From: Coffea arabica
Lineage: Eukaryota > Streptophyta > Magnoliopsida > Gentianales > Rubiaceae
Assembly (NCBI RefSeq): GCF_036785885.1
Contig: NC_092326.1
Coordinates: forward strand, 38,712,287 to 38,776,286
DNA: 64,000 nt
Direction: 5' to 3'
Numbering within the stretch: position 1 is the stretch's first letter; each line of letters starts with the position of its first letter. A program made the translations under genes and the position numbers. Of the stretch, positions 1 to 64,000 are shown piece after piece. The notes beneath the pieces are model-generated. The model saw only the letters and a list, made by a program, of their open reading frames with translations. It was not told where the DNA came from and searched no databases.

Positions 1-1178
1 GACGCGGACATACTGCTGGAATTGGGGGGACGATGGTGAGAAGAATAAATCACAAGACATGTCACCCGATCTGCGCTTCCCTTTGCTGTTCTTAACTTTT
101 TGTTTCCCTTTCCGACTCACAGGCTGTGAGGGAACGTTTTCCTCGGAGGAATCCACGTCCACAACCCCCTTTCCTGAACAGCGTCTAGCAGCTCTCTCCA
201 TTTGCTGCTCGTCGGCCGAGTTGGGCGGTGAATCTCCATATCCACTGCTGAAATCCCCAATCGCCCCTCGATTCATGGAAACTTCTTCGAGCATGTGATA
301 AAGTAGGCATGAGCAGTTGTAGAATCTAGCGTATGCCTGGTTCACCTACAACAAAGCAGAAGACAGCAAAAGCACAATGAATGCAACTCTGAAAAACATA
401 TGATTGCATTAGAGTTAGGAAACCAGCAATTAAATCCAAGGGGGGAACAGTTAATGCAAGGGGAAGATAAAATCCAATAGGGAGACCGTTTTTATCGATT
501 CTGAATGGCTTAAAAGTAAGAAACCAGCAAGTCAATCCAACGAAAAGAAAATTAAATTGCGAGGGTGAAGATAAAATCCAAAGGGGGAGACAGATTTGCA
601 TAATTTCAATTGGCCTAACGAGAAACCAGCAAGTGAAGGGCATAGTACGGGGGGACAGTTAGTGAAAGAGGGAAAAGAAAATCCAAGGGGGGGACAGTTT
701 TCAATAGTTCAGATTGGCTTAAAATACAGAAACCAGCAAGTAAATCCAGCAGGGAAATAGTTATATCCAAGGGGGAAGAGAAAATCCAAAGAGGGGCAGT
801 TTTTAATAATTCCAAATGGCTTAAAAGTAAGAAACCAGCAAGCTATACCTGAACCAGTTGGCTCCATCGTTCATCATCCATCATGAAGGTGTAGTTCGTT
901 GAGTCCCACCCCATACCAGTGCCCCGTTTCTTGAATGAAATGTAAAGCTTAGTGAGGCTCTGAAGGGCATAGTACTTCGACCGAATACTATTGCGGGGAA
1001 ATGGAATTCCGAACCTCTGAAGAAGCATGTTAGTAACCTCGGGGATGACATGGCTCCCGATGTTTTGAGACGATATCTCTCCATTCCTATGCATATGCAG
1101 CAGATGTTCGGCAAACGCAAATTCATGTTCAGATGTGAAACTGTTACGTTTTGAGTACTTCCCTTTTGACGATTTCAT
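1..1178 (-). CDS. Myb/SANT-like DNA-binding protein, partial, two coding exons
   Basis: Two exons read continuously on the minus strand. Exon A runs from the ATG at 1178 to 849 and ends in CAG before a GTATAG donor. Exon B runs from 345 to the window edge, after an AG acceptor at 347-346. The join is phase 0. Exon A encodes 110 residues with the pattern of the Myb/SANT-like domain family (Myb_DNA-bind_3): an FAEHLL helix, RSKYYALQ, then GTGMGWDS and DDERWSQLVQ. Exon B continues with VNQAYARFY, as these proteins do after the domain, then a Ser- and Lys-rich tail. Proteins of this family are nuclear and often related to the accessory protein of PIF/Harbinger transposons, so it may be a host regulator or transposon-derived. 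The start at 1178 is the first ATG. An upstream open segment ending at a GTTAGC donor near 1318 is probably 5' leader. The C-terminus lies beyond base 1. Confidence 0.72.
420..831. repeat. ~100-bp tandem repeat (4 copies) inside the Myb-like intron
   Basis: The word AAACCAGCAA recurs at 420, 521, 623, 730 and 832, giving spacings of 101, 102, 107 and 102 bp. Each unit also carries variants of AATCCAAGGGGG, GACAGTTTT and ATGGCTTAAAAG. The units are imperfect. The array fills most of the 503-bp intron (346-848), and its last partial unit abuts the splice donor. Confidence 0.85.
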
Positions 1179-2589
1179 CTTATTTCTCTTTAGGATACAT
1201 AAACAAGAAAATTGGACGAAAAGGGTCAAAAAACAGACAAATGTGTCCTCGTTGTCATATAAAAATGGAGAAGGCAGTCGCACTTGAGGTTGTAAGTAGA
1301 AAGCTAAATACAATTGGCTAACCTTGAAGTAATTAGTTATGCAAAATTGCAAATCGTTTTCTCCCTGAGCTGACAGCGAACAACAATTGCTAAATCCTCT
1401 ACTCCTTCGCAAGACTGTGAAGTATATATAGAAAATACTATCCTATAGGTCATTTAATTGACTAAACTTCAACAGAATTAGACCAACTGACAAGTCTAAC
1501 TTACCCTTCCAAGCACGCCGCGTCACAAGGGGCATGTAGCTCCAAGGAGGAGACAATAAAAGGACAATGAAGTAGCTGCAGCCACAGTACTTACATAAAA
1601 TGGAAGAAATTAGGTCCCCAAACTCATGCAAATTACTCAGCAAGACTGTGAAAACACACAAATATACTACAGCCAGCACTTTAAATCTACTACAGCCACC
1701 GTTTGGTTCGGAACAAATTATACATTGGTGCAATTTAGGCAATAATGTTAGAGTACATTTATAGTTCTGAAGAGGGTCAATTATATGAAAAAATATGCGG
1801 CAAACAAGTCAAGCGCCTATTCCAATAACACTGAATGTGCATAACAAAGACGATCGTCGGCAATGAGCAATCCCCATTCAGGACGAAGTTGTGAAGAAAT
1901 GTTTTCAATAATTTACAATTAAGAACCAATATGAAAAAATGACATCGGCTGACCAATTTCATCATGAAATTAAAGACGCTGAACAAGTTTAAATACTTGA
2001 TGTTGAGTCACTATTTTTTTTCCAATCGTCGGAAACAGATTGAAGGCGAAGAAAGAGACATCAATTTAGATGGTTGCCCAAATAAAAAATTTCAACTGTA
2101 GCCCTACTCTGTACGAATAAACCCAAAACTCAACGAACTCACTTGCAAGTTCCTTGAAAAAGAGGAGGCTTCACCGAACTTCTTGTGGGATGCAGCAGCG
2201 TACCGCCAATATCTTCACGAATTAACTACTGTAGCAGGGCCGAGCGAGTGATAATCGCGTAAGGGCACCTCAACGAAAAGAATCTACAGCATGTGACTCC
2301 AATTGCAGATCTGCCCGCAGCAAGCTCAGGTGAAACACACAGTTGTTTGCGTAGCTCAAGCTTCGTTCCAATTAACTCATTTAGCTGCCGGGCTGGAGGT
2401 GTGGAATCGATTGGCTGCCCCGCTTGCAGAAATCGTCGGTTGGTCGCTCTTCGAAATTCGAAAGGAGGAGCTGATGTCCAAAGGCTTCTTCGTTCTTAGC
2501 TCAGCTCAACAGAGAAAGGATAAGAAACTTTACACTGTGGCATCACATGACCGAAAAACTGTTTTTACTCTTCAGGAGCTAAAACGGTG
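1179..2589. other. Leader and upstream region of the Myb-like gene
   Basis: No convincing protein-coding exon is seen. On the minus strand, 1319-1412 looks like a spliced leader exon (donor AAG/GTTAGC near 1318), and the acceptor before the coding exon lies within 1179-1190. Short open frames in 1443-2589 have no recognisable domain. The promoter should lie here, but I cannot place it. Confidence 0.4.
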
Positions 2590-2700
2590 TAGTCTTGCTA
2601 TAGTAGGCACTGTAGTTTTTTGGTGAAAAGCTGTTGACCACTTTTTGTAGTTTGACTACAAAAACAGTTTTTACAAAAACTACCGATCCAAACAGAGCCT
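2590..2700. mobile_element. hAT-type MITE end (remnant)
   Basis: Read on the minus strand this begins GGCTCTGTTTGGATC, a start shared by many plant hAT-like miniature elements, and contains a small palindrome around TTTGTAGTTTGACTACAAAA. The opposite terminal repeat is not visible, so this is one end or a decayed copy. It directly abuts the left edge of duplicated block A. Confidence 0.35.
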
Positions 2701-2701
2701 T

Positions 2702-4187
2702 TATTATTTTGGATTTCTTCTTTTATGCCTTCTTCCTCCCTCACTCAACTCTCTGCAGCCCTTCGGGCAAATGCGAATGAAGAAGATTGTGGAGTACAGA
2801 ACAGCGGTGGAGGGGACATAGAATAGAAGTGGGTTACAGTCAGTCAAATTTGACTTGGCATTCCTTGCCAAATGTACTTATTACATATTACACCCTTAAG
2901 TTCTAAAATATTTGTCATCTATTTCACTCTAAAATATTCCAATATATTTGTTATGCCATACAAATTAAAGCCATTTTTAATTTCTATTTCCAATGTTGTC
3001 CATTTATCTATTTATGCACATTTTATGTTAAAATTCAAAATTCAAAATTTGGAGAATCAAATTGAAAAGAAAAATACAAATATCATAATTAAAGTATTAT
3101 TATTAAAAAGTTGGATTCTCGAAGAACGATAAACATATTGGGACAACAGAAGGAGTAATTATGCACTTGGCAAGATTTCATTAGCTATTGAGTAACTTAT
3201 GAATTGTTCATAAATTGTTCAATAACTAGAGTACATCTTATGGTTAAAATTCACCTACGCAGTTTTTTTGTGAAGGAGGAAGGGGGCAGGATGGAGAATC
3301 TACCTTGCAACTCACTGCTGAAGTACTTCTTTGCAATTTCACCTCCCTATGGTTGTGCTGAACTTGTTAATTTCTATTTGAAAGATAGAAAAAGTTAAAG
3401 ATCATAAAAATTTGAATAGTATAGACAATTTCCACTATGAATTCTCCAAAAGTGTTTATTTTCCATATCCACAAATTTTACGCATATGTATATCCTTTCA
3501 TTATCACATTATGACCTTGAAGTACTTCATGTAGCCAGAACGAATTGCAATTCACTTCTATACAATCCAAAATGGATTGATGAACTACATTGAAATGGAG
3601 GATGCCCATCATAATTAAACTAATTATGGACGCTTATAATATCCAAGTAATGAAAATCTAATAGATAAAAGGGTCCATTATTATTATTTAACCCTTCTAT
3701 GATTTTGTATTCTACCACGTTATCCCGCAATTGTTTAACTATTTTTTCTGGCCTAAATTGTTTTACTATATTCACCTAACACCCTCTATATTTTTATGGT
3801 ATAATTTTAAAAACCTCCCTTGAGGTAAACCTCATTTGAGGTTTTTGATAATTACACTCAACTCCCTCTTTGTTTCAATAATATTACACTTACCTCCTTT
3901 GATATAAAATGAAATCACTACCGTTCATGTAAGAATTCAACCAAAAAAAAGAGTACATTCATCATTTTCTGGCCATCGTTACCAATTCCTTCTTCCCCCA
4001 ACTATCAAACCCGTTCCTCAAGCGAAACTCTTTTTCTCATATATACATACACCCGCTACCTTCTCTACCTATTTTGGCTCATTTTCAGTGGATTCTTTCT
4101 TTATTTCTCACAGTGTACATTTGAATATATGACACGTGTCTCCATTTATTAACAAACATTAAAATTAGTTAAACTTAAATTGATCAT
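2702..4187. other. Noncoding proximal part of block A
   Basis: AT-rich sequence with no supported gene; its short open frames are shared with block B only because the DNA is duplicated. Around 3780-3900 there is MITE-like sequence with AGGTAAACCTCATTTGAGG. 3504-3668 has a third, more divergent relative near 53356-53525. Confidence 0.6.
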
Positions 4188-5696
4188 TGATAAGTGACTA
4201 ATTTATGTAATAATTGAATGACATTTTATATTATTTTTAGTCACTTTGGTTATATTATTGGAAGAAAATGAATCATTTTGGCTATGATTGGGGAAAAATG
4301 TCTTAAGTGATTTAATGAGGTTTTTATCACTTTTTACTTGCAGTTTGTGCATTTTTGATAGTTTTGACATATTTTCGTATTTCGGCTATAACTTGAAATA
4401 CAGTGATTGGATTGAGATGATTCTTGTATCATTTTGAAGGTAAAAGATATATCTACATTTGGTATAAGACATCAAAGTCCAATTCAGCCATTTTCCTGGT
4501 CAAAAAGTCAAAACACAGAAACTTATCTGGATGGTCGAAAGCTGAAGCCCAGAATTGACCAATCTATGGTATTTCGACCATATCTCCGTTCACCGATCTC
4601 CAAATTAGATGATTCTTGAAGCATTGGAACGCTAATTCAAAGGGCTACAACTTTTGTGTTTTGCATAACAGCCAGTTCTGCGGCTATCATAGAGAAAATT
4701 GCAGTTGAAGTGAGGTCAAAAGTGAAAACATGTATGGCAGCCGAATTTCTGCAATTTACTCTGCCATTTTTCTCATCTTCACACTACTTTCCAGCTAGAG
4801 TTGGAGAGAAAACGTAGGCTGCACATGTTTCTGATACACAAAGGAAGAAAAATAGCTTATTGTCAAGTGAAAAATATACGGTAGAATCAAAGAGGCTGGA
4901 ACTTTGTTTTGTTGACTTGGTTAACACCAGATTTAGAGAATCAAAGGGGAGAAGAAAAATACGGTAGGTGAATGGAGGATATCAGAATTTTAGGATAAAA
5001 ACTGAGGCTGGTCATATTCTCTTAGGCGAGCAATTTTTGGAGAAGCTTGGAGTCTGCAGAAATGTAGCTCTTCCATTTTCTGTGTGTTAGATTAGTTTAG
5101 TATAGAGTAGTATAGCTCATCCACTCTTATATATTGTCTAGATTATGATGAAGATGGAGATGAAGAAGGAGGAGTTAAACCTCATGTGACAAGGGTTATC
5201 TCTTCTCCAACTCTTTATCTTTTGTATTGGATTCTTAAGTATGATTAATATGCAAGTTCTGGATTTTGTGTTTATTATGTATCTTTAAAGTTTATGCCCT
5301 AGATTTGGTTGAACTTTCTATGATTGTTAGTGTTTATTATTTGGTTATTTGATGCTATTATTTGAGCAAGTTATTTAACACTTTAGTTCTTTAAATCATG
5401 ATTAATTTGGTACCATTAATTGTGATTATCTAAGGTGTTGTTTCTGTAATGAAAATTGAGATTTAACACTGGTTTAAGAAGTGCTAAATATAGGGAGTAC
5501 ACTCACGAGAGTAGAGGTGCACCTATGTGGTTTTAGTGATTCATTTCAAATAATTTCACAGAAGAAATGAACTTGTAACTAATTTCATAACCATGAGAAT
5601 AGGTATGGATTAGTTATGAGTATAATTGATTCACTACGAAAGTAGGATTCATATGCATTAGGAAATTACACCATAACTAACCAAGATAGTAGTTCT

Positions 5697-7378
5697 TGAT
5701 AAGTGAATATTTAACGTACATTTTGTACGAATTTGGCATGAATTTTTGGTATGTTTTGAGAAGATTAAAGCCATATTTGAACTCTTTTGGTGATAATTGC
5801 TTAAATATTGTTTAAGGGTTAAGAAATTGATAAATGAGTGGATTAATGCGTTAATTTTGTGAAATTGTGAAGGTAATTGATGTATGAAAGTCATGCACAA
5901 GTTGAAAGAAATGTCAGGGTCATCCAGAGGACAAAGTACACAAGAAATTGGGAGCAAAAAAATGTAGAAAAAGAGAAGAAGTGAAAAACTGGAAAATTGC
6001 TCAACGCGGATCCGAGCTCGGATCCGTGTGTACAAGAGGGATCCGAGCCCTCGTCTGTACTTCTGGCGGAATGTATCCGAGGTCACGAAGATCCGACCTC
6101 GGATCCATTATGAAATCCCTCGGATCCTGAAGATCCGAGCTCGGATCCATTTTCACTCCTCGGATCCGAGGCTCGGATCTGTCTCTCTCCTCAGCAAGTG
6201 CCACAGCCGTTTTTCTTTACCTTTTTCACAACTTTCCAGCTATTTTGAGGGACAGAAATCGGTGGCACATGCCTCTGCAACAAAAGAGAAGACCAAATGA
6301 GTGTGGACAAAAGGAAATATCATATCTTTGACTTCTTTTTACAAAATCTGAGTGGAGGAAATTATGAAGTGAGAGGAATGGAATTTCTTCCACCTTTTAT
6401 GCAGAAACACAGAGGAGAAGCCTGCATGACCATACGTAACTAGTTTTCTTTCTTGTATCTAGTTTTCTCTCTAGATAGGAGTTCTTGGAGAAGTACTTGG
6501 AGAGTTTCACTTATAATCATATTGTGCAAGAACATAGCAGGAATTGGAGAGCTTCACCTTCAATTGGCTAAGCTTTCTTTTATCTTTCTTATACTTGTAC
6601 TTTATGAGGTTTTGCATTAATAAACTTGTGAGTTTGATTGTTAAATCATTCATGAGTAGCTAAACTCCTTCATCTAGGGAGTAGATGAAACTTATGGCTA
6701 AATAATACTAATTGAATGTGATATACACTTGTTATATCTTGTATTAACTTGTCTACTTGTGTAGCTGTGATTACTTGTTATTGATTGATCACCAATAGCA
6801 TGTTTATAGTGTTATTATTCAATGAGAATTGGTAATAACAATTGAAACACATGAGTAGAGCTTGAGTTGTATGTTTATGAAAATAGAGATACACTTAGGT
6901 GGATTATTGAGCATTTCATGAAATAAAACGGAGTAGTAGTAGTATTTCACCATGAAAATAGGGAAATCTATATTGCTCTAGGCCATTTCATCATGAAAAT
7001 GAGACTTGGTAATCTTGGAAATGAATCTCTGGTTAATTAAGAATAATAGTAAGAAGTAAATCTATTCATTTGTATTGTTTATGCCATAAGTGGAATCTAC
7101 ATCCCTAGAATCTTCCTTAAGTGAAATTTCTCTATTTGCATTAAGCATTTGTAAACTAGATTTGTATATCAGATTTGTAGATTACAGCATATTACTTTCT
7201 CTGCTCAAATTATTTGTAAGTCTAAATAATAGAGAAAACAAGGGCTTAGTAATTGTTTAATTTGCTCCTCGTGGGATCGACCCGATACGCATCTTGTACT
7301 ACAATTGCGACCTGTATACTTGCAGTCCAACGGGTGTAAAATCGAAATTAAACTTGCACTTATAGTAAACACTCGTCA
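5697..7378 (+). repeat. Athila 5' LTR
   Basis: Starts TGATAAGTGAATA and ends CACTCGTCA. The same length and almost the same sequence occur at 17395-19076; I see a T/C difference near 5817 and an A/G difference near 7345. It contains the palindrome cluster described separately. Confidence 0.95.
6007..6187. repeat. Cluster of GATCCGAGCTCGGATC palindromes in the 5' LTR
   Basis: Begins with a perfect 20-bp palindrome, CGGATCCGAGCTCGGATCCG, at 6007-6026. It is followed over 160 bp by at least five more full or half units of GATCCGAG/CTCGGATC, including GATCCGACCTCGGATC, GATCCGAGCTCGGATC and CTCGGATCCGAGGCTCGGATC-like units. CpG-rich within an AT-rich LTR. The 3' LTR copy is at 17705-17885. Confidence 0.9.
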
Positions 7379-7384
7379 AGTTTT

Positions 7385-7402
7385 TGGCGCCGTTGCCGGG
7401 GA
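7385..7402 (+). promoter_or_regulatory. Athila primer-binding site (tRNA-Asp type)
   Basis: TGGCGCCGTTGCCGGGGA, six bases after the LTR end. It is complementary to the 3' end of plant tRNA-Asp including CCA, the usual minus-strand primer of this type of element. Confidence 0.85.
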
Positions 7403-7668
7403 GCGGCAATATTAGGGCCTAATCATCTCTATTAATTTAGATATTTTCATATTTTTTTTTATTTATTCAAGTGGTTGAATTTAAACTGCAAAATTTCTCT
7501 TGTTTGTGTTTGTCGTGTATGCACCGATCAAATTGAGAAGTTGCACATTTCGATCCTGAAATTGAAAGAACATTACACAGACAAAGGAGAAGTACATCAC
7601 ATCAAGAGGAACAAGAGGTTTGGCAGCCAATAGAAGACATCTTAATAGAGCTTCCATTTGAAGAAAAC

Positions 7669-10600
7669 ATGGCAGAAAACGAAGCACATAGGCGAGTTCT
7701 ACGAGATTTTACTTTACCGGGAACACAAGGATCTCAAACAAGCATAGCAAGGCCTACGGTAAATGCTAACAATTTTGAGATTAAACCAGCGCTTATCCAA
7801 ATGGTTCAACAATCTCAATTTGGAGGTAATGCAGTAGAAAATCCTAATACACACTTAGCTACATTTTTGGAAATTTGTGATACAATTAAAATGAATGGAG
7901 TTAGTGATGATGCTATAAGGCTAAGATTGTTTCCATTTTCATTGAGAGATAAGGCCAAACTTTGGCTACACTCTCATGCTCCTAATACTTTCACTGGATG
8001 GGATGAATTATCAAGAGCATTCTTAAATAAGTATTTTCCACCAGGTAAGACTGCTAAACTTAGAATGGATATCACTAGTTTTAGCCAATTGGAAGGTGAA
8101 TCATTATATGAAGCATGGGAAAGGTTTAGAGATTTGCTTCAGAAATGTCCGCATCATGGACTGCCGGAGTGGTTAATCATACAAACCTTCTATAATGGTT
8201 TAGTTTTTTCTACTAAAACTATGATTGATGCAGCTGCAGGTGGAGTTTTAATGGGTAAATCACCCCAAGAAGCTCATAATTTGATAGAAGAAATGGCAGC
8301 AAATAACTACCAATGGGCCAATGAGAGAGGTAATTCAAGACGTCACGCAGGTATGATAGAAATGGACACTCTCAATATGTTGAGTGCTCAAATGAATAAT
8401 GTGATGAAATTGCTAAGTAAACAAGGTGGAGTTGGTCCAAGTTCATCTAACGCACATGTAGCATGTTGTTCTATATGTGGAGGTGAGCATGATACTAATG
8501 AGTGTGTTGATTTTGAGCAGGTACAATTTGTCAATAATTACAATCGTAATGCTCAAAATAACCCCTACTCGAACACTTACAATCCAGGGTGGAGAAATCA
8601 TCCAAACTTTGGATGGAAGGATCAAGGAAATCAACCAAGGCCAGCTAATCCACCGGGATTCCAATCAAGGCAACAACAAGCTGAAACTAAATCGGGATGG
8701 GAGATAGCAGTGGAAAAACTTGCTAAGGTTACCTCGGACAGATTTGAAAGAGTAGAAGGGAGACTGGATCAACTCACTACAATGTACAGGAATGTAGAGG
8801 TCCAAATTGGTCAAATTGCTAGTTCGTTGAATAATCGAAATCAAGGCGAATTACCTAGCAAAACAGAGGTCAATCCTAAGGAGCATGTAAAAGCCATTAC
8901 TCTTCGTAGTGGTAAGCAATTAGAAGATCCACCAGTGATGGAAGTTGAGAAAGATGAGAATGAAAATCAAGAAGAAAAGCAGAGGAACCAAGAGGCGATG
9001 GTAGAAGAAAATAACCGGGAGAAATCAAGAGAGAATCAACAATCATCTTCCACTACCATTCCAATACCTCCTGCGGTTCCATTTCCACAAAGATTAAAGC
9101 AAAATAAGTTTGATAAAGATTTTGAAAAATTTGTTAAACTTTTCAAACAATTGCACATTAACATTCCTTTTGCCGATGCTATTTTGCAGATTCCTTCTTA
9201 TGCGAAATTTCTCAAGGAAATCATGACTAGAAAAAGAAAGTTGGAAGACTGCGAAACAATAGCATTAACGGAGGAATGTAGTGCAATTATTCAAAATAAG
9301 CTACCACCGAAATTGAAGGATCCAGGGAGTTTTTCTATACCTTGCACCATAGGTAACGTGGATTTTTCTAAAGCATTGTGTGATCTTGGTGCTAGTGTAT
9401 CATTAATTCCTTTAACGGTGGCTAGACAATTGGGTTTGCATGAGCTTAAACGCACAAATATTACTTTGCAATTAACGGATCGGTCAATTAGATATCCATT
9501 GGGAGTGTTGGAGAATGTATTGATAAAAGTTCAAAAATTTATCATTCCAGTGGATTTTGTGGTATTAGATATGGAAGAAGATATATCTATGCCAATTATT
9601 CTAGGTAGACCATTTCTAGCTACGGCAGGTACTATTATTGATGTAAAAAATGGCAAGCTTAAGTTTCAAGTAGGTGAAGAAGAAGTAGAATTTAATTTGA
9701 ATCAAATGGAAAAATACCCTTCTTTTACCGATCATGCTTATTCTATTGGCACAATTGATAAACTAACCCAAGAGATGAGTCAAGTCAACCTTGACTTAGA
9801 TCCTCTTGAGCATTGTTTAATGAGTATAGGTAAGCGAGAAGATGTTTGTGAAGAAATTGAAGAATTGGCCAAGTACTTGGATTTTCAAGCACCTTATAAA
9901 AGGGGTAATTTGTATGAAAGTCTTGGCAAAGGAAAAGGGGTTTCACAACCCTCAGAAATTGAACCTCCAAGGTTAGAGCTTAAGCCACTACCAACTCATC
10001 TAAGGTATGAATTTCTTGGAGAAAATAGTACTTTACCTGTAATTGTTAGTGCTGATCTTGATGATGAGCAGTGTACAAAGTTGCTAAGAGTTCTAAGGAA
10101 GCATAAGAAGGCAATGGGATGGACGATTGCTGACATTAAAGGTATAAGTCCTTCTATATGCATGCATCGCATTTTATTGGAGGACAATTGCAAACCGGCG
10201 GTGGAAACACAAAGAAGACTCAATCCAAACATGAAAGAGGTGGTAAGAAATGAAATTCTTAAGTGGCTTGATGCAGGTATAGTCTTTCCTATCTCCGATA
10301 GTGTTTGGATTAGTCCAATTCATGTGGTACCAAAGAAAGGTGGAATAACTACAATTGTGGGTAAAAATGATGAATTGATTCCATCTAGACTTGTGGTAGG
10401 GTGGAGAGTGTGTATTGATTATCGTAAGTTAAATACGGTAACAAGAAAAGATCATTTTCCCCTACCATTTCTTGATCAATTATTGGAGCGAATAGCTGGA
10501 TATGAATTTTACTGTTTTCTTGATGGTTTTTCAGGATATAATCAAATAGCTATAGCTTCAGAGGATCAAGAGAAGACCACATTTACATGTCCTTATGGCA

Positions 10601-12870
10601 CTTTTGCCTTTAGAAGAATGCCATTTGGTTTATGCAATGCTCCTGCAACTTTTCAACGATGCGTGATGGCTATTTTTTCTGATTATATTGAGAAAATTAT
10701 GGAGATATTTATGGATGATTTTTCTGTGTATGGTTCATCTTTTGACCATTGTCTTCATAATTTGGAATTGATTTTGCAGAGATGCGAGGAAACAAATCTT
10801 GTATTAAATTGGGAGAAATGCCATTTTATGGTAAAAGAAGGAATTGTCTTAGGGCACAAGATTTCCTCCAAGGGAATTGAGGTGGATAAAGCTAAAATAG
10901 AAGTTATCGAAAAATTGCCACCTCCAAGCAATGTCAAGGGGATAAGGAGTTTTTTAGGACATGCTGGCTTTTATAGACGTTTTATTAAAGATTTTTCAAA
11001 AATAGTAAAGCCATTATGTGATTTATTATGTAAAGATACTCCTTTTCAATTTAATGACAATTGTTTGGTTGCATTTGAAAGGTTGAAGAAGGAACTGATT
11101 TCGGCCCCAATTATAACTTCACCCGATTGGTCACTACCATTTGAATTGATGTGTGATGCAAGTGATTATGCGGTTGGAGCAGTTTTGGGACAAAAGAAAG
11201 AAGGACGATTGCACGTCATTTACTATGCTAGCAAGTTGCTAAATGAGGCACAACTCAATTATGCAACGACAGAAAAAGAGCTATTGGCAGTGATATTTGC
11301 TTTGGACAAATTTAGATCCTATTTAGTAGGATCTAAAGTTATTATATATACGGACCATTCAGCTCTTAAATATTTGCTGCATAAGAAGGATGCAAAACCT
11401 AGACTAATTCGGTGGATTCTTTTATTGCAGGAATTTGATGTAGAGATAAAAGACAAAAAGGGATCGGAGAATCTAGTTGCAGATCATTTATCACGTTTGG
11501 AATATATCCCAATCAAAGATCAGGTTCCAATTCAAGAGAATTTTCCGGATGAGTTTGTCCTAGCACTTAGAAATTCTCCATGGTATGCAGATTTTGCTAA
11601 CTACTTGGTTAGTGGAGAGATTCAAAAGGGGTTTAGTTATCATCAAAAGAAGAAATTTTTACATGACGTCAAAAGTTACTTTTGGGAGGAACCATTGCTA
11701 TATAGACATTGTGCCGATGGTATGATACGTAGATGTATTCCTGAAGATGAGGTACATAATGTTTTATATCATTGTCATAACCTTGAAACAGGTGGTCATT
11801 TCAGTACTTCAAAAACTGTGGCAAAGGTATGGCAATCAGGATTTTATTGGCCAACTATGTACCGAGATGCTAGGGAATATGTTAAAAATTGTGATGCATG
11901 CCAAAGAACTGGAAATATATCTCGAAAAAATGAAATGCCCCTGACTACATTCTTGGAAGTTGAGTTATTTGATGTATGGGGTATTGATTTTATGGGACCA
12001 TTTCCTAGTTCTTTTAATAATAAGTACATCTTAGTAGCAGTGGATTATGTTTCTAAATGGGTTGAAGCAATCGCTTCACCTACTAATGACACTAAGATTG
12101 TACTTAGATTCCTTAAAAAGAATATTTTCAGTAGATTTGGTATACCCAAGCCCATAGTAAGTGATGAAGGGAAACATTTTTGCAACAGACAATTGGATTC
12201 CTTATTGTTTAAATATGGTTGTAGGCACAAGACATCACTTCCATATCATCCTCAAGCCAATGGACAAGCGGAGCTAGCTAATAGAGAGATAAAGCTCATT
12301 TTGGAGAAAACTGTGAATAAATCACGCAAGGATTGGGCTATAAAGTTAGATGATACACTATGGGCTTACCGAACGGCATTTAAGACACCCCTAGGGATGT
12401 CGCCGTATCGTTTAGTCTATGGGAAAGCTTGTCACCTACCTGTGGAGATTGAGCACAAAGCTTATTGGGCAATTAAATCTATTAACATGGATTTTAATTT
12501 TGCAGGAGAAAAGCGATTACTTGAGCTAAATGAATTGGAGGAATACCGACTACATGCATATGAAAATGCCAAAATTTATAACGAAAAGATCAAATATTGG
12601 CATGACAAGCATATTATTCCAAAAAAATTTCAGGTAGGGCAAAATGTACTTTTGTTCAACTCACGCTTGAGGTTATTTCCAGGAAAATTGAAGTCAAGGT
12701 GGTCGGGACCATTTGAAGTAACTCAAGTATTTCCTTATGGAGCAGTGGAAATAAAAGGAGAAAATGATTCTCCATTTAAAGTAAATGGACAAAGATTGAA
12801 GCCCTATTTGGCCGGAGAAAAAGTTCCTAAAGGAGTAATTTACTCCTTAGGAAATGCAATGGAGAATTAA
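7669..12870 (+). CDS. Athila gag-pol polyprotein (gag-PR-RT-RH-INT), 1733 aa
   Basis: One uninterrupted frame encoding the capsid and replication enzymes of the element. Gag comes first, with [20 protein letters not shown] and [16 protein letters not shown] at about residues 50-115. A zinc knuckle of form CX2CX3HX4C ([13 protein letters not shown]) is near residue 267. The aspartic protease has [11 protein letters not shown] near 569 and ILGRPFL downstream. Reverse transcriptase shows [24 protein letters not shown] and the catalytic FMDD near 1013. RNase H has [13 protein letters not shown] near 1161, TEKELLA and YTDHSAL. Integrase has an H2C2 finger (HCHN..GGHF..CDACQ) and acidic residues in GIDFMGPF (about 1437), SDEGKHF (about 1498) and AELANREI. 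All expected catalytic residues are visible. The start is the first ATG that gives complete gag; leader 7403-7668 has no competing frame. Probably expressed as one polyprotein and cleaved. Confidence 0.95.
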
Positions 12871-12884
12871 AGAAGTTATAGGAG

Positions 12885-12936
12885 AGTCGAGCCAACGACT
12901 ATAAACAAAAGCGCTTATTGGGAGGCAACCCAATAA
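12885..12936 (+). promoter_or_regulatory. Tandem hairpins after the Athila pol stop codon
   Basis: Hairpin 1: AGTCG / loop AGCCAA / CGACT (12885-12900), starting 15 nt after the pol stop codon. Hairpin 2: TTATTGGG / loop AGGCAA / CCCAATAA (12915-12936). The non-autonomous element at 29754-29806 has the same two loops in the same order and spacing, with different but still paired bases in the first stem. Function unknown; termination, RNA stability, packaging or translation of the next ORF are possible. Confidence 0.75.
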
Positions 12937-14703
12937 TAATTGTGTATTTGTATGTTTTTATGTGTTTCTTACATTTTGGTGTGATTTAATTAACTAATTA
13001 GATGTATTTCACTTGTTTGTAGGAAGTACGAGAGTTTTATCATCCATCTCGGTGGTGCACTTGAAGAATATGTGAAAAGGGAGCTTTTCTTACCAAATTG
13101 TGTTTTAAGTGCTTAAAATTCCCATGCATATACATACATTGTGCATTTCAAGTATATTTAAGTGAGTTTTGGTGATATCATGGTTATAAAGGCTCATGGA
13201 CTCATTTGATATACATTTAATGCCCAAAAATGCCATTTTAGCGTAAAAATGTAAAAATGATCAAAGAACCTCACCCCTCGATTTTCAATGTAGATGTGTT
13301 TGTTGTGTTTTGAGAGGTTGGATATTATGTTTATGGTATATTACATGTGCATGGGACGTTGGAATTGAGAAAAGGGATGTCCAATGTGTAATTTGGAATT
13401 GGCCGAAAAAGGGAGAAAAAGTTTAGAAAAATTGCAGTTTCTGCAATTAGTGCAGAGAAATACAGATCCGAGCTCGGATCCTAAAAAGCCAGACAGATCC
13501 GACCTCGGATTTATAGATCCGAGCTCGGATCATTTCCAACCCAGATAGATCCGAGGGCTCGTCTGTGTTTCTGTTGAAACTGATCCGAGCCCTGTTGGAT
13601 CCGAGGCCTTCCAGAACTGATCCGACCTCGGATCCTTTCGCGATAAGAATGGAAACGAGGCCTCGGTTCCTCATTTCCCAGATTTCTTTTCTCTCTCTTT
13701 CCGAAACCCTATCCCCTTTCCTCCAATCTTCCATTTCATCCATAAAATTCCCAATTTTTCACAATAAAAACCTTCCCTAACCTTTTGTGAGCATTAACCC
13801 TCAACAATTTGGAATCAAAAACATCAAATTGAGGGGTTTTGATCTTCAAGACGTGAAATAGGGCCAAACTGAAATCTTGCAATTTGAGGTCAAATTTGGG
13901 CTTGTTTGTCTTCCATTTTTACATCATTATCATCCTCCATTTTTGTATCATCACTCTACACATTTGAGGTAACAATTTGCAATTTTCTTTGAGTTTCCAT
14001 AATCTCTAATTTTGCATTTTTCTATTTCTTGGGTATATTGTGATAAATTTGTATTTGTTAGAACTTCTTGATACAATTGTGCTACATTGCACTTAAATAG
14101 ATTGTTACAACTAGTTTTATGTTTATTTTTGAGAAAAATTGTGGATTTGGTGATAATTTTTGAGATTTCTTTCTCAATTTTTGGGCTTGAGTATTTTATT
14201 GACTTAGAATTGTGAATTTTACTTTCATAGACTATATGAACTTGTTTCGAGAGGTATAAGTCACTAACATACCAATTGAACATGATATGCTCTCATTAGA
14301 ACAATAGCCTATGGGATAAAAGAGTGTGTCCCTGATCAAGTTGACCACATTGAACCACTTTTACTTAAGATAATTAGCATTTGTTTGGATGAATTGGAAC
14401 TCATATGTATGTACATTGAGTGTTATAAATGGGAATGGAGATATTCTCAAGTGTTTGTGTGTTTATGGATATAATTTTCAATTATTTGCACTTAATATGC
14501 ATGAAATGGTTTCCTTATTGGTAATATCCTCTTTACATGCGGGAATTGGATTTGAGAAGTGTTAGGAAGTTTATTTGTTTAAATTTTGGTACAGTTTGGC
14601 AGGGAGTTTAGCCCTTTTTCAAGGGGAAACTCTGCCGAAATTTTCTTAAATTCCTAGTTAACATGTATGAGCAAGTTTCTATCATTTCTAATACATACTC
14701 ATC
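12937..14703 (+). other. Noncoding spacer between Athila pol and second ORF
   Basis: 1.77 kb, mostly AT-rich, without a convincing reading frame. It holds an internal copy of the LTR-type palindrome cluster (13466-13640). CTCTCTCTTTCCGAAACCC, just after the cluster, resembles a transcript leader, so an internal start for the second ORF is conceivable but unproven. Confidence 0.6.
13466..13640. repeat. Internal GATCCGAG/CTCGGATC palindrome cluster in Athila
   Basis: Contains two perfect GATCCGAGCTCGGATC units near 13466 and 13516, GATCCGACCTCGGAT units, and the phrase GGCTCGTCTGTGTTTCTG. The LTR cluster has the close match CCTCGTCTGTACTTCTG. Flanks outside the cluster do not align with the LTR, so only this motif block is shared. 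Confidence 0.85.
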
Positions 14704-16083
14704 TTGTTTATAGGTACTATGGCTCGTACAAGGAGGGCTCGCATTCCTACTCCTACTCCTTCTTCAAGTGAGGAACACACCCCTTCCTTGCAAGAGGAGT
14801 CGCCTGAAGAAGAATCTCCTTCGCCAGAGCCGCCACCTCGCTCTCGCCGGAAGACCGCATCCACTAGCCGTGACGAGCCACTTCCTGACTATGATACCAC
14901 TCGTTTCACCTCGCTCGAGAATCAACAATGGTACGAGGCTGGTTTGGACAAAGAGATTATCGTTGAAAAACATTTGGCACCGGAGGTGGATACACACTAC
15001 CACATCTCCACGGCATTTAAGCGACTCGGATGGGAGACTATACTAAATTTGCCAAAACATTACTATCCCAACCTGGTCCGGGAATTCTACGCCAATGTAG
15101 AAAATAAACAAAGTCACAGTGGCAACCTCATCGTCTCGTGGGTTCGAGGAAGAAGAGTGGCTCTCAATCGCGATACACTGAGACAATTCGTCAAACTCAA
15201 AGATGAAGGCGAAGATGTCAAATTGACCAAGGAGTTCAAAGCTCGAGACCCTTGGGAAGTGGGAGAGGCCGTGGGACGGCTAAAGGGTCAATACCGTGAG
15301 CGATAAAGTTTGAAAAAACTCACGGTATATGCCGACTCCTTCGAGCATCGGTACCACCTGATTTTCTACCTTTTTGCCTTCAATGTGGTGTCGAAAAAGA
15401 GTGGCAAACGGGAGATCCGAAATAGCGATCTCTATTTTTTGGATAAAATGATACATGGAGTGGGTAGGCAGTTGATTGGTATTCCTCTACCCAGCATTAT
15501 CATCAGCTATATGCGAACCACAGCTCGTATGAGGGCCGGCGAGACTTGTTTTGGATTTCCTCGGCTGCTATCCCTCATCTTTGAGAAGCTCAAGATTCCC
15601 ATTGGAACCGAGAGAGCTGTGGTAACTAGGTCGGCCGAGGAGGTAAATGATTCGTTACTCAAATCCTTGGGTATTTCTACTGATTTTGGAGCTACTTTGG
15701 TCCGGGACACAGGAGAAGCATCGACTTCCACTCAGCCTCCGCCTCTCACTGAACCACAAGCGGAAACTCAAGAGACGGAGGCACAGCAGACTCTTCCTCC
15801 TCCGGTTCCACGACCACCTCCTCAACCGCGATCCAAGTGGCAAGAGCTTCTCAATGCTATTTGCTGTATGGAGACGCGAGTCGTCGAGCGCATTGACCAG
15901 ACGGAACGGATGATGACTGAGCGACTCGACCGACATGATCGCCGTCTTCGTGCGATCGAGGATCATTTTCATATCCGACGGTCCCCTACACCGATACCTC
16001 ATCAGGAGGAGGGCCATATTGGTACCTCACAGGGTCCTCATGGAGCCGATGAGGCAGTAGACCCTCGTTCCCAGCAGCCATGA
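14704..16083 (+). pseudogene. Athila second ORF ('plant transposon protein' type), one in-frame stop
   Basis: One frame runs from about 14704 (first ATGs, including one at 14719 giving MARTRRARIP) to 16083, broken by a single TAA at 15304-15306. The N-terminus is basic and Ser/Pro/Glu-rich. The core has VREFYANV, GRRVALNRDTLRQF, then LDKMIHGVGRQLIGIPLPS; this layout matches the 'putative plant transposon protein' domain of Athila extra ORFs. A Pro-rich linker and a coiled-coil-like tail rich in Arg and Glu follow. In other Athila elements this position holds an ORF sometimes called env-like; I see no signal peptide or clear membrane anchor, so I do not call it an envelope protein. The TAA (context CGA TAA AGT) may be a recent null mutation, or could be read through. 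Confidence 0.75.
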
Positions 16084-16308
16084 TGCTTTTTAGCGAATTA
16101 GACCTTTTATTTCTTTATTTTTCTTTTCTTTTGTTAAGACAAACTTTGTAGCTTTTATTTTTCTTTCATTTAAATCATTTTGTGCTACTTATGGCGTTTG
16201 GTACCTTTGTTGTCTTATTTTGAACAGAAATTGGATGATCGTGATGAGTAAGGGCTTCAAATTGCATCACTACCTATGTGAGGGAAGTTTCAGTTCTTTT
16301 ACCTTCCT

Positions 16309-16347
16309 CTACAATGAGGACATTGTAGATTTTAAGTGTGGGGGAGG
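16309..16347 (+). promoter_or_regulatory. Internal AGGA hairpin with purine tract (Athila)
   Basis: Perfect 8-bp stem CTACAATG / loop AGGA / CATTGTAG (16309-16328), followed after 8 nt by GTGTGGGGG (16337-16345) and AGGG. This repeats the arrangement found directly before the 3' LTR, so the element has a second, internal polypurine-like module, perhaps an additional plus-strand priming site. Confidence 0.75.
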
Positions 16348-17354
16348 GATTACTTTATCTTATGGGTGATTGTGGCTTGAAATGCATGATTTTAGTTGTT
16401 TATAGCTTAAAAATGTTGGAATTATATTTGGAGATATTGTCATGAGGATAATTTTTGTGAAAATTGAGGTTGTTGGCAGGGAGTTTCATCCATTTTTATG
16501 GGAAAACTCTGTCAAAATTTTTCTAAAATATTTTTCAATATTTCATTGCAATTCTTCCATAAAAATGGCCAAAATGTTAAAATTTTAAGTGTCTAATTCT
16601 TCCATTAGATAAAATGTTATGTGTATTTTGGAAAAGTTTAGTTCTTATTTGGCTTGGAATGAATTATTATGCAATTAGGATATTTACATTTTAGAAAGTA
16701 TATTTGGTTAAATAAGAAAAATTATGCTTGGAATTTTGCAAAATTAATGACATTTATCATTTTTACTTAATTTTATAAGTAAGTGATTGATATAGTCAAA
16801 GACAAGGCCAAATTCTTCCTTTAATTATACTTAGAGGGAAAAAGAAATTAAAAAAAAAAGAGAATAGTATTATTATTTTTCTACTCCAATGATTCACATA
16901 CTGAGTAACTGGGGGTTGGCATTTACAAATGTCGACATTCGCGTAAAAAGGTATTGGAATTAAGAGTATGCTTAGCAATTTAAATAAGTGAAATGTTGAG
17001 TAACCGGGAATTTTCACCTAAAAGTGTTGATTTTCATGTAAAAAGACATTTTCACTATTTAAATAAGAAGAAATGTGAATAAATCCCTCTGAATTGATAA
17101 GTTTTGGGATGAGGAAGGCCATAAAATTGACTATGTGATTTACTTATTTGTGAAATTAGGATAGAATGAGAGAATTGATTTGAATTTGTTGAAATTAAGG
17201 CATAATTATTTTTTATTTAATTGAATATTATGAGTATTTAGTGTAATCTGAGAAATGGCATAATGATTGGTTTCTAGGTTTTTGAGGAATTAAATTTGAC
17301 AAAAGTACGTATGTTGTTTTCTCTATTGAATCATGGAAGTAAGTTTTGTGTAAA

Positions 17355-17394
17355 ATTGCTTGAGGACAAGCAATGATTCAAGTGTGGGGGAATT
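17355..17394 (+). promoter_or_regulatory. Terminal AGGA hairpin and polypurine tract (Athila)
   Basis: Perfect 8-bp stem ATTGCTTG / loop AGGA / CAAGCAAT (17355-17374), 7 nt spacer, then GTGTGGGGGAATT running to the first base of the 3' LTR at 17395. The purine run is the expected plus-strand primer. Confidence 0.85.
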
Positions 17395-19076
17395 TGATAA
17401 GTGAATATTTAACGTACATTTTGTACGAATTTGGCATGAATTTTTGGTATGTTTTGAGAAGATTAAAGCCATATTTGAACTCTTTTGGTGATAATTGCTT
17501 AAATACTGTTTAAGGGTTAAGAAATTGATAAATGAGTGGATTAATGCGTTAATTTTGTGAAATTGTGAAGGTAATTGATGTATGAAAGTCATGCACAAGT
17601 TGAAAGAAATGTCAGGGTCATCCAGAGGACAAAGTACACAAGAAATTGGGAGCAAAAAAATGTAGAAAAAGAGAAGAAGTGAAAAACTGGAAAATTGCTC
17701 AACGCGGATCCGAGCTCGGATCCGTGTGTACAAGAGGGATCCGAGCCCTCGTCTGTACTTCTGGCGGAATGTATCCGAGGTCACGAAGATCCGACCTCGG
17801 ATCCATTATGAAATCCCTCGGATCCTGAAGATCCGAGCTCGGATCCATTTTCACTCCTCGGATCCGAGGCTCGGATCTGTCTCTCTCCTCAGCAAGTGCC
17901 ACAGCCGTTTTTCTTTACCTTTTTCACAACTTTCCAGCTATTTTGAGGGACAGAAATCGGTGGCACATGCCTCTGCAACAAAAGAGAAGACCAAATGAGT
18001 GTGGACAAAAGGAAATATCATATCTTTGACTTCTTTTTACAAAATCTGAGTGGAGGAAATTATGAAGTGAGAGGAATGGAATTTCTTCCACCTTTTATGC
18101 AGAAACACAGAGGAGAAGCCTGCATGACCATACGTAACTAGTTTTCTTTCTTGTATCTAGTTTTCTCTCTAGATAGGAGTTCTTGGAGAAGTACTTGGAG
18201 AGTTTCACTTATAATCATATTGTGCAAGAACATAGCAGGAATTGGAGAGCTTCACCTTCAATTGGCTAAGCTTTCTTTTATCTTTCTTATACTTGTACTT
18301 TATGAGGTTTTGCATTAATAAACTTGTGAGTTTGATTGTTAAATCATTCATGAGTAGCTAAACTCCTTCATCTAGGGAGTAGATGAAACTTATGGCTAAA
18401 TAATACTAATTGAATGTGATATACACTTGTTATATCTTGTATTAACTTGTCTACTTGTGTAGCTGTGATTACTTGTTATTGATTGATCACCAATAGCATG
18501 TTTATAGTGTTATTATTCAATGAGAATTGGTAATAACAATTGAAACACATGAGTAGAGCTTGAGTTGTATGTTTATGAAAATAGAGATACACTTAGGTGG
18601 ATTATTGAGCATTTCATGAAATAAAACGGAGTAGTAGTAGTATTTCACCATGAAAATAGGGAAATCTATATTGCTCTAGGCCATTTCATCATGAAAATGA
18701 GACTTGGTAATCTTGGAAATGAATCTCTGGTTAATTAAGAATAATAGTAAGAAGTAAATCTATTCATTTGTATTGTTTATGCCATAAGTGGAATCTACAT
18801 CCCTAGAATCTTCCTTAAGTGAAATTTCTCTATTTGCATTAAGCATTTGTAAACTAGATTTGTATATCAGATTTGTAGATTACAGCATATTACTTTCTCT
18901 GCTCAAATTATTTGTAAGTCTAAATAATAGAGAAAACAAGGGCTTAGTAATTGTTTAATTTGCTCCTCGTGGGATCGACCCGATACGCATCTTGTACTAC
19001 AATTGCGACCTGTATACTTGCAGTCCAACGGGTGTAAAATCGGAATTAAACTTGCACTTATAGTAAACACTCGTCA
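17395..19076 (+). repeat. Athila 3' LTR
   Basis: 1682 bp, TGATAAG..ACTCGTCA, nearly identical to 5697-7378, followed by the GTTCT target duplication. The palindrome cluster is at 17705-17885. Confidence 0.95.
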
Positions 19077-19383
19077 GTTCTCAATGATCCAAAAATAGTA
19101 CTTGCATGAGTAGTTAGGGATACCATAACCTAAGAAGGTTTCATTTGTTATTTTCTTGTATAAGTCCAGTAATTCATTGATAGTATTTTCATTTGTCATT
19201 TGTTATAATTCATTAAGAGTCTAAATAATAGAGAAGTTTTTGTAGTGCCAGTAATTGTTCAATCTTTCTCGTGGAATCGACTCGATATATACCCTAAACT
19301 ACTAATTGACCTATATACTTGTAGTGAAACAGGTGTAAATCGAATTTTTTAACTTGTACGTATAACAAAATCCCGTCAATCAT

Positions 19384-21108
19384 GTCTTTTCATAGTAAAT
19401 GAAAACACGTGTAATGCATTCAAATGTGTATTGTGAAAAATGAGGAGAGAATTCATTGAAGAGAAGTCAATCCCTCTTCTATTCCCAAGTTGACACCTTC
19501 TTGTCCCATCACCTAACCTTTTCTCCAAGCACAACCCGGCTCTTTCCAATACCCTCCACACTCAACCACCAATCCAAAAACCCAGCTTTCTCTGAAATGT
19601 AGACGAGCACAACCCCATTTTCTTCTCGCATCAGCCCTCTCCTTTACGAGCTGCCTTCCATTCAATGGAAATAAAAGCCTACACACATCGATTAATGCAT
19701 CCAAAAAGAGTCAACAATGCTCAACCTTAGTTAACTAATCCCTACCTAATTTTCCAATTTTATCCAAGAAAAATAGAAAGAACAATAATAAGTTATAATA
19801 GTGATACATGTTTGAATTACAATTTCGAGATATCACCCATCCTACGAGAAGTCAAATTTAATACATGCTGATAAACAAAATAATCATCTCATTAAGATAC
19901 TAATATATTGAAAAAATAACATTAAGATAGTAGTTTTGTTTCATTATAACAATAACAAATTTGTTCTCTCAATCAAGTGATGTTGGTCTAAATGTTCGGA
20001 CTTGAAAATGAATCAACTCAACTGATGATTCCTTCTGCTTAGCTAAAGCATAATTTAGAACAGCCTAAATCATTAAAACTCTTTTCCTTTTTATTAGTCT
20101 TGAGATGATTTTCGTTTCAGTAACTACAATGAGATTAACGAGCTAATGTGCAATACACTGCTACTATTGCAACTAGTAGTATACATATCAAGAGTAAGAT
20201 TTAAAGGGAAGTGAGGCTACAAACCGGGTAGTAGGTATAGCTGGAGGCATAGCCTCTATCAAGTTTTCTCTTTTTCTCCTCCATTAATAGCTATGGTTTA
20301 AAATTCTTCAGAATTTAAGAATAGCTATCCTGATAACTGTCCTTTACATCCCTCAAGTCCAAACATCTGCATATATATAAGCTTCTCTTCTTAAACAAAA
20401 GTGAGCTTAACTAAAATCCCACTACTAAAATCCCAACTTTACTACTGATGTTGGAGCAAATTTTGTTGCTGGCCCCCTTTTTCTGCTTACATTTTTTTTT
20501 TGGGGCATGCAAAATTTTGCCTTGTTTTTGTTTAAGGTGATGTATTTGGCTTTCGAATTGTATAGGGTTTTAAAATTTTAATGATGGCTTGTTAAGGGAG
20601 GAGTAAATATGATTGTGCACTAATCCGTATAGCAAATACAACAAAAATATACCATTATAATGTGAACGACTGTACTTGTCCAAGTCCCCATTTTTCCCTG
20701 TGAAAGCAAACTCTTGGCCACTACTTTTCTCCTGTCAATCTTTATTTTGTCCCTTTATGTTAGGTATTTCCATCCCTGATTTGTAGATATTTTCGCCTAT
20801 GTCTTACATGAACTGATAAATAATTAAGGATAGAGAGAGCTCCAGTATGTGTGAAACTTCCAAAATGACAGACTTGTCATGCATGCTACTAAACTTCAAA
20901 AGAAAATAGACCCAATAGCTACGAAGTTTACAAAAGTGGATACCTATTATCAAACCAATCATTCTCGTATTTCCTAGATCGATGAAGTGGTCGTAATTTC
21001 TAACCTAGCAAAAATACGAAAGAAACTTGAAAGGGTAAATAGGTGTAAGACTTCAAAGGATAGCTACCTTGATAACCATCATCTACATTCCCCAGGGCCA
21101 AAATTCTA
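19384..21108. other. Noncoding part of block A, with a relic promoter copy
   Basis: No gene seen. Pieces near 19384-19455, 20268-20312 and 20518-20975 recur in condensed form in block B (37614-38165). 20311-20400 (ATAGCTATCCTGATAACTG..TATATATAAGCTTCTCTTCTT) resembles the promoter at 21051-21130, which suggests a decayed tandem copy of the phylloplanin-like promoter without its gene. Confidence 0.5.
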
Positions 21109-21115
21109 TTATATA
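21109..21115 (+). promoter_or_regulatory. TATA box of the phylloplanin-like gene
   Basis: TATATAA about 60 bp upstream of the ATG at 21172, a normal distance for a short plant 5' leader. The surrounding 80 bp resemble the relic at 20311-20400. Confidence 0.55.
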
Positions 21116-21171
21116 AGCTTGTCTTCTCCCAAGCATTCCCAGCAAAAGCCGCATACTTGATATCTGCAGTC

Positions 21172-21650
21172 ATGGCTTCTCATCCACATAATGATTTGTT
21201 TCTTGGCCTTGCTCTCCTCATTGTTTTCACGACTGCTATTACCCCGTCCACCGTCGCACTTGACAAGATTGCATTACCCGTAGCTTCAGCTACGGTTTTT
21301 GGTTGCTTGTATTGCACTAATACGGGGAATCTTTTACCTATTGGCATTACTCCTCCTCTATCTGGAGCCAATGTCTCGATCACTCGCAATCTTGCTGGTA
21401 CCAGTACCACTACCATTGCCAGCACTGTGGCAACTACAGCCACAAATGCCCATGGGTTCTTCAAACTCACCCTATAAGGAGCTCAACCGACAACGGCTCT
21501 GGTGTCACGGCCGCGACCACATTTCTTTCCACTTGCTCAGTCGCTGTCCGGCTTCCAATCGGACAATGCTCAGCTCTGCCACGGGGTGGGCTCCTCAGGG
21601 CACCCATTTCACCCGTTGCTATCTCCCCTTCAGCAGGTGCTATTGCTTAA
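21172..21650 (+). pseudogene. Phylloplanin-like secreted protein gene, frameshifted
   Basis: The ATG at 21172 opens a frame with a hydrophobic signal peptide (LFLGLALLIVFTTA). It then has VFGCLYCTNTGN, GANVSI and NAHGFFKLTL, followed by an immediate TAA at about 21475. In the -1 frame the sequence continues with TTFLSTCSVAVRLPIGQC and GGLLRAPISPV and ends at TAA 21648-21650. The two halves together match the layout of phylloplanin and Ole e 1-like small secreted proteins: signal peptide, early CxxC, Thr/Asn-rich middle, later Cys pair. The span is one base short of a multiple of three, which points to a single-base deletion near 21470. Known phylloplanins are antimicrobial proteins of leaf surfaces; function here is inferred. 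A sequencing error is possible. Absent from block B. Confidence 0.6.
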
Positions 21651-22719
21651 CACTAATGTAATTTGTTACAAAGCTTACAGACAAGGAAATCGAATTAACC
21701 AAGGGGAATGTAAGTAAGTTATTGTTGCACTAATAATATATTGTACTAAAATTATATTTCAGAGTAGGTATTTTTTACCACATAAATATATGTGGGAAGA
21801 GAGAATATAATCATGTATACAGACAAATATTTAACCAAATTTTATTTATTTATAACTCCACAAAAAATAATGAACAATTCGTGGGCTTTCTTTTTTAGCT
21901 CACGGAGTTTCACAGTTTCCTCCAAAAAAAAAAAAAAAAACTATTCAGCTTTTAACTTTCAAGAAACATAGCTCCACACGCCAAATTATATCAACCAGTG
22001 GATATACTAGAACTTCCTGGTTTGAATTAATTAAAAGGCAACTACCAAAATAAACAGGAACATGGGCTATGATCCCATGTACTCAGCAAAATAAACCCAA
22101 TCACGCAACCACTAACAATAAATATGTAATTAATTTATTGACACTTAATTTGATAAATTAATTTAGATTGGTTTAAATATGTAATTTAATAATGTCTTAC
22201 TTTAGATTAATCTTTTCATTCCATCGAAAATTCTCTTCTAGATGATATGCGATTGCATCTTAGTTAGAAAAACGATCGAGTTGAAACTAAGACTAAGAAA
22301 ATAGTTAGAAAATATGAGCTTAGACTTTCTTCCCCCCCCCCTGGGGCCCTAATACATTAATAACTGATCTTATCTGAAGTTCATGAAGTAAAGCTAACTG
22401 AAATTTACACACGAACTTCTTTGAATGTCTATGTGAACTAACTGCGATCAAAAGCTAATTAGCTTTAGTTGCATTCTTCGTTCTTCACTTTCACAAAACT
22501 CTTTGAGAATGATATAATGGAGAAGGCTCGCATGACATGAACAAATTGTTGTAGGGAAGTGAAGGCTACAACTTATATAGTAGTACTAAAATTATTTCAC
22601 AGAAGAAAATCCTGATCTTGTGACTGTAGGAATTACATATAATTCATAAATTTACACAACCGAAATTTTTGCCTTACCAAAAAGGGGGAATGAATCTCTC
22701 ATTTTGATCTTTTTTTTAA
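21651..22719. other. Spacer 3' of the NB-LRR gene (block A)
   Basis: AT-rich, no gene seen. Poly-A near 21925 and a poly-C run near 22332. From about 22150 onwards it matches block B (38165 onwards) and probably includes the NB-LRR 3' untranslated region. Confidence 0.5.
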
Positions 22720-25476
22720 TCAATCAGAAAGATCTTTCACATCCCACCGTCCACCATTCTGAGCATCATAAGAACGTATTAATGGCACATGATGTACAAG
22801 ATGATAAAGACTGCCACCATTTTTCTCGAGCATGGAGACAAAATTTTTCGGCATATCATACAAATGAATCTCCTTGAGTTGGCTGAGTTCATCTATACCT
22901 ACTGGAATCTGCTCTAACTGACCGCATCGCCTTATGATCAGCTTTTGTAGACAAGGCAATGAATTGCGTTCCATTATGACCATTTTCAGCTGCTGAAGTA
23001 GCTCTAACTCCAGTATCTTGAGCTTCTGAAATTTGCCAGCATTGAAATCCAATAGGTCCCCATTGTAGGCGTCAAGCAGCTGGAGTTCTAGTAAATTAGG
23101 AAGATCTTGAAGGGTATTAATGGGATTGCTGAACTGCTGATCCAGCCGAGACCACTTTAGACGAAGCCTTACCAGATCGTGAAGTTTGGAAATCCAGATA
23201 GGCATCCTCTCCAGCCCGCCATTCAAATATAAACGCTGGAGTGGAGGAGGATGTGAAATTTCTTGCATGTCTAGAACTCCCGCCTCATTTTCTGCTGCCA
23301 CATTCAAAGAATGCAAATTTGGCAGCATTTGAATGGTCTCAGACAAGATCCTTCCATCTTCTTTGCGCAAACCCATGATTCCCAGCCTTCTCAGTTCTCT
23401 GAGGCCTCGCATTGCAACAATGATTTTGTGATTTTTTTTGACTTGCACAAACAGTAGCTTGCGAAGATTGGCCGACCACGTGATCTCTCCTGCGACCTCA
23501 AATCCTTTAATTGTGTTAAATGCCACATAATCTTCAATGTCATATCTGTAAACAAGTAAGTAACGAAGCTTAGAAAGATGGCATATTTCTTTTGGCAGCG
23601 TTCTGACTAATGTTTGTTTGAGGTCCAAGGTTTCAAGGTGCTTAAGCTTTCCTATTGATTTCGGAATGCTTCTGATTCCTGTATTCCTCAAACACAAGTA
23701 CCTCAACAACAATAGTTCTTCAATGTCTGCAGGAAACATGTCCAAGTTTGCACCCTCCAGATGCAATTCCCTCAACATCTTTAAGCTTGAATAGCCAATT
23801 GGAATGGAGTGCTCGTATGGATCCAATGAGTCAAATATTAGCAAAGCACGAGCACGAAGATTTGGGCATGACAAGACTAGATCACCTTTATGGATCGATA
23901 TTCGCCTGATCCTCTCATTACTGATGTCAAATATACCTTGCTCTGGATAAACTTCACAAAAGTTTTCATCTTGAAGCTGTGAGAGAACAATCTCATGAAT
24001 AATATTTTGAACATGACAAGTTCTTGGTCTCCCATCGATGTCCATTTGCCACACCTGAACCAAGTTTCTTTGAATGAGCTCGTTCAGGTATTCTTCCCCC
24101 AAATCTTCGAGTTCTTTTCCATTGTTCCCTTCTGTGATGAAGTCTTCTGCTATCCATAACCGTATTAGCTCTGTGCGCTGGATGGGGTGATTAGGAGGAA
24201 AAGTATTCATCAACAGAAAACAGTTTTTAAGATGGTAAGGTAAGTCATCATAACTAAGAATCAACACTTTTGCAATATTTGCAAGCCGGCCATTGCTTCG
24301 TAGCTCTGATGCAAGACTATCACGCAATTTTTTCCATTCAGGTTCCCTTTCCCCCTTAGTTGACAAAAGGTGCCCAATTTCAGTGATTGCCAATGGTAGC
24401 CCTTCACATTTTCCTAGAATTTCATTGGACAGTGTAGCTAAAGCTGGAGGGCATATACGAGATCCTGGAAAGGCGATTCTGTGAATGAGTTCCTTAGCCT
24501 TTTCTAGAGATAGATGCTGAATGGGATGGACAGCAACAGATCTATCTTTCAGTGAATAGGCTATATCCCCTCTTCGCGTAGTGATGATTATTCTACTCCT
24601 ATTCCTTCTTGGCAATGCTAACATAATAGATCTCCAAACATCATCAGCCCACAGATCATCGAGGACGATTACATACCTCTTATCCAGCAAATACTCCCTA
24701 ATGAGGTTGATGTAGTGTTCCGAGCTTTGCTGCTGGGGAGTTGGGGCCGTTTCCGCCCTGGAGCTGCATCTGCATAGTTGATCTAACATGTTCCGCAAGA
24801 TCTCCAATTTCTTCTTGGACTTTGAAACACTGATCCATGCGGAGCAACCGAAGTCTTGTTTTACTGCCTCGAATACTTGCTTGGCAAGAGTTGTCTTGCC
24901 AGATCCACCCATGCCCACAACAAACATGACCTTATTATGCTCATCCACCATATCCAGTGCCCACGCCATCAGCATGTCCTTATCTTCCTCAAAGCCCACG
25001 ACATCAGCATCTGCAAGGAACAAAGGAACAATCCTTGGATGAAGATCTGAGTAATCACGGTTTGTAGTTGGACTTGGTGTTAAGGCAGCATGGGACGAAT
25101 TTGCTGGTAGGTATCTTTCTCTACCCTTGTTGATTTCCTCGAGAGTTGATTTGATATCATTTATCTGATCGGCAATTGACCGGTATGCCCGCCGCCTGGT
25201 CACCGATAATGCCCTGCCATTTTCTGCCTTGTGATGGTCAAAAAGGTCAAGAATGTCGATGATGTCATAAGCTGCATCTTGAACCTTTCGAACCCAATTC
25301 AGAATTTGTTGATCTTGGACCGCTCTTTGATGAGCTGCACTCAGAAATGCTGTTATAGTACCCAGTTCACTTCTCAAAGTCCTGATCCCAGTATCAACTT
25401 CCTTTGGCAACCGCAATTCTCCCGTTAGAAAAGCATCAAGCTTTGCGAGAGCAAATTGCACACAAGGGTCTGTCAT
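22720..25476 (-). CDS. Coiled-coil NB-LRR immune receptor (RPM1-like), intact
   Basis: 918 residues in one exon, the usual size of a CC-NB-ARC-LRR intracellular immune receptor. An Rx-type N-terminal domain covers about 1-130, with an EDVID-region variant near 67-80. The NB-ARC domain has the P-loop GMGGSGKTT (188-196), kinase-2 VIVLDDLW (279-286), RNBS-B SRIIITTRRGD (about 294-304), GLPLA (359-363) and RNBS-D CFLLMNTFP (419-427). The position normally holding MHD reads VQN (489-491), in CHVQNIIHE. About 540-900 is a leucine-rich repeat region with LRYLCLRNTGI and LETLDLKQT units. Such proteins sense pathogen effectors and trigger defence. The VQN change also occurs in the broken paralog, so it predates the duplication. 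A TATA box lies about 65 bp upstream. I see no stop or frameshift. Confidence 0.95.
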   Translation of the reverse strand: MTDPCVQFALAKLDAFLTGELRLPKEVDTGIRTLRSELGTITAFLSAAHQRAVQDQQILNWVRKVQDAAYDIIDILDLFDHHKAENGRALSVTRRRAYRSIADQINDIKSTLEEINKGRERYLPANSSHAALTPSPTTNRDYSDLHPRIVPLFLADADVVGFEEDKDMLMAWALDMVDEHNKVMFVVGMGGSGKTTLAKQVFEAVKQDFGCSAWISVSKSKKKLEILRNMLDQLCRCSSRAETAPTPQQQSSEHYINLIREYLLDKRYVIVLDDLWADDVWRSIMLALPRRNRSRIIITTRRGDIAYSLKDRSVAVHPIQHLSLEKAKELIHRIAFPGSRICPPALATLSNEILGKCEGLPLAITEIGHLLSTKGEREPEWKKLRDSLASELRSNGRLANIAKVLILSYDDLPYHLKNCFLLMNTFPPNHPIQRTELIRLWIAEDFITEGNNGKELEDLGEEYLNELIQRNLVQVWQMDIDGRPRTCHVQNIIHEIVLSQLQDENFCEVYPEQGIFDISNERIRRISIHKGDLVLSCPNLRARALLIFDSLDPYEHSIPIGYSSLKMLRELHLEGANLDMFPADIEELLLLRYLCLRNTGIRSIPKSIGKLKHLETLDLKQTLVRTLPKEICHLSKLRYLLVYRYDIEDYVAFNTIKGFEVAGEITWSANLRKLLFVQVKKNHKIIVAMRGLRELRRLGIMGLRKEDGRILSETIQMLPNLHSLNVAAENEAGVLDMQEISHPPPLQRLYLNGGLERMPIWISKLHDLVRLRLKWSRLDQQFSNPINTLQDLPNLLELQLLDAYNGDLLDFNAGKFQKLKILELELLQQLKMVIMERNSLPCLQKLIIRRCGQLEQIPVGIDELSQLKEIHLYDMPKNFVSMLEKNGGSLYHLVHHVPLIRSYDAQNGGRWDVKDLSD

Positions 25477-25536
25477 GATTTTTCTTTTGCTAGATGGTGT
25501 GTAGTTTGTGTTGGACTATATTATGATGAATACGAG

Positions 25537-25544
25537 TTTATATA
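25537..25544 (-). promoter_or_regulatory. TATA box of the NB-LRR gene
   Basis: TATATAAA on the minus strand, about 65 bp upstream of the ATG. The broken copy in block B has a weakened version (GATATAAA region near 50895). Confidence 0.5.
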
Positions 25545-25565
25545 GAATTGCAAAGAATCTTTACT

Positions 25566-26104
25566 TTTAGATATTGTTGTTTTATACGGAAAGGGCAAAC
25601 GGAGCCAGTGCCAGGCTGCCAGTTTCCCCAGCCGTGCTGGCCCCCAGTCCTACGGAAAAGCCACTGCGGTCCTTGTCCATGAATGTTTTCCATTTCGTCT
25701 CAATTTTCTAGTATTCAACGACTAAAAGTTACCGTCAACTTTCGCATCAAAGTTTTTCTTTTCATTTCCCTTCTGCTTTTGATTTAATTTTGTCATTTTT
25801 TTGCGAGTAGGTCAATCTCCATTTTGTTAATGTTGTTTATTTCATCCACTTGAGACGGTTACGTCATGGCTGGGAACAAGCGCAAATTTCCAAGAAAGAA
25901 CCAAAAGACAAATACCACATTTATTTACCGATCCATGCTTTGTATCCACAAATTTCACACGTGATTGTGATCCTGTGAAGCCCTGCGCTATTTTCTTGAG
26001 GAGAATCTCATGGAGTTGTTTGTCTCACATGCATGATTTCTTTTTGTCTCACATGCATGATTAAATGCCTCTTTTTTATTTTTTTTCTTGGTAGGGGCAA
26101 TAAT
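25566..26104. other. Spacer between block A and the Copia remnant
   Basis: No gene or clear element. It includes a short direct repeat of CTCACATGCATGATT (about 26025 and 26049). Confidence 0.4.
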
Positions 26105-26577
26105 TGTTCAAAACTTCATCCATAGTATTAAAATGACTTTGTCCCACGTTGCCTTTTGTATAAAAGAAGCATTTCCTTTGGTTGTCTATAAATATAATAG
26201 GTTTGTGATGGGATTAAGTGCACCGAATCAAGAGAGCATTAGTGGACTATTTAGACTTTTGAATCATTAAACTTTTTGTTTAGTCAAATATTTTGGGCTC
26301 ACTTGTGTTTTAAATATTAGGTGTTTTGAGTCTAAAAATACTTTTTTAAGGCATTTTTGTACTTTCTTTTTCATAGTAAAATATTGTTCCTCCTCCGCCC
26401 ATGAACGTAGGTCAATTTGATCGAACCACGTAAATTCTTGTGTTCTTATTTTATTTATTCTTTGCTTTGTTATTTGTATTTTTGAGGTTGTCAAAAATCT
26501 TTTCGTTAATTTTCTGGGGCCAGACCTAACAAACTGGTATCAGAGTTTTTTCAGAGGTTTTGAATTTTGTGACAATA

Positions 26578-27231
26578 ATGACGATAACAAAAACTGTTGT
26601 CGAGAAATTCGACAGGAATGTCAACTTCGGGATGTGGCAGCTCAAAATGGAGGCCATTTTGGTTCAAGACAGAGTTGATCTAGCAATACAAGAAATTGAG
26701 AAAAAGCCAAAGGGTGTGACAGATGCAAATTTTGCTGAAATGGATAAGAAGGCAAAATCCAGTAGAGAATCGGCTTCATTTAAAACAAAGTCTATATATG
26801 CTTTGCATGACTGAAGATACATCTATACTCTCACATTTTGACAAATTTGATTCCATTATTATGAATTTGGAAAATATAGATTCGAAAATTGATGATGAGG
26901 ATTAGGCCTTGTTACTTCTATATTCCTTTCACCAATTTTTTTTAACTATTTTTGCGATATTATGATTTATGGAAAAGAAACAATTTCGTATCGAGAAATT
27001 AAATCTGCATTAAAATTTAAGGAGCAGATAGACACAGATATTACTGGAAAATTTAGTGAAAGTCAGGCGGAAGGTTTGGTTGTTAGGGGTAGAATCAAGA
27101 AAAAAGAATTTGACAGTAGTAGATCTAAATCTAAATCTAAATCCAGACATAGAAATTTGGAGTGTAATTATTGTCATAAATTGGGGCGCATTAAGGCAAA
27201 TTGTTTTAAATTGAAATATAGATTGAAATAA
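26578..27231 (+). pseudogene. Copia gag fragment
   Basis: The ATG at 26578 begins the capsid-like segment (VEKFDRNVNFGMWQLKMEAI, then LVQDRVDLAI), as in plant Copia gag proteins. The frame breaks near 26812 and 26904. A later segment (26962-27231) ends in a degenerate zinc knuckle, CNYCHKLGRIKANC, in which the ligand His of the usual GH position is Arg. Non-functional. Confidence 0.75.
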
Positions 27232-27280
27232 AAGGGAATATCTGGTGAGAAAAATATTGAGACTGCCGAATCTAGTGTTG

Positions 27281-28579
27281 TGATAGGGTGTAATTTTATT
27301 ATTTATTTTATTATTAATTTCCCCTATTACCTGATCCAATGTGGATTAATTGTCAGATTCTACTCATTTTTGGCATTTGTACTTATCATAGGGACTAGGA
27401 GCAAAATATAATAAAATGAGTGAAAATCTCGCATTCCAAGTGCTGTCTGGCGGGGTCGTGTCAACTCAGGTCTTCACAAGTCCAGAAGTTTGGCATAGAA
27501 AGGAAACTTACTTTGGCAGCTCAGCGGGAGAGAAAAAAAGCCAAAGTTTGATTAGGACTCTAGTGCTTTTGGGAGTAGGGCCGGCCGCAAGAGAGAAACA
27601 AATAAAAGCAACAAATGGAGTTGGGGGCAGCCGTGACTTCACTTGGGGAATTAATCCCGTAAGCCCCTGGCTAGAGGCTAGGGAGAAGACATTAGCATCC
27701 TCTTCCACTTTGTACTTTTTCTTTCATTTTTAATTATTCGGATTCCTTCATCATATAGAGAAGGATGTCCTCGACAATTATTGCTGAATTTTCGCATGGC
27801 TGTTCTCCATTAATGGAGGACTAACCTCTTAATTCTAGTCAAGGGGACAACTGAAGATTTGGTTCAACAATTACTGTGAGATCTAATTTATTTTAATTGT
27901 TTCCTTAATTTATTGGTATTTATATGTTTCCTGCTTTTAATTGCTATAGCTCATGTGAGTGATTGAATAGATGCGCAATAATTAATTATTCATATGGGCT
28001 ATTTTGCTAAATAGGGATAATTGAATCCGTAATTGTTCGTTATCTCTACCTCAGTAGCAACTGGCGTAATTGGGTTTATGTCAGGGGAGCATATGATCTA
28101 GCTTAAACAAACCCTCGTAGCGTGTTTGTTGGTTAGGATTGGGTATTTCTAATTATTAATGCAATCTAGAAATTAAATTCTACGGTCGTACCTGGGGTTA
28201 TTTTTGGGTTAGAGAAATAGCTAACGGTCGTACCTTAGCTATCGAGAAATTAAGGAAGGGTTGGTTGTTTATCGCGTGCATGACAACTATAACTAATCTA
28301 TTACTAAATGTTGGAATTATCTGCGAATCAATGATCAGTGCCTGAACCATTTCTGAAGTATACCCTTGGCTAGAGCTATCTTAATTATTTCTTTTACTTA
28401 ATTATTTTCTGCAGTTAATTTATTTAGTTAGCATTTAATCCAAAACCCCCCATATCTTGAACTCTAGAAGAAACGAATTATCCCCAATCCCTGTGGATTC
28501 GACCCTACTCACCGCTTTATACAAAATCTGTATTTTTCTCGAGTAGGTTTTTATTATTGCACAGGTTCGGCACCTGTCA
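27281..28579 (+). repeat. 5' LTR of the non-autonomous element
   Basis: 1299 bp, paired with 31850-33148. Differences seen include CTCTAGTG/TTCTAGTG, TATAGCTC/TATAACTC, TTATGTCAG/TTATATCAG and GGGTATTTC/GAGCCTTTC. Confidence 0.92.
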
Positions 28580-28584
28580 ATTTT

Positions 28585-28602
28585 TGGCGCCGTTGCCGGG
28601 GA
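28585..28602 (+). promoter_or_regulatory. Primer-binding site (tRNA-Asp type)
   Basis: TGGCGCCGTTGCCGGGGA, identical to the site in the Athila element, starting six bases after the LTR. Confidence 0.85.
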
Positions 28603-28707
28603 CTGGTGCCAGATTAAATTGTTTCTTTTTTAGTTTATCTTGTTTTCATTTTTTTTAATTTATTTTTCTCTTATTTTTTATTATTATTATTTTTTTTTAT
28701 TTTTTTT

Positions 28708-29742
28708 ATGGCTGCTAACATTCCATATTTTGATGATAGACTGGATTTTGTTCCTGAATGGGGTTATGAGACTCATGTTTTTCCTAATGATCAATGGGCT
28801 GTTGCAAATTGTGGAACTTATTTTGACTCAGGTTATTCAACTGACACATGCCCCGTATTTCAAGATAATTTAAGTTCTCCACTTGATACTTTTGGAGATT
28901 TTCCACCCCAATATCAAACGCAGTATGACCCTTATTCAAACGGGTATGATCAAGAATGGTGGGATAATTCCAATTTTAATTATGCGACGGGGCCAATGGA
29001 TTTTCAACAGCAAGAGTCTCAGCAATCATCCTCCGTGTCAGGTATATCTCTTGAAGAAATGATAGGTTTACTAATTGCTAATTCAAATCGATTTCATCAG
29101 GAGACACAAGCGAACCTAAATCGATTTCATCAGAAGACACAAGCGAGCTGTCGCGACCTGGCGGATCAAATGCGTCAATTGACATCCAGGATAGAGCGAT
29201 TAGAGGCTCACCTTGAAGAATTGCCCTCACAAACCAATATCAATCTTGAAGGAGATGAGAGTGCAATTATCCAGCCAAATGATATGGAACTGCAAGAGTT
29301 TCAAGGAAACGGATTTAAAGATGCAGTTGAAAAGGAAGTTTAAGTGCAAAAAATGAGACTCCAGGATCAACTCATTCAAGTGAATGAATCCAGTGAACAA
29401 TCTCCAAATGCGGTGACATCCCCTCCACTCCTTCATCACTATTCTCCTGACTCTTATTCTTCAATTCCTGTTAATGAAATTGACTTTATTATACCAGAAA
29501 ATTTTGAATTCCATGACAGGAATAAATTAAGAGTGGCGATGGCAAGATATCTTGAACCAATAAATGCAAGTGAGGGAGGAGTGAATGGAGAATGCAAATT
29601 ATCATCGACTCGTTTGGCGCCATTTACTAGTCCATGGAAGCCCGTAACTCGTATGTCCAAAGATTATTCTATCTACGAGGGCTATCAGGACTATGTAGAG
29701 GATGAAGCAATGAGACGAGCCACAAGATTTTATCCTCCATGA
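28708..29742 (+). pseudogene. Gag-like ORF of the non-autonomous element, one in-frame stop
   Basis: A single frame from ATG 28708 to TGA 29740-29742, broken once by TAA at 29341-29343, giving segments of 211 and 132 residues. The N-terminal part is acidic and aromatic, with repeated Asp-Tyr and Gln stretches (QYDPYSNGYDQEWW). It is followed by a coiled-coil-like region, LADQMRQLTSRIERLEAHL, and LPSQTNIN. This resembles the segment after the zinc knuckle in Athila gag (NPYSN..GWRN.., then IGQIASSLN and LPSKTEVNP). The last segment has no recognisable domain. No zinc knuckle or enzyme motif is seen. The stop codon is followed by the same hairpin pair that follows pol in Athila, so this ORF ends where a gag-pol would end. 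It may be a gag remnant kept for packaging, or just decaying. Confidence 0.6.
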
Positions 29743-29753
29743 ACAAAACATGA

Positions 29754-29806
29754 TAATGTCTAGCCAAAGACATTAAAGAAAGACGCTCATTGGGAGGCAA
29801 CCCAAT
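29754..29806 (+). promoter_or_regulatory. Tandem hairpins after the ORF of the non-autonomous element
   Basis: Hairpin 1: stem TAATGTCT/AGACATTA with loop AGCCAA (29754-29775), 12 nt after the stop codon. Hairpin 2: stem ATTGGG/CCCAAT with loop AGGCAA (29789-29806). Loops, order and 13-nt spacing match Athila 12885-12936; the first stem differs but remains paired. Confidence 0.75.
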
Positions 29807-29923
29807 TGTTTCTTTCAATTGCTTGTTGGTTTCGTGCCATAGTTTAAATCTGTTTTCCCTTTAATTTGACTGATTTTGGGTTTCAGTTTTCGTTTTTGCT
29901 GATTTATAGGTGCCCTTCAGTCA

Positions 29924-30100
29924 TGACGTGCCCGCGTGGTGATGTGCAGGATGCTCACGATCAGGAACTTCTGAAACTTCTGGGAGCTCTCCTGCTCTCA
30001 TGACGTGCCCGCGTGGTGAGGTGCAGGAAGCTCACGATCAGAAAGTTCTGAAACTTCTGGGAGCTCTCTTGCCCTCTAGACGTGCCCGCGTCACGTTCAC
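29924..30100 (+). repeat. 77-bp tandem duplication
   Basis: TGACGTGCCCGCGTGGTGA starts at 29924 and again at 30001, with a partial third copy (AGACGTGCCCGCG) from 30078. Units share GTGCAGGA, CTCACGATCAG and CTTCTGGGAGCTCTC. Each unit carries a TGACGTG core. Confidence 0.85.
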
Positions 30101-30114
30101 GGGAAAGGTAAGGA

Positions 30115-30345
30115 TTCAAAAAAAAAAAAAAAAACCACACAGAAACTTTTTTTTTATCAACGTAGCTTTAGTGTCAAATATTAAAAAAATAAAAAAATAA
30201 AAAAATTTTCAAGTAAGTAACAAGAAAAAAAAACAAAAAAGCAAAAAAAAAAAAAAAAGCTTTTCTTTTTCCTTTTTTTTCCTTTTCTTTCTTCTTCTTC
30301 TTTCTTTCTTCTTCTTTTTCTTTCTTCCTTCTCCCCTGTTTTCCT
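30115..30345. repeat. Homopurine/homopyrimidine tracts
   Basis: Long A runs followed by a TTTCTTCTT-type pyrimidine stretch. No coding potential; slippage-prone. Confidence 0.7.
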
Positions 30346-30354
30346 TTTCTTTTA

Positions 30355-30690
30355 CTCTGCGCACGCCACCGAGCACCGCTCGGCCGAAGCGCACGCAGCA
30401 GCTTCCCCTCGCTGCTGCTACCCACGGTGCCGCCATCCCTCTTCGCCGCGCGCCGCCCCACTGCCCCACGTCGCTGCTCTGGACGCACCTCCCTCGCTCA
30501 ACCGCACACCCTTCCCATCTTTCTCTCTCTCCTGGCGGCCCTCACTCTGCCCACAGCTCCACCGTGAGCTACTGCCGCCACCTCTGCCCAGCTCTTCCCG
30601 CCAGCCACGGGCGCTCTGTCCAAGCTGCCGCCATCGTTGCTGGAGACGCGCGCCGCCGCTGCTCTGTCTGCCGCCTGGAGTAGTACCAGT
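30355..30690. other. GC-rich island in the non-autonomous element
   Basis: About 330 bp strongly enriched in G+C within an element that is otherwise AT-rich (for example CACCGAGCACCGCTCGGCCG, GCCGCGCGCCGCCCC). Frames on both strands give low-complexity Ala/Arg/Pro/Ser sequence with no domain I recognise. It may be a captured host-gene fragment, for instance part of a GC-rich first exon. Confidence 0.45.
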
Positions 30691-30863
30691 GGAGATTTTG
30701 GGTGACAGAGTTTTGCATTTGCTGGTTGAATTGAGTTGAGATATCTCAGACCTTGGCCGCGTACTTCTATCACATCAGTTTCCGCGCACCATTCCCGCCT
30801 ACCCTTTCGCCACTCGTGAGGGAAGTTTCGTTGCCCTCTTCGTTTTAATTGCTTTAATCCCTC

Positions 30864-30896
30864 CATTGAGGACAATGTATGATTTAGGTGTGGGGG
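30864..30896 (+). promoter_or_regulatory. Internal AGGA hairpin with purine tract (non-autonomous element)
   Basis: Stem CATTG / loop AGGA / CAATG (30864-30877), then after 10 nt GTGTGGGGG (30888-30896). Corresponds to 16309-16347 of Athila. Confidence 0.65.
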
Positions 30897-30900
30897 AAAT

Positions 30901-31812
30901 ATGAGCAGTTATGGTGCTAGTGTCTTTCATTCATTTTTTTTTTTTTTTAGTGATTGGCTCGTAAATGCATGCCAAGGTTTGATGTTGGATTATTGCCTCT
31001 ATTTCTACTATTGCCAATTTTAATAATAAAAGAGTATCAAGTTAATGTGGTTGAATCCAAAAACATCTCTTTGGTGAATATCAATGATTGTTTTACTTTT
31101 ATAATTTTTGGTTAACTTTCCTAGGCATAGGGAATGATTATTGGCATTTTCATGTGAATTGGTCCGGTTATTAACTTTAGTTCTCCATATTTAAAAATGA
31201 GACTAGCAGCTGCAAAGTTCCTTTTGATTTTTGTGTTATTTTGAATTTTTGGTTTTATTTGGCTGTGAATAAGAGTTGACTGTCCTCCGCTAGTATTTGC
31301 TACCGAGTAACCGGGGATTTTCACCAAAAGTGTCGATTCTCGCGTCAAAAAGTAGTAATTGCTATGAGTACGTGGTCACGTGGCGATAGAAGCTGAGTAA
31401 CCGGGCTCCTTCATCCGGCCAATGTTGGAGTTCGCGTCAAAAGGCTCAAATGGCTAGCGACTAAGTCTTTTGTTACTATTGGAAAAAAAAGGGAGAAGAG
31501 TAGAAAAAAAATGTGAAAAAAAAAGTTGAAGGTTGTGTTAGTGTATAATAAAAGCCAGCTAGCCGATTTATGGATTTAATGTTGAGATTTTGGTTAATAG
31601 TTGGACCATTTGCTGATAAATGTTATGCGTTATTCCTTTTTCTCAGATTAGTTAACATAAAATTAGAGGAGTTTGTGGTTTAGAAGCTAACCGGAGTGAT
31701 GTTTCTTGGATCTTGACCATTGATGCTTGATTATTATTTTTCTTGGTATCTTGGCAATTTGTTGGATAGAGCAATAGCCATTGTCAAATATTGGTATTTG
31801 TCTACTGTTCTT
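30901..31812 (+). other. 3' untranslated internal region of the non-autonomous element
   Basis: AT-rich, no reading frame of note. Contains two GAGTAACCGGG..TTCA(T/C)C phrases (31305, 31393) like those in the Athila 3' region, plus A-rich tracts near 31480-31530. Confidence 0.5.
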
Positions 31813-31849
31813 ATGCTTGAGGACAAGCATGGTTTAGGTGTGGGGGAAT
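31813..31849 (+). promoter_or_regulatory. Terminal AGGA hairpin and polypurine tract (non-autonomous element)
   Basis: Stem ATGCTTG / loop AGGA / CAAGCAT (31813-31830), 7 nt spacer, then GTGTGGGGGAAT up to the 3' LTR start at 31850. Confidence 0.82.
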
Positions 31850-33148
31850 TGATAGGGTGTAATTTTATTATTTATTTTATTATTAATTTCCCCTATTACC
31901 TGATCCAATGTGGATTAATTGTCAGATTCTACTCATTTTTGGCATTTGTACTTATCATAGGGACTAGGAGCAAAATATAATAAAATGAGTGAAAATCTCG
32001 CATTCCAAGTGCTGTCTGGCGGGGTCGTGTCAACTCAGGTCTTCACAAGTCCAGAAGTTTGGCATAGAAAGGAAACTTACTTTGGCAGCTCAGCGGGAGA
32101 GAAAAAAAGCCAAAGTTTGATTAGGATTCTAGTGCTTTTGGGAGTAGGGCCGGCCGCAAGAGAGAAACAAATAAAAGCAACAAATGGAGTTGGGGGCAGC
32201 CGTGACTTCACTTGGGGAATTAATCCCGTAAGCCCCTGGCTAGAGGCTAGGGAGAAGACATTAGCATCCTCTTCCACTTTGTACTTTTTCTTTCATTTTT
32301 AATTATTCGGATTCCTTCATCATATAGAGAAGGATGTCCTCGACAATTATTGCTGAATTTTCGCATGGCTGTTCTCCATTAATGGAGGACTAACCTCTTA
32401 ATTCTAGTCAAGGGGACAACTGAAGATTTGGTTCAACAATTACTGTGAGATCTAATTTATTTTAATTGTTTCCTTAATTTATTGGTATTTATATGTTTCC
32501 TGCTTTTAATTGCTATAACTCATGTGAGTGATTGAATAGATGCGCAATAATTAATTATTCATATGGGCTATTTTGCTAAATAGGGATAATTGAATCCGTA
32601 ATTGTTCGTTATCTCTACCTCAGTAGCAACTGGCGTAATTGGGTTTATATCAGGGGAGCATATGATCTAGCTTAAACAAACCCTCGTAGCGTGTTTGTTG
32701 GTTAGGATTGAGCCTTTCTAATTATTAATGCAATTTAGAAATTAAATTCCACGGTCGTACCTGGGGTTATTTTTGGGTTAGAGAAATAGCTAACGGTCGT
32801 ACCTTAGCTATCGAGAAATTAAGGAAGGGTTGGTTGTTTATCGCGTGCATGACAACTATAACTAATCTATTACTAAATGTTGGAATTATCTGTGAATCAA
32901 TGATCAGTGCCTGAACCATTTCTGAAGTATACCCTTGGCTAGAGCTATCTTAATTATTTCTTTTACTTAATTATTTTCTGCAGTTAATTTATTTAGTTAG
33001 CATTTAATCCAAAACCCCCCATATCTTGAACTCTAGAAGAAACGAATTATCCCCAGTCCCTGTGGATTCGACCCTACTCACCGCTTTATACAAAATCTGT
33101 ATTTTTCTCGAGTAGGTTTTTATTATTGCACAGGTTCGGCACCTGTCA
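31850..33148 (+). repeat. 3' LTR of the non-autonomous element
   Basis: 1299 bp, TGATAGGG..CCTGTCA, followed by target duplication TGTTG. Confidence 0.92.
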
Positions 33149-33600
33149 TGTTGCAGCTGATGAGAATGAAGGAAATATTTTCTTTGCGATTGATGACAGA
33201 ACAAGGTCTAAAAATGCATGGATTTTAGATTTAGGGTGCTCTTATCACATGTGTCCCAATAGGGATTTATTTTTCACTTATGAATCTTGTAATGGTGGAA
33301 TTATTTTGATGAGCAATAATGTCATTTGTGATGTTGTTGATAAGGGTACAATCTGAATTAAAATGCATGATGGTATTGTGAGGACGCTCACTAATATTAG
33401 ACATGTTCTTAATTTGAAAAAAAAAAAAAAACTCTTCTCTTTGGGCAACCTAGAACTCTTAGGTGCAAATACATAACTGAAAATGAAGTTACGAAGGTTT
33501 CCAAAGATGCTCTCATTGTAATCAAAGCTTGCAGGGTTGGTAGTTTATAACTTTATATATTTTGTAGGAATCTACTATCACAGGTTCGACTGCAGTTTCG
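33149..33600 (+). pseudogene. Copia protease-region fragment
   Basis: Continues the Copia reading after the nested element: [18 protein letters not shown] is the pre-protease/protease segment (usual form [12 protein letters not shown], here DSG changed to DLG). It then gives [18 protein letters not shown] and, after a poly-A expansion, [17 protein letters not shown]. Broken by stops at about 33356 and 33549; ends near 33600 in AT-rich sequence. Confidence 0.75.
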
Positions 33601-33605
33601 TCATC

Positions 33606-34094
33606 ACCATCTATATTTAAAAAAATTAATAAATATATATCTATATTTAATATTCAACTTAATTAGTTACAAACTTATAACAATGATATTATTAGTTATA
33701 TGTATTATATATTGTATATTAGTATTTATAATATAATTGATATTATCAATTATACTAATAATTATATATGTTTATACTAATAGAAATTATTAATTAGTTA
33801 AAATAAATTTACTAATACATTTATACTAAATTCTTAATTACACTTGACATAATAACACATTTTTTCTCATAAAAAATATAATAATGATTTAGTGATTGTA
33901 TTTGTATTAAAAGTGAAAACTTAACTACTTTAGTTGTATTTGTTTTATCATGTTGGATTGTATTCAAATAACTTTTTTTAATTATTTTTATGAGTTTCAA
34001 TTATGAAATTACAATGGATAATACTTTGGTGATGTGTTGATATTTTAGTACTTGATTATTTGTTAAAATTTGACTAAAATAAATTTTTGTTAAC
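33606..34094. other. AT-rich spacer
   Basis: Very AT-rich with many ATTA/TATA words. No gene, element end or repeat can be supported. Confidence 0.5.
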
Positions 34095-34215
34095 CCCGTG
34101 AATTCCCCTACGGGGGAAGCGAGGTGGGGTGGGAGGAGCGGGGGACAGGGGGGAATTAATGGGCTCCCCCATCCCCCGCCCCAACCCCACCCTATTGCCA
34201 TCCCTACACACTACC
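34095..34215. repeat. G/C-rich quasi-palindrome
   Basis: GAGGTGGGGTGGGAGGAGC and GGGGGACAGGGGGG face CCCCCATCCCCCGCCCCAAC and CCCACCC, so the two halves are approximate reverse complements. Abrupt in AT-rich surroundings, with G-quadruplex potential on both strands. Such sequences recur in plants as ends of poorly classified repeats. Confidence 0.5.
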
Positions 34216-34237
34216 AGCAACCTCTACCACTCACCAC

Positions 34238-34240
<3 letters not shown>

Positions 34241-34273
<33 letters not shown>
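34241..34273. repeat. (TA)n microsatellite
   Basis: Uninterrupted TA dinucleotides for about 33 bp. Confidence 0.95.
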
Positions 34274-34275
<2 letters not shown>

Positions 34276-34276
34276 A

Positions 34277-34683
34277 AGGGATAATTTCAGTAACCTCTCT
34301 CACAGCTTCTAGTAATTACACTTAAATATCCTCTAATATTGAAAATTACACTGCTTGTTTTTAATGGTCAAAAGTTGACTTTTATATATGTATTCTTTGC
34401 TGTCCTAAGAGGCTCATTGAAAGGCCAATATTTTTCCTTTTTTTTTTTTTGTTAATTTCATAAAAAAGTGGTACATGTTTTCTCCTACATACAAGAAGGG
34501 CAAATTTTGGTAGAAAATTATGTGTCAGTACTTTTTCTCAATTTTTAAGGAAGCTTTTCTCGACAAGGGCTAAAATAGTTATAAAAAATGTCATTCAAGG
34601 AGAGGGCAGTATAATTTCTAATATTAGGGAGTATTAAAGTGCAATTGTTAAAAATTTCAAGGGAGATTTTTGAAATTATCCCT
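34277..34683. mobile_element. MITE with long terminal inverted repeats
   Basis: Left end AGGGATAATTTCAGTAACCT; right end, reverse-complemented, AGGGATAATTTCAAAAATCT. Similarity continues inward for roughly 90 bp (AATTACACTTAAATATCCTC against AATTGCACTTTAATACTCCC). About 407 bp, no coding content. No clear target duplication seen. Confidence 0.65.
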
Positions 34684-35954
34684 ATTTTAAAACTTGTGAG
34701 TGTTTTAAAGTGTCACCTTAAATAAATATTTTAATAGTAAAATTTTGTTTTTCTAAAACACTCCTAAAACAGGCGTGCCAAGGTACTTAAATGCAAAAGG
34801 ACACAATCGATGTGTGTGCATTTGTTTGATTTATGTTAGGTGAATTCAATGTTCAAAACCCTTTCTTTCTTTCTTCTTTTTTTTTTTGGTAAAAGTCAAG
34901 TCCTGTAAGCACGACATCTGCGGGCAACCCGTGCAAACATAGCTGTCGACTCGGATAAGAACGAGAATCTTTGATTTTTCAGTTTGCCGAACTGCAAAGC
35001 ATACTTTTCTTTCTTTATTAGTATTATCATTAGTTTTTTTCTTGACAACCATACTTCGCAAAAGGTACAAGCTGTTTGTTCTACTGCTAATGCTTCTACT
35101 AGCAAATAAAATTTCCACTTGCAGCTCAGAGCCAGCCTACATCACCCACTTGAAAAGAATAGAAAATCCAAGGGAACTTTCAACGTAGTTGGGATGCTTA
35201 ATTGCAAATGTATTTGTCAAGTAGTTGGGACCAACAACTTTGCTACTAATAAACGAAAGCCCGACTTGCAACTTGCCAGCAAGGGAAAAAAAAAAAAAAA
35301 GAAAGAGGAAAGTCTCCATCAAAAGATGTAGACAGTAGTATACTAGTATAATCACAAAAAAAAAAAAAAAAAAAAAATTTGTAGACAGCGCTATTGAAGA
35401 AGAAAACGATGTAAAACTCTGTCAAACTCTTTTTTTTTTTTTTTTTAAATGACTCATGTGATTTTATTTAGTCCTTAGATTTTTTTAATTACATTATTAG
35501 TCCTTAAACTTAATACTTAGTATTAGAATGATATTTGACATTTTTTTTATATAATAGTGACCGGACATATGACTGCTACCTGACTTTTTCCGATAGCAAT
35601 TTGGGAAAAAAACGTCAAGGGTACTAAATGTGCTCGAAATTTCAAAATTTGGATACCAAATTTGTTGTTGCCCAAAATTTGGGGACTAAAACCATTCATG
35701 TGTCAAAATTTAGGTATCAAAACTGTATTTTTCTCTCTTTTTAATTGACATATGATAACTGGGGACAAACTTTATTATGGTCATTGAGCAATTTACAGAC
35801 AATCCATAGGGTTGCTCAATAGTTAATTAAAAATTTTTTTTTTTTAAGGATAGCCAATTGAAACTTATTAAGTGGATGACCAATGAGTCTAGTTGGCAAA
35901 AGTATATGCCAAGTCATTATTTACAATTTTTTATTACTTTTGTGGCTTTGTAGC
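34684..35954. other. AT-rich spacer
   Basis: No supported gene. Several poly-A/poly-T runs (34878, 35285, 35356, 35430). Confidence 0.45.
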
Positions 35955-36115
35955 TGTGTTTGGATTGTAAATTTATCTCAAATAATATTTCGTTTGCATC
36001 ATAAACGCATGTTTCAATTCATTTTTTTATATTTCCAACTATTTTTTAGCTCACATACATCACATCATAAAAAGTGCTATAGTAATTATTTCAAATAATA
36101 CTCTATTCAAACACA
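35955..36115. mobile_element. hAT-like MITE, ~161 bp
   Basis: Ends TGTGTTTGGAT.. and ..ATTCAAACACA form imperfect inverted repeats extending into TCAAATAAT/ATTATTTGA. Abuts the left edge of block B, as a similar MITE end abuts block A. No 8-bp target duplication is evident. Confidence 0.55.
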
Positions 36116-36130
36116 TATTATTTTAGTTAT

Positions 36131-38750
36131 CTTCCTTTATGCCTTCTTCCTCCCTCACTCAACTCTCTGCAGCCCTTTGGGCAAATGCGAATGGAGAAGA
36201 TTGTGTAGTGCAGAACCGCGGTGGAGGGGACATAGAATAGAAGTGGGTTACAGTCAGTCAAATTTGACTTGGCATTCCTTGCCAAATGTACTTATTACAT
36301 ATTACACCCTTAAGTTCTAAAATATTTGTCATCTATTTCACTCTAAAATATTCCAATATATTTGTTATGCCATACAAGTTAAAGTCATTTTTAATTTCTA
36401 TTTCCAATGTTGTCCATGTCTCTATTTATGCACATTTTATGTTAAAATTCAAAATTCAAAATTTGGAGAATCAAACTGAAAAGAAAAATACAAATATCAT
36501 AATTAAAGTATTATTATTAAAAAGTTGGATTCTCGAAGAACGATAAACATATTGGGACGATAGAAGGAGTAATTATGCACTTGGCAAGATTTCATTAGCT
36601 ATTGAGTAACTTATGAATTGTTCATAAATTGTTCAATAACTAGAGTAGATCTTATGGTTAAAATTCACCAACGCAGTTTTTTTGTGAAGGGGGAAGGGGA
36701 CAGGATGAAGAATCTACCTTGCAACTTACTGCTGAAGTACTTCTTTGCAATTTCACCTCCATATGGTTGTGCTGAACTTGTTAATTTTTATTTGAAAGAT
36801 AGAAAAAGTTAAAGATCATAAAAATTTGAATAGTATAGACAATTTTCCACTATGAATTCTCCAAAAGTGTTTATTTTCCATATCCACAAATTTTACGCAT
36901 ATGTATATCCTTTCATTATCACATTATGACCTTGAAGTACTTCATGTAGGCAGAACGAATTGCAATCCACTTCTATACAATCCAAAATGGATTGATGAAC
37001 TACATCGAAATGGAGGATGCCCATCATAATTAAACTAATTATGGACGCTTATAATATCCAAGTGATGTAAATCTAATAGATAAAAGGGTCAATTATTATT
37101 ATTTAACCCTTCTATGATTTTGTATTCTACCACGTTATCCCGCATTTGTTTAACTATTTTTCCTGGCCTCAATCGTTTTACTTACTATATTCACCTAACA
37201 CCATCTATATTTTTATGGTATAATTTCATAAACCCCCTTTGAGGTAAGCCTCATTTGAGGTTTATGATAATTACACTCAACTCCCTCTTTGTTTCAATAA
37301 TATTACACTTACCTCCATTGATATAAAATGAAATCACTACCGTTCATGCAAGAATCCAACCAAAAAAAAAAAAGAGTACATTCATCATTTTCTGGCCATC
37401 GTTACCAACTCCTTCTTCCCCCAACTATCATACCCATTCCTCAAGCGAAACTCTTTTTCTCGAATATACTTACACACCCGCTACCTTCTCTACCTATTTT
37501 AGCTCGTTTTCAGTGGATTCTTTCTTTATTTCTTGCAATGTACATATGCATATAGGACACATATTTTCATTTATTAAGAAGGGTAAAAATTAGTTAAATT
37601 TAAAATGATCATGTCTCTTCATAGTGTAATGCATCCAAATGTGTATTGTGAAAAATAAGGAGAGAATTCACTTTTTCTCTTCCATTAATAGCTATGGTTT
37701 AAAATTCTTCACCTTGTTTTTGTTTAAGGTGATGTATTTGGCTTTCGAATTGTATAGGGTTTTAAAATTTTAATGATGGCTTGTTAAGGGAGGAGTAAAT
37801 ATGATTGTACACTAATCCGTATAGCAAATACAACAAAAATATACCACTATAATGTGAACGACTGTACTTGTCCAAGTCCCCATTTTTCCCTGTGAAAGCA
37901 AACTCTTGGCCACTACTTTTCTCACGCCTATCTTTATTTTATCCCTTTATGTTAGGTATTTCCATCCCATCCCTGATTTGTAGATATTTTCGCCTATGTC
38001 TTACATGAAGTGATAAATAATTAAGGATAGAGAGAGCTGCAGTATGTGTGAAACTTCCAAAATTACAGACTTGTCATGCTACTAAACTTCAAAAGAAAAT
38101 AGACCCAATAGCTATGAAGTTTACAAAAGTGGATACCTATTATCAAACCAATCATTCTCGTATTTGATAAATTAATTTAGATTGGTTTAAATATGTAATT
38201 TAATAGTGTCTTACTTTAGATTAATCATTTCATTCCATCGAAAATTCTCTTCTAGATGATATGCGATTGCATCTTAGTTAGAAAAAAGATCGAGTTGAAA
38301 CTAAGACTAAGAAAATAGTTAGAAAATATGAGCTTAGACTATCTTCCCCCCCCCCCCCCCCGGCCCCTAATACATTAATAACTGATCTTATCTGAAGTTC
38401 CATGAAGTAAAGCTAACTGAAATTTACACAAGAACTTCTTTGAATGTCTATGTGAGCTAACTGCGATCAAAAGCTAATTAGCTTTAGTTGCATTCTTCGC
38501 TCTTCACTTTCACAAAACTCTTTGAGAATGATATAATGGAGAAGGCTCACATGACATGGTGTAAAATAGAGCAAATTGTTGTAGGGAAGTGAAGGCTACA
38601 ACTTGTATAGTAGTACTAAAATTATTTCACAAAAGAAAATTCTGATCTTGTGACTGTAGGAATTACATATAATTCATAAATTTACACAACCGAAATTTTT
38701 GCCTTACCAAAAAGGGGGAATGAATCTCTCATTTTGATCTTTTTTTTTAA
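36131..38750. other. Noncoding part of block B
   Basis: No gene; same content as the proximal part of block A and its NB-LRR 3' flank, with internal deletions. Poly-C run near 38347. Confidence 0.6.
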
Positions 38751-40653
38751 TCAATCAGAAAGATCTTTCACATCCCACCGTCCACCATTCTGAGCATCAT
38801 AAGAACGTATTAATGGCACATGATGTACAAGATGATAAAGACTGCCACCATTTTTCTCGAGCATGGAGACAAAATTTTTCGGCATATCATGCAAATGAAT
38901 CTCCTTGAGTTGGCTGAGGTCATCTATACCTACTGGAATCTGCTCTAACTGACCGCATCGCCTTATGATCAGCTTTTGTAGACAAGGCAATGAATTGCGT
39001 TCCATTATGACCATTTTCAGCTGCTGAAGTAGCTCTAACTCCAGTATCTTGAGCTTCTGAAATTTGCCAGCATTGAAATCCAATTGGTCCCCATTGTAGG
39101 CGTCAAGCAGCTGGAGTTCTAGTAAATTAGGAAGATCTTGAAGGATATTAATGGGATTGCTGAACTGTTGATCCAGCCGAGACCACTTCAAACGAAGCCT
39201 TACCAGATCATGAAGTTCGGAAATCCAGATAGGCATCCTCTCCAGTCTTCCATTCAAATACAAACGCTGGAGTCGAGGAGGATGAGAAATTTCTTGCATG
39301 TCTAGAACTTCCGCCTCATTTTCTGCTGCCACATTCAAAGAATGCAAATTTCGCAGCATTTGAATAGTCTCAGACAAGATCCTTCCATCTTCTTTGCGCA
39401 AACCCATGATTCCCAGCCTTCTCAGTTCTCTGAGGCCTCGCATTGCAACAATGATTTTGTGATTTTTATTGACTTGCACAAACAGTAGCTTGCGAAGATT
39501 GGCAGACCGCGTGATCTCTCCTGCGACCTCAAATCCTTTAATTGTGTTAAATGCCACATAATCTTTAATGTCATATCTGTAAACAAGTAAGTAACGAAGC
39601 TTAGAAAGATGGCATATTTCTTTTGGCAGCGTTCTGACTAATGTTTGTTTGAGGTCCAAGGTTTCAAGGTGCTTAAGCTTTCCTATTGATTTCGGAATGC
39701 TTCTGATTCCTGTATTCCTCAAACACAAGTACCTCAACAACAATAGTTCTTCAATGTCTGCAGGAAACATGTCCAAGTTTGCACCCTCCAGATGCAATTC
39801 CCTCAACATCTTTAAGCTTGAATAGCCAATTGGAATGGAGTGCTGGCATGGTGCTGATCGGCCAAACTTTAACAAAGCGCGAGCACGAAGATTTGGGCAC
39901 AGCTGGCCTAGATCACCTTTATGAATCGATATTCGCCTGACCCTCTCCTTACTGATGTCAAACGTACCTTGATCCGGATAAACTTCACAAAAGTTTTCAT
40001 CTTGAAGCTGTGAGAGAACAATCTCATGAATAATATTTTGAACATGACAAGTTCTTGGTCTCCCATCGATGTCCATTTGCCACACCTGAACCAAGTTTCT
40101 TTGAATGAGCTCGTTCAGGTATTCTTCCCCCAAATCTTCGAGTTCTTTTCCATTGTTCCCTTCTGTGATGAAGTCTTCTGCTATCCATAACCGTATTAGC
40201 TCTGTGCGCTGGATGGGGTGATTAGGGGGAAAAGTATTCATCAACAGAAAACAGTTTTTAAGATGGTAAGGTAAGTCATCATAACTAAGAATCAACACTT
40301 TTGCAATATTTGCAAGCCGGCCATGGCTTGTCAGTTCCGATGCAAGACTATCACGCAATTTTTTCCATTCAGGTTCCCTTTCCCCCTTAGTTGACAAAAG
40401 GTGACCAATTTCATTGATTGCCAATGGTAGCCCTTCACATTTTCCTAGAATTTCATTGGACAGTGTAGCTAAAGCTGGAGGGCATATACGAGATCCTGGA
40501 AAGGCGATTCTGTGAATGAGTTCCTTAGCCTTTTCTAGAGATAGATGCTGAATGGGATGGACATCAACGGATCCATCTTTCAGTGAATAGGCTATATCCC
40601 CTCTTCGCGTAGTGATGATTATTCTACTCCTATTCCTTCTTGGCAATGCTAAC
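38751..40653 (-). pseudogene. NB-LRR paralog, C-terminal part (RNBS-B to LRR end)
   Basis: Reads from LALPRRNRSRIIITT (just after kinase-2) through GLPLA, CFLLMNTFP, the same VQN in place of MHD, and the full LRR region to the same C-terminus as the block A gene. Only scattered differences are seen (for example KDYV for EDYV, and a changed stretch around GQLCPNLRARALLKFGRSAP). No stop codons of its own. It is separated from its N-terminal half by the Tat element. Transcripts from the original promoter would run into the antisense strand of that element, so a full receptor is not expected. Confidence 0.92.
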
Positions 40654-41089
40654 TGTAGTGGAGCCCATGAGCACATCGGCCCGGTCCGCATACACGTCAG
40701 CTCGGCCCAAGAGTCCTGACGTGATGGGCTGGTCTAGGGGTCAGGTCCTCTTGCAGGACCAGACGAGCGCCGCCTCCCAGGCGGATGGGCCTGATGGGCT
40801 TCGGAGCCCTCGTCTACCAGAGCTGGGTAGTGGAGCCCTAGAGGCTTATCCTCTCCAATAAGGACTCCTTGTCCTACCAGGAAACTACCACCTGGTGTTC
40901 TATAAATACCACACCCATAAGAAACACAAGGTACGCTACTCATAGTGCAGACTCTACTCTTTTTACTTACAAACTAGTTCTGACTTGATCGTCGGAGTTG
41001 CTACAGGGGACTCAGCCCCGCAGCTCGCTCACGTGCAGGTCGGACGCTCAACCAGCTCAGTTCGGATCTTCACTTCGGCAGTCGCATCA
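40654..41089 (+). repeat. Tat 5' LTR
   Basis: 436 bp, TGTAGTGG..GTCGCATCA. A TATA box (TATAAATA) is at 40901-40908, so transcription should start around 40930. Confidence 0.9.
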
Positions 41090-41091
41090 AT

Positions 41092-41109
41092 TGGCGCCGT
41101 CTGTGGGAA
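41092..41109 (+). promoter_or_regulatory. Tat primer-binding site
   Basis: TGGCGCCGTCTGTGGGAA, two bases after the LTR, the form common in plant Tat elements. I am not certain which tRNA it pairs with. Confidence 0.75.
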
Positions 41110-41137
41110 ACAAGTATTCTCTTTTTTCGCGAACAAC

Positions 41138-44100
41138 ATGCCGAAGACTAGATCTCAGAGGAATGTGGATGGTGCTGAGGGGAACGCACAGGGCGGTCCC
41201 CAGCAAGTTCACCAGGAAGCCAACACAGGGGAGGCAAGGGTCGAGCTCTCGCAGATCTCGCCGGAACAACTGGTGCAGTCGGTTGCCGCGAACTTGCCTA
41301 CTTTTGAGGCTATAGTGACCTACTTGAAGGGACAATCTGGACAATCTGGTGCAGTGAAGGGACAATCTGGGGTCCCCCCCAGCCCGGAGTGTCGGGTGCG
41401 GAAAACGGGCAGAACAGGGAGTTCGGAATCCCGATCTGGAAGCCCCAGGTCGAAGAGGGCGCGAAGGGAAGTTACACGCGAGCAGGTCCCGGTACCAGAG
41501 CCCTCTCATAGGAATTCCCGAACTAGCCATCCGGAGCCCGTTCTGAGGCCTGCCCGGATGGAGGACCCTCATAGGAAGGAGAATTATCAGGTCCAGGATG
41601 AACTGGATCTCCTGCTGGATCCGGAGGCGGATAGGTACACTGCCTCTCCTTTCGTACCGGATATCGAAGATTACCCTCTGCCTGCCAAGTTCAAAATACC
41701 AACCATGAAATCCTACGACGCGACCACAGATCCGGAGGATCACTTGTTCGCGTTCCTGACTCAGATGCGCCTACAGACAGCTGCGGATGCAGTTAGGTGC
41801 AAGACCTTCCCGATGTTCTTGGAGGGAAAGGCCCGACAGTGGTTCCAGGGTTTGCCCCCCAGGTCAGTTCGGTCGTTCAGTCAGCTCGCGCGGCTGTTCG
41901 CGGCCCAGTTCGTCTCCTCTCGCGCTTATTCCAAAACCGCGGCTCACCTGATGACTGTTCATCAAAGGCCTGAGGAGTCATTGCGTGAATATATGGTGCG
42001 TTTCAACAATGAATCCCTTCAGGTGCGTGACCGAGATGACAAGGTTGTGATGGCAGCCTTTGTCAATGGGCTGCGCAAGCAGAAATTGTACACGGAGTTT
42101 GTAGAGAGACCTCCCAAGTCCGTCCGGGAGATGCTAGACCGAGCTCATGAGAAGGCAAATGCCGAGGAAGCCAATCGGTTGAAGGGCGTCCAGGAAAGGC
42201 TGCGGGATGACAAGCGCAGGAAGGGCGCCGACCTGGGGGAGTCACGGACAGGTCAGGGCCGCAAGAACATACCCGAGCGCTTGCCTCGGAGCCAACCATG
42301 GGAGAAAGAGAAGACCTGGACTTCGCTCACCGCGCCCCGAGCTCGAGTTCTGGCTGTAATGGAGCAGCAAGGGATCTCTCGCCCTCCTCGGCCGTTGGGG
42401 GGTGATAAAGCTCAGCGCGACCAGGGCTTGTATTGTGCGTACCACAGGGACGTAGGGCACGACACGGAGGACTGTCGGCACCTCAAAAGGGAGATCGAGA
42501 AACTGATACGGAGAGGTCATCTTGGGCAGTTCGTCCGTGACGGGCGTGCAGATCAGAAGCAAGGAGGTTTCAAGCGAGATCGGACGACTAGCTCGCACGA
42601 CCGACCTCGAGGTCCCCGTGATCGTACTCCGGAGCAGGGGGTCCAGAACCTAGCCGGAGTGATCAACACCATTGCGGGGGGACCTGCTGGAGGAGATAGC
42701 CACACTGCTCGGCGAAACAACCGGCCTCCTCCCAGCGGGGAGAGCTCGAATAAGCGATTAAAGGTGTACGAGGAGATCATATATGGGCCAGAGGACGCAG
42801 TACCCTTAGCCTCCAATAACCATGAAGCAATTGTGGTAGAAGTTATCATGTGTAACTACAAGGTAAAGAAAGTGTACATCGACAATGGGAGTGCCATCGA
42901 TGTGCTGTATTACAAAACCTTCAAGGAGTTGCAGCTGGAAGACAAGCAGCTCATCCCCGTTCGAACTCCCTTGATAGGTTTTGCAGGTCCGCCAGTCAGG
43001 CCAGAAGGAATGATAACCCTCATGGTCACGGTAGGGGAGTCGCCCAAGTGCCGAACTGTCCCGGTGAACTTCGCGGTGGTAAAGGAGCCGTCCTCCTACA
43101 ATATGATACTGGGACGACCTACCTTAAACGCACTCCGGGCTGTCTGTTCGACCCTGCACCTTAGCATGAAGTTCCCAACGCCTGATGGGGTGGCCGAGGT
43201 GCTGGGGGACCCGGAGGTGGCTCGGGCCTGTTACATCGCAACCCTCAAAGGCAAGGAGAAGCTGGTGGCCCAGACGACCTGTCTGGAGCCCTGGGAGCCT
43301 GCTGAAAAGGAGGAAAGGTTGGAGACGGATGAGAGTCTGGTCGAACTGCCCATCTGTCTCAAGCGACCTGATCGTGGGGTAAAGACCGGAGCTGGACTGA
43401 GCGAGCTGACACGGAGAGCCCTGGAGTCTCTGCTGGAGGAATATGCCGAGATTTTTGCGTGGAGTGCTGATGACATGCCCGGAGTCCCTCCCGAGCTGAC
43501 AGTTCACAGATTGCACGTTGATCCAAACATCCGGCCAGTGAAGCAAAAGAAGAGGAATTTCGCTCCCGAGCGCAATGAGGTCGTCAAAGAAGAGGTAGGC
43601 AAGCTGTTGGAGGCCAAAATTGTGAAGGAGATCTACTATCCGACCTGGTTGGCCAATCCCGTGCTGGTCAAAAAGGAGGATAAGGCCTGGAGGATGTGTG
43701 TAGACTTCACCGACCTGAACAGGGCCTGTCCGAAGGATTGTTACCCCCTCCCTCGTATCGACCAGTTGGTAGACTCTACCACGGGGTACGAGATCTTCTG
43801 CTTTCTGGATGCTTTCAAAGGTTATCACCAGATAGCTCTGGACGAGGAAGATCAGGAGAAGACTGCCTTCATCACCGAATACGGTACGTATTGTTATACC
43901 ACCATGCCATTTGGGTTGAAAAATGCAGGTGCGACCTATCAACGGCTGGTCAACAAGCTGTTTAAAAACCAGATCGGCCGAAATATGGAAGTGTACGTGG
44001 ATGACATGCTGGTAAAAAGCCGAACTCAGGATCAGTTCATCAAGGACCTCAGAGAGATCTTTGACGTTCTACGGAGCTCGCGGATGCGGCTGAACCCCAA

Positions 44101-46819
44101 GAAGTGCACCTTCGGGGTCAGGTCGGGCAAGTTCCTGGGGTACATGATATCCAAGGACGGGGTAAGAGCTAATCCCGACAAGGTAAAAGCTATCATGGAC
44201 ATGGCTCCTCCTCGAAACGTAAAAGAGGTCCAACGGCTAGCTGGCAGGATGGCGGCCCTGAACAGGTTCTTGTCGAAGTCAGCCGTCCGAGGTTCCCCCT
44301 TCTTCAGGGCCCTGCGGAGAGGTCCCCAGTTCGAGTGGACTCCAGAGTGCCAGCGCGCATTTGACGAGCTCAAGGCCCACATCGCGCGCTTGCCAGCCTT
44401 GACCTCTCCCGCACAAGGAGAAGTCTTATTCATCTATCTGGCAGTTGGGGAGGAGGCGATCAGTGCGGTACTAGTTCGGGAAGAAGGCAAAATCCAGAAG
44501 CCCATATACTATGTCAGCCGGGCTTTGCAGGGGGCGGAGCCGAGGTACACCTCAATTGAGCGGTATGTTTTGGCACTGGTGCACGCGACCCGGAAGCTCA
44601 GATCCTACTTGCAAACTCACCCCGTGGTGGTCATGACCGACCAGCCTCTCAAGCAAATTCTCTCAAAGCCTGATGCATCAGGAAGAATGGTAAGGTGGGC
44701 AGTGGAGTTGTCTGAATACGATCTTAGCTACCAACCCCGCACGGCCATTAAGGCTCAAGCATTGGCAGATTTCATAGCTGAAGGAATCTCCTTTGGGCAA
44801 GAGCAGTCGCCAGCCGAGCTGACCAGAGGCGCAGCCAAGGCCGAACAGGCCAGAGGAGCTGTCGAGGTCGTACAAGCCGCCGGTACCAAATCGACCCAAG
44901 ACGTGGCTGAGGCCGGACAGGTCGGAGAAGCTGCCGAGGTCACAAAGGGTGCTAAGGCTTTCATGGCTGAACAGACCATAGACGCAGTCGAGGCCAAGCA
45001 GGCCGAGGGACTTGCCGAGGTCGCACAGGCCACAAAGGGAGCCAAGGCCGAGCAGGTCAAAGAGGCTGTTGATGCTGGACAGGTCACGGGCAAGGTCGAT
45101 CGGACCATCCCGACCTGGACGCTTTTCGTGGATGGATCCTCAAGCAAGGAAGGCTGTGGAGCAGGGCTTCTCTTGACTAGCCCCAAGGGGGATGAGCTGG
45201 CCTACGCCCTGAGGTTTGATTTCAGGGCCTCTAACAACGAGTCCGAATATGAGGCCCTAATCGCAGGGATGATGATAGCTCGGAAGTTGGGGGCCGAGTC
45301 AATAGAAGTCTACAGCGACTCGCAGCTAATAGTGAATCAGGTAGGAGGACGTTATGAGGTTAAGGAAGAGCCCTTAAGGAGGTATGTCGCCAAAGTGCAT
45401 GAGCTGAGAGCTCAGTTCAAGGTATTCACACTCAAGCAGGTCTCGCGAAGCCAAAATAAGAGAGCGGATGCTCTGTCCAAACTGGCTTCCACCTCGGTCG
45501 GTACATTGAACAAAGAAGTCCTGGTAGAGGTTGTCAGGAATCGGGCATACGACCAGGTAGAGGCAGCTGTTATTCAAGTGTTGGGCTCATGGATGGATCC
45601 CATCGTGCGGTACTTGGCTAGTGGAGAACTCCCTCCAAGCCGGGCGGAGGCACGGAGGGTCCTCCTCAGGTCGCGGGGATATGAGCTCTCGAATGGGGTA
45701 CTCTACAAGAAATCTTACCTGCGCCCCTGGCTGAGGTGTATCACTCCGGAGGAAGGAAACTACATCCTGCGGGAGCTGCACGAGGGCATATGTGGAAACC
45801 ACGTCGGCCCAAGGATTCTGGCCAAGAAGGGAATGCTGTCTGGGTATTACTGGCCGACCATCTTCTTGGATTCAGCCGACCTGGTAGCTCGGTGCAAATC
45901 CTGTCAGCTGCATGCGCCGATCCATCACGTCCCAACTCAGGAGATGATCCCTCTTCAGAGTCCTTGGCCTTTTTTCCAATGGGGAGTCGACCTGTTGGGT
46001 CCGTTTCCCCGAGCTCCTGGGGGTTATGAACATGTGGTAGTGGCAGTGGATTATTTCACCAAATGGGTGGAGGCCGAGCCCCTTACCACCATTAGCAGCA
46101 GGTCGGTGCAGAAGTTCCTTTGGAAAAACATCGTTTGCCGGTTTGGAATACCTCATGTCCTGGTTTCTGACAACGGGCGTCAGTTCGCTGACACCGCTCT
46201 TCAAGACTGGTGCTCGGAGCTCGGGATCCGGCAGCACTTCACCTCGGTTGGCCACCCTCAGGCCAATGGACAGGTCGAAAACGTCAACAGAACCATCCTG
46301 CACGGTTTGAAGACACGGATAGAATTCGCCCGAACTGGGTGGATGGACGAGCTGCCAACCATATTGTGGGCTTACCGAACCACTCCCCGAACTGCTACCC
46401 AGGAGACTCCTTTTGCTCTAACTTATGGAGCAGAGGCGGTGATCCCTGCGGAGATAGGAATTCCATCGGGCAGGGTTCAGAATTTCATAGCTCGGGACAA
46501 TGAAGATGAGCTGCGCCTTAATTTGGATCTGCTGGAAGGAAGAAGGGAGGAGGCAGCCATACGTATGGCCAAGTACAAAGGACAGATCGCGCGGCACTAC
46601 AATGCTAGGGTGAGACCTCTGTCGTTCAAACCAGGGGACCTGGTCTTACGAAAGAATAGTGTCAGTCGGGTTCTGGGCGCGAGCAAGCTGGACCCAAATT
46701 GGGAAGGTCCCTATGTGGTGAAAGAAGCGGATCGAGCTGGGCACTGCAAGTTAGCCCACCTCAGCGGGGAAGTGCTCCCGCGAACCTGGCACAATTCCAA
46801 CTTGAGGATTTTTCGTTAA
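41138..46819 (+). CDS. Tat gag-pol polyprotein with dual RNase H, ~1893 aa
   Basis: Starts at MPKTRSQRNVD, the first ATG after the primer site; the open frame upstream lies in the LTR and is unlikely to be translated. Gag has KFKIPTMKSYDATTDPEDHL, FLEGKARQWFQGLP and a Cys/His stretch, YCAYHRDVGHDTEDC. Protease is near residue 580 with VYIDNGSAIDVLY (DNGS in place of DTG/DSG) and NMILGRPTLN. Reverse transcriptase has FLDAFKGYHQIAL, MPFGLKNAGATYQ and YVDD near 951. The first RNase H region is decayed. A ~95-residue Ala/Glu-rich linker leads to a second, archaeal-like RNase H (LFVDGSSSKEGCGAGLLL, NNESEYEALI, VYSDSQLIVNQV) from about 1328, the hallmark of Tat. Integrase has HEGICGNH..CKSCQ, VDYFTKWVEAEP, SDNGRQF and GQVENVNRT. 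No stop or frameshift seen. Confidence 0.93.
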   Translation: MPKTRSQRNVDGAEGNAQGGPQQVHQEANTGEARVELSQISPEQLVQSVAANLPTFEAIVTYLKGQSGQSGAVKGQSGVPPSPECRVRKTGRTGSSESRSGSPRSKRARREVTREQVPVPEPSHRNSRTSHPEPVLRPARMEDPHRKENYQVQDELDLLLDPEADRYTASPFVPDIEDYPLPAKFKIPTMKSYDATTDPEDHLFAFLTQMRLQTAADAVRCKTFPMFLEGKARQWFQGLPPRSVRSFSQLARLFAAQFVSSRAYSKTAAHLMTVHQRPEESLREYMVRFNNESLQVRDRDDKVVMAAFVNGLRKQKLYTEFVERPPKSVREMLDRAHEKANAEEANRLKGVQERLRDDKRRKGADLGESRTGQGRKNIPERLPRSQPWEKEKTWTSLTAPRARVLAVMEQQGISRPPRPLGGDKAQRDQGLYCAYHRDVGHDTEDCRHLKREIEKLIRRGHLGQFVRDGRADQKQGGFKRDRTTSSHDRPRGPRDRTPEQGVQNLAGVINTIAGGPAGGDSHTARRNNRPPPSGESSNKRLKVYEEIIYGPEDAVPLASNNHEAIVVEVIMCNYKVKKVYIDNGSAIDVLYYKTFKELQLEDKQLIPVRTPLIGFAGPPVRPEGMITLMVTVGESPKCRTVPVNFAVVKEPSSYNMILGRPTLNALRAVCSTLHLSMKFPTPDGVAEVLGDPEVARACYIATLKGKEKLVAQTTCLEPWEPAEKEERLETDESLVELPICLKRPDRGVKTGAGLSELTRRALESLLEEYAEIFAWSADDMPGVPPELTVHRLHVDPNIRPVKQKKRNFAPERNEVVKEEVGKLLEAKIVKEIYYPTWLANPVLVKKEDKAWRMCVDFTDLNRACPKDCYPLPRIDQLVDSTTGYEIFCFLDAFKGYHQIALDEEDQEKTAFITEYGTYCYTTMPFGLKNAGATYQRLVNKLFKNQIGRNMEVYVDDMLVKSRTQDQFIKDLREIFDVLRSSRMRLNPKKCTFGVRSGKFLGYMISKDGVRANPDKVKAIMDMAPPRNVKEVQRLAGRMAALNRFLSKSAVRGSPFFRALRRGPQFEWTPECQRAFDELKAHIARLPALTSPAQGEVLFIYLAVGEEAISAVLVREEGKIQKPIYYVSRALQGAEPRYTSIERYVLALVHATRKLRSYLQTHPVVVMTDQPLKQILSKPDASGRMVRWAVELSEYDLSYQPRTAIKAQALADFIAEGISFGQEQSPAELTRGAAKAEQARGAVEVVQAAGTKSTQDVAEAGQVGEAAEVTKGAKAFMAEQTIDAVEAKQAEGLAEVAQATKGAKAEQVKEAVDAGQVTGKVDRTIPTWTLFVDGSSSKEGCGAGLLLTSPKGDELAYALRFDFRASNNESEYEALIAGMMIARKLGAESIEVYSDSQLIVNQVGGRYEVKEEPLRRYVAKVHELRAQFKVFTLKQVSRSQNKRADALSKLASTSVGTLNKEVLVEVVRNRAYDQVEAAVIQVLGSWMDPIVRYLASGELPPSRAEARRVLLRSRGYELSNGVLYKKSYLRPWLRCITPEEGNYILRELHEGICGNHVGPRILAKKGMLSGYYWPTIFLDSADLVARCKSCQLHAPIHHVPTQEMIPLQSPWPFFQWGVDLLGPFPRAPGGYEHVVVAVDYFTKWVEAEPLTTISSRSVQKFLWKNIVCRFGIPHVLVSDNGRQFADTALQDWCSELGIRQHFTSVGHPQANGQVENVNRTILHGLKTRIEFARTGWMDELPTILWAYRTTPRTATQETPFALTYGAEAVIPAEIGIPSGRVQNFIARDNEDELRLNLDLLEGRREEAAIRMAKYKGQIARHYNARVRPLSFKPGDLVLRKNSVSRVLGASKLDPNWEGPYVVKEADRAGHCKLAHLSGEVLPRTWHNSNLRIFR

Positions 46820-47117
46820 GAGGACAGCTCGTCCCAAGGTCAAGACCTTTTTGTTATTAATGTATTCGGCTAAAAAGTTATTTCATCATTAGGGAGTAGT
46901 TTCCTCAGGTCGGTATTGGACCGACCTGATGCACTTTGTGACGATTTTTGCAAATAAGACTAAGAATGAAGCAAGGGGAAAGGCCTTTTCATTTCATTCA
47001 ATAAAACTGTACAAAGGGGAGCCAAGCTCGCACAAAAGGAATTGCACAGAGGAAGAGCAAAGCTCATACAAAACGAACTGCCTACTGACAGTTCAGATCC
47101 TATCCTAAGTTCCTACT
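46820..47117 (+). other. Tat region after pol
   Basis: Short noncoding segment between convergent gag-pol and antisense ORF. The shared Athila hairpins are not present. Confidence 0.5.
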
Positions 47118-49275
47118 CTAGTTCTCGCCCTCTTCCTCCTCCTGATCGGTTTCAGGAGTGGTTACTGGCAGCTGAGGATCGGCAACCAGGTCGGCCAACT
47201 TCCGTCCATGCGTGTAACCCTCCACCAGGCGGTCGAGCTGCTCCACAGCCAGGGGGTTGTAGCTGGGAAACTTGCCCAAATCAAACCCAGGCAAACCCAG
47301 CCTTTGCACCTCCTCCAGGGCTTGAGAATACCCATGATGCAGCACGGGAGTATTCAGGATGGCCAGGTCGCCCCTAAAATCCTCCGACCTGAGGAAGGCC
47401 CGCACGCCCTCCTGGGCTCCCTCAGTCCTAGCCGCCTCGACCTGAGCAGACAGCTCGGCGCTCCTCTTCTGCTCCCCATGCAGCTGAGAGGTCAGGTCGG
47501 AGTTCTTCTTTAGCTCCAGTTCAAAATTAGAGTGAGCCTGGGCGAGCTGCTTCCTCAGACCTTCAGCTTCTGCCACAGCTGCTTCGTTCTGGCTGAGCAG
47601 TTTCTCATTGGCCGCCCTCGTCTCGCTCATCAGGGGGAGGAGGCCCTCATAGCGCTTGGCCAGCTCGGAACCAACCAAGTTCACTTGGGCCGCGCCTGTG
47701 TAATAATAGTCGAGGAGGTCAGACGCCTCCATGGCCTTGACCAAGCTGTGGTCCCTTGGAAGGATGGCCCCCTGAGCGAGCTCCCTGGCCACCTCTGGGA
47801 ATTGAGCTCGGTCGTTTATGGAGAGTTTCCACTGAGGACAGAAGTGCATTGGGTGTTGGTGCGTGATCAGCCGCGTCTGTGGGTCGAATAGCAGGGTAGA
47901 ACTCTGGCGTTGCCACAGGTTAGGAGGAGCGTCAGCTCGGGCTTGCTCCTCGGCAGTATTCACGCCGTAGTGACCGCCCTGACCAGGTTCGGGCGTGGAC
48001 CTCTCTTCCTGAACTGGGGAGGAGGTCGTCTCCACTCTTGCCCTCTTGGCAGTTGTCTTCTTCTTCTTTTTCTTCCCAGCCTCGACAGCCTTGGCGGACT
48101 GAGCAGGAGTTGGCTGAGGCGTCGGAACTGGTGCCGAGCTGGTTGGAATGGCTGAGGAGGGCTGGGTAGTAGCACCTGGAGTGCTGGCTCCTCCGATGGT
48201 TAGAAGGGAAGAAAACCTCTTCACTGCAAAAAGCAGAAGACCAGAAGGTCAGTAGATGCATAAAACAAAGAGAGGAAAGAAAAGGAGGGCCAGGTCGTTT
48301 ACAAGAGGTCAGCTCGTCTGGCGAGAGCGGCCTATTTTCTGGCGAGGGATCTGAGGGGTTAGCTCGGATCAGCCCCGCCGCCCAGAGTTGGGCATTGCTG
48401 AACTCTTTCACCTCCAGCTTCTCGTCTGAGCTGAGTAGGCGGCTGAGCTCGGCTACAGGGAGCGGATCTGGAAGTGGATCCGAAACCTGAGTCTCCGCCC
48501 TCCAGGTCAGAGGGGGAAAGCCCAGGCTCTTCACAAAAAAGAAGTAACGCTTCCAGTCTTTGATGGAGGAAGGTACCCCCGTGAACAGCTCGCGGGTGGG
48601 GGTTTTTGCTCCACTTCTACGGGCGAAGTAGAACCACCCGGGCACCTTCCCGCTGACCTTCATCTGGAAGAAGGCTTGGAACAGGTCGTGGGAAAAGGGA
48701 ATTTCTAGTGCTCGGCAGAGGATGAAAAAGCCTATAATGGAGCGAACACCATTGGGGATGACCTGAGTTATGCGGATGCCCCAGAAGGTGAGGATGAAGA
48801 AGAAGAAGTTGGGAATAGGCAGGCGGAGACTAGCCATCAGCTGGTCCCTATAGATCGCCACGAAGCCAGGAGGAGGTCGGCTGGCGACCTCCCCCGGTAG
48901 GGCAGCCCTAGGTTCAAACTGGGCTGGGATTTCATATTTTTCGGCCAGCCCGTCAACTTCCTTCTGTCCCAGGGCAGGAGGGATAGTGTCGACCTCTCCA
49001 AAGTCGCCACTAGGTCCTCCCGAGGTCCCCGCGGCCATCTGAGCTGGAGCTGCCTGTTCCGCAGCCTCGACTAGAGGCTGGGCAGTTTGTTCGGCCGGGC
49101 TCATTATTTGGACAGGAGATTGTATGGGAGAAGGCGCGGTTACTGACCCAGATGAAGTGGAAGGAGAAGAACTTGAGGGGTCGGGAGAGGGGCTATCTAG
49201 GAGTATGGGGCTAGCTGCTCTGTGCCTAGGGGCCGAACTGGTAACGTCAGAGCTATCAGAACTATAAGAAGACAT
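47118..49275 (-). CDS. Antisense ORF of the Tat element, two exons, ~692 aa
   Basis: On the strand opposite gag-pol, exon 1 (49275-48303) joins exon 2 (48223-47118) across a 79-bp intron, 48224-48302. The donor is TCTT/GTAAACG and the acceptor follows CTTCTGCTTTTTGCAG; the split codon gives Leu and the frame stays open. Exon 1: Ser/Pro-rich N-terminus, then GFVAIYRDQLMASLRLPIP, GIRITQVIPNGVRSIIGFF and VPGWFYFARR, the pattern of the 'putative gypsy type transposon' domain (Transposase_28). Exon 2: Pro/Ala-rich segment, a Lys-rich stretch (GKKKKKKTTAKRARVE) that may be a nuclear signal, then a long coiled coil (about 47500-47640) and an acidic tail. Antisense ORFs at this place are known in Tat/Retand-type elements; their role is not established. 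The start at 49275 is the first ATG. Confidence 0.75.
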
Positions 49276-49717
49276 AAAAAGGAAAAGGAAACTTACTGAT
49301 GGAAGGAGATCGGATGAAAAGCTGATTTAGGGAGGGCCGAACTAACCCTGGGCTCCTAAGGAAGATTGACCCGACGTGTTCTGAAAGAAAAAAGTTTGAA
49401 GCAGCGAGTTAGGAGTGAAAGGAGCGAACTAATAGAGCGAAGAAGGAGGAGTGAAAATGACGCCCAAGGGGCCTATTTATAGGCGATTCTCAGGGCGGGA
49501 AGACGAGAGGGCGCGCATTTATTTGAACTATTTATGGGGAACCGTTCCCAACCGCCATAACTGGTCGACGCGACGGTTGAGGTGACAGACACGAACCGAC
49601 GCGACGGTTGCTTGCACCACTCCTTGACAGGGGCCCGCACCGAGCTGACGCGACGCTCTGAAAGTCGGCCTAGATTCACGCGCCTGTTCGGTGACTCTAG
49701 ACTAGAGGGGGGGCTAG
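49276..49717 (+). other. Tat segment before the 3' LTR, with purine tract
   Basis: Noncoding; likely the promoter and leader of the antisense ORF. GACGCGACGGTT recurs near 49567 and 49597, with GACGCGACGCTC near 49649. The plus-strand purine tract AGAGGGGGGG is at 49704-49713, four bases before the LTR. Confidence 0.6.
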
Positions 49718-50036
49718 TGTAGTGGAGCCCATGAGCACATCGGCCCGGTCCGCATACACGTCAGCTCGGCCCGGTCCGCATACACGTCAGCTCGGCCCAA
49801 GAGTCCTGACGTGATGGGCTGGTCTAGGGGTCAGGTCCTCTTGCAGGACCAGACGAGCGCCGCCTCCCAGGCGGATGGGCCTGATGGGCTTCGGAGCCCT
49901 CGTCTACCAGAGCTGGGTAGTGGAGCCCTAGAGGCTTATCCTCTCCAATAAGGACTCCTTGTCCTACCAGGAAACTACCACCTGGTGTTCTATAAATACC
50001 ACACCCATAAGAAACACAAGGTACGCTACTCATAGT
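49718..50036 (+). repeat. Tat 3' LTR, truncated
   Basis: Corresponds to the first 293 bp of the 5' LTR plus a 26-bp tandem duplication (unit beginning CGGCCCGGTCCGCATACACG). The last ~143 bp of the LTR are missing and NB-LRR sequence resumes directly at TCAGCCCACAG. Confidence 0.9.
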
Positions 50037-50872
50037 TCAGCCCACAGATCATCGAGGACGATTACATACCTCTTATCCAGCAAATACTCCCTAATGAGGT
50101 TGATGTAGTGTTCCAAGCTTTGCTGCTGGGGAGCTGGGGCCGTTTCCGCCCTGGAGCTGCATCTGCATAGTTGATCTAACATGTTCCGCAAGATCTCCAA
50201 TTTCTTCTTGGACTTTGAAACACTGATCCATGCGGAGCAACCGAAGTCTTGTTTTACTGCCTCGAATACTTGCTTGGCAAGAGTAGTCTTGCCAGATCCA
50301 CCCATGCCCACAACAAACATGACCTTGTGCTCATCCACCATATCCAGTGCCCACGCCATCAGCATGTCCCTATCTTCCTCAAAGCCTACAACGTCAGCAT
50401 CTGCAAGGTACAAAGGAGCAATCCTCGGATGAAGATCTGAGTAATCACGGTTTGTAGTTGGACTTGGTGTTAAGGCAGCATGGGACGAATTTGCTGGTAG
50501 TGGTAGGTATCTTTCTCTACCCTTGTTGATTTCCTCGAGAGTTGATTTGATATCATTTATCTGATCGGCAATTGACCGGTATGCCCGCCGCCTTGTCACC
50601 GATAATGCCCTGCCATTTTCTGCCTTGTGATGGTCAAAAAGGTCAAGAATGTCGATGATGTCATCAGCTGCATCTTGAACCTTTCGAACCCAATCCAGAA
50701 TTTGTTGATCTTGGACCGCTCTTTGATGAGCTGCACTCAGAAATGCTGTTATAGTACCCAGTTCACTTCTCAAAGTCCTGATCCCAGTATCAACTTTCTT
50801 TGGCAACTGCAATTCTCCCGTTAGAAAAGCATCAAGCTTTGCGAGAGCAAATTCCACACAAGGGTCTGTCAT
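50037..50872 (-). pseudogene. NB-LRR paralog, N-terminal part (CC domain to kinase-2)
   Basis: The ATG at 50872 opens MTDPCVEFALAKLDAF and continues through the Rx-type domain, GMGGSGKTT P-loop and VIVLDDLWA, where the Tat LTR remnant begins. Close to the block A gene, with small differences (QLPKKVD for RLPKEVD, DDIID for YDIID, one extra Leu-Pro near YLPLP, one Asn lost). About seven residues between the halves (the DDVWRSIM region) were deleted at the junction. Confidence 0.92.
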
Positions 50873-50940
50873 GATTTTTCTTTTGCTAGATGAATATGAG
50901 TTGATATAAAAATTGCAAAGAATCTTTACTTCATTTATAG

Positions 50941-53355
50941 GGTTTTCAGCCCCGGCCGGCAACTGCAGCGTGTTACAATGTCCTTGACTTTAAAGTCTTT
51001 TTTTTTTTTTTTTATTTACTTGTGAAGTTGCTTTTAATACTACAGTAGTTTATTTTCCTCAAAGTCAAAGTCGTCTGCCTTCTAATTTTAATTTAGTTTT
51101 GCCATTTTATTGTTCCTCTCTGCAATGTAGGTCAATCTCGGGTTTGTTGTTGCTTATTTTCTCCTCTACCAATGAGAAGGAAAAAATGTTCGCCGGGTCA
51201 AGAATGCAAAATTTTCCTGGTTCGAGAAGGAAGGCTTCCAATTGAGACGGTTTCTCATGACTGAGTGCACGCGGAAACATTTTATGTAATGTCAAATAGG
51301 TACCTAAAAGGTTATGTTTGGTGAGTCAAGTCTTTCTGTATTTTTAAACATAATAATCAAGTAGCACATCATCATGATTTTTCCTTTTTTAAGTTAACCT
51401 TGCTCGCACAGCATTGTTAATGAGAAGAATGACAGCTTAATTGTGTGTTCTTTGATGACAAACTATTGAACTTCCATCGTCACTTCAACCACTAGACTCA
51501 TTATAAAGTAGTGCAAAGTAAAATGGTACCAGCCTCCTCTCCCACTTCATATAATCATAAATTTTGCAAGCTCAATGCCCAAATTTATGGACTACTTGAG
51601 GTATGGGAATGAACTACAAAGCTTTGTGTTTTATAAGGTTTAATTGAGTTGTTGTGACATCAGTACTTAGTTTCAAAACAAAAAACGCTTTGCAAAAATG
51701 TGAGAAACATAATTTTGTTGAGATATGCTAACTTTTCCTATAGATTCTATCATATTGAGTTTGATACCAAAATAATTTAGTTAGTAGAAGAATAAGTCTT
51801 ACAATTAGGGTATTTATTAACCAAAAATCTTATTGGTTTGTTAACAAATATTTTAGCTAAGATTTGCTAGTAGGGGAAGATTATATTTTGTTGAGATTTT
51901 TAGGATAATTCTTAGTTGGATATTTGGTTAGTTTGTTTCATGTAATCACTATAAATTGTGAGTTGATGAATAAATAACATAATCTCATTTTCCAGTTTCA
52001 TACAAGTCTTTTATAATCATATGTTAGAACCAACACACAAAATCGAGACACGCAAGTAAAGAAGATTCCGCGGTTTGACGAACCCCCCTCTTGGCCCCCA
52101 AATAAATTAGAAAAAAAGAAAGATTCCATGGTGTTATGAAGCATTACATGCTGATATTTAAGATTTTTTTTTTTAGTTTTTGAGTTTTCTGATGCGTATT
52201 TTTTTTTAATGCTATAGTCTGAGATTTTAGGTTTTTTTTTTGTTTTGGAAAAATTATGAAATGATATAACAAAAATTCAAATGTGAGGGGACCATCAATA
52301 ACAATGTATGCATTTACATGTACATGGTTATAGATTTAATGCGCTATGGGCATCAATTAGAAAAAGTATACCTTATCAAGAGTAAATTTTTTGTACTTTT
52401 TTGGATTTGTTTAAAGTGTCAAGTGTTAATGTTTGGAAAAAAACTAAAAAAAAATTATATTAGAAAAAATGTTTAAGCACAAGGAAGGGACAATCAATGT
52501 AATTGCATGCACTCACACACACGCACACATATATAATGGATTTTTTAGCCCAATGAACACTCATTATAAAAACATTTACTATTTATTGTTTGGGGGCACT
52601 TTTGTTAGATCAAATTAAAACTGTTTGTTTGTTTGCCTTCAATGTCACTATGGTTGACTAAAATCCTCAGCTCAACTTTTGAAAAAATTGAATGCATAAT
52701 TTGCAAATATGCCATCTTAAAGGGTAGTGATAGTGGTAGCCAGAAGAAGATGATGAAGGGGAAGAGAAAGATTTAAAGGGAAAAAATGATTGAAAAAAAA
52801 AAAAGCCAAGAAAGGTACAATTATCATTGGAAGAAGAAAGATAAGGCTTCTAGGTAATTTCGCAAGGCTTACAATATTCTTTAAACTGAGTGAATATTAG
52901 TTGATTCCCCTTTCTCAAAATCTACTCAAAACTGAACCCTACTTATGAATTTTGCATGACATTGAAGGGGTACTTTGGTTCCTCAAGGTACCAAAAAAAG
53001 GGGTAAATTGATAATAAATAAAATCAAAGCCGACAAAGTGAGACAAGAGTACAAAGTTAGGGGGATTTCATGTAATTTACCCTTTTGTTAATTAAATGAG
53101 CGGGGTCAAATGTGGCTAGCACCAATCGTCAATTTGCGCGTAAATGCTACGCGGCTCTCGATTGCATTTCATTGGAACAAGAATCTTTCTTTCTCATATA
53201 TATCTTTGAGTGATGATTTTTTTTCTTTTTTTAAAAAAAAAAAAAAAAAAAACCAAAGTGCCATTACTTGTTTCTTATTTCCTCAACTTACATGGTTTGT
53301 TTCATCCTTTGCTGTTTAATGCATTTTTATGTTAGCAACCTAATTCCTTTTGCTG
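50941..53355. other. AT-rich spacer
   Basis: No gene supported. 51717-52020 (TGTTGAGATATGC..TATAATCA, with a late run of AATAAATAAC) could be an old solo LTR, but no matching partner or target duplication was found. A CA/TA microsatellite lies near 52510-52535. Confidence 0.4.
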
Positions 53356-53525
53356 TCACATTATGATCTTGAAGCACTTCATTTAGCCATAATGATTAGC
53401 AAATCACTTCTATACAACTTGAAAAATGGATTGGTGAAGTACATCAGAAATGAATGACGTCCATCATTAATAATGTCATAATCAAGACTTAATGTCCAAT
53501 TAATGTAAATCTAATAAATTACAGA
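53356..53525. repeat. Third, divergent fragment of the duplicated unit
   Basis: TCACATTATGATCTTGAAGC, then ACTTCATTTAGCC and CACTTCTATACAA, align with 3504-3668 and 36919-37085. More diverged and with small indels, so it predates or lies outside the A/B duplication. Confidence 0.7.
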
Positions 53526-53878
53526 AGAAAACCGTGCAACATTTATTCAAGTATTTGCATTAGTTTAAACAATGGGTAACCTGTATAGCTAATTTAATCC
53601 CAGAAAGAGTCCAGTTTTCCACATTAATCATTTTTGAATCGATATGGTTAGGGCTATAGGGGTTTATCTTACGAAATACAAGTTCAAAATGTTTCTAACA
53701 TGCAACCTTTCACTAAATCTCTTTCAGATTGTGAACTAGTTATTAACGGGAAGGGGCCATACCAAATGTCCTACCACGTGAAGGTGGGTTTTCATTTTTT
53801 TTTTTATTCTTGTTAAAAATTCATACAAGTTCTTAATCAAGAAGGACAAAGTCAACGAAAATATAGAATAAAAATGGT
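53526..53878. other. Spacer
   Basis: No feature supported. Confidence 0.4.
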
Positions 53879-54328
53879 TAAATTATACTTTACCCTCGTG
53901 CGATTTAGTGGCTTCGCACCTAACTCTCTTATAATTTCAACATCTATAAATAATATTCTCATAGTTTGGATTAAAATGTCAAAATAAGAAAAATCACCTC
54001 TGTAATGAAATTATATGAAATGTCAAGATTATCCTCATCTAGAAACTGTAATGATTGAAGTGGACAAAAATTTAATATAGCATACGATACACTTTAATCT
54101 CCTATGATTTAGCAGTTTTTATTATTGCCTTGTATGGTTTCAAAATCTATCATAACTCCCTCGTGGTTTACAAATAAATTTCATATTTTAGTCGACTCTA
54201 TAACAGAAGGTAAGTCTTGTCATTTTGATATTTTAGTCCAAATTATGAGGGGTCAAATATAGTTATTGAAATTATATGAGAGTATATGTGGATAAGAGCT
54301 AAATCACTGGGGAGAAAAGTGTAATTTA
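53879..54328. mobile_element. MITE, ~450 bp, 30-bp inverted ends
   Basis: Left TAAATTATACTTTACCCTCG and on to GATTTAG; right end, reverse-complemented, TAAATTACACTTTTCTCCCC and on to GATTTAG. The interior has further ACTTTAATCTCC-type words and no coding content. Target duplication unclear. Confidence 0.65.
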
Positions 54329-55007
54329 TCCTTAATAATAAAAAAAAAGAAGTAAATACAACCAACTGAAGACATTTGGAATAATATTGGTTAATTTTAA
54401 AGATAACTACTATTTAATTAATGTTATCTAATACTACTTATTAGTTAGTTTAGTTCAAATATTTAAATTTCTATATTTTAAGTAGAAAAATATTTTATTA
54501 AACTAACTTAAAAATTAATCATTGAATTGCATGTAATTGTAAAAATTTTAAATTGTTTTCTATGAAAAAATTTATAAGTATTTTATTCTAAATTTTGAAT
54601 TATTTGTAATTTTCATGCATAATGTGGGACATAAAGCTAGTTAATACTAACATCATTAGATGGAAATGGTGAAATTTAGGCTCTGTTTGGATTAGCTGTT
54701 TTTTGGGATATTTTTGAAATATTTTGCTGTAACAATGTATATGAAAAACTTTTACTATAGATGTTTTTAGTGGTATTTTTGGGATATATTTTAGGATATT
54801 TTTAAATTCAATAGTAGAATGAGCCAGAAATGGCTATATATACTAATCAACGTGTTTGAAAAAGGGACAACAAATTGGAAATTTTGAAATAAGGGGCTAT
54901 GTAATTGTCATGATCAACCACAAGTGCACTCTTCAAATTTCAATGGACATAACTATAGGAACATAAACAACAAGTGTAAAATAACAACAAAATTGAACCC
55001 CATATGA
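54329..55007. other. Spacer 3' of the apyrase gene
   Basis: No gene. GGCTCTGTTTGGATTAGCTG at about 54680 looks like one end of a hAT-type MITE; its partner end was not found. Confidence 0.4.
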
Positions 55008-57630
55008 CTACGCTGTCATTTGGCTTTCTGTGATTGATGAGGCAACATCAATGGCATAGCCCAGTGGCCATGTTGGTCCAGCCAACCAATCCTGGTATGT
55101 TATCTGATGCAGCAATTGAATGCCTTGCCAAGGATCTAGACCTGTGAATTGCAGCATCTTTCCTGAATCCTGATTAATCTGAAGGATAAATGTACGAACA
55201 AGAGATTGAGATGCTTAAATGACGTACCCAATCCATCTACCAGTATAGTATACAGGTACACTAGATCCATGCAAATATAAGGAAGGTTAAGATCCTCCAA
55301 TCGGTATTTGGATTTTGCATCTCGCATTTTTGTCCTGCAAGCCCGATCAGCTTCGTTCGCATAATCTGTTGCACGAATTACAGCTGCGTCTGCATTGCGA
55401 TCGATAAGACCAAGCTGTTGATAGAAATTACTGAGGTCAGCATTAATGCCGAGGGAAGAAAAGATGCATCAGTAATGATAATGCATGCCCAATGCATACC
55501 TGAACAGACTTGTAAAAGAATTCTGGTGATATGCACAGATAGTCTTGATCAGGCTCCCCTCCATCTCTCTCTTTCTCTCCACATCTGCAATTCTGTATTT
55601 TATTGAGTCCCAGAGCCTGTCTGACTAATTCCTTGCATCTAGTTATGCTTGAACCGGATGGAGAAGCAGTTACCCAATGATGGAGCTAAGGGGGGGGGGG
55701 GGGGGGGGAGAGGGGGCCATGGCCCCCTAAGTTTTGAAAATTTTAATTCATAATATGTAAATATATGTATAAGTCAAAGTTGGTCCCCCTAATTTTTTAC
55801 AATTTTAGTTTATATTATGAAAGTTTATCTATGTGTGTGTGTGTATGAATTAGCCACTTTTTGATTTAATTTTTTCTTCAAAAGAAAGTTATTTATTTTT
55901 TATTGTACTAATTATTTAACATTCAAAAAATTAAACATATAATTTGATGATCCATAGTAAATTGACCCAATTTGATGTATTATAATAAAAAACTAAATTC
56001 ATAATTATCAATGGGCTAAAATAAAAATAATTACTTTATTGGTCCATATACAAATATATACCTTAGTCTAATTGATAAAAAATTTAAAATTAGTGATCTA
56101 TCTTTTTGTTGACTCATATACAAATATACAAATAATTACTTGAAGGCTTGATGAAGACAAGAAATTGAGTGATATATACTATTATTGGCAGATTGATTAT
56201 ATTTGTTCTCATTCTTTCTGTATCAACTGCAACTATAGAACGTACATTTTTCAATTGTGAATATAATCAAAACAAAACTCCAAAACAAGATAAAAAATAA
56301 TTTCTTGAATGACTGTCTAACAATGTACATAAAAAAAATGGATGATCAAAATTTAACACTGATTCAATTATAGATGAATTTAGTTCTATGAAAGAACGTA
56401 AAACTCCATTTACTCTTAATAAAAGAGGATGAAATTTCAAGGTATATTAACATAACGTTTACCTTTTTTTTTAATTAAAAATAGTTATATTTATATTACA
56501 TAGTTATATTTTTGTATGTGCACAGGTGACATATTGGAGCATCTTCTCATAATGTGCAACTTAAATGGTTTGTGATGTTATAAGATATTTAATCAAATGT
56601 TATTTCTTATCTTAATTTTAGTTATGACTATGCTACATATTTATGAAATAGACATACCTTTATAATTAAAATTAATATTTGATATTTTAAGATGTCATAT
56701 ATTTAAATAAACACAAATTAGTTTGAACATAACATATTAAGATAATTTTGTTCGAAAAAATTTTGGCCCTCCCAAGGAAAAAATCCTGACTCTGTCACTG
56801 CAGTTACATAATAATTTTCTTCTCCATATCTGTAAGTTCCTGGGCGAATTAAGAGCGAATGAGGTATGTTCAATGAGATTATGAGACAAAAACCCATTGG
56901 CTGACATGCTTTACACTTCAATTAGTGCAGACAAACAGATAAATATGAAACTAATGTTCCATATGTTCATTATAGTTTGCTAGTCAGCATGGGAGCTAAT
57001 ATGGTTTTCCTACTGACCTGATGATGCACAAAAAGGCATATCTACATAAAGAAAGGAGGAAACACAGAAAAATACCGTAGTGCTCACTACAAACTAGAAT
57101 TCAGGGCTCAAGTATTCCACACCATGAAAGCCTTCTAAAACACATGGATTGCTAGTGTTATTGAAGAGCTTGAGAATTTCGGCTCGAACCGAGAGTATGC
57201 CATACTTCTCACAACTGTCAATGTGTTGAAATATCACGAAAAGCATTCAATATTTACAACAGGAAGAAGAAAACTCGAAAAACATCATGAAACATAAGAG
57301 GGATACACCTGCAAAATAGGAGGTCAGTTTCACCAAAATAGACTCAGAGGAGAATGGGAGTTGAAACAATTATATGGTCGATGAGGGGAAGACATGTCGC
57401 AAAATGCAGATCATGCTTTATCACCTTTTGGTGTAGAGATGATATCTTCTTCCATTTAGACATTTCTCCAGCACATCTACATTGTCTCCCACTGATGTTC
57501 TTGGTGCATTTAAGGCATTTGTGTTTGACATAGCATAAACCATCTGGACAGCCTCTTCTCCAAGATCAATCACTCCAACTGAACTTGAACAGTCCTTGCC
57601 CAAATTTCCTAACAGATAATTTGTGGTAAT
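55008..57630 (-). pseudogene. Apyrase (GDA1/CD39 nucleoside phosphatase), five 3' exons, disrupted
   Basis: Five exons join in frame on the minus strand: 57630-57425, 57214-57123, 56839-55500 (split by a hAT element), 55414-55228 and 55141-55008 (TAG at 55010-55008). All borders are GT..AG. Without the hAT insert they give 274 residues. Family landmarks: NYLLGNLGKDC, VGVIDLG..VQMVYA, RAEILKLFNNTSNPC, GTYRYGEENYYVTA / SPSGSS, LPYICMDLVYLYTILVDGLG, LDPWQ and AGPTWPLGYAIDV. Apyrases hydrolyse NTPs and NDPs in the secretory path or outside the cell. The usual DLGGGSVQ loop, which contacts phosphate, reads DLGEEAVQ. The N-terminal half with the first apyrase motifs is absent and may lie past the LINE. 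Inactive as it stands: exon split, phosphate loop changed. Confidence 0.8.
55675..56800 (+). mobile_element. hAT transposon remnant inserted in an apyrase exon
   Basis: Ends CAATGATGGAGCTAAGG and, reverse-complemented, CAGTGACAGAGTCAGG, the common hAT terminal form. Flanked by CAGTTACC (55667-55674) and CAGTTACA (56801-56808), an 8-bp duplication with one mismatch. A degenerate transposase C-terminus (hAT dimerisation region) can be followed on the plus strand around 56180-56340: VSTATIERTF, then FLNDCLTMYI in another frame. A poly-G run (about 55689-55709) and CCATGGCCCCC lie near the left end. 1126 bp, non-autonomous. Confidence 0.75.
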
Positions 57631-58136
57631 CTGCACAAAAGAATGGGATATAATATGAAAACCGGAGGCTGGAGTAAGCCTCTGAATGTTGATTGATTAA
57701 TCTATTGTGTTCTAATACGTATCCCTATCTACAAGGCATTACATATGATATATTAGAGATAGCTTCTAGTATCACCGACTGAACCTCCACAAGCCACAAC
57801 TCCCAGAGGATGCACTTTAAAATCCCATAACCTCATATATCATTTGAATTTTAACTCGTGTAGAGAACTGGATGATGCAAAGTGTTTCCGTTATTGATCC
57901 GTTTTCCTTCATTTGTTTTATTCTATATATATTGATCATATGGCCATGTATGTTACAATGAATTTTTTGAAGTTATTCCTTCATGAATTTTTAATTTACT
58001 TGAAGAAAACCAATATTCGGCTAATGAAAGGGCAAGTGATCCCTCTTTAGGCAGATGTAGCACAGTGGTGTTTTCATGTTTTGCAGCTGCATATTTTTCA
58101 CCAAAGCATTCCAAAAACCACAGGCTAACAACATCC
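57631..58136. other. Apyrase intron sequence
   Basis: Upstream (minus-strand) side of the first visible apyrase exon, ending at the LINE poly-A. No further apyrase exon recognised. Confidence 0.45.
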
Positions 58137-58235
58137 TTTTTTTTTTTTTTTGTCGAAACGATAGGATAATTTCATTATAGTAACAGAAAACTTTACAAGT
58201 GCGAGCAACGGCTCGAGAGAACTTTACAAAAGTGT

Positions 58236-59671
58236 TCAAAAACACTGAGGAACATTCCTTTCCTCATCCACAATAATGCCTAAAGCATCAACACTTAATT
58301 TTCTACTATCTATCATATTTTCTTCCCTACTCAAGCAAAAGGAGCACATGCAAAACAGTCTTTTCACATTCACAATATCTTCCAGCAATGTAGCCATTCT
58401 GCTCCCCAAAGGCTGTGTTTTTGTTAGTTGTTTCAGCAGCTCCTTGTTGGCAAAATTGAGCCTGATTCTGCTCCACTGATATTGCGCAGCTTTACACAAG
58501 ACTAGCTTTAAAGCTAGTGCATCATCTAGGCTTTGGTTCCCCAGGCTTCTTTCTTTCAGCTTCTATTCTGCAATCTTGGAGCCTGCAGTTGTTTTAACTG
58601 ACTCCAATGCCTAGATTGTTTTGACCTTTCCTTGTAGCTGTTGACAGGTCCATGATCATAGCTCCCTGAGCTTCATTGCCTTGGCTTTGTTGATCATGCA
58701 TGTGGGCTGTTTCTTCTGTACTCGTTCTCTCTTTTGATTTCTCTACTTCCACTTGCTCCAGCCACTCTCTATGTGCTTTTTCTATTGTTCTCAGAGGTGA
58801 TGATCCAGTTGAGCTCTCGAACTCCTTCTTATTCCTATCTTTCCATATTTGCCACAAGATATTCGCCGTCAAGCCAATATGTTCCTTCCCTCCTGGTCTT
58901 GCCCTTGCTTCTGAGATTCTTAGCCACCATCTTCTGAATTCACCCTGCTGTTCCTGAGCCCCCTCCCAGTGAATAGGTGATGCCTTCCAAATGTCCACCG
59001 TGTGGGGGCATGTTAGCAATAGATGTTCAATTGTTTCCTGCGCCTCTCCACAGGTTCTGCATATTGGATCTCCTAATCTTGTTCTTCTACTCACGGCTTC
59101 TCTCACTGGTAAAGCTCCTTGTATACATTTCCAAATGAAGAGCTTGATTTTGTGCTTGATGTTGAGCTGCCAGAGTGTGTTCCACATCTGTGACACTTGC
59201 TGGCTCCCCTCTATATAACTCGAACCAGCTACCTCTGAAACACTCTTCCCTACTTTCCTGTTGTTCTTCATTTGGATTTTGTATCCTGAATTGACCGTGT
59301 ACTCCCCACCTGCCTGTGGTTGCCAGTAATAGCTGTCTTCCCTTCCTGACAGACTTAGGGGGATACTTAGGATCCTCTCAGCATCATTTCTGTTGAAGAC
59401 TCTAAATATGATGTTCTTGAAGCTCATCCACTCTTTCCAAATCACAATTGTTTGGTTTAACTGTACTTGGCATTCCTGAGATTGTCTCTGGTATCCATTT
59501 ATGCTCCCAGATTCGTGTATTCCTTCCATTGCCAATACGCCTAATCAGTCCCTTATCCAGCAGACTTCTTGCTCCCATTAATCCTTGCCAAATCCAGGAG
59601 GCACTTTTGGGGGGATTGCAATGAAGTATGGATTCCTTGGGGAAATATTTAGCTTTTAGCACCTTGCTCAC
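58236..59671 (-). pseudogene. LINE ORF2 C-terminal remnant (zf-RVT and RNase H)
   Basis: Continues ORF2 in shifted frames. One piece (59671-59402) reads VSKVLKAKYFP, then SASWIWQGLMGARSLL and WIPE. The next (to 58594) reads IFRVFNRNDAERILSIPLS and YYWQPQAGGEYTV, then the Cys/His finger GDPICRTCGEAQETIEHLLL. The last (58499-58236) is an RNase H tail with LVLCKAAQYQW and CSFCLSREEN. At least three frameshifts (near 59660, 59410 and 58600) and a TAG in the RNase H part make the element non-autonomous. Confidence 0.8.
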
Positions 59672-62327
59672 AAAGGAGGTTTGGCTTGGTGAGGATTCTC
59701 CATATCTGCTTCCCTAGCATTGCTTTATTGAAAGCCTCAAGGTCCTTGAAACCAAGTCCTCCCTCATTCCTCTTTCGTGCCATTCTTTCCCAAGAAGTCC
59801 AGTGCATTTTATTCCTACCATTTGTTTCTCCCCACCAGAAGTTGGCCATCAGAGCACTGATATCTTTGCAAAGTTTCCTTGATAGCTTGAAACAAGACAT
59901 GACATACGTTGGCATGGCCATAGCTACCGACTTTAGCATTACCTCTTTCCCTGCTGAGCTGAGGAACTTGCTTTTCCAGTTTTGAAGTCTTCTTTTGATG
60001 TTTTCTCGAACAAAACCAAATATCTGGTCTTTGGTTCTTGAAATCACCATCGGGGGGCCTAAATATTTCCCTTGCTTTGTCTCATTCATCCCTCCTAAAG
60101 CTTGGCGTACTTCCTCCCTTTGATTACTGATCATGTTTCTGCTAAAAAATACAGCAGATTTGTCTAGATTGATCATTTGACCTGAGGCAGCTTCATAGAT
60201 TTTAAGAATATTCATGATCTCAGTAGCTTGTTGCTTATCAGCTTTGCAAAAGATGATGGAATCATCAGCAAAGAAAAGATGGGTAAGTTCAGGTCCTAGC
60301 CTGCTGATTTTCAGTCCCTGGATTCTTTTACTCTCTTCAGCCTTCCTCAGCAAACTTGACAGTCCTTCAGAGCAGATCAAGAATAAATAAGGGGACAGAG
60401 GGTCTCCCTGTCGTATGCCTCTCCCTGGAGTCACAAAACCTTTGGCTTCTCCATTGCAATTGAAGGAGTAAGTTACAGTCTTCAAACAGCTATTGATCCA
60501 TTTGATCCATACTGGACAGAAACCCATCTTTTCCATCATAGCCTGCAAAAAGTGCCACTCTACCCTATCATATGCCTTTGCCATGTCTAATTTGATTGCC
60601 ATGTATCCATAGTTTCCTTGTCTTTTGTTTTTGAGGTAATGCATATATTCATGTGCAATCATCACATTGTCAAGGATCTGTCTATCTGGGATGAAGGCAG
60701 ATTGAGTTTTGCTTATGCATTTATCCAGGACAGATTTCAGTCGATTAGCAAGAATTTTAGAAATGATTTTGTAGAGTACACTACAAAGACTGATAGGCCT
60801 ATAGTTCTTCAAACTGGTTGGGTGCAAGATTTTAGGGATCAGGGATATGACTGTATGATTTATTGATTTAAGCATGTATCCGGATGAAAAGAAGGCTTTG
60901 ATTGCAGGGATAACATCACATTTGATGGTACTCCAGAACCTTTGGAAGAACAAAGGGGTCATCCCATCTTGTCCTGGAGCTTTTTCAGAGTTCATAGAAA
61001 AAAGTGCTTCCTGAATTTCCTCCTCCTCCACATCTTTAATCAGTCTTTCATTCATTTCCTGGGTTATGGATTGAGGAATACCATCTAGAACTTCTGACAT
61101 ATCACCCCTCATCCCACTGTTAAACAACTCCTTAAAAAAATCTGAGATTTCAGCCACAACCTCCTCCTCATTTGTCGTCCATGAACCATTCTCTTTCTGC
61201 AGGGTTCTGATTCTGTTACTCACTCTTCTGCCTTTTACATAGGAATGGAAGAACTTAGTGTTCTTATCACCTTCCCTAAGCCAACTGATCCTAGCTTTTT
61301 GACACCAGAAATTCTCTTCCTCCCTATAAGCTGCTTTCAATTGGTCTTTTATGTGAGCTAGGATATCTTTCCTATTGTCACAACTCGACTCCTTAACTCT
61401 ATCAAAATCCTTTTTCAGATCAGTAATTTTTTGCCTAGAGTTTGCTTGGAAAGTATTCCTCCACTTCAAAAGCTCAATTCTGCAATTTTTAACCTTCCTA
61501 GTGACCTTGAACATTCTCGATCCTTGTTCATCCTTACTCCAAGCTTTTTCTATCACCTGTTGTATCCCCTCCCTTTGGAGCCATCTTTTATCAAAATAAA
61601 ATCTCTTCTTTCTCCTCTCTTTCCCCGGGTCAGTATCCAGTAAAAGCATAGAATGGTCAGAAGCAAAGGTGTCAATATGCTGACATCTCGTCTTTCCAAA
61701 AGCTTGGAACCAATCCATATTGCACAAACATCTGTCCAACCTCTGTCTAACCTCTCCTTCATTATCCCAATGGTTACTCCACGTCCAAGGTTGTCCCTCA
61801 AACCCAATATCTATTAAGCTGTTCTGATCTATGAAGTCTCTAAAATCCTCAAAACTTCTCTCCTGCCTAAGAACTCCTCCCCACTTCTCATCATTGGACA
61901 GAATGTCATTAAAGTCCCCAGCAATAATGTATCTAGTTCCCCACAGATTTCTCCTATTACTTAGGACCCTCCATTGTTCTTTTCTGATCATAGGGTCACA
62001 ACTAGCATAAATCCCAATAAACCACCAGCTAACCTGAGTATCAGGGTCTTCTAACTTAGCTTCTATCGTGAAAGCAGATTTATACACCTCCAAGATGTTT
62101 GTATCCTGACTCCACAGCAGAGCCATACCACCTGCTTTGTTCATAGCTTCCACAGTCACATTTCTATTACATCTTAAAACTCTAGTCAGTCTTTCTATCA
62201 CATGCTTCCTATTTTTCGTCTCACTCAAGAAAACCAGGTTTGGAGAGGAGAGGTTATATACCTCCCTCAGATGGGGAACTGTCAAGGGGCTCCCCACACC
62301 TTGACAGTTCCACACCAAAACTCTCAT
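59649..62327 (-). CDS. LINE ORF2: endonuclease and reverse transcriptase, 892 aa (truncated by frameshift)
   Basis: Encodes the enzymes for target-primed reverse transcription. An apurinic-type endonuclease occupies about residues 1-225: VLVWNCQGVGS, FLSETKNRK, AGDFNDILS and FASDHSMLL. The reverse transcriptase follows, with LIPKILHPTSLKNYRPISLC, SAFIPDRQILDN, KLDMAKAYDRVEW, GIRQGDPLSPYLFLI and the catalytic FADD in HLFFADDSIIF. The frame is open from the ATG to 59649, where CEQGAKS replaces the family sequence SKVLKAKYF after a one-base shift. The ATG at 62327 overlaps the ORF1 stop (ATGA), suggesting translation by reinitiation. Truncated relative to the usual ~1300 residues. Confidence 0.9.
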   Translation of the reverse strand: MRVLVWNCQGVGSPLTVPHLREVYNLSSPNLVFLSETKNRKHVIERLTRVLRCNRNVTVEAMNKAGGMALLWSQDTNILEVYKSAFTIEAKLEDPDTQVSWWFIGIYASCDPMIRKEQWRVLSNRRNLWGTRYIIAGDFNDILSNDEKWGGVLRQERSFEDFRDFIDQNSLIDIGFEGQPWTWSNHWDNEGEVRQRLDRCLCNMDWFQAFGKTRCQHIDTFASDHSMLLLDTDPGKERRKKRFYFDKRWLQREGIQQVIEKAWSKDEQGSRMFKVTRKVKNCRIELLKWRNTFQANSRQKITDLKKDFDRVKESSCDNRKDILAHIKDQLKAAYREEENFWCQKARISWLREGDKNTKFFHSYVKGRRVSNRIRTLQKENGSWTTNEEEVVAEISDFFKELFNSGMRGDMSEVLDGIPQSITQEMNERLIKDVEEEEIQEALFSMNSEKAPGQDGMTPLFFQRFWSTIKCDVIPAIKAFFSSGYMLKSINHTVISLIPKILHPTSLKNYRPISLCSVLYKIISKILANRLKSVLDKCISKTQSAFIPDRQILDNVMIAHEYMHYLKNKRQGNYGYMAIKLDMAKAYDRVEWHFLQAMMEKMGFCPVWIKWINSCLKTVTYSFNCNGEAKGFVTPGRGIRQGDPLSPYLFLICSEGLSSLLRKAEESKRIQGLKISRLGPELTHLFFADDSIIFCKADKQQATEIMNILKIYEAASGQMINLDKSAVFFSRNMISNQREEVRQALGGMNETKQGKYLGPPMVISRTKDQIFGFVRENIKRRLQNWKSKFLSSAGKEVMLKSVAMAMPTYVMSCFKLSRKLCKDISALMANFWWGETNGRNKMHWTSWERMARKRNEGGLGFKDLEAFNKAMLGKQIWRILTKPNLLCEQGAKS

Positions 62328-63799
62328 GATCCTTGAGGGGTCCCTTTCAGGCAGGTCCCCCTAACCTCTCCCTTAATCTCAGCAGGATAGAATTCTAACA
62401 TAGGTTTAGTCTTTTTCCACTGGAGTATATCAGAATCTGCTTCCTCCATCTCTTCATCCCTCAACAAGACTTTTCTCTTACCAGCAATCGAGTGACTTGC
62501 TCCATTTTCATTTAACTCTTTCAAAACTCTCCTGCTACTGGTTGGGGACTTCAGTCTTCTGAACATCCTCTTAGCTTGTTTGTCCTTAGCCTCCTGTACC
62601 TTTCCAGTCCTCGTAGATATCTGATGGGTCACAAGCGCTCCTACAGGTTCCTCTTTGTCCACTAGTCCTTGATTTTGGTTCTGCATCTCTAACTCTCTAT
62701 CCTCCTCCCTCACTTCCACTGCCATTGGGGACTGATTTTCTTCCTCGAACTGGATCACTAGTGGGAGACCAGGCCCTCTCGTTTCTAGGTTCATGATGTC
62801 TTCACTACAAACTTGGAATCCTCCCTTGTTTTCCTCAACTGATGGTAAGGCTCCCCTCCCCTGTTCTTCCTTCGTCTTCTCCCTATCCTCCCTCCCTTTC
62901 TGCGAGCTATGGCCCTCCTTATTAGATGACAGCAGAGATTCTAGCAGACTTTGATTCAAAAGGCTTCTGCTTCTATCTTGCTCAATCAATTCTCCTTCCT
63001 GGAATCTCCAATATCTTTTGTCACTCGAACCTTCCTTCCTGATAGTTTGTTTCTGGGGTGAGCTCCTAGCATTTCCAGCTCTCAACCAGGGCCCGTACTG
63101 ATGGCCACCCATGCTTCCCCCTGACATTCTCCTATCCTTACAAGACCTCTCACTGTGTCCTACTAACCCACAACTATAGCAAAAATCAAGACACCTTTCA
63201 TACTTAAAAGCTATCCATTTCAAAGCTCCTGCAATCCTAACCACAGTACCCCTGAGCAGGGGTTTAGACAGGTCAACTAACGCTAAAATTTTCAAGTGCC
63301 TGCCCTCTTTCCCTCCATTCTGAGGAATTAGCACCTCTCTTACTTCTTTGAAAACAGCCCCTATCTTGTTTCCTACCTCTTTAGAAAGCCAATGAACTGG
63401 CAAGTTCCAGAGTTGTACCCAGAGGGGCGCAGTCATAAAGGCCCTATAATCCTCTTCTATCCCTTCCTTCCACCTATTTAGGACTAGCAGTTGATTGTCC
63501 ATAACCCAAGGACCACCCTCTATAATTCTTTCCTTATCATCTAGGCTAGGGATGTTGAACTGAAAGATATTTGGGCCAAGTTCCATCACTGTTATATTCC
63601 TAGGGTATCCCCAAGCAGCAGTTACAAAATTTTTTACCCCAGTAAAGTTGACTACTTTCTCACCTATAACTCTTCCTATCAGGCTTTCCTCGCAGGCTCT
63701 AACTCCCTGATGGAGATCTCCCAATTCTAAAGTGGCTCCGAGAAGCTCATTCCCCTCCAGAGGGAATTTTTTTAGGAGCTCAGCCAGGTCTTCATCCAT
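62324..63799 (-). CDS. LINE ORF1: nucleic-acid-binding protein, 491 aa
   Basis: The chosen start is ATG 63799 (MDEDLAELLKKFP), which begins the DUF4283-type domain common to plant L1 ORF1 proteins; an open extension upstream to 63976 is hydrophobic and lacks homology. The domain shows VVNFTGVKNFVTAAW, VMELGPNIFQFNI and LWVQLWNLPVHWL, followed by a zinc knuckle CYSCGLVGHSERSC (CX2CX4HX4C). The rest is charged and low in complexity. It should bind the LINE RNA. The frame is intact and ends TCATGA, sharing bases with the ORF2 start. Confidence 0.88.
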   Translation of the reverse strand: MDEDLAELLKKFPLEGNELLGATLELGDLHQGVRACEESLIGRVIGEKVVNFTGVKNFVTAAWGYPRNITVMELGPNIFQFNIPSLDDKERIIEGGPWVMDNQLLVLNRWKEGIEEDYRAFMTAPLWVQLWNLPVHWLSKEVGNKIGAVFKEVREVLIPQNGGKEGRHLKILALVDLSKPLLRGTVVRIAGALKWIAFKYERCLDFCYSCGLVGHSERSCKDRRMSGGSMGGHQYGPWLRAGNARSSPQKQTIRKEGSSDKRYWRFQEGELIEQDRSRSLLNQSLLESLLSSNKEGHSSQKGREDREKTKEEQGRGALPSVEENKGGFQVCSEDIMNLETRGPGLPLVIQFEEENQSPMAVEVREEDRELEMQNQNQGLVDKEEPVGALVTHQISTRTGKVQEAKDKQAKRMFRRLKSPTSSRRVLKELNENGASHSIAGKRKVLLRDEEMEEADSDILQWKKTKPMLEFYPAEIKGEVRGTCLKGTPQGS

Positions 63800-64000
63800 C
63801 GATAAAGTCAGATAATTCAGGATAGTATTCCACTTCACAAGCAGGAGGAAAACCAGAGTGTAGGAGGATCGGAACAGAAAAATTGAAACAAAACAAACAA
63901 GGAAAGCTTTTTGGTGTTTAGGTACGTCTACTAACAGAAAAAGATGAGAAAAAAGAAAAATATGAGAATGGCACACAAATATAGTTCTCTAGTCGCACTA

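Follow-up and report, generated by a model that had tools for sequence, protein, structure and literature searches.

Sireviruses, a Ty1/copia group, have more than one polypurine tract (PPT) and carry an inverted repeat at the junction of the PPT and the 3' LTR (Bousios et al. 2010, PMC2829016, in the portion available to us). In that description the loop of the repeat contains the PPT, the right arm lies inside the LTR, and the upstream PPTs have no repeat. The coffee module reported here shares with Sireviruses a precisely placed inverted repeat beside the PPT of a plant LTR retrotransposon and the presence of extra upstream PPTs (PMC2829016). However, both of its arms stand upstream of the PPT, its loop is 4 nt long, and a separate hairpin accompanies the upstream PPT; none of the coffee hairpins holds the PPT in its loop or places its right arm in the LTR.

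An extra PPT in the linker has already been stated for Athila4 and Calypso (PMC2829016, available portion, where a hairpin is not mentioned for them), so that the second PPT, noted in an earlier, sequence-only reading of this locus, is not a new feature. Both elements resemble those studied here in lineage type and layout, with one extra PPT in the linker. That tract was reportedly described by Wright and Voytas in 2002. In Ty3, whose Ty3/gypsy-type PPT is like the one analysed here, the plus-strand primer is defined by RNase H (PMC5371799 and PMC11381356, available portions), and the lentiviral central PPT and the Ty1 internal PPT are second plus-strand start sites (PMC2829016, available portion). 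The coffee elements likewise have a putative second start site within the element. The lentiviral and Ty1 tracts lie in coding sequence and have, to our knowledge, no adjacent hairpin, whereas the putative second site here stands in a non-coding linker ~1 kb from the LTR. We know of little work on plus-strand primer definition in plant Ty3/gypsy elements.

No description of the hairpin was found in the accessible literature. A search joining Athila, polypurine tract and hairpin returned no paper. Among the 20 matches listed, of 68 papers containing one or more of four motif strings, GGGAGGCAACCC and GAGTAACCGGG did not occur, and the listed papers for TTGAGGACAA were unrelated by title. In a separate search, GTGTGGGGG occurred in none of the 20 matches listed of 264. 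The words retrotransposon, transposon and gypsy are absent from the main text of a study of new structured RNA classes in plants (PMC12218528).

Hairpins and PPTs in two LTR retrotransposons

We scanned both strands of the window, a 64,000-nt stretch of the Coffea arabica genome, for all perfect stems of at least 5 bp with a 4-nt loop, and found 165 per strand. The loop is AGGA in four of them, all on the + strand, each preceding GTGTGGGGG as the sequence-only reading had reported, and all within two intact LTR-retrotransposon insertions:

Element 1
5697..7378 (+), 5' LTR, preceded by the TSD GTTCT at 5692-5696
7385..7402 (+), PBS TGGCGCCGTTGCCGGGGA
7537..12870 (+), gag-protease-RT-RNase H-integrase ORF, the order being that of its Pfam domains
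14692..16083 (+), extra ORF region made up of two neighbouring ORFs that match PF20167, the second below the curated cut-off
16308..16329 (+), internal hairpin, 9-bp stem TCTACAATG/CATTGTAGA, loop AGGA
16336..16344 (+), internal PPT GTGTGGGGG
17355..17374 (+), LTR-proximal hairpin, 8-bp stem ATTGCTTG/CAAGCAAT, loop AGGA
17382..17394 (+), terminal PPT GTGTGGGGGAATT, abutting the 3' LTR
17395..19076 (+), 3' LTR, followed by the TSD GTTCT at 19077-19081

Element 2
27281..28579 (+), 5' LTR, TSD TGTTG at 27276-27280
28585 (+), PBS of the same type as that of element 1
30864..30877 (+), internal hairpin, 5-bp stem CATTG/CAATG, loop AGGA
30888..30896 (+), internal PPT GTGTGGGGG
31813..31830 (+), LTR-proximal hairpin, 7-bp stem ATGCTTG/CAAGCAT, loop AGGA
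31838..31849 (+), terminal PPT GTGTGGGGGAAT, abutting the 3' LTR
31850..33148 (+), 3' LTR, TSD TGTTG at 33149-33153

The PBS of element 1 is presumably of the tRNA-Asp type. The domain order of this element is that of the Athila clade (Pfam, 7537-12870), and the Pfam search gave it neither an RVT_3 match, hence no additional RNase H, nor a chromodomain match (E 0.001). RVT_3 is present in the Tat-type element of the window (40946-46816), and an additional RNase H is a mark of Tat (PMC6317226, available portion). Homologues of element 1 were numerous (7954 scored), and the 120 listed carry plant species names and no lineage names. Element 2 has no pol and is non-autonomous, and its only internal ORF of at least 200 aa (28618-29343) has no Pfam match. 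It is tied to element 1 solely through the PBS/leader and linker motifs, as BLASTN found little else in common internally and nothing between the LTRs of the two; both hairpin-PPT modules are nevertheless kept in it.

The hairpins at 17355 and 31813 adjoin the 3' LTR, and those at 16308 and 30864 lie ~1.05 and ~0.95 kb further upstream, which bears out the earlier placement of one module at the LTR and another ~1 kb away. The terminal PPTs are purine-rich runs directly 5' of the 3' LTR, with LTR borders backed by 5-bp TSDs. Gaps from hairpin to GTGTGGGGG had been given as 7–10 nt, which holds for three sites (7, 10 and 7 nt at 17355, 30864 and 31813). At the site at 16308 the gap is 6 nt; the hairpin there is confirmed, with a stem, starting at 16308, one base pair longer than had been read.

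GTGTGGGGG occurs five times in the window against 0.32 expected. The fifth copy, at 59000, is without a hairpin; an ORF for a LINE-type reverse transcriptase is found 0.6 kb away. When the 100-nt stretches upstream of the four PPTs were dinucleotide-shuffled, an AGGA hairpin ending ≤12 nt from the PPT arose in 0 of 2000 shuffles at each site, and any perfect hairpin so placed (4-nt loop, stem ≥5 bp) in 13–50 of 2000. In the whole-window stem scan, no AGGA hairpin accompanied the terminal PPT that belongs to the Tat-type element.

Recurrence and covariation across related copies

The hairpin recurs far beyond these two insertions. In the C. arabica genome, 2829 of 3209 PPT/LTR-start matches have CTTGAG at the right distance, and a reversed-pattern control has none. 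The module is therefore a precise marker, one pattern finding thousands of element ends in a single genome where its reverse finds zero. The evidence as a whole is drawn from a single plant family (Rubiaceae). Under a strict definition (at least six of eight pairs, including the inner three), the hairpin was present in 55/60, 18/19 and 20/20 junctions of three sets chosen without regard to it, against 1175 of 20 000 random positions (5.9%); a looser rule (six pairs including the inner three, or seven pairs) was passed by 59 of the 60. An internal TGTGGGG was found in the fetched stretch for 47 of 60 junctions, and 44 of these 47 sites pass the hairpin criterion. Stems usually have 7–9 bp, many genomic copies with a mismatch, and carry a purine-rich tetraloop. 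Elsewhere, seven pattern matches in viral contigs were judged by context to be chance. The contig scan of other genomes gave one match, which lies in plant-like sequence where a symbiont contig ends (genome G001), and no other match among 299 genomes of that symbiont's bacterial family.

The loop had been described as constant, and this does not hold: among 121 distinct copies it is AGGA in 83, AGGG in 19 and AGAA in 11, and in one junction set only 5 of 20 have AGGA. For this count, 14 of 173 TGTGGGG sites were dropped for having no GAGGAC-like core at 19–20 nt, including L018 (core at 18), L042, both L102 modules, the decayed L076 site, the window site at 59000 and unrelated sites. Spacing is nearly constant. 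Of 99 junctions searched over 6–60 nt for a GAGGAC-like core, 94 have it 18–20 nt upstream of the PPT, one has it at 23 nt and four lack it. The stem-to-LTR distance is 18–20 nt in 92/92 LTR-proximal copies, a figure partly built in, as a core at 18–20 nt was required of the copies.

A loop that varies within purines on a stem that varies freely is what a packaging signal might look like, with the element's Gag/nucleocapsid binding the tetraloop and PPT proximity merely reflecting the location of the 3' cis-acting region. A short stem that exposes purines is similar to retroviral nucleocapsid sites, the ORF of element 1 contains, by reading, a CX2CX3HX4C stretch close to a zinc knuckle in its gag portion, the non-autonomous element 2 keeps both hairpin copies, and the same linker holds two more covarying structures (below). 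Such a signal need not stand 18–20 nt from the PPT, yet almost all junctions place it there, and Pfam gave no zinc-knuckle match at E 0.001; we regard packaging as a possible but somewhat unlikely role.

The two arms change together, as had been claimed, and do not vary independently across the copies and families sampled. In 40 distinct rows, pairing is kept in 92.2% of cells, against 62.6% in shuffles and 22–49% in slid registers, and seven of eight pairs show changes on both sides. From a thinned set of 40 modules, two of the analyses omitted L010:2469-2511, which pairs well, and one of these two also omitted L092, which is not a PPT site. We then applied a tree-aware covariation test (our own R-scape-like script) to 143 distinct modules, each with a core at 18–20 nt. 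Six of eight helix pairs reached E <0.05 in the two-set comparison (best 3e-5), and with all 990 column pairs counted a single pair, itself one of the eight helix pairs, fell below E 0.05. By covariation above this tree-aware null, the alignment supports classing the hairpin as a conserved RNA structure. The sequence-only reading had named covarying pairs together with an invariant AGGA as support, and only the former were found.

Off-register column pairs rank among the helix pairs, and this ranking and the all-pairs result point to block inheritance of two module types. Inherited sequence without function, its covariation stemming from the relatedness of two old types (internal and LTR-proximal), would account for such off-register scores; much of the variation does separate the two types, and LTR-proximal copies alone gave no significant covariation (best helix E 0.77). 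We consider this reading very improbable, given that in internal copies alone, with all pairs counted, two of the helix pairs have E values below 0.005 and 0.02, that most pairs pass the two-set test, and that element 2 keeps both modules while its other non-coding sequence has diverged.

The hairpin has no clear sense-strand wobble bias (GU+UG in 35 cells, AC+CA in 28), which leaves action as RNA rather than DNA unsupported. A DNA-level palindrome, serving as a dimer-binding site or as a structure in single-stranded cDNA, would agree with this; it is improbable, as arms that vary around a largely kept, non-palindromic loop are the opposite of a dimeric half-site. As this joint change of the arms extends over many related copies, the hairpin is probably a working signal in the copying of these elements.

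Folding, linker structures and candidate function

Among 92 LTR-proximal copies, the median predicted probability of the hairpin is 0.93. For 64 internal copies the predicted value is 0.23 if the PPT is included and 0.90 if the RNA stops short of it; with the PPT in context, the probability exceeds 0.5 in only 59/92 LTR-proximal and 26/64 internal copies. The 15 nt 5' of the stem are 83% pyrimidine in internal and 56% in LTR-proximal copies, and these predictions suggest that, in intact RNA, the PPT can be bound by the tract before the internal stem, the hairpin being favoured once the PPT is absent. Two other readings were rejected: a splice acceptor at the internal module, where AG|G in the loop follows a pyrimidine tract, as the extra ORF lies upstream, and loop-loop dimerisation, as AGGA has no self-complementarity. 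The translated frame through the hairpin gave no candidate against plant proteins.

Two further covarying RNA structures share the linker with the hairpin-PPT modules:

12886..12934 (+), post-pol double-hairpin element of element 1, loops AGCCAA and AGGCAA
29758..29806 (+), post-pol double-hairpin element of the pol-less element 2
16891..16964 and 16986..17059 (+), first and second copies of the GAGTAACC structured element in element 1
31293..31366 and 31383..31456 (+), first and second copies of the GAGTAACC structured element in element 2

Rfam gave no gathering-level match in the linker of either element, and one sub-threshold miRNA match (E 0.11) in that of element 1 (12800-17450). Several conserved structures in one linker, and the pyrimidine richness 5' of internal stems, could also reflect another RNA step within a structured 3' region, such as splicing, export or translation of the transcript or the processing of its 3' end. 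A near-constant spacing to the PPT at two sites is not accounted for by any of them, and we hold such a role to be decidedly unlikely.

The reading we tentatively favour, at somewhat less than an even chance, is that hairpin and PPT form one cis-acting module of Athila-type elements, present at two sites per element, in which an RNA signal helps reverse transcriptase and RNase H to define the plus-strand primer. During minus-strand synthesis, reverse transcriptase would copy U3 and the PPT and then meet the hairpin; slowing there could keep RNase H near the PPT/U3 junction, so that the 3' end of the primer would be cut at the right base and the PPT spared. At the internal module, plus-strand synthesis would have a second starting point, ~1 kb upstream. 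The active sites of retroviral reverse transcriptases are 17–18 apart, a figure that the hairpin-to-PPT distance of 18–20 nt fits. This distance does not fit the ~13 bp reported between the two active sites of the Ty3 enzyme (PMC5371799, available portion), which speaks against the favoured reading. So do the lack of an LTR end beside the internal PPT, the Tat-type terminal PPT with no AGGA hairpin, the absence of a clear wobble bias, the off-register scores, the non-significant covariation within LTR-proximal copies and the share of copies in which the hairpin stays below a probability of 0.5 with the PPT in context. The hairpin, covarying, nearly constant in its distance from both PPTs and retained even in an element lacking pol, offers a defined cis-acting signal for study and bears on why Athila-type elements retain a second PPT in non-coding DNA.

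A broader proposal, which we rate as rather unlikely, is that the linker is a dense RNA control region common to autonomous and non-autonomous Athila-type copies, comprising the post-pol double hairpin, whose loop cores are complementary, a pair of GAGUAACC/CGCGU-AAAA structures and the two hairpin-PPT modules. The internal module would then act as a switch: its pyrimidine tract would mask the PPT in genomic RNA, reverse transcription would free the PPT, and the hairpin would form and set the second plus-strand start.

Two insertions and four hairpins

The hairpin, a stem closing a purine-rich tetraloop 5' of a polypurine tract (PPT), is associated with PPTs at near-constant geometry, covaries between copies and is retained in an element lacking pol. 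The window holds two intact LTR-retrotransposon insertions:

5697-19076, element 1: LTR identity 99.8%, TSD GTTCT, PBS TGGCGCCGTTGCCGGGGA
27281-33148, element 2: LTR identity 99.2%, TSD TGTTG, same PBS

Element 1 carries one gag-pol ORF, followed by an extra-ORF stretch that matches PF20167; judged from sequence, its domain order, with no additional RNase H and no chromodomain match, fits the Athila clade as characterized in PMC6317226. The internal part of element 2 is only ∼3.3 kb long, and Pfam gave no match for the sole ORF of at least 200 aa within it (241 aa).

The sequence-only reading had placed four hairpins in these elements, and all four positions were confirmed. AGGA-loop stems of ≥ 5 bp number just four in the window, among 165 stems with four-nucleotide loops per strand, and each precedes one of the five copies of the PPT string GTGTGGGGG; the fifth, at 59000, has no hairpin. 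LINE-type ORFs surround this hairpin-free copy (58594-63988, minus strand), with endonuclease and reverse transcriptase matches at 59652-62360. The window also contains a Tat/Retand-type element (∼40655-50040) with an additional RNase H, a PF04195 ORF on the minus strand and short LTRs (∼0.3 kb), which interrupts an NB-ARC-LRR gene with an unsplit paralogue at 22723-25515 (minus strand). Its terminal PPT lacks an AGGA hairpin and has a CTCTAG-A-CTAGAG palindrome instead.

Occurrence, geometry and covariation

The Coffea arabica assembly searched comprises 1.198 Gb, in which TTGAGGACAA-N(6-18)-GTGTGGGG matched 4099 times and the reversed-pattern control not at all. To avoid choosing copies by their hairpin, junctions were sought by PPT and LTR start alone, yielding 278 matches for GTGTGGGGGAATTTGATA, 23 for GTGTGGGGGAATTGATAGG and 3209 for the broad pattern GTGTGGGG-N(2-6)-TTGATA (control 15). 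From these we sampled 60 of the 100 matches listed for the first pattern and 19 of 23 for the second; for the third, 20 of 100 listed matches were taken, chosen for differing LTR starts.

Under a strict criterion (at least six of eight pairs, including the three inner pairs, with the loop 18-20 nt before TGTGGGG), the hairpin was present in 55/60, 18/19 and 20/20 junctions, respectively, against 1175 of 20 000 random positions (5.9%) drawn from the first- and second-sample loci. Failures comprised an altered base in the innermost pair (L028, L041, L062, and L069), a 3-nt loop between otherwise present arms (L042), and displacement by an insertion (L102). Although the strict count in the first sample is lower than a looser one (55/60 vs 59/60), the random control and an unrestricted spacing test leave the interpretation unchanged. 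In the latter, which scanned the interval 6-60 nt before TGTGGGG and allowed up to one mismatch from GAGGAC, the core lay at 18-20 nt in 94 of 99 junctions and at 23 nt in one, and was absent in four. Genome-wide, CTTGAG occurred at the right distance in 2829 of the 3209 broad-pattern junctions (control 0). In all 92 distinct LTR-proximal copies, 18-20 nt separate the LTR from the base of an 8-bp stem, a constancy partly built in by copy selection. Of 121 distinct modules (hairpin plus PPT), 83 had the loop AGGA, 19 AGGG, 11 AGAA and 8 another loop; the 20 broad-pattern junctions had AGGG (9), AGGA (5), AGAA (3), and other loops (3).

When 42 modules (40 distinct rows) were aligned without gaps, standard pairs made up 92.2% of cells, compared with a shuffled mean of 62.6% and 22-49% in slid registers. 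Seven of the eight pairs changed on both sides, and no cell was changed on one side yet still paired. Related copies require a tree-aware test, for which we wrote an R-scape-like procedure replaying parsimony changes on a FastTree tree, itself built from the same short module alignment, which is a weakness. With 143 distinct modules, six of the eight pairs reached a two-set E < 0.05, the seventh from the loop 3e-5. Over all 990 column pairs, only this seventh pair had E < 0.05, and in the next ranks helix pairs were interspersed with off-register pairs from those columns (E 0.25-0.74). The 54 internal-type modules alone, from ∼1 kb upstream in the linker, gave E < 0.005 for the seventh pair and < 0.02 for the third, whereas the 67 modules beside the 3' LTR alone showed no significant covariation; the case thus rests on the internal copies and the contrast between module types.

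On contig C1, hairpin-PPT sites recur every ∼8.89 kb in nine copies (1207941-1279078) and every ∼5.12 kb in at least seven (41946571-41977319), which suggests tandem arrays of these elements.

Internal modules and possible function

TGTGGGG was found 300-1600 nt upstream, within the stretch fetched, in 47 of the 60 GTGTGGGGGAATTTGATA junctions, mostly 0.98-1.14 kb from the terminal PPT. Of these internal sites, 44/47 had the hairpin by the strict criterion, L026 and L036 had one mismatch each, and L076 lacked it. Corresponding sites occurred in 16/19 GTGTGGGGGAATTGATAGG junctions (14 by the strict criterion) and in at least 8/20 broad-pattern junctions, for which only 400-nt windows at ∼850-1250 nt were covered; among the matches listed, one broad-pattern family has paired sites ∼1300 nt apart, beyond those windows.

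Thermodynamic prediction with the PPT present gave a median hairpin probability of 0.93 for LTR-proximal copies (59 of 92 above 0.5) and 0.23 for internal copies (26 of 64), the latter rising to 0.90 (45 of 64) in RNA ending just before the PPT. Pyrimidines make up 83% of the 15 nt preceding the stem in internal copies versus 56% in LTR-proximal ones, and at the window's two internal sites these 15 nt are predicted to pair with the PPT.

We infer that the hairpin acts at the RNA level, where it could pause or guide reverse transcriptase and its RNase H and so set the primer end. Retroviral polymerase and RNase H sites are 17-18 nt apart, close to the hairpin distance of 18-20 nt, which is not near the ∼13 bp reported for Ty3 (PMC5371799). 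The main rival reading, a packaging signal, appears less likely to us than such a role in priming. An additional PPT in Athila4 and Calypso has already been published, and Sireviruses have a PPT-associated inverted repeat of a different kind (both PMC2829016). No description of the hairpin was found among the papers listed by searches of open full-text literature, and Wright and Voytas 2002 may hold a prior account.

Shared linker structures and matches outside coffee

By BLASTN, the LTRs of the two elements do not match each other. Internally, only the PBS/leader, a 49-nt stretch (directly after pol in element 1), the two hairpin-PPT modules and the GAGTAACC motif match; since element 2 lacks pol, these sequences look like a set required in cis. 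The further shared structures are:

16891-16964 and 16986-17059, GAGTAACC structured element, two copies in element 1
31293-31366 and 31383-31456, GAGTAACC structured element, two copies in element 2
12886-12934, post-pol double hairpin in element 1, beginning 15 nt after the pol stop
29758-29806, post-pol double hairpin in element 2

The GAGTAACC element consists of an outer stem, an internal loop (GAGUA / MAAAA) and an inner stem. In 30 copies chosen by GAGTAAC and GT-AAAA, letters thus constant by choice, 14 of 22 pairs showed compensatory changes and 90.9% of cells were paired (75.3% when shuffled). Wobble pairs (GU or UG 126 vs AC or CA 23) point to sense RNA, and the tree-aware test backs 3/22 pairs.

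The post-pol double hairpin has 2015 genome matches (control 0). By reading, its outer pairs change together in one set as AATGTCT/AGACATT, CGTCT/AGACG, and GTCG/CGAC, and in the other as CTTGGG/CCCAAG, ATTGGG/CCCAAT, and TTTGGG/CCCAAA; its loops, AGCCAA and AGGCAA, have complementary cores (GCC and GGC). Rfam gave no gathering-level match for the hairpin-PPT module or either of these elements.

The sole matches outside the coffee genome came from the assembly of Candidatus Burkholderia humilis, a leaf symbiont of Psychotria. Its only two PPT/LTR-start matches lie in two AT-rich stretches, one at a contig end, and both have the hairpin: ATGCTTG-AGGA-CAAGCAT and TTTGCTCG-AGGA-CGATCAAA (7/8 pairs by reading). 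A search of 298 further genomes from this bacterial family did not find the motif, and we interpret the stretches as DNA of the host plant. Both Coffea and Psychotria belong to the Rubiaceae, so the hairpin evidence covers one plant family. In contigs of this assembly, AT-rich plant retrotransposon ends are joined to GC-richer sequence, an arrangement that resembles contamination from the host or a chimeric assembly.

Rfam snoR71 (RF00097) matches at 8056-8162 (minus strand, 67.4 bits), antisense within the gag-coding part of element 1; the family may have absorbed retrotransposon copies, or element 1 may have captured a snoRNA.
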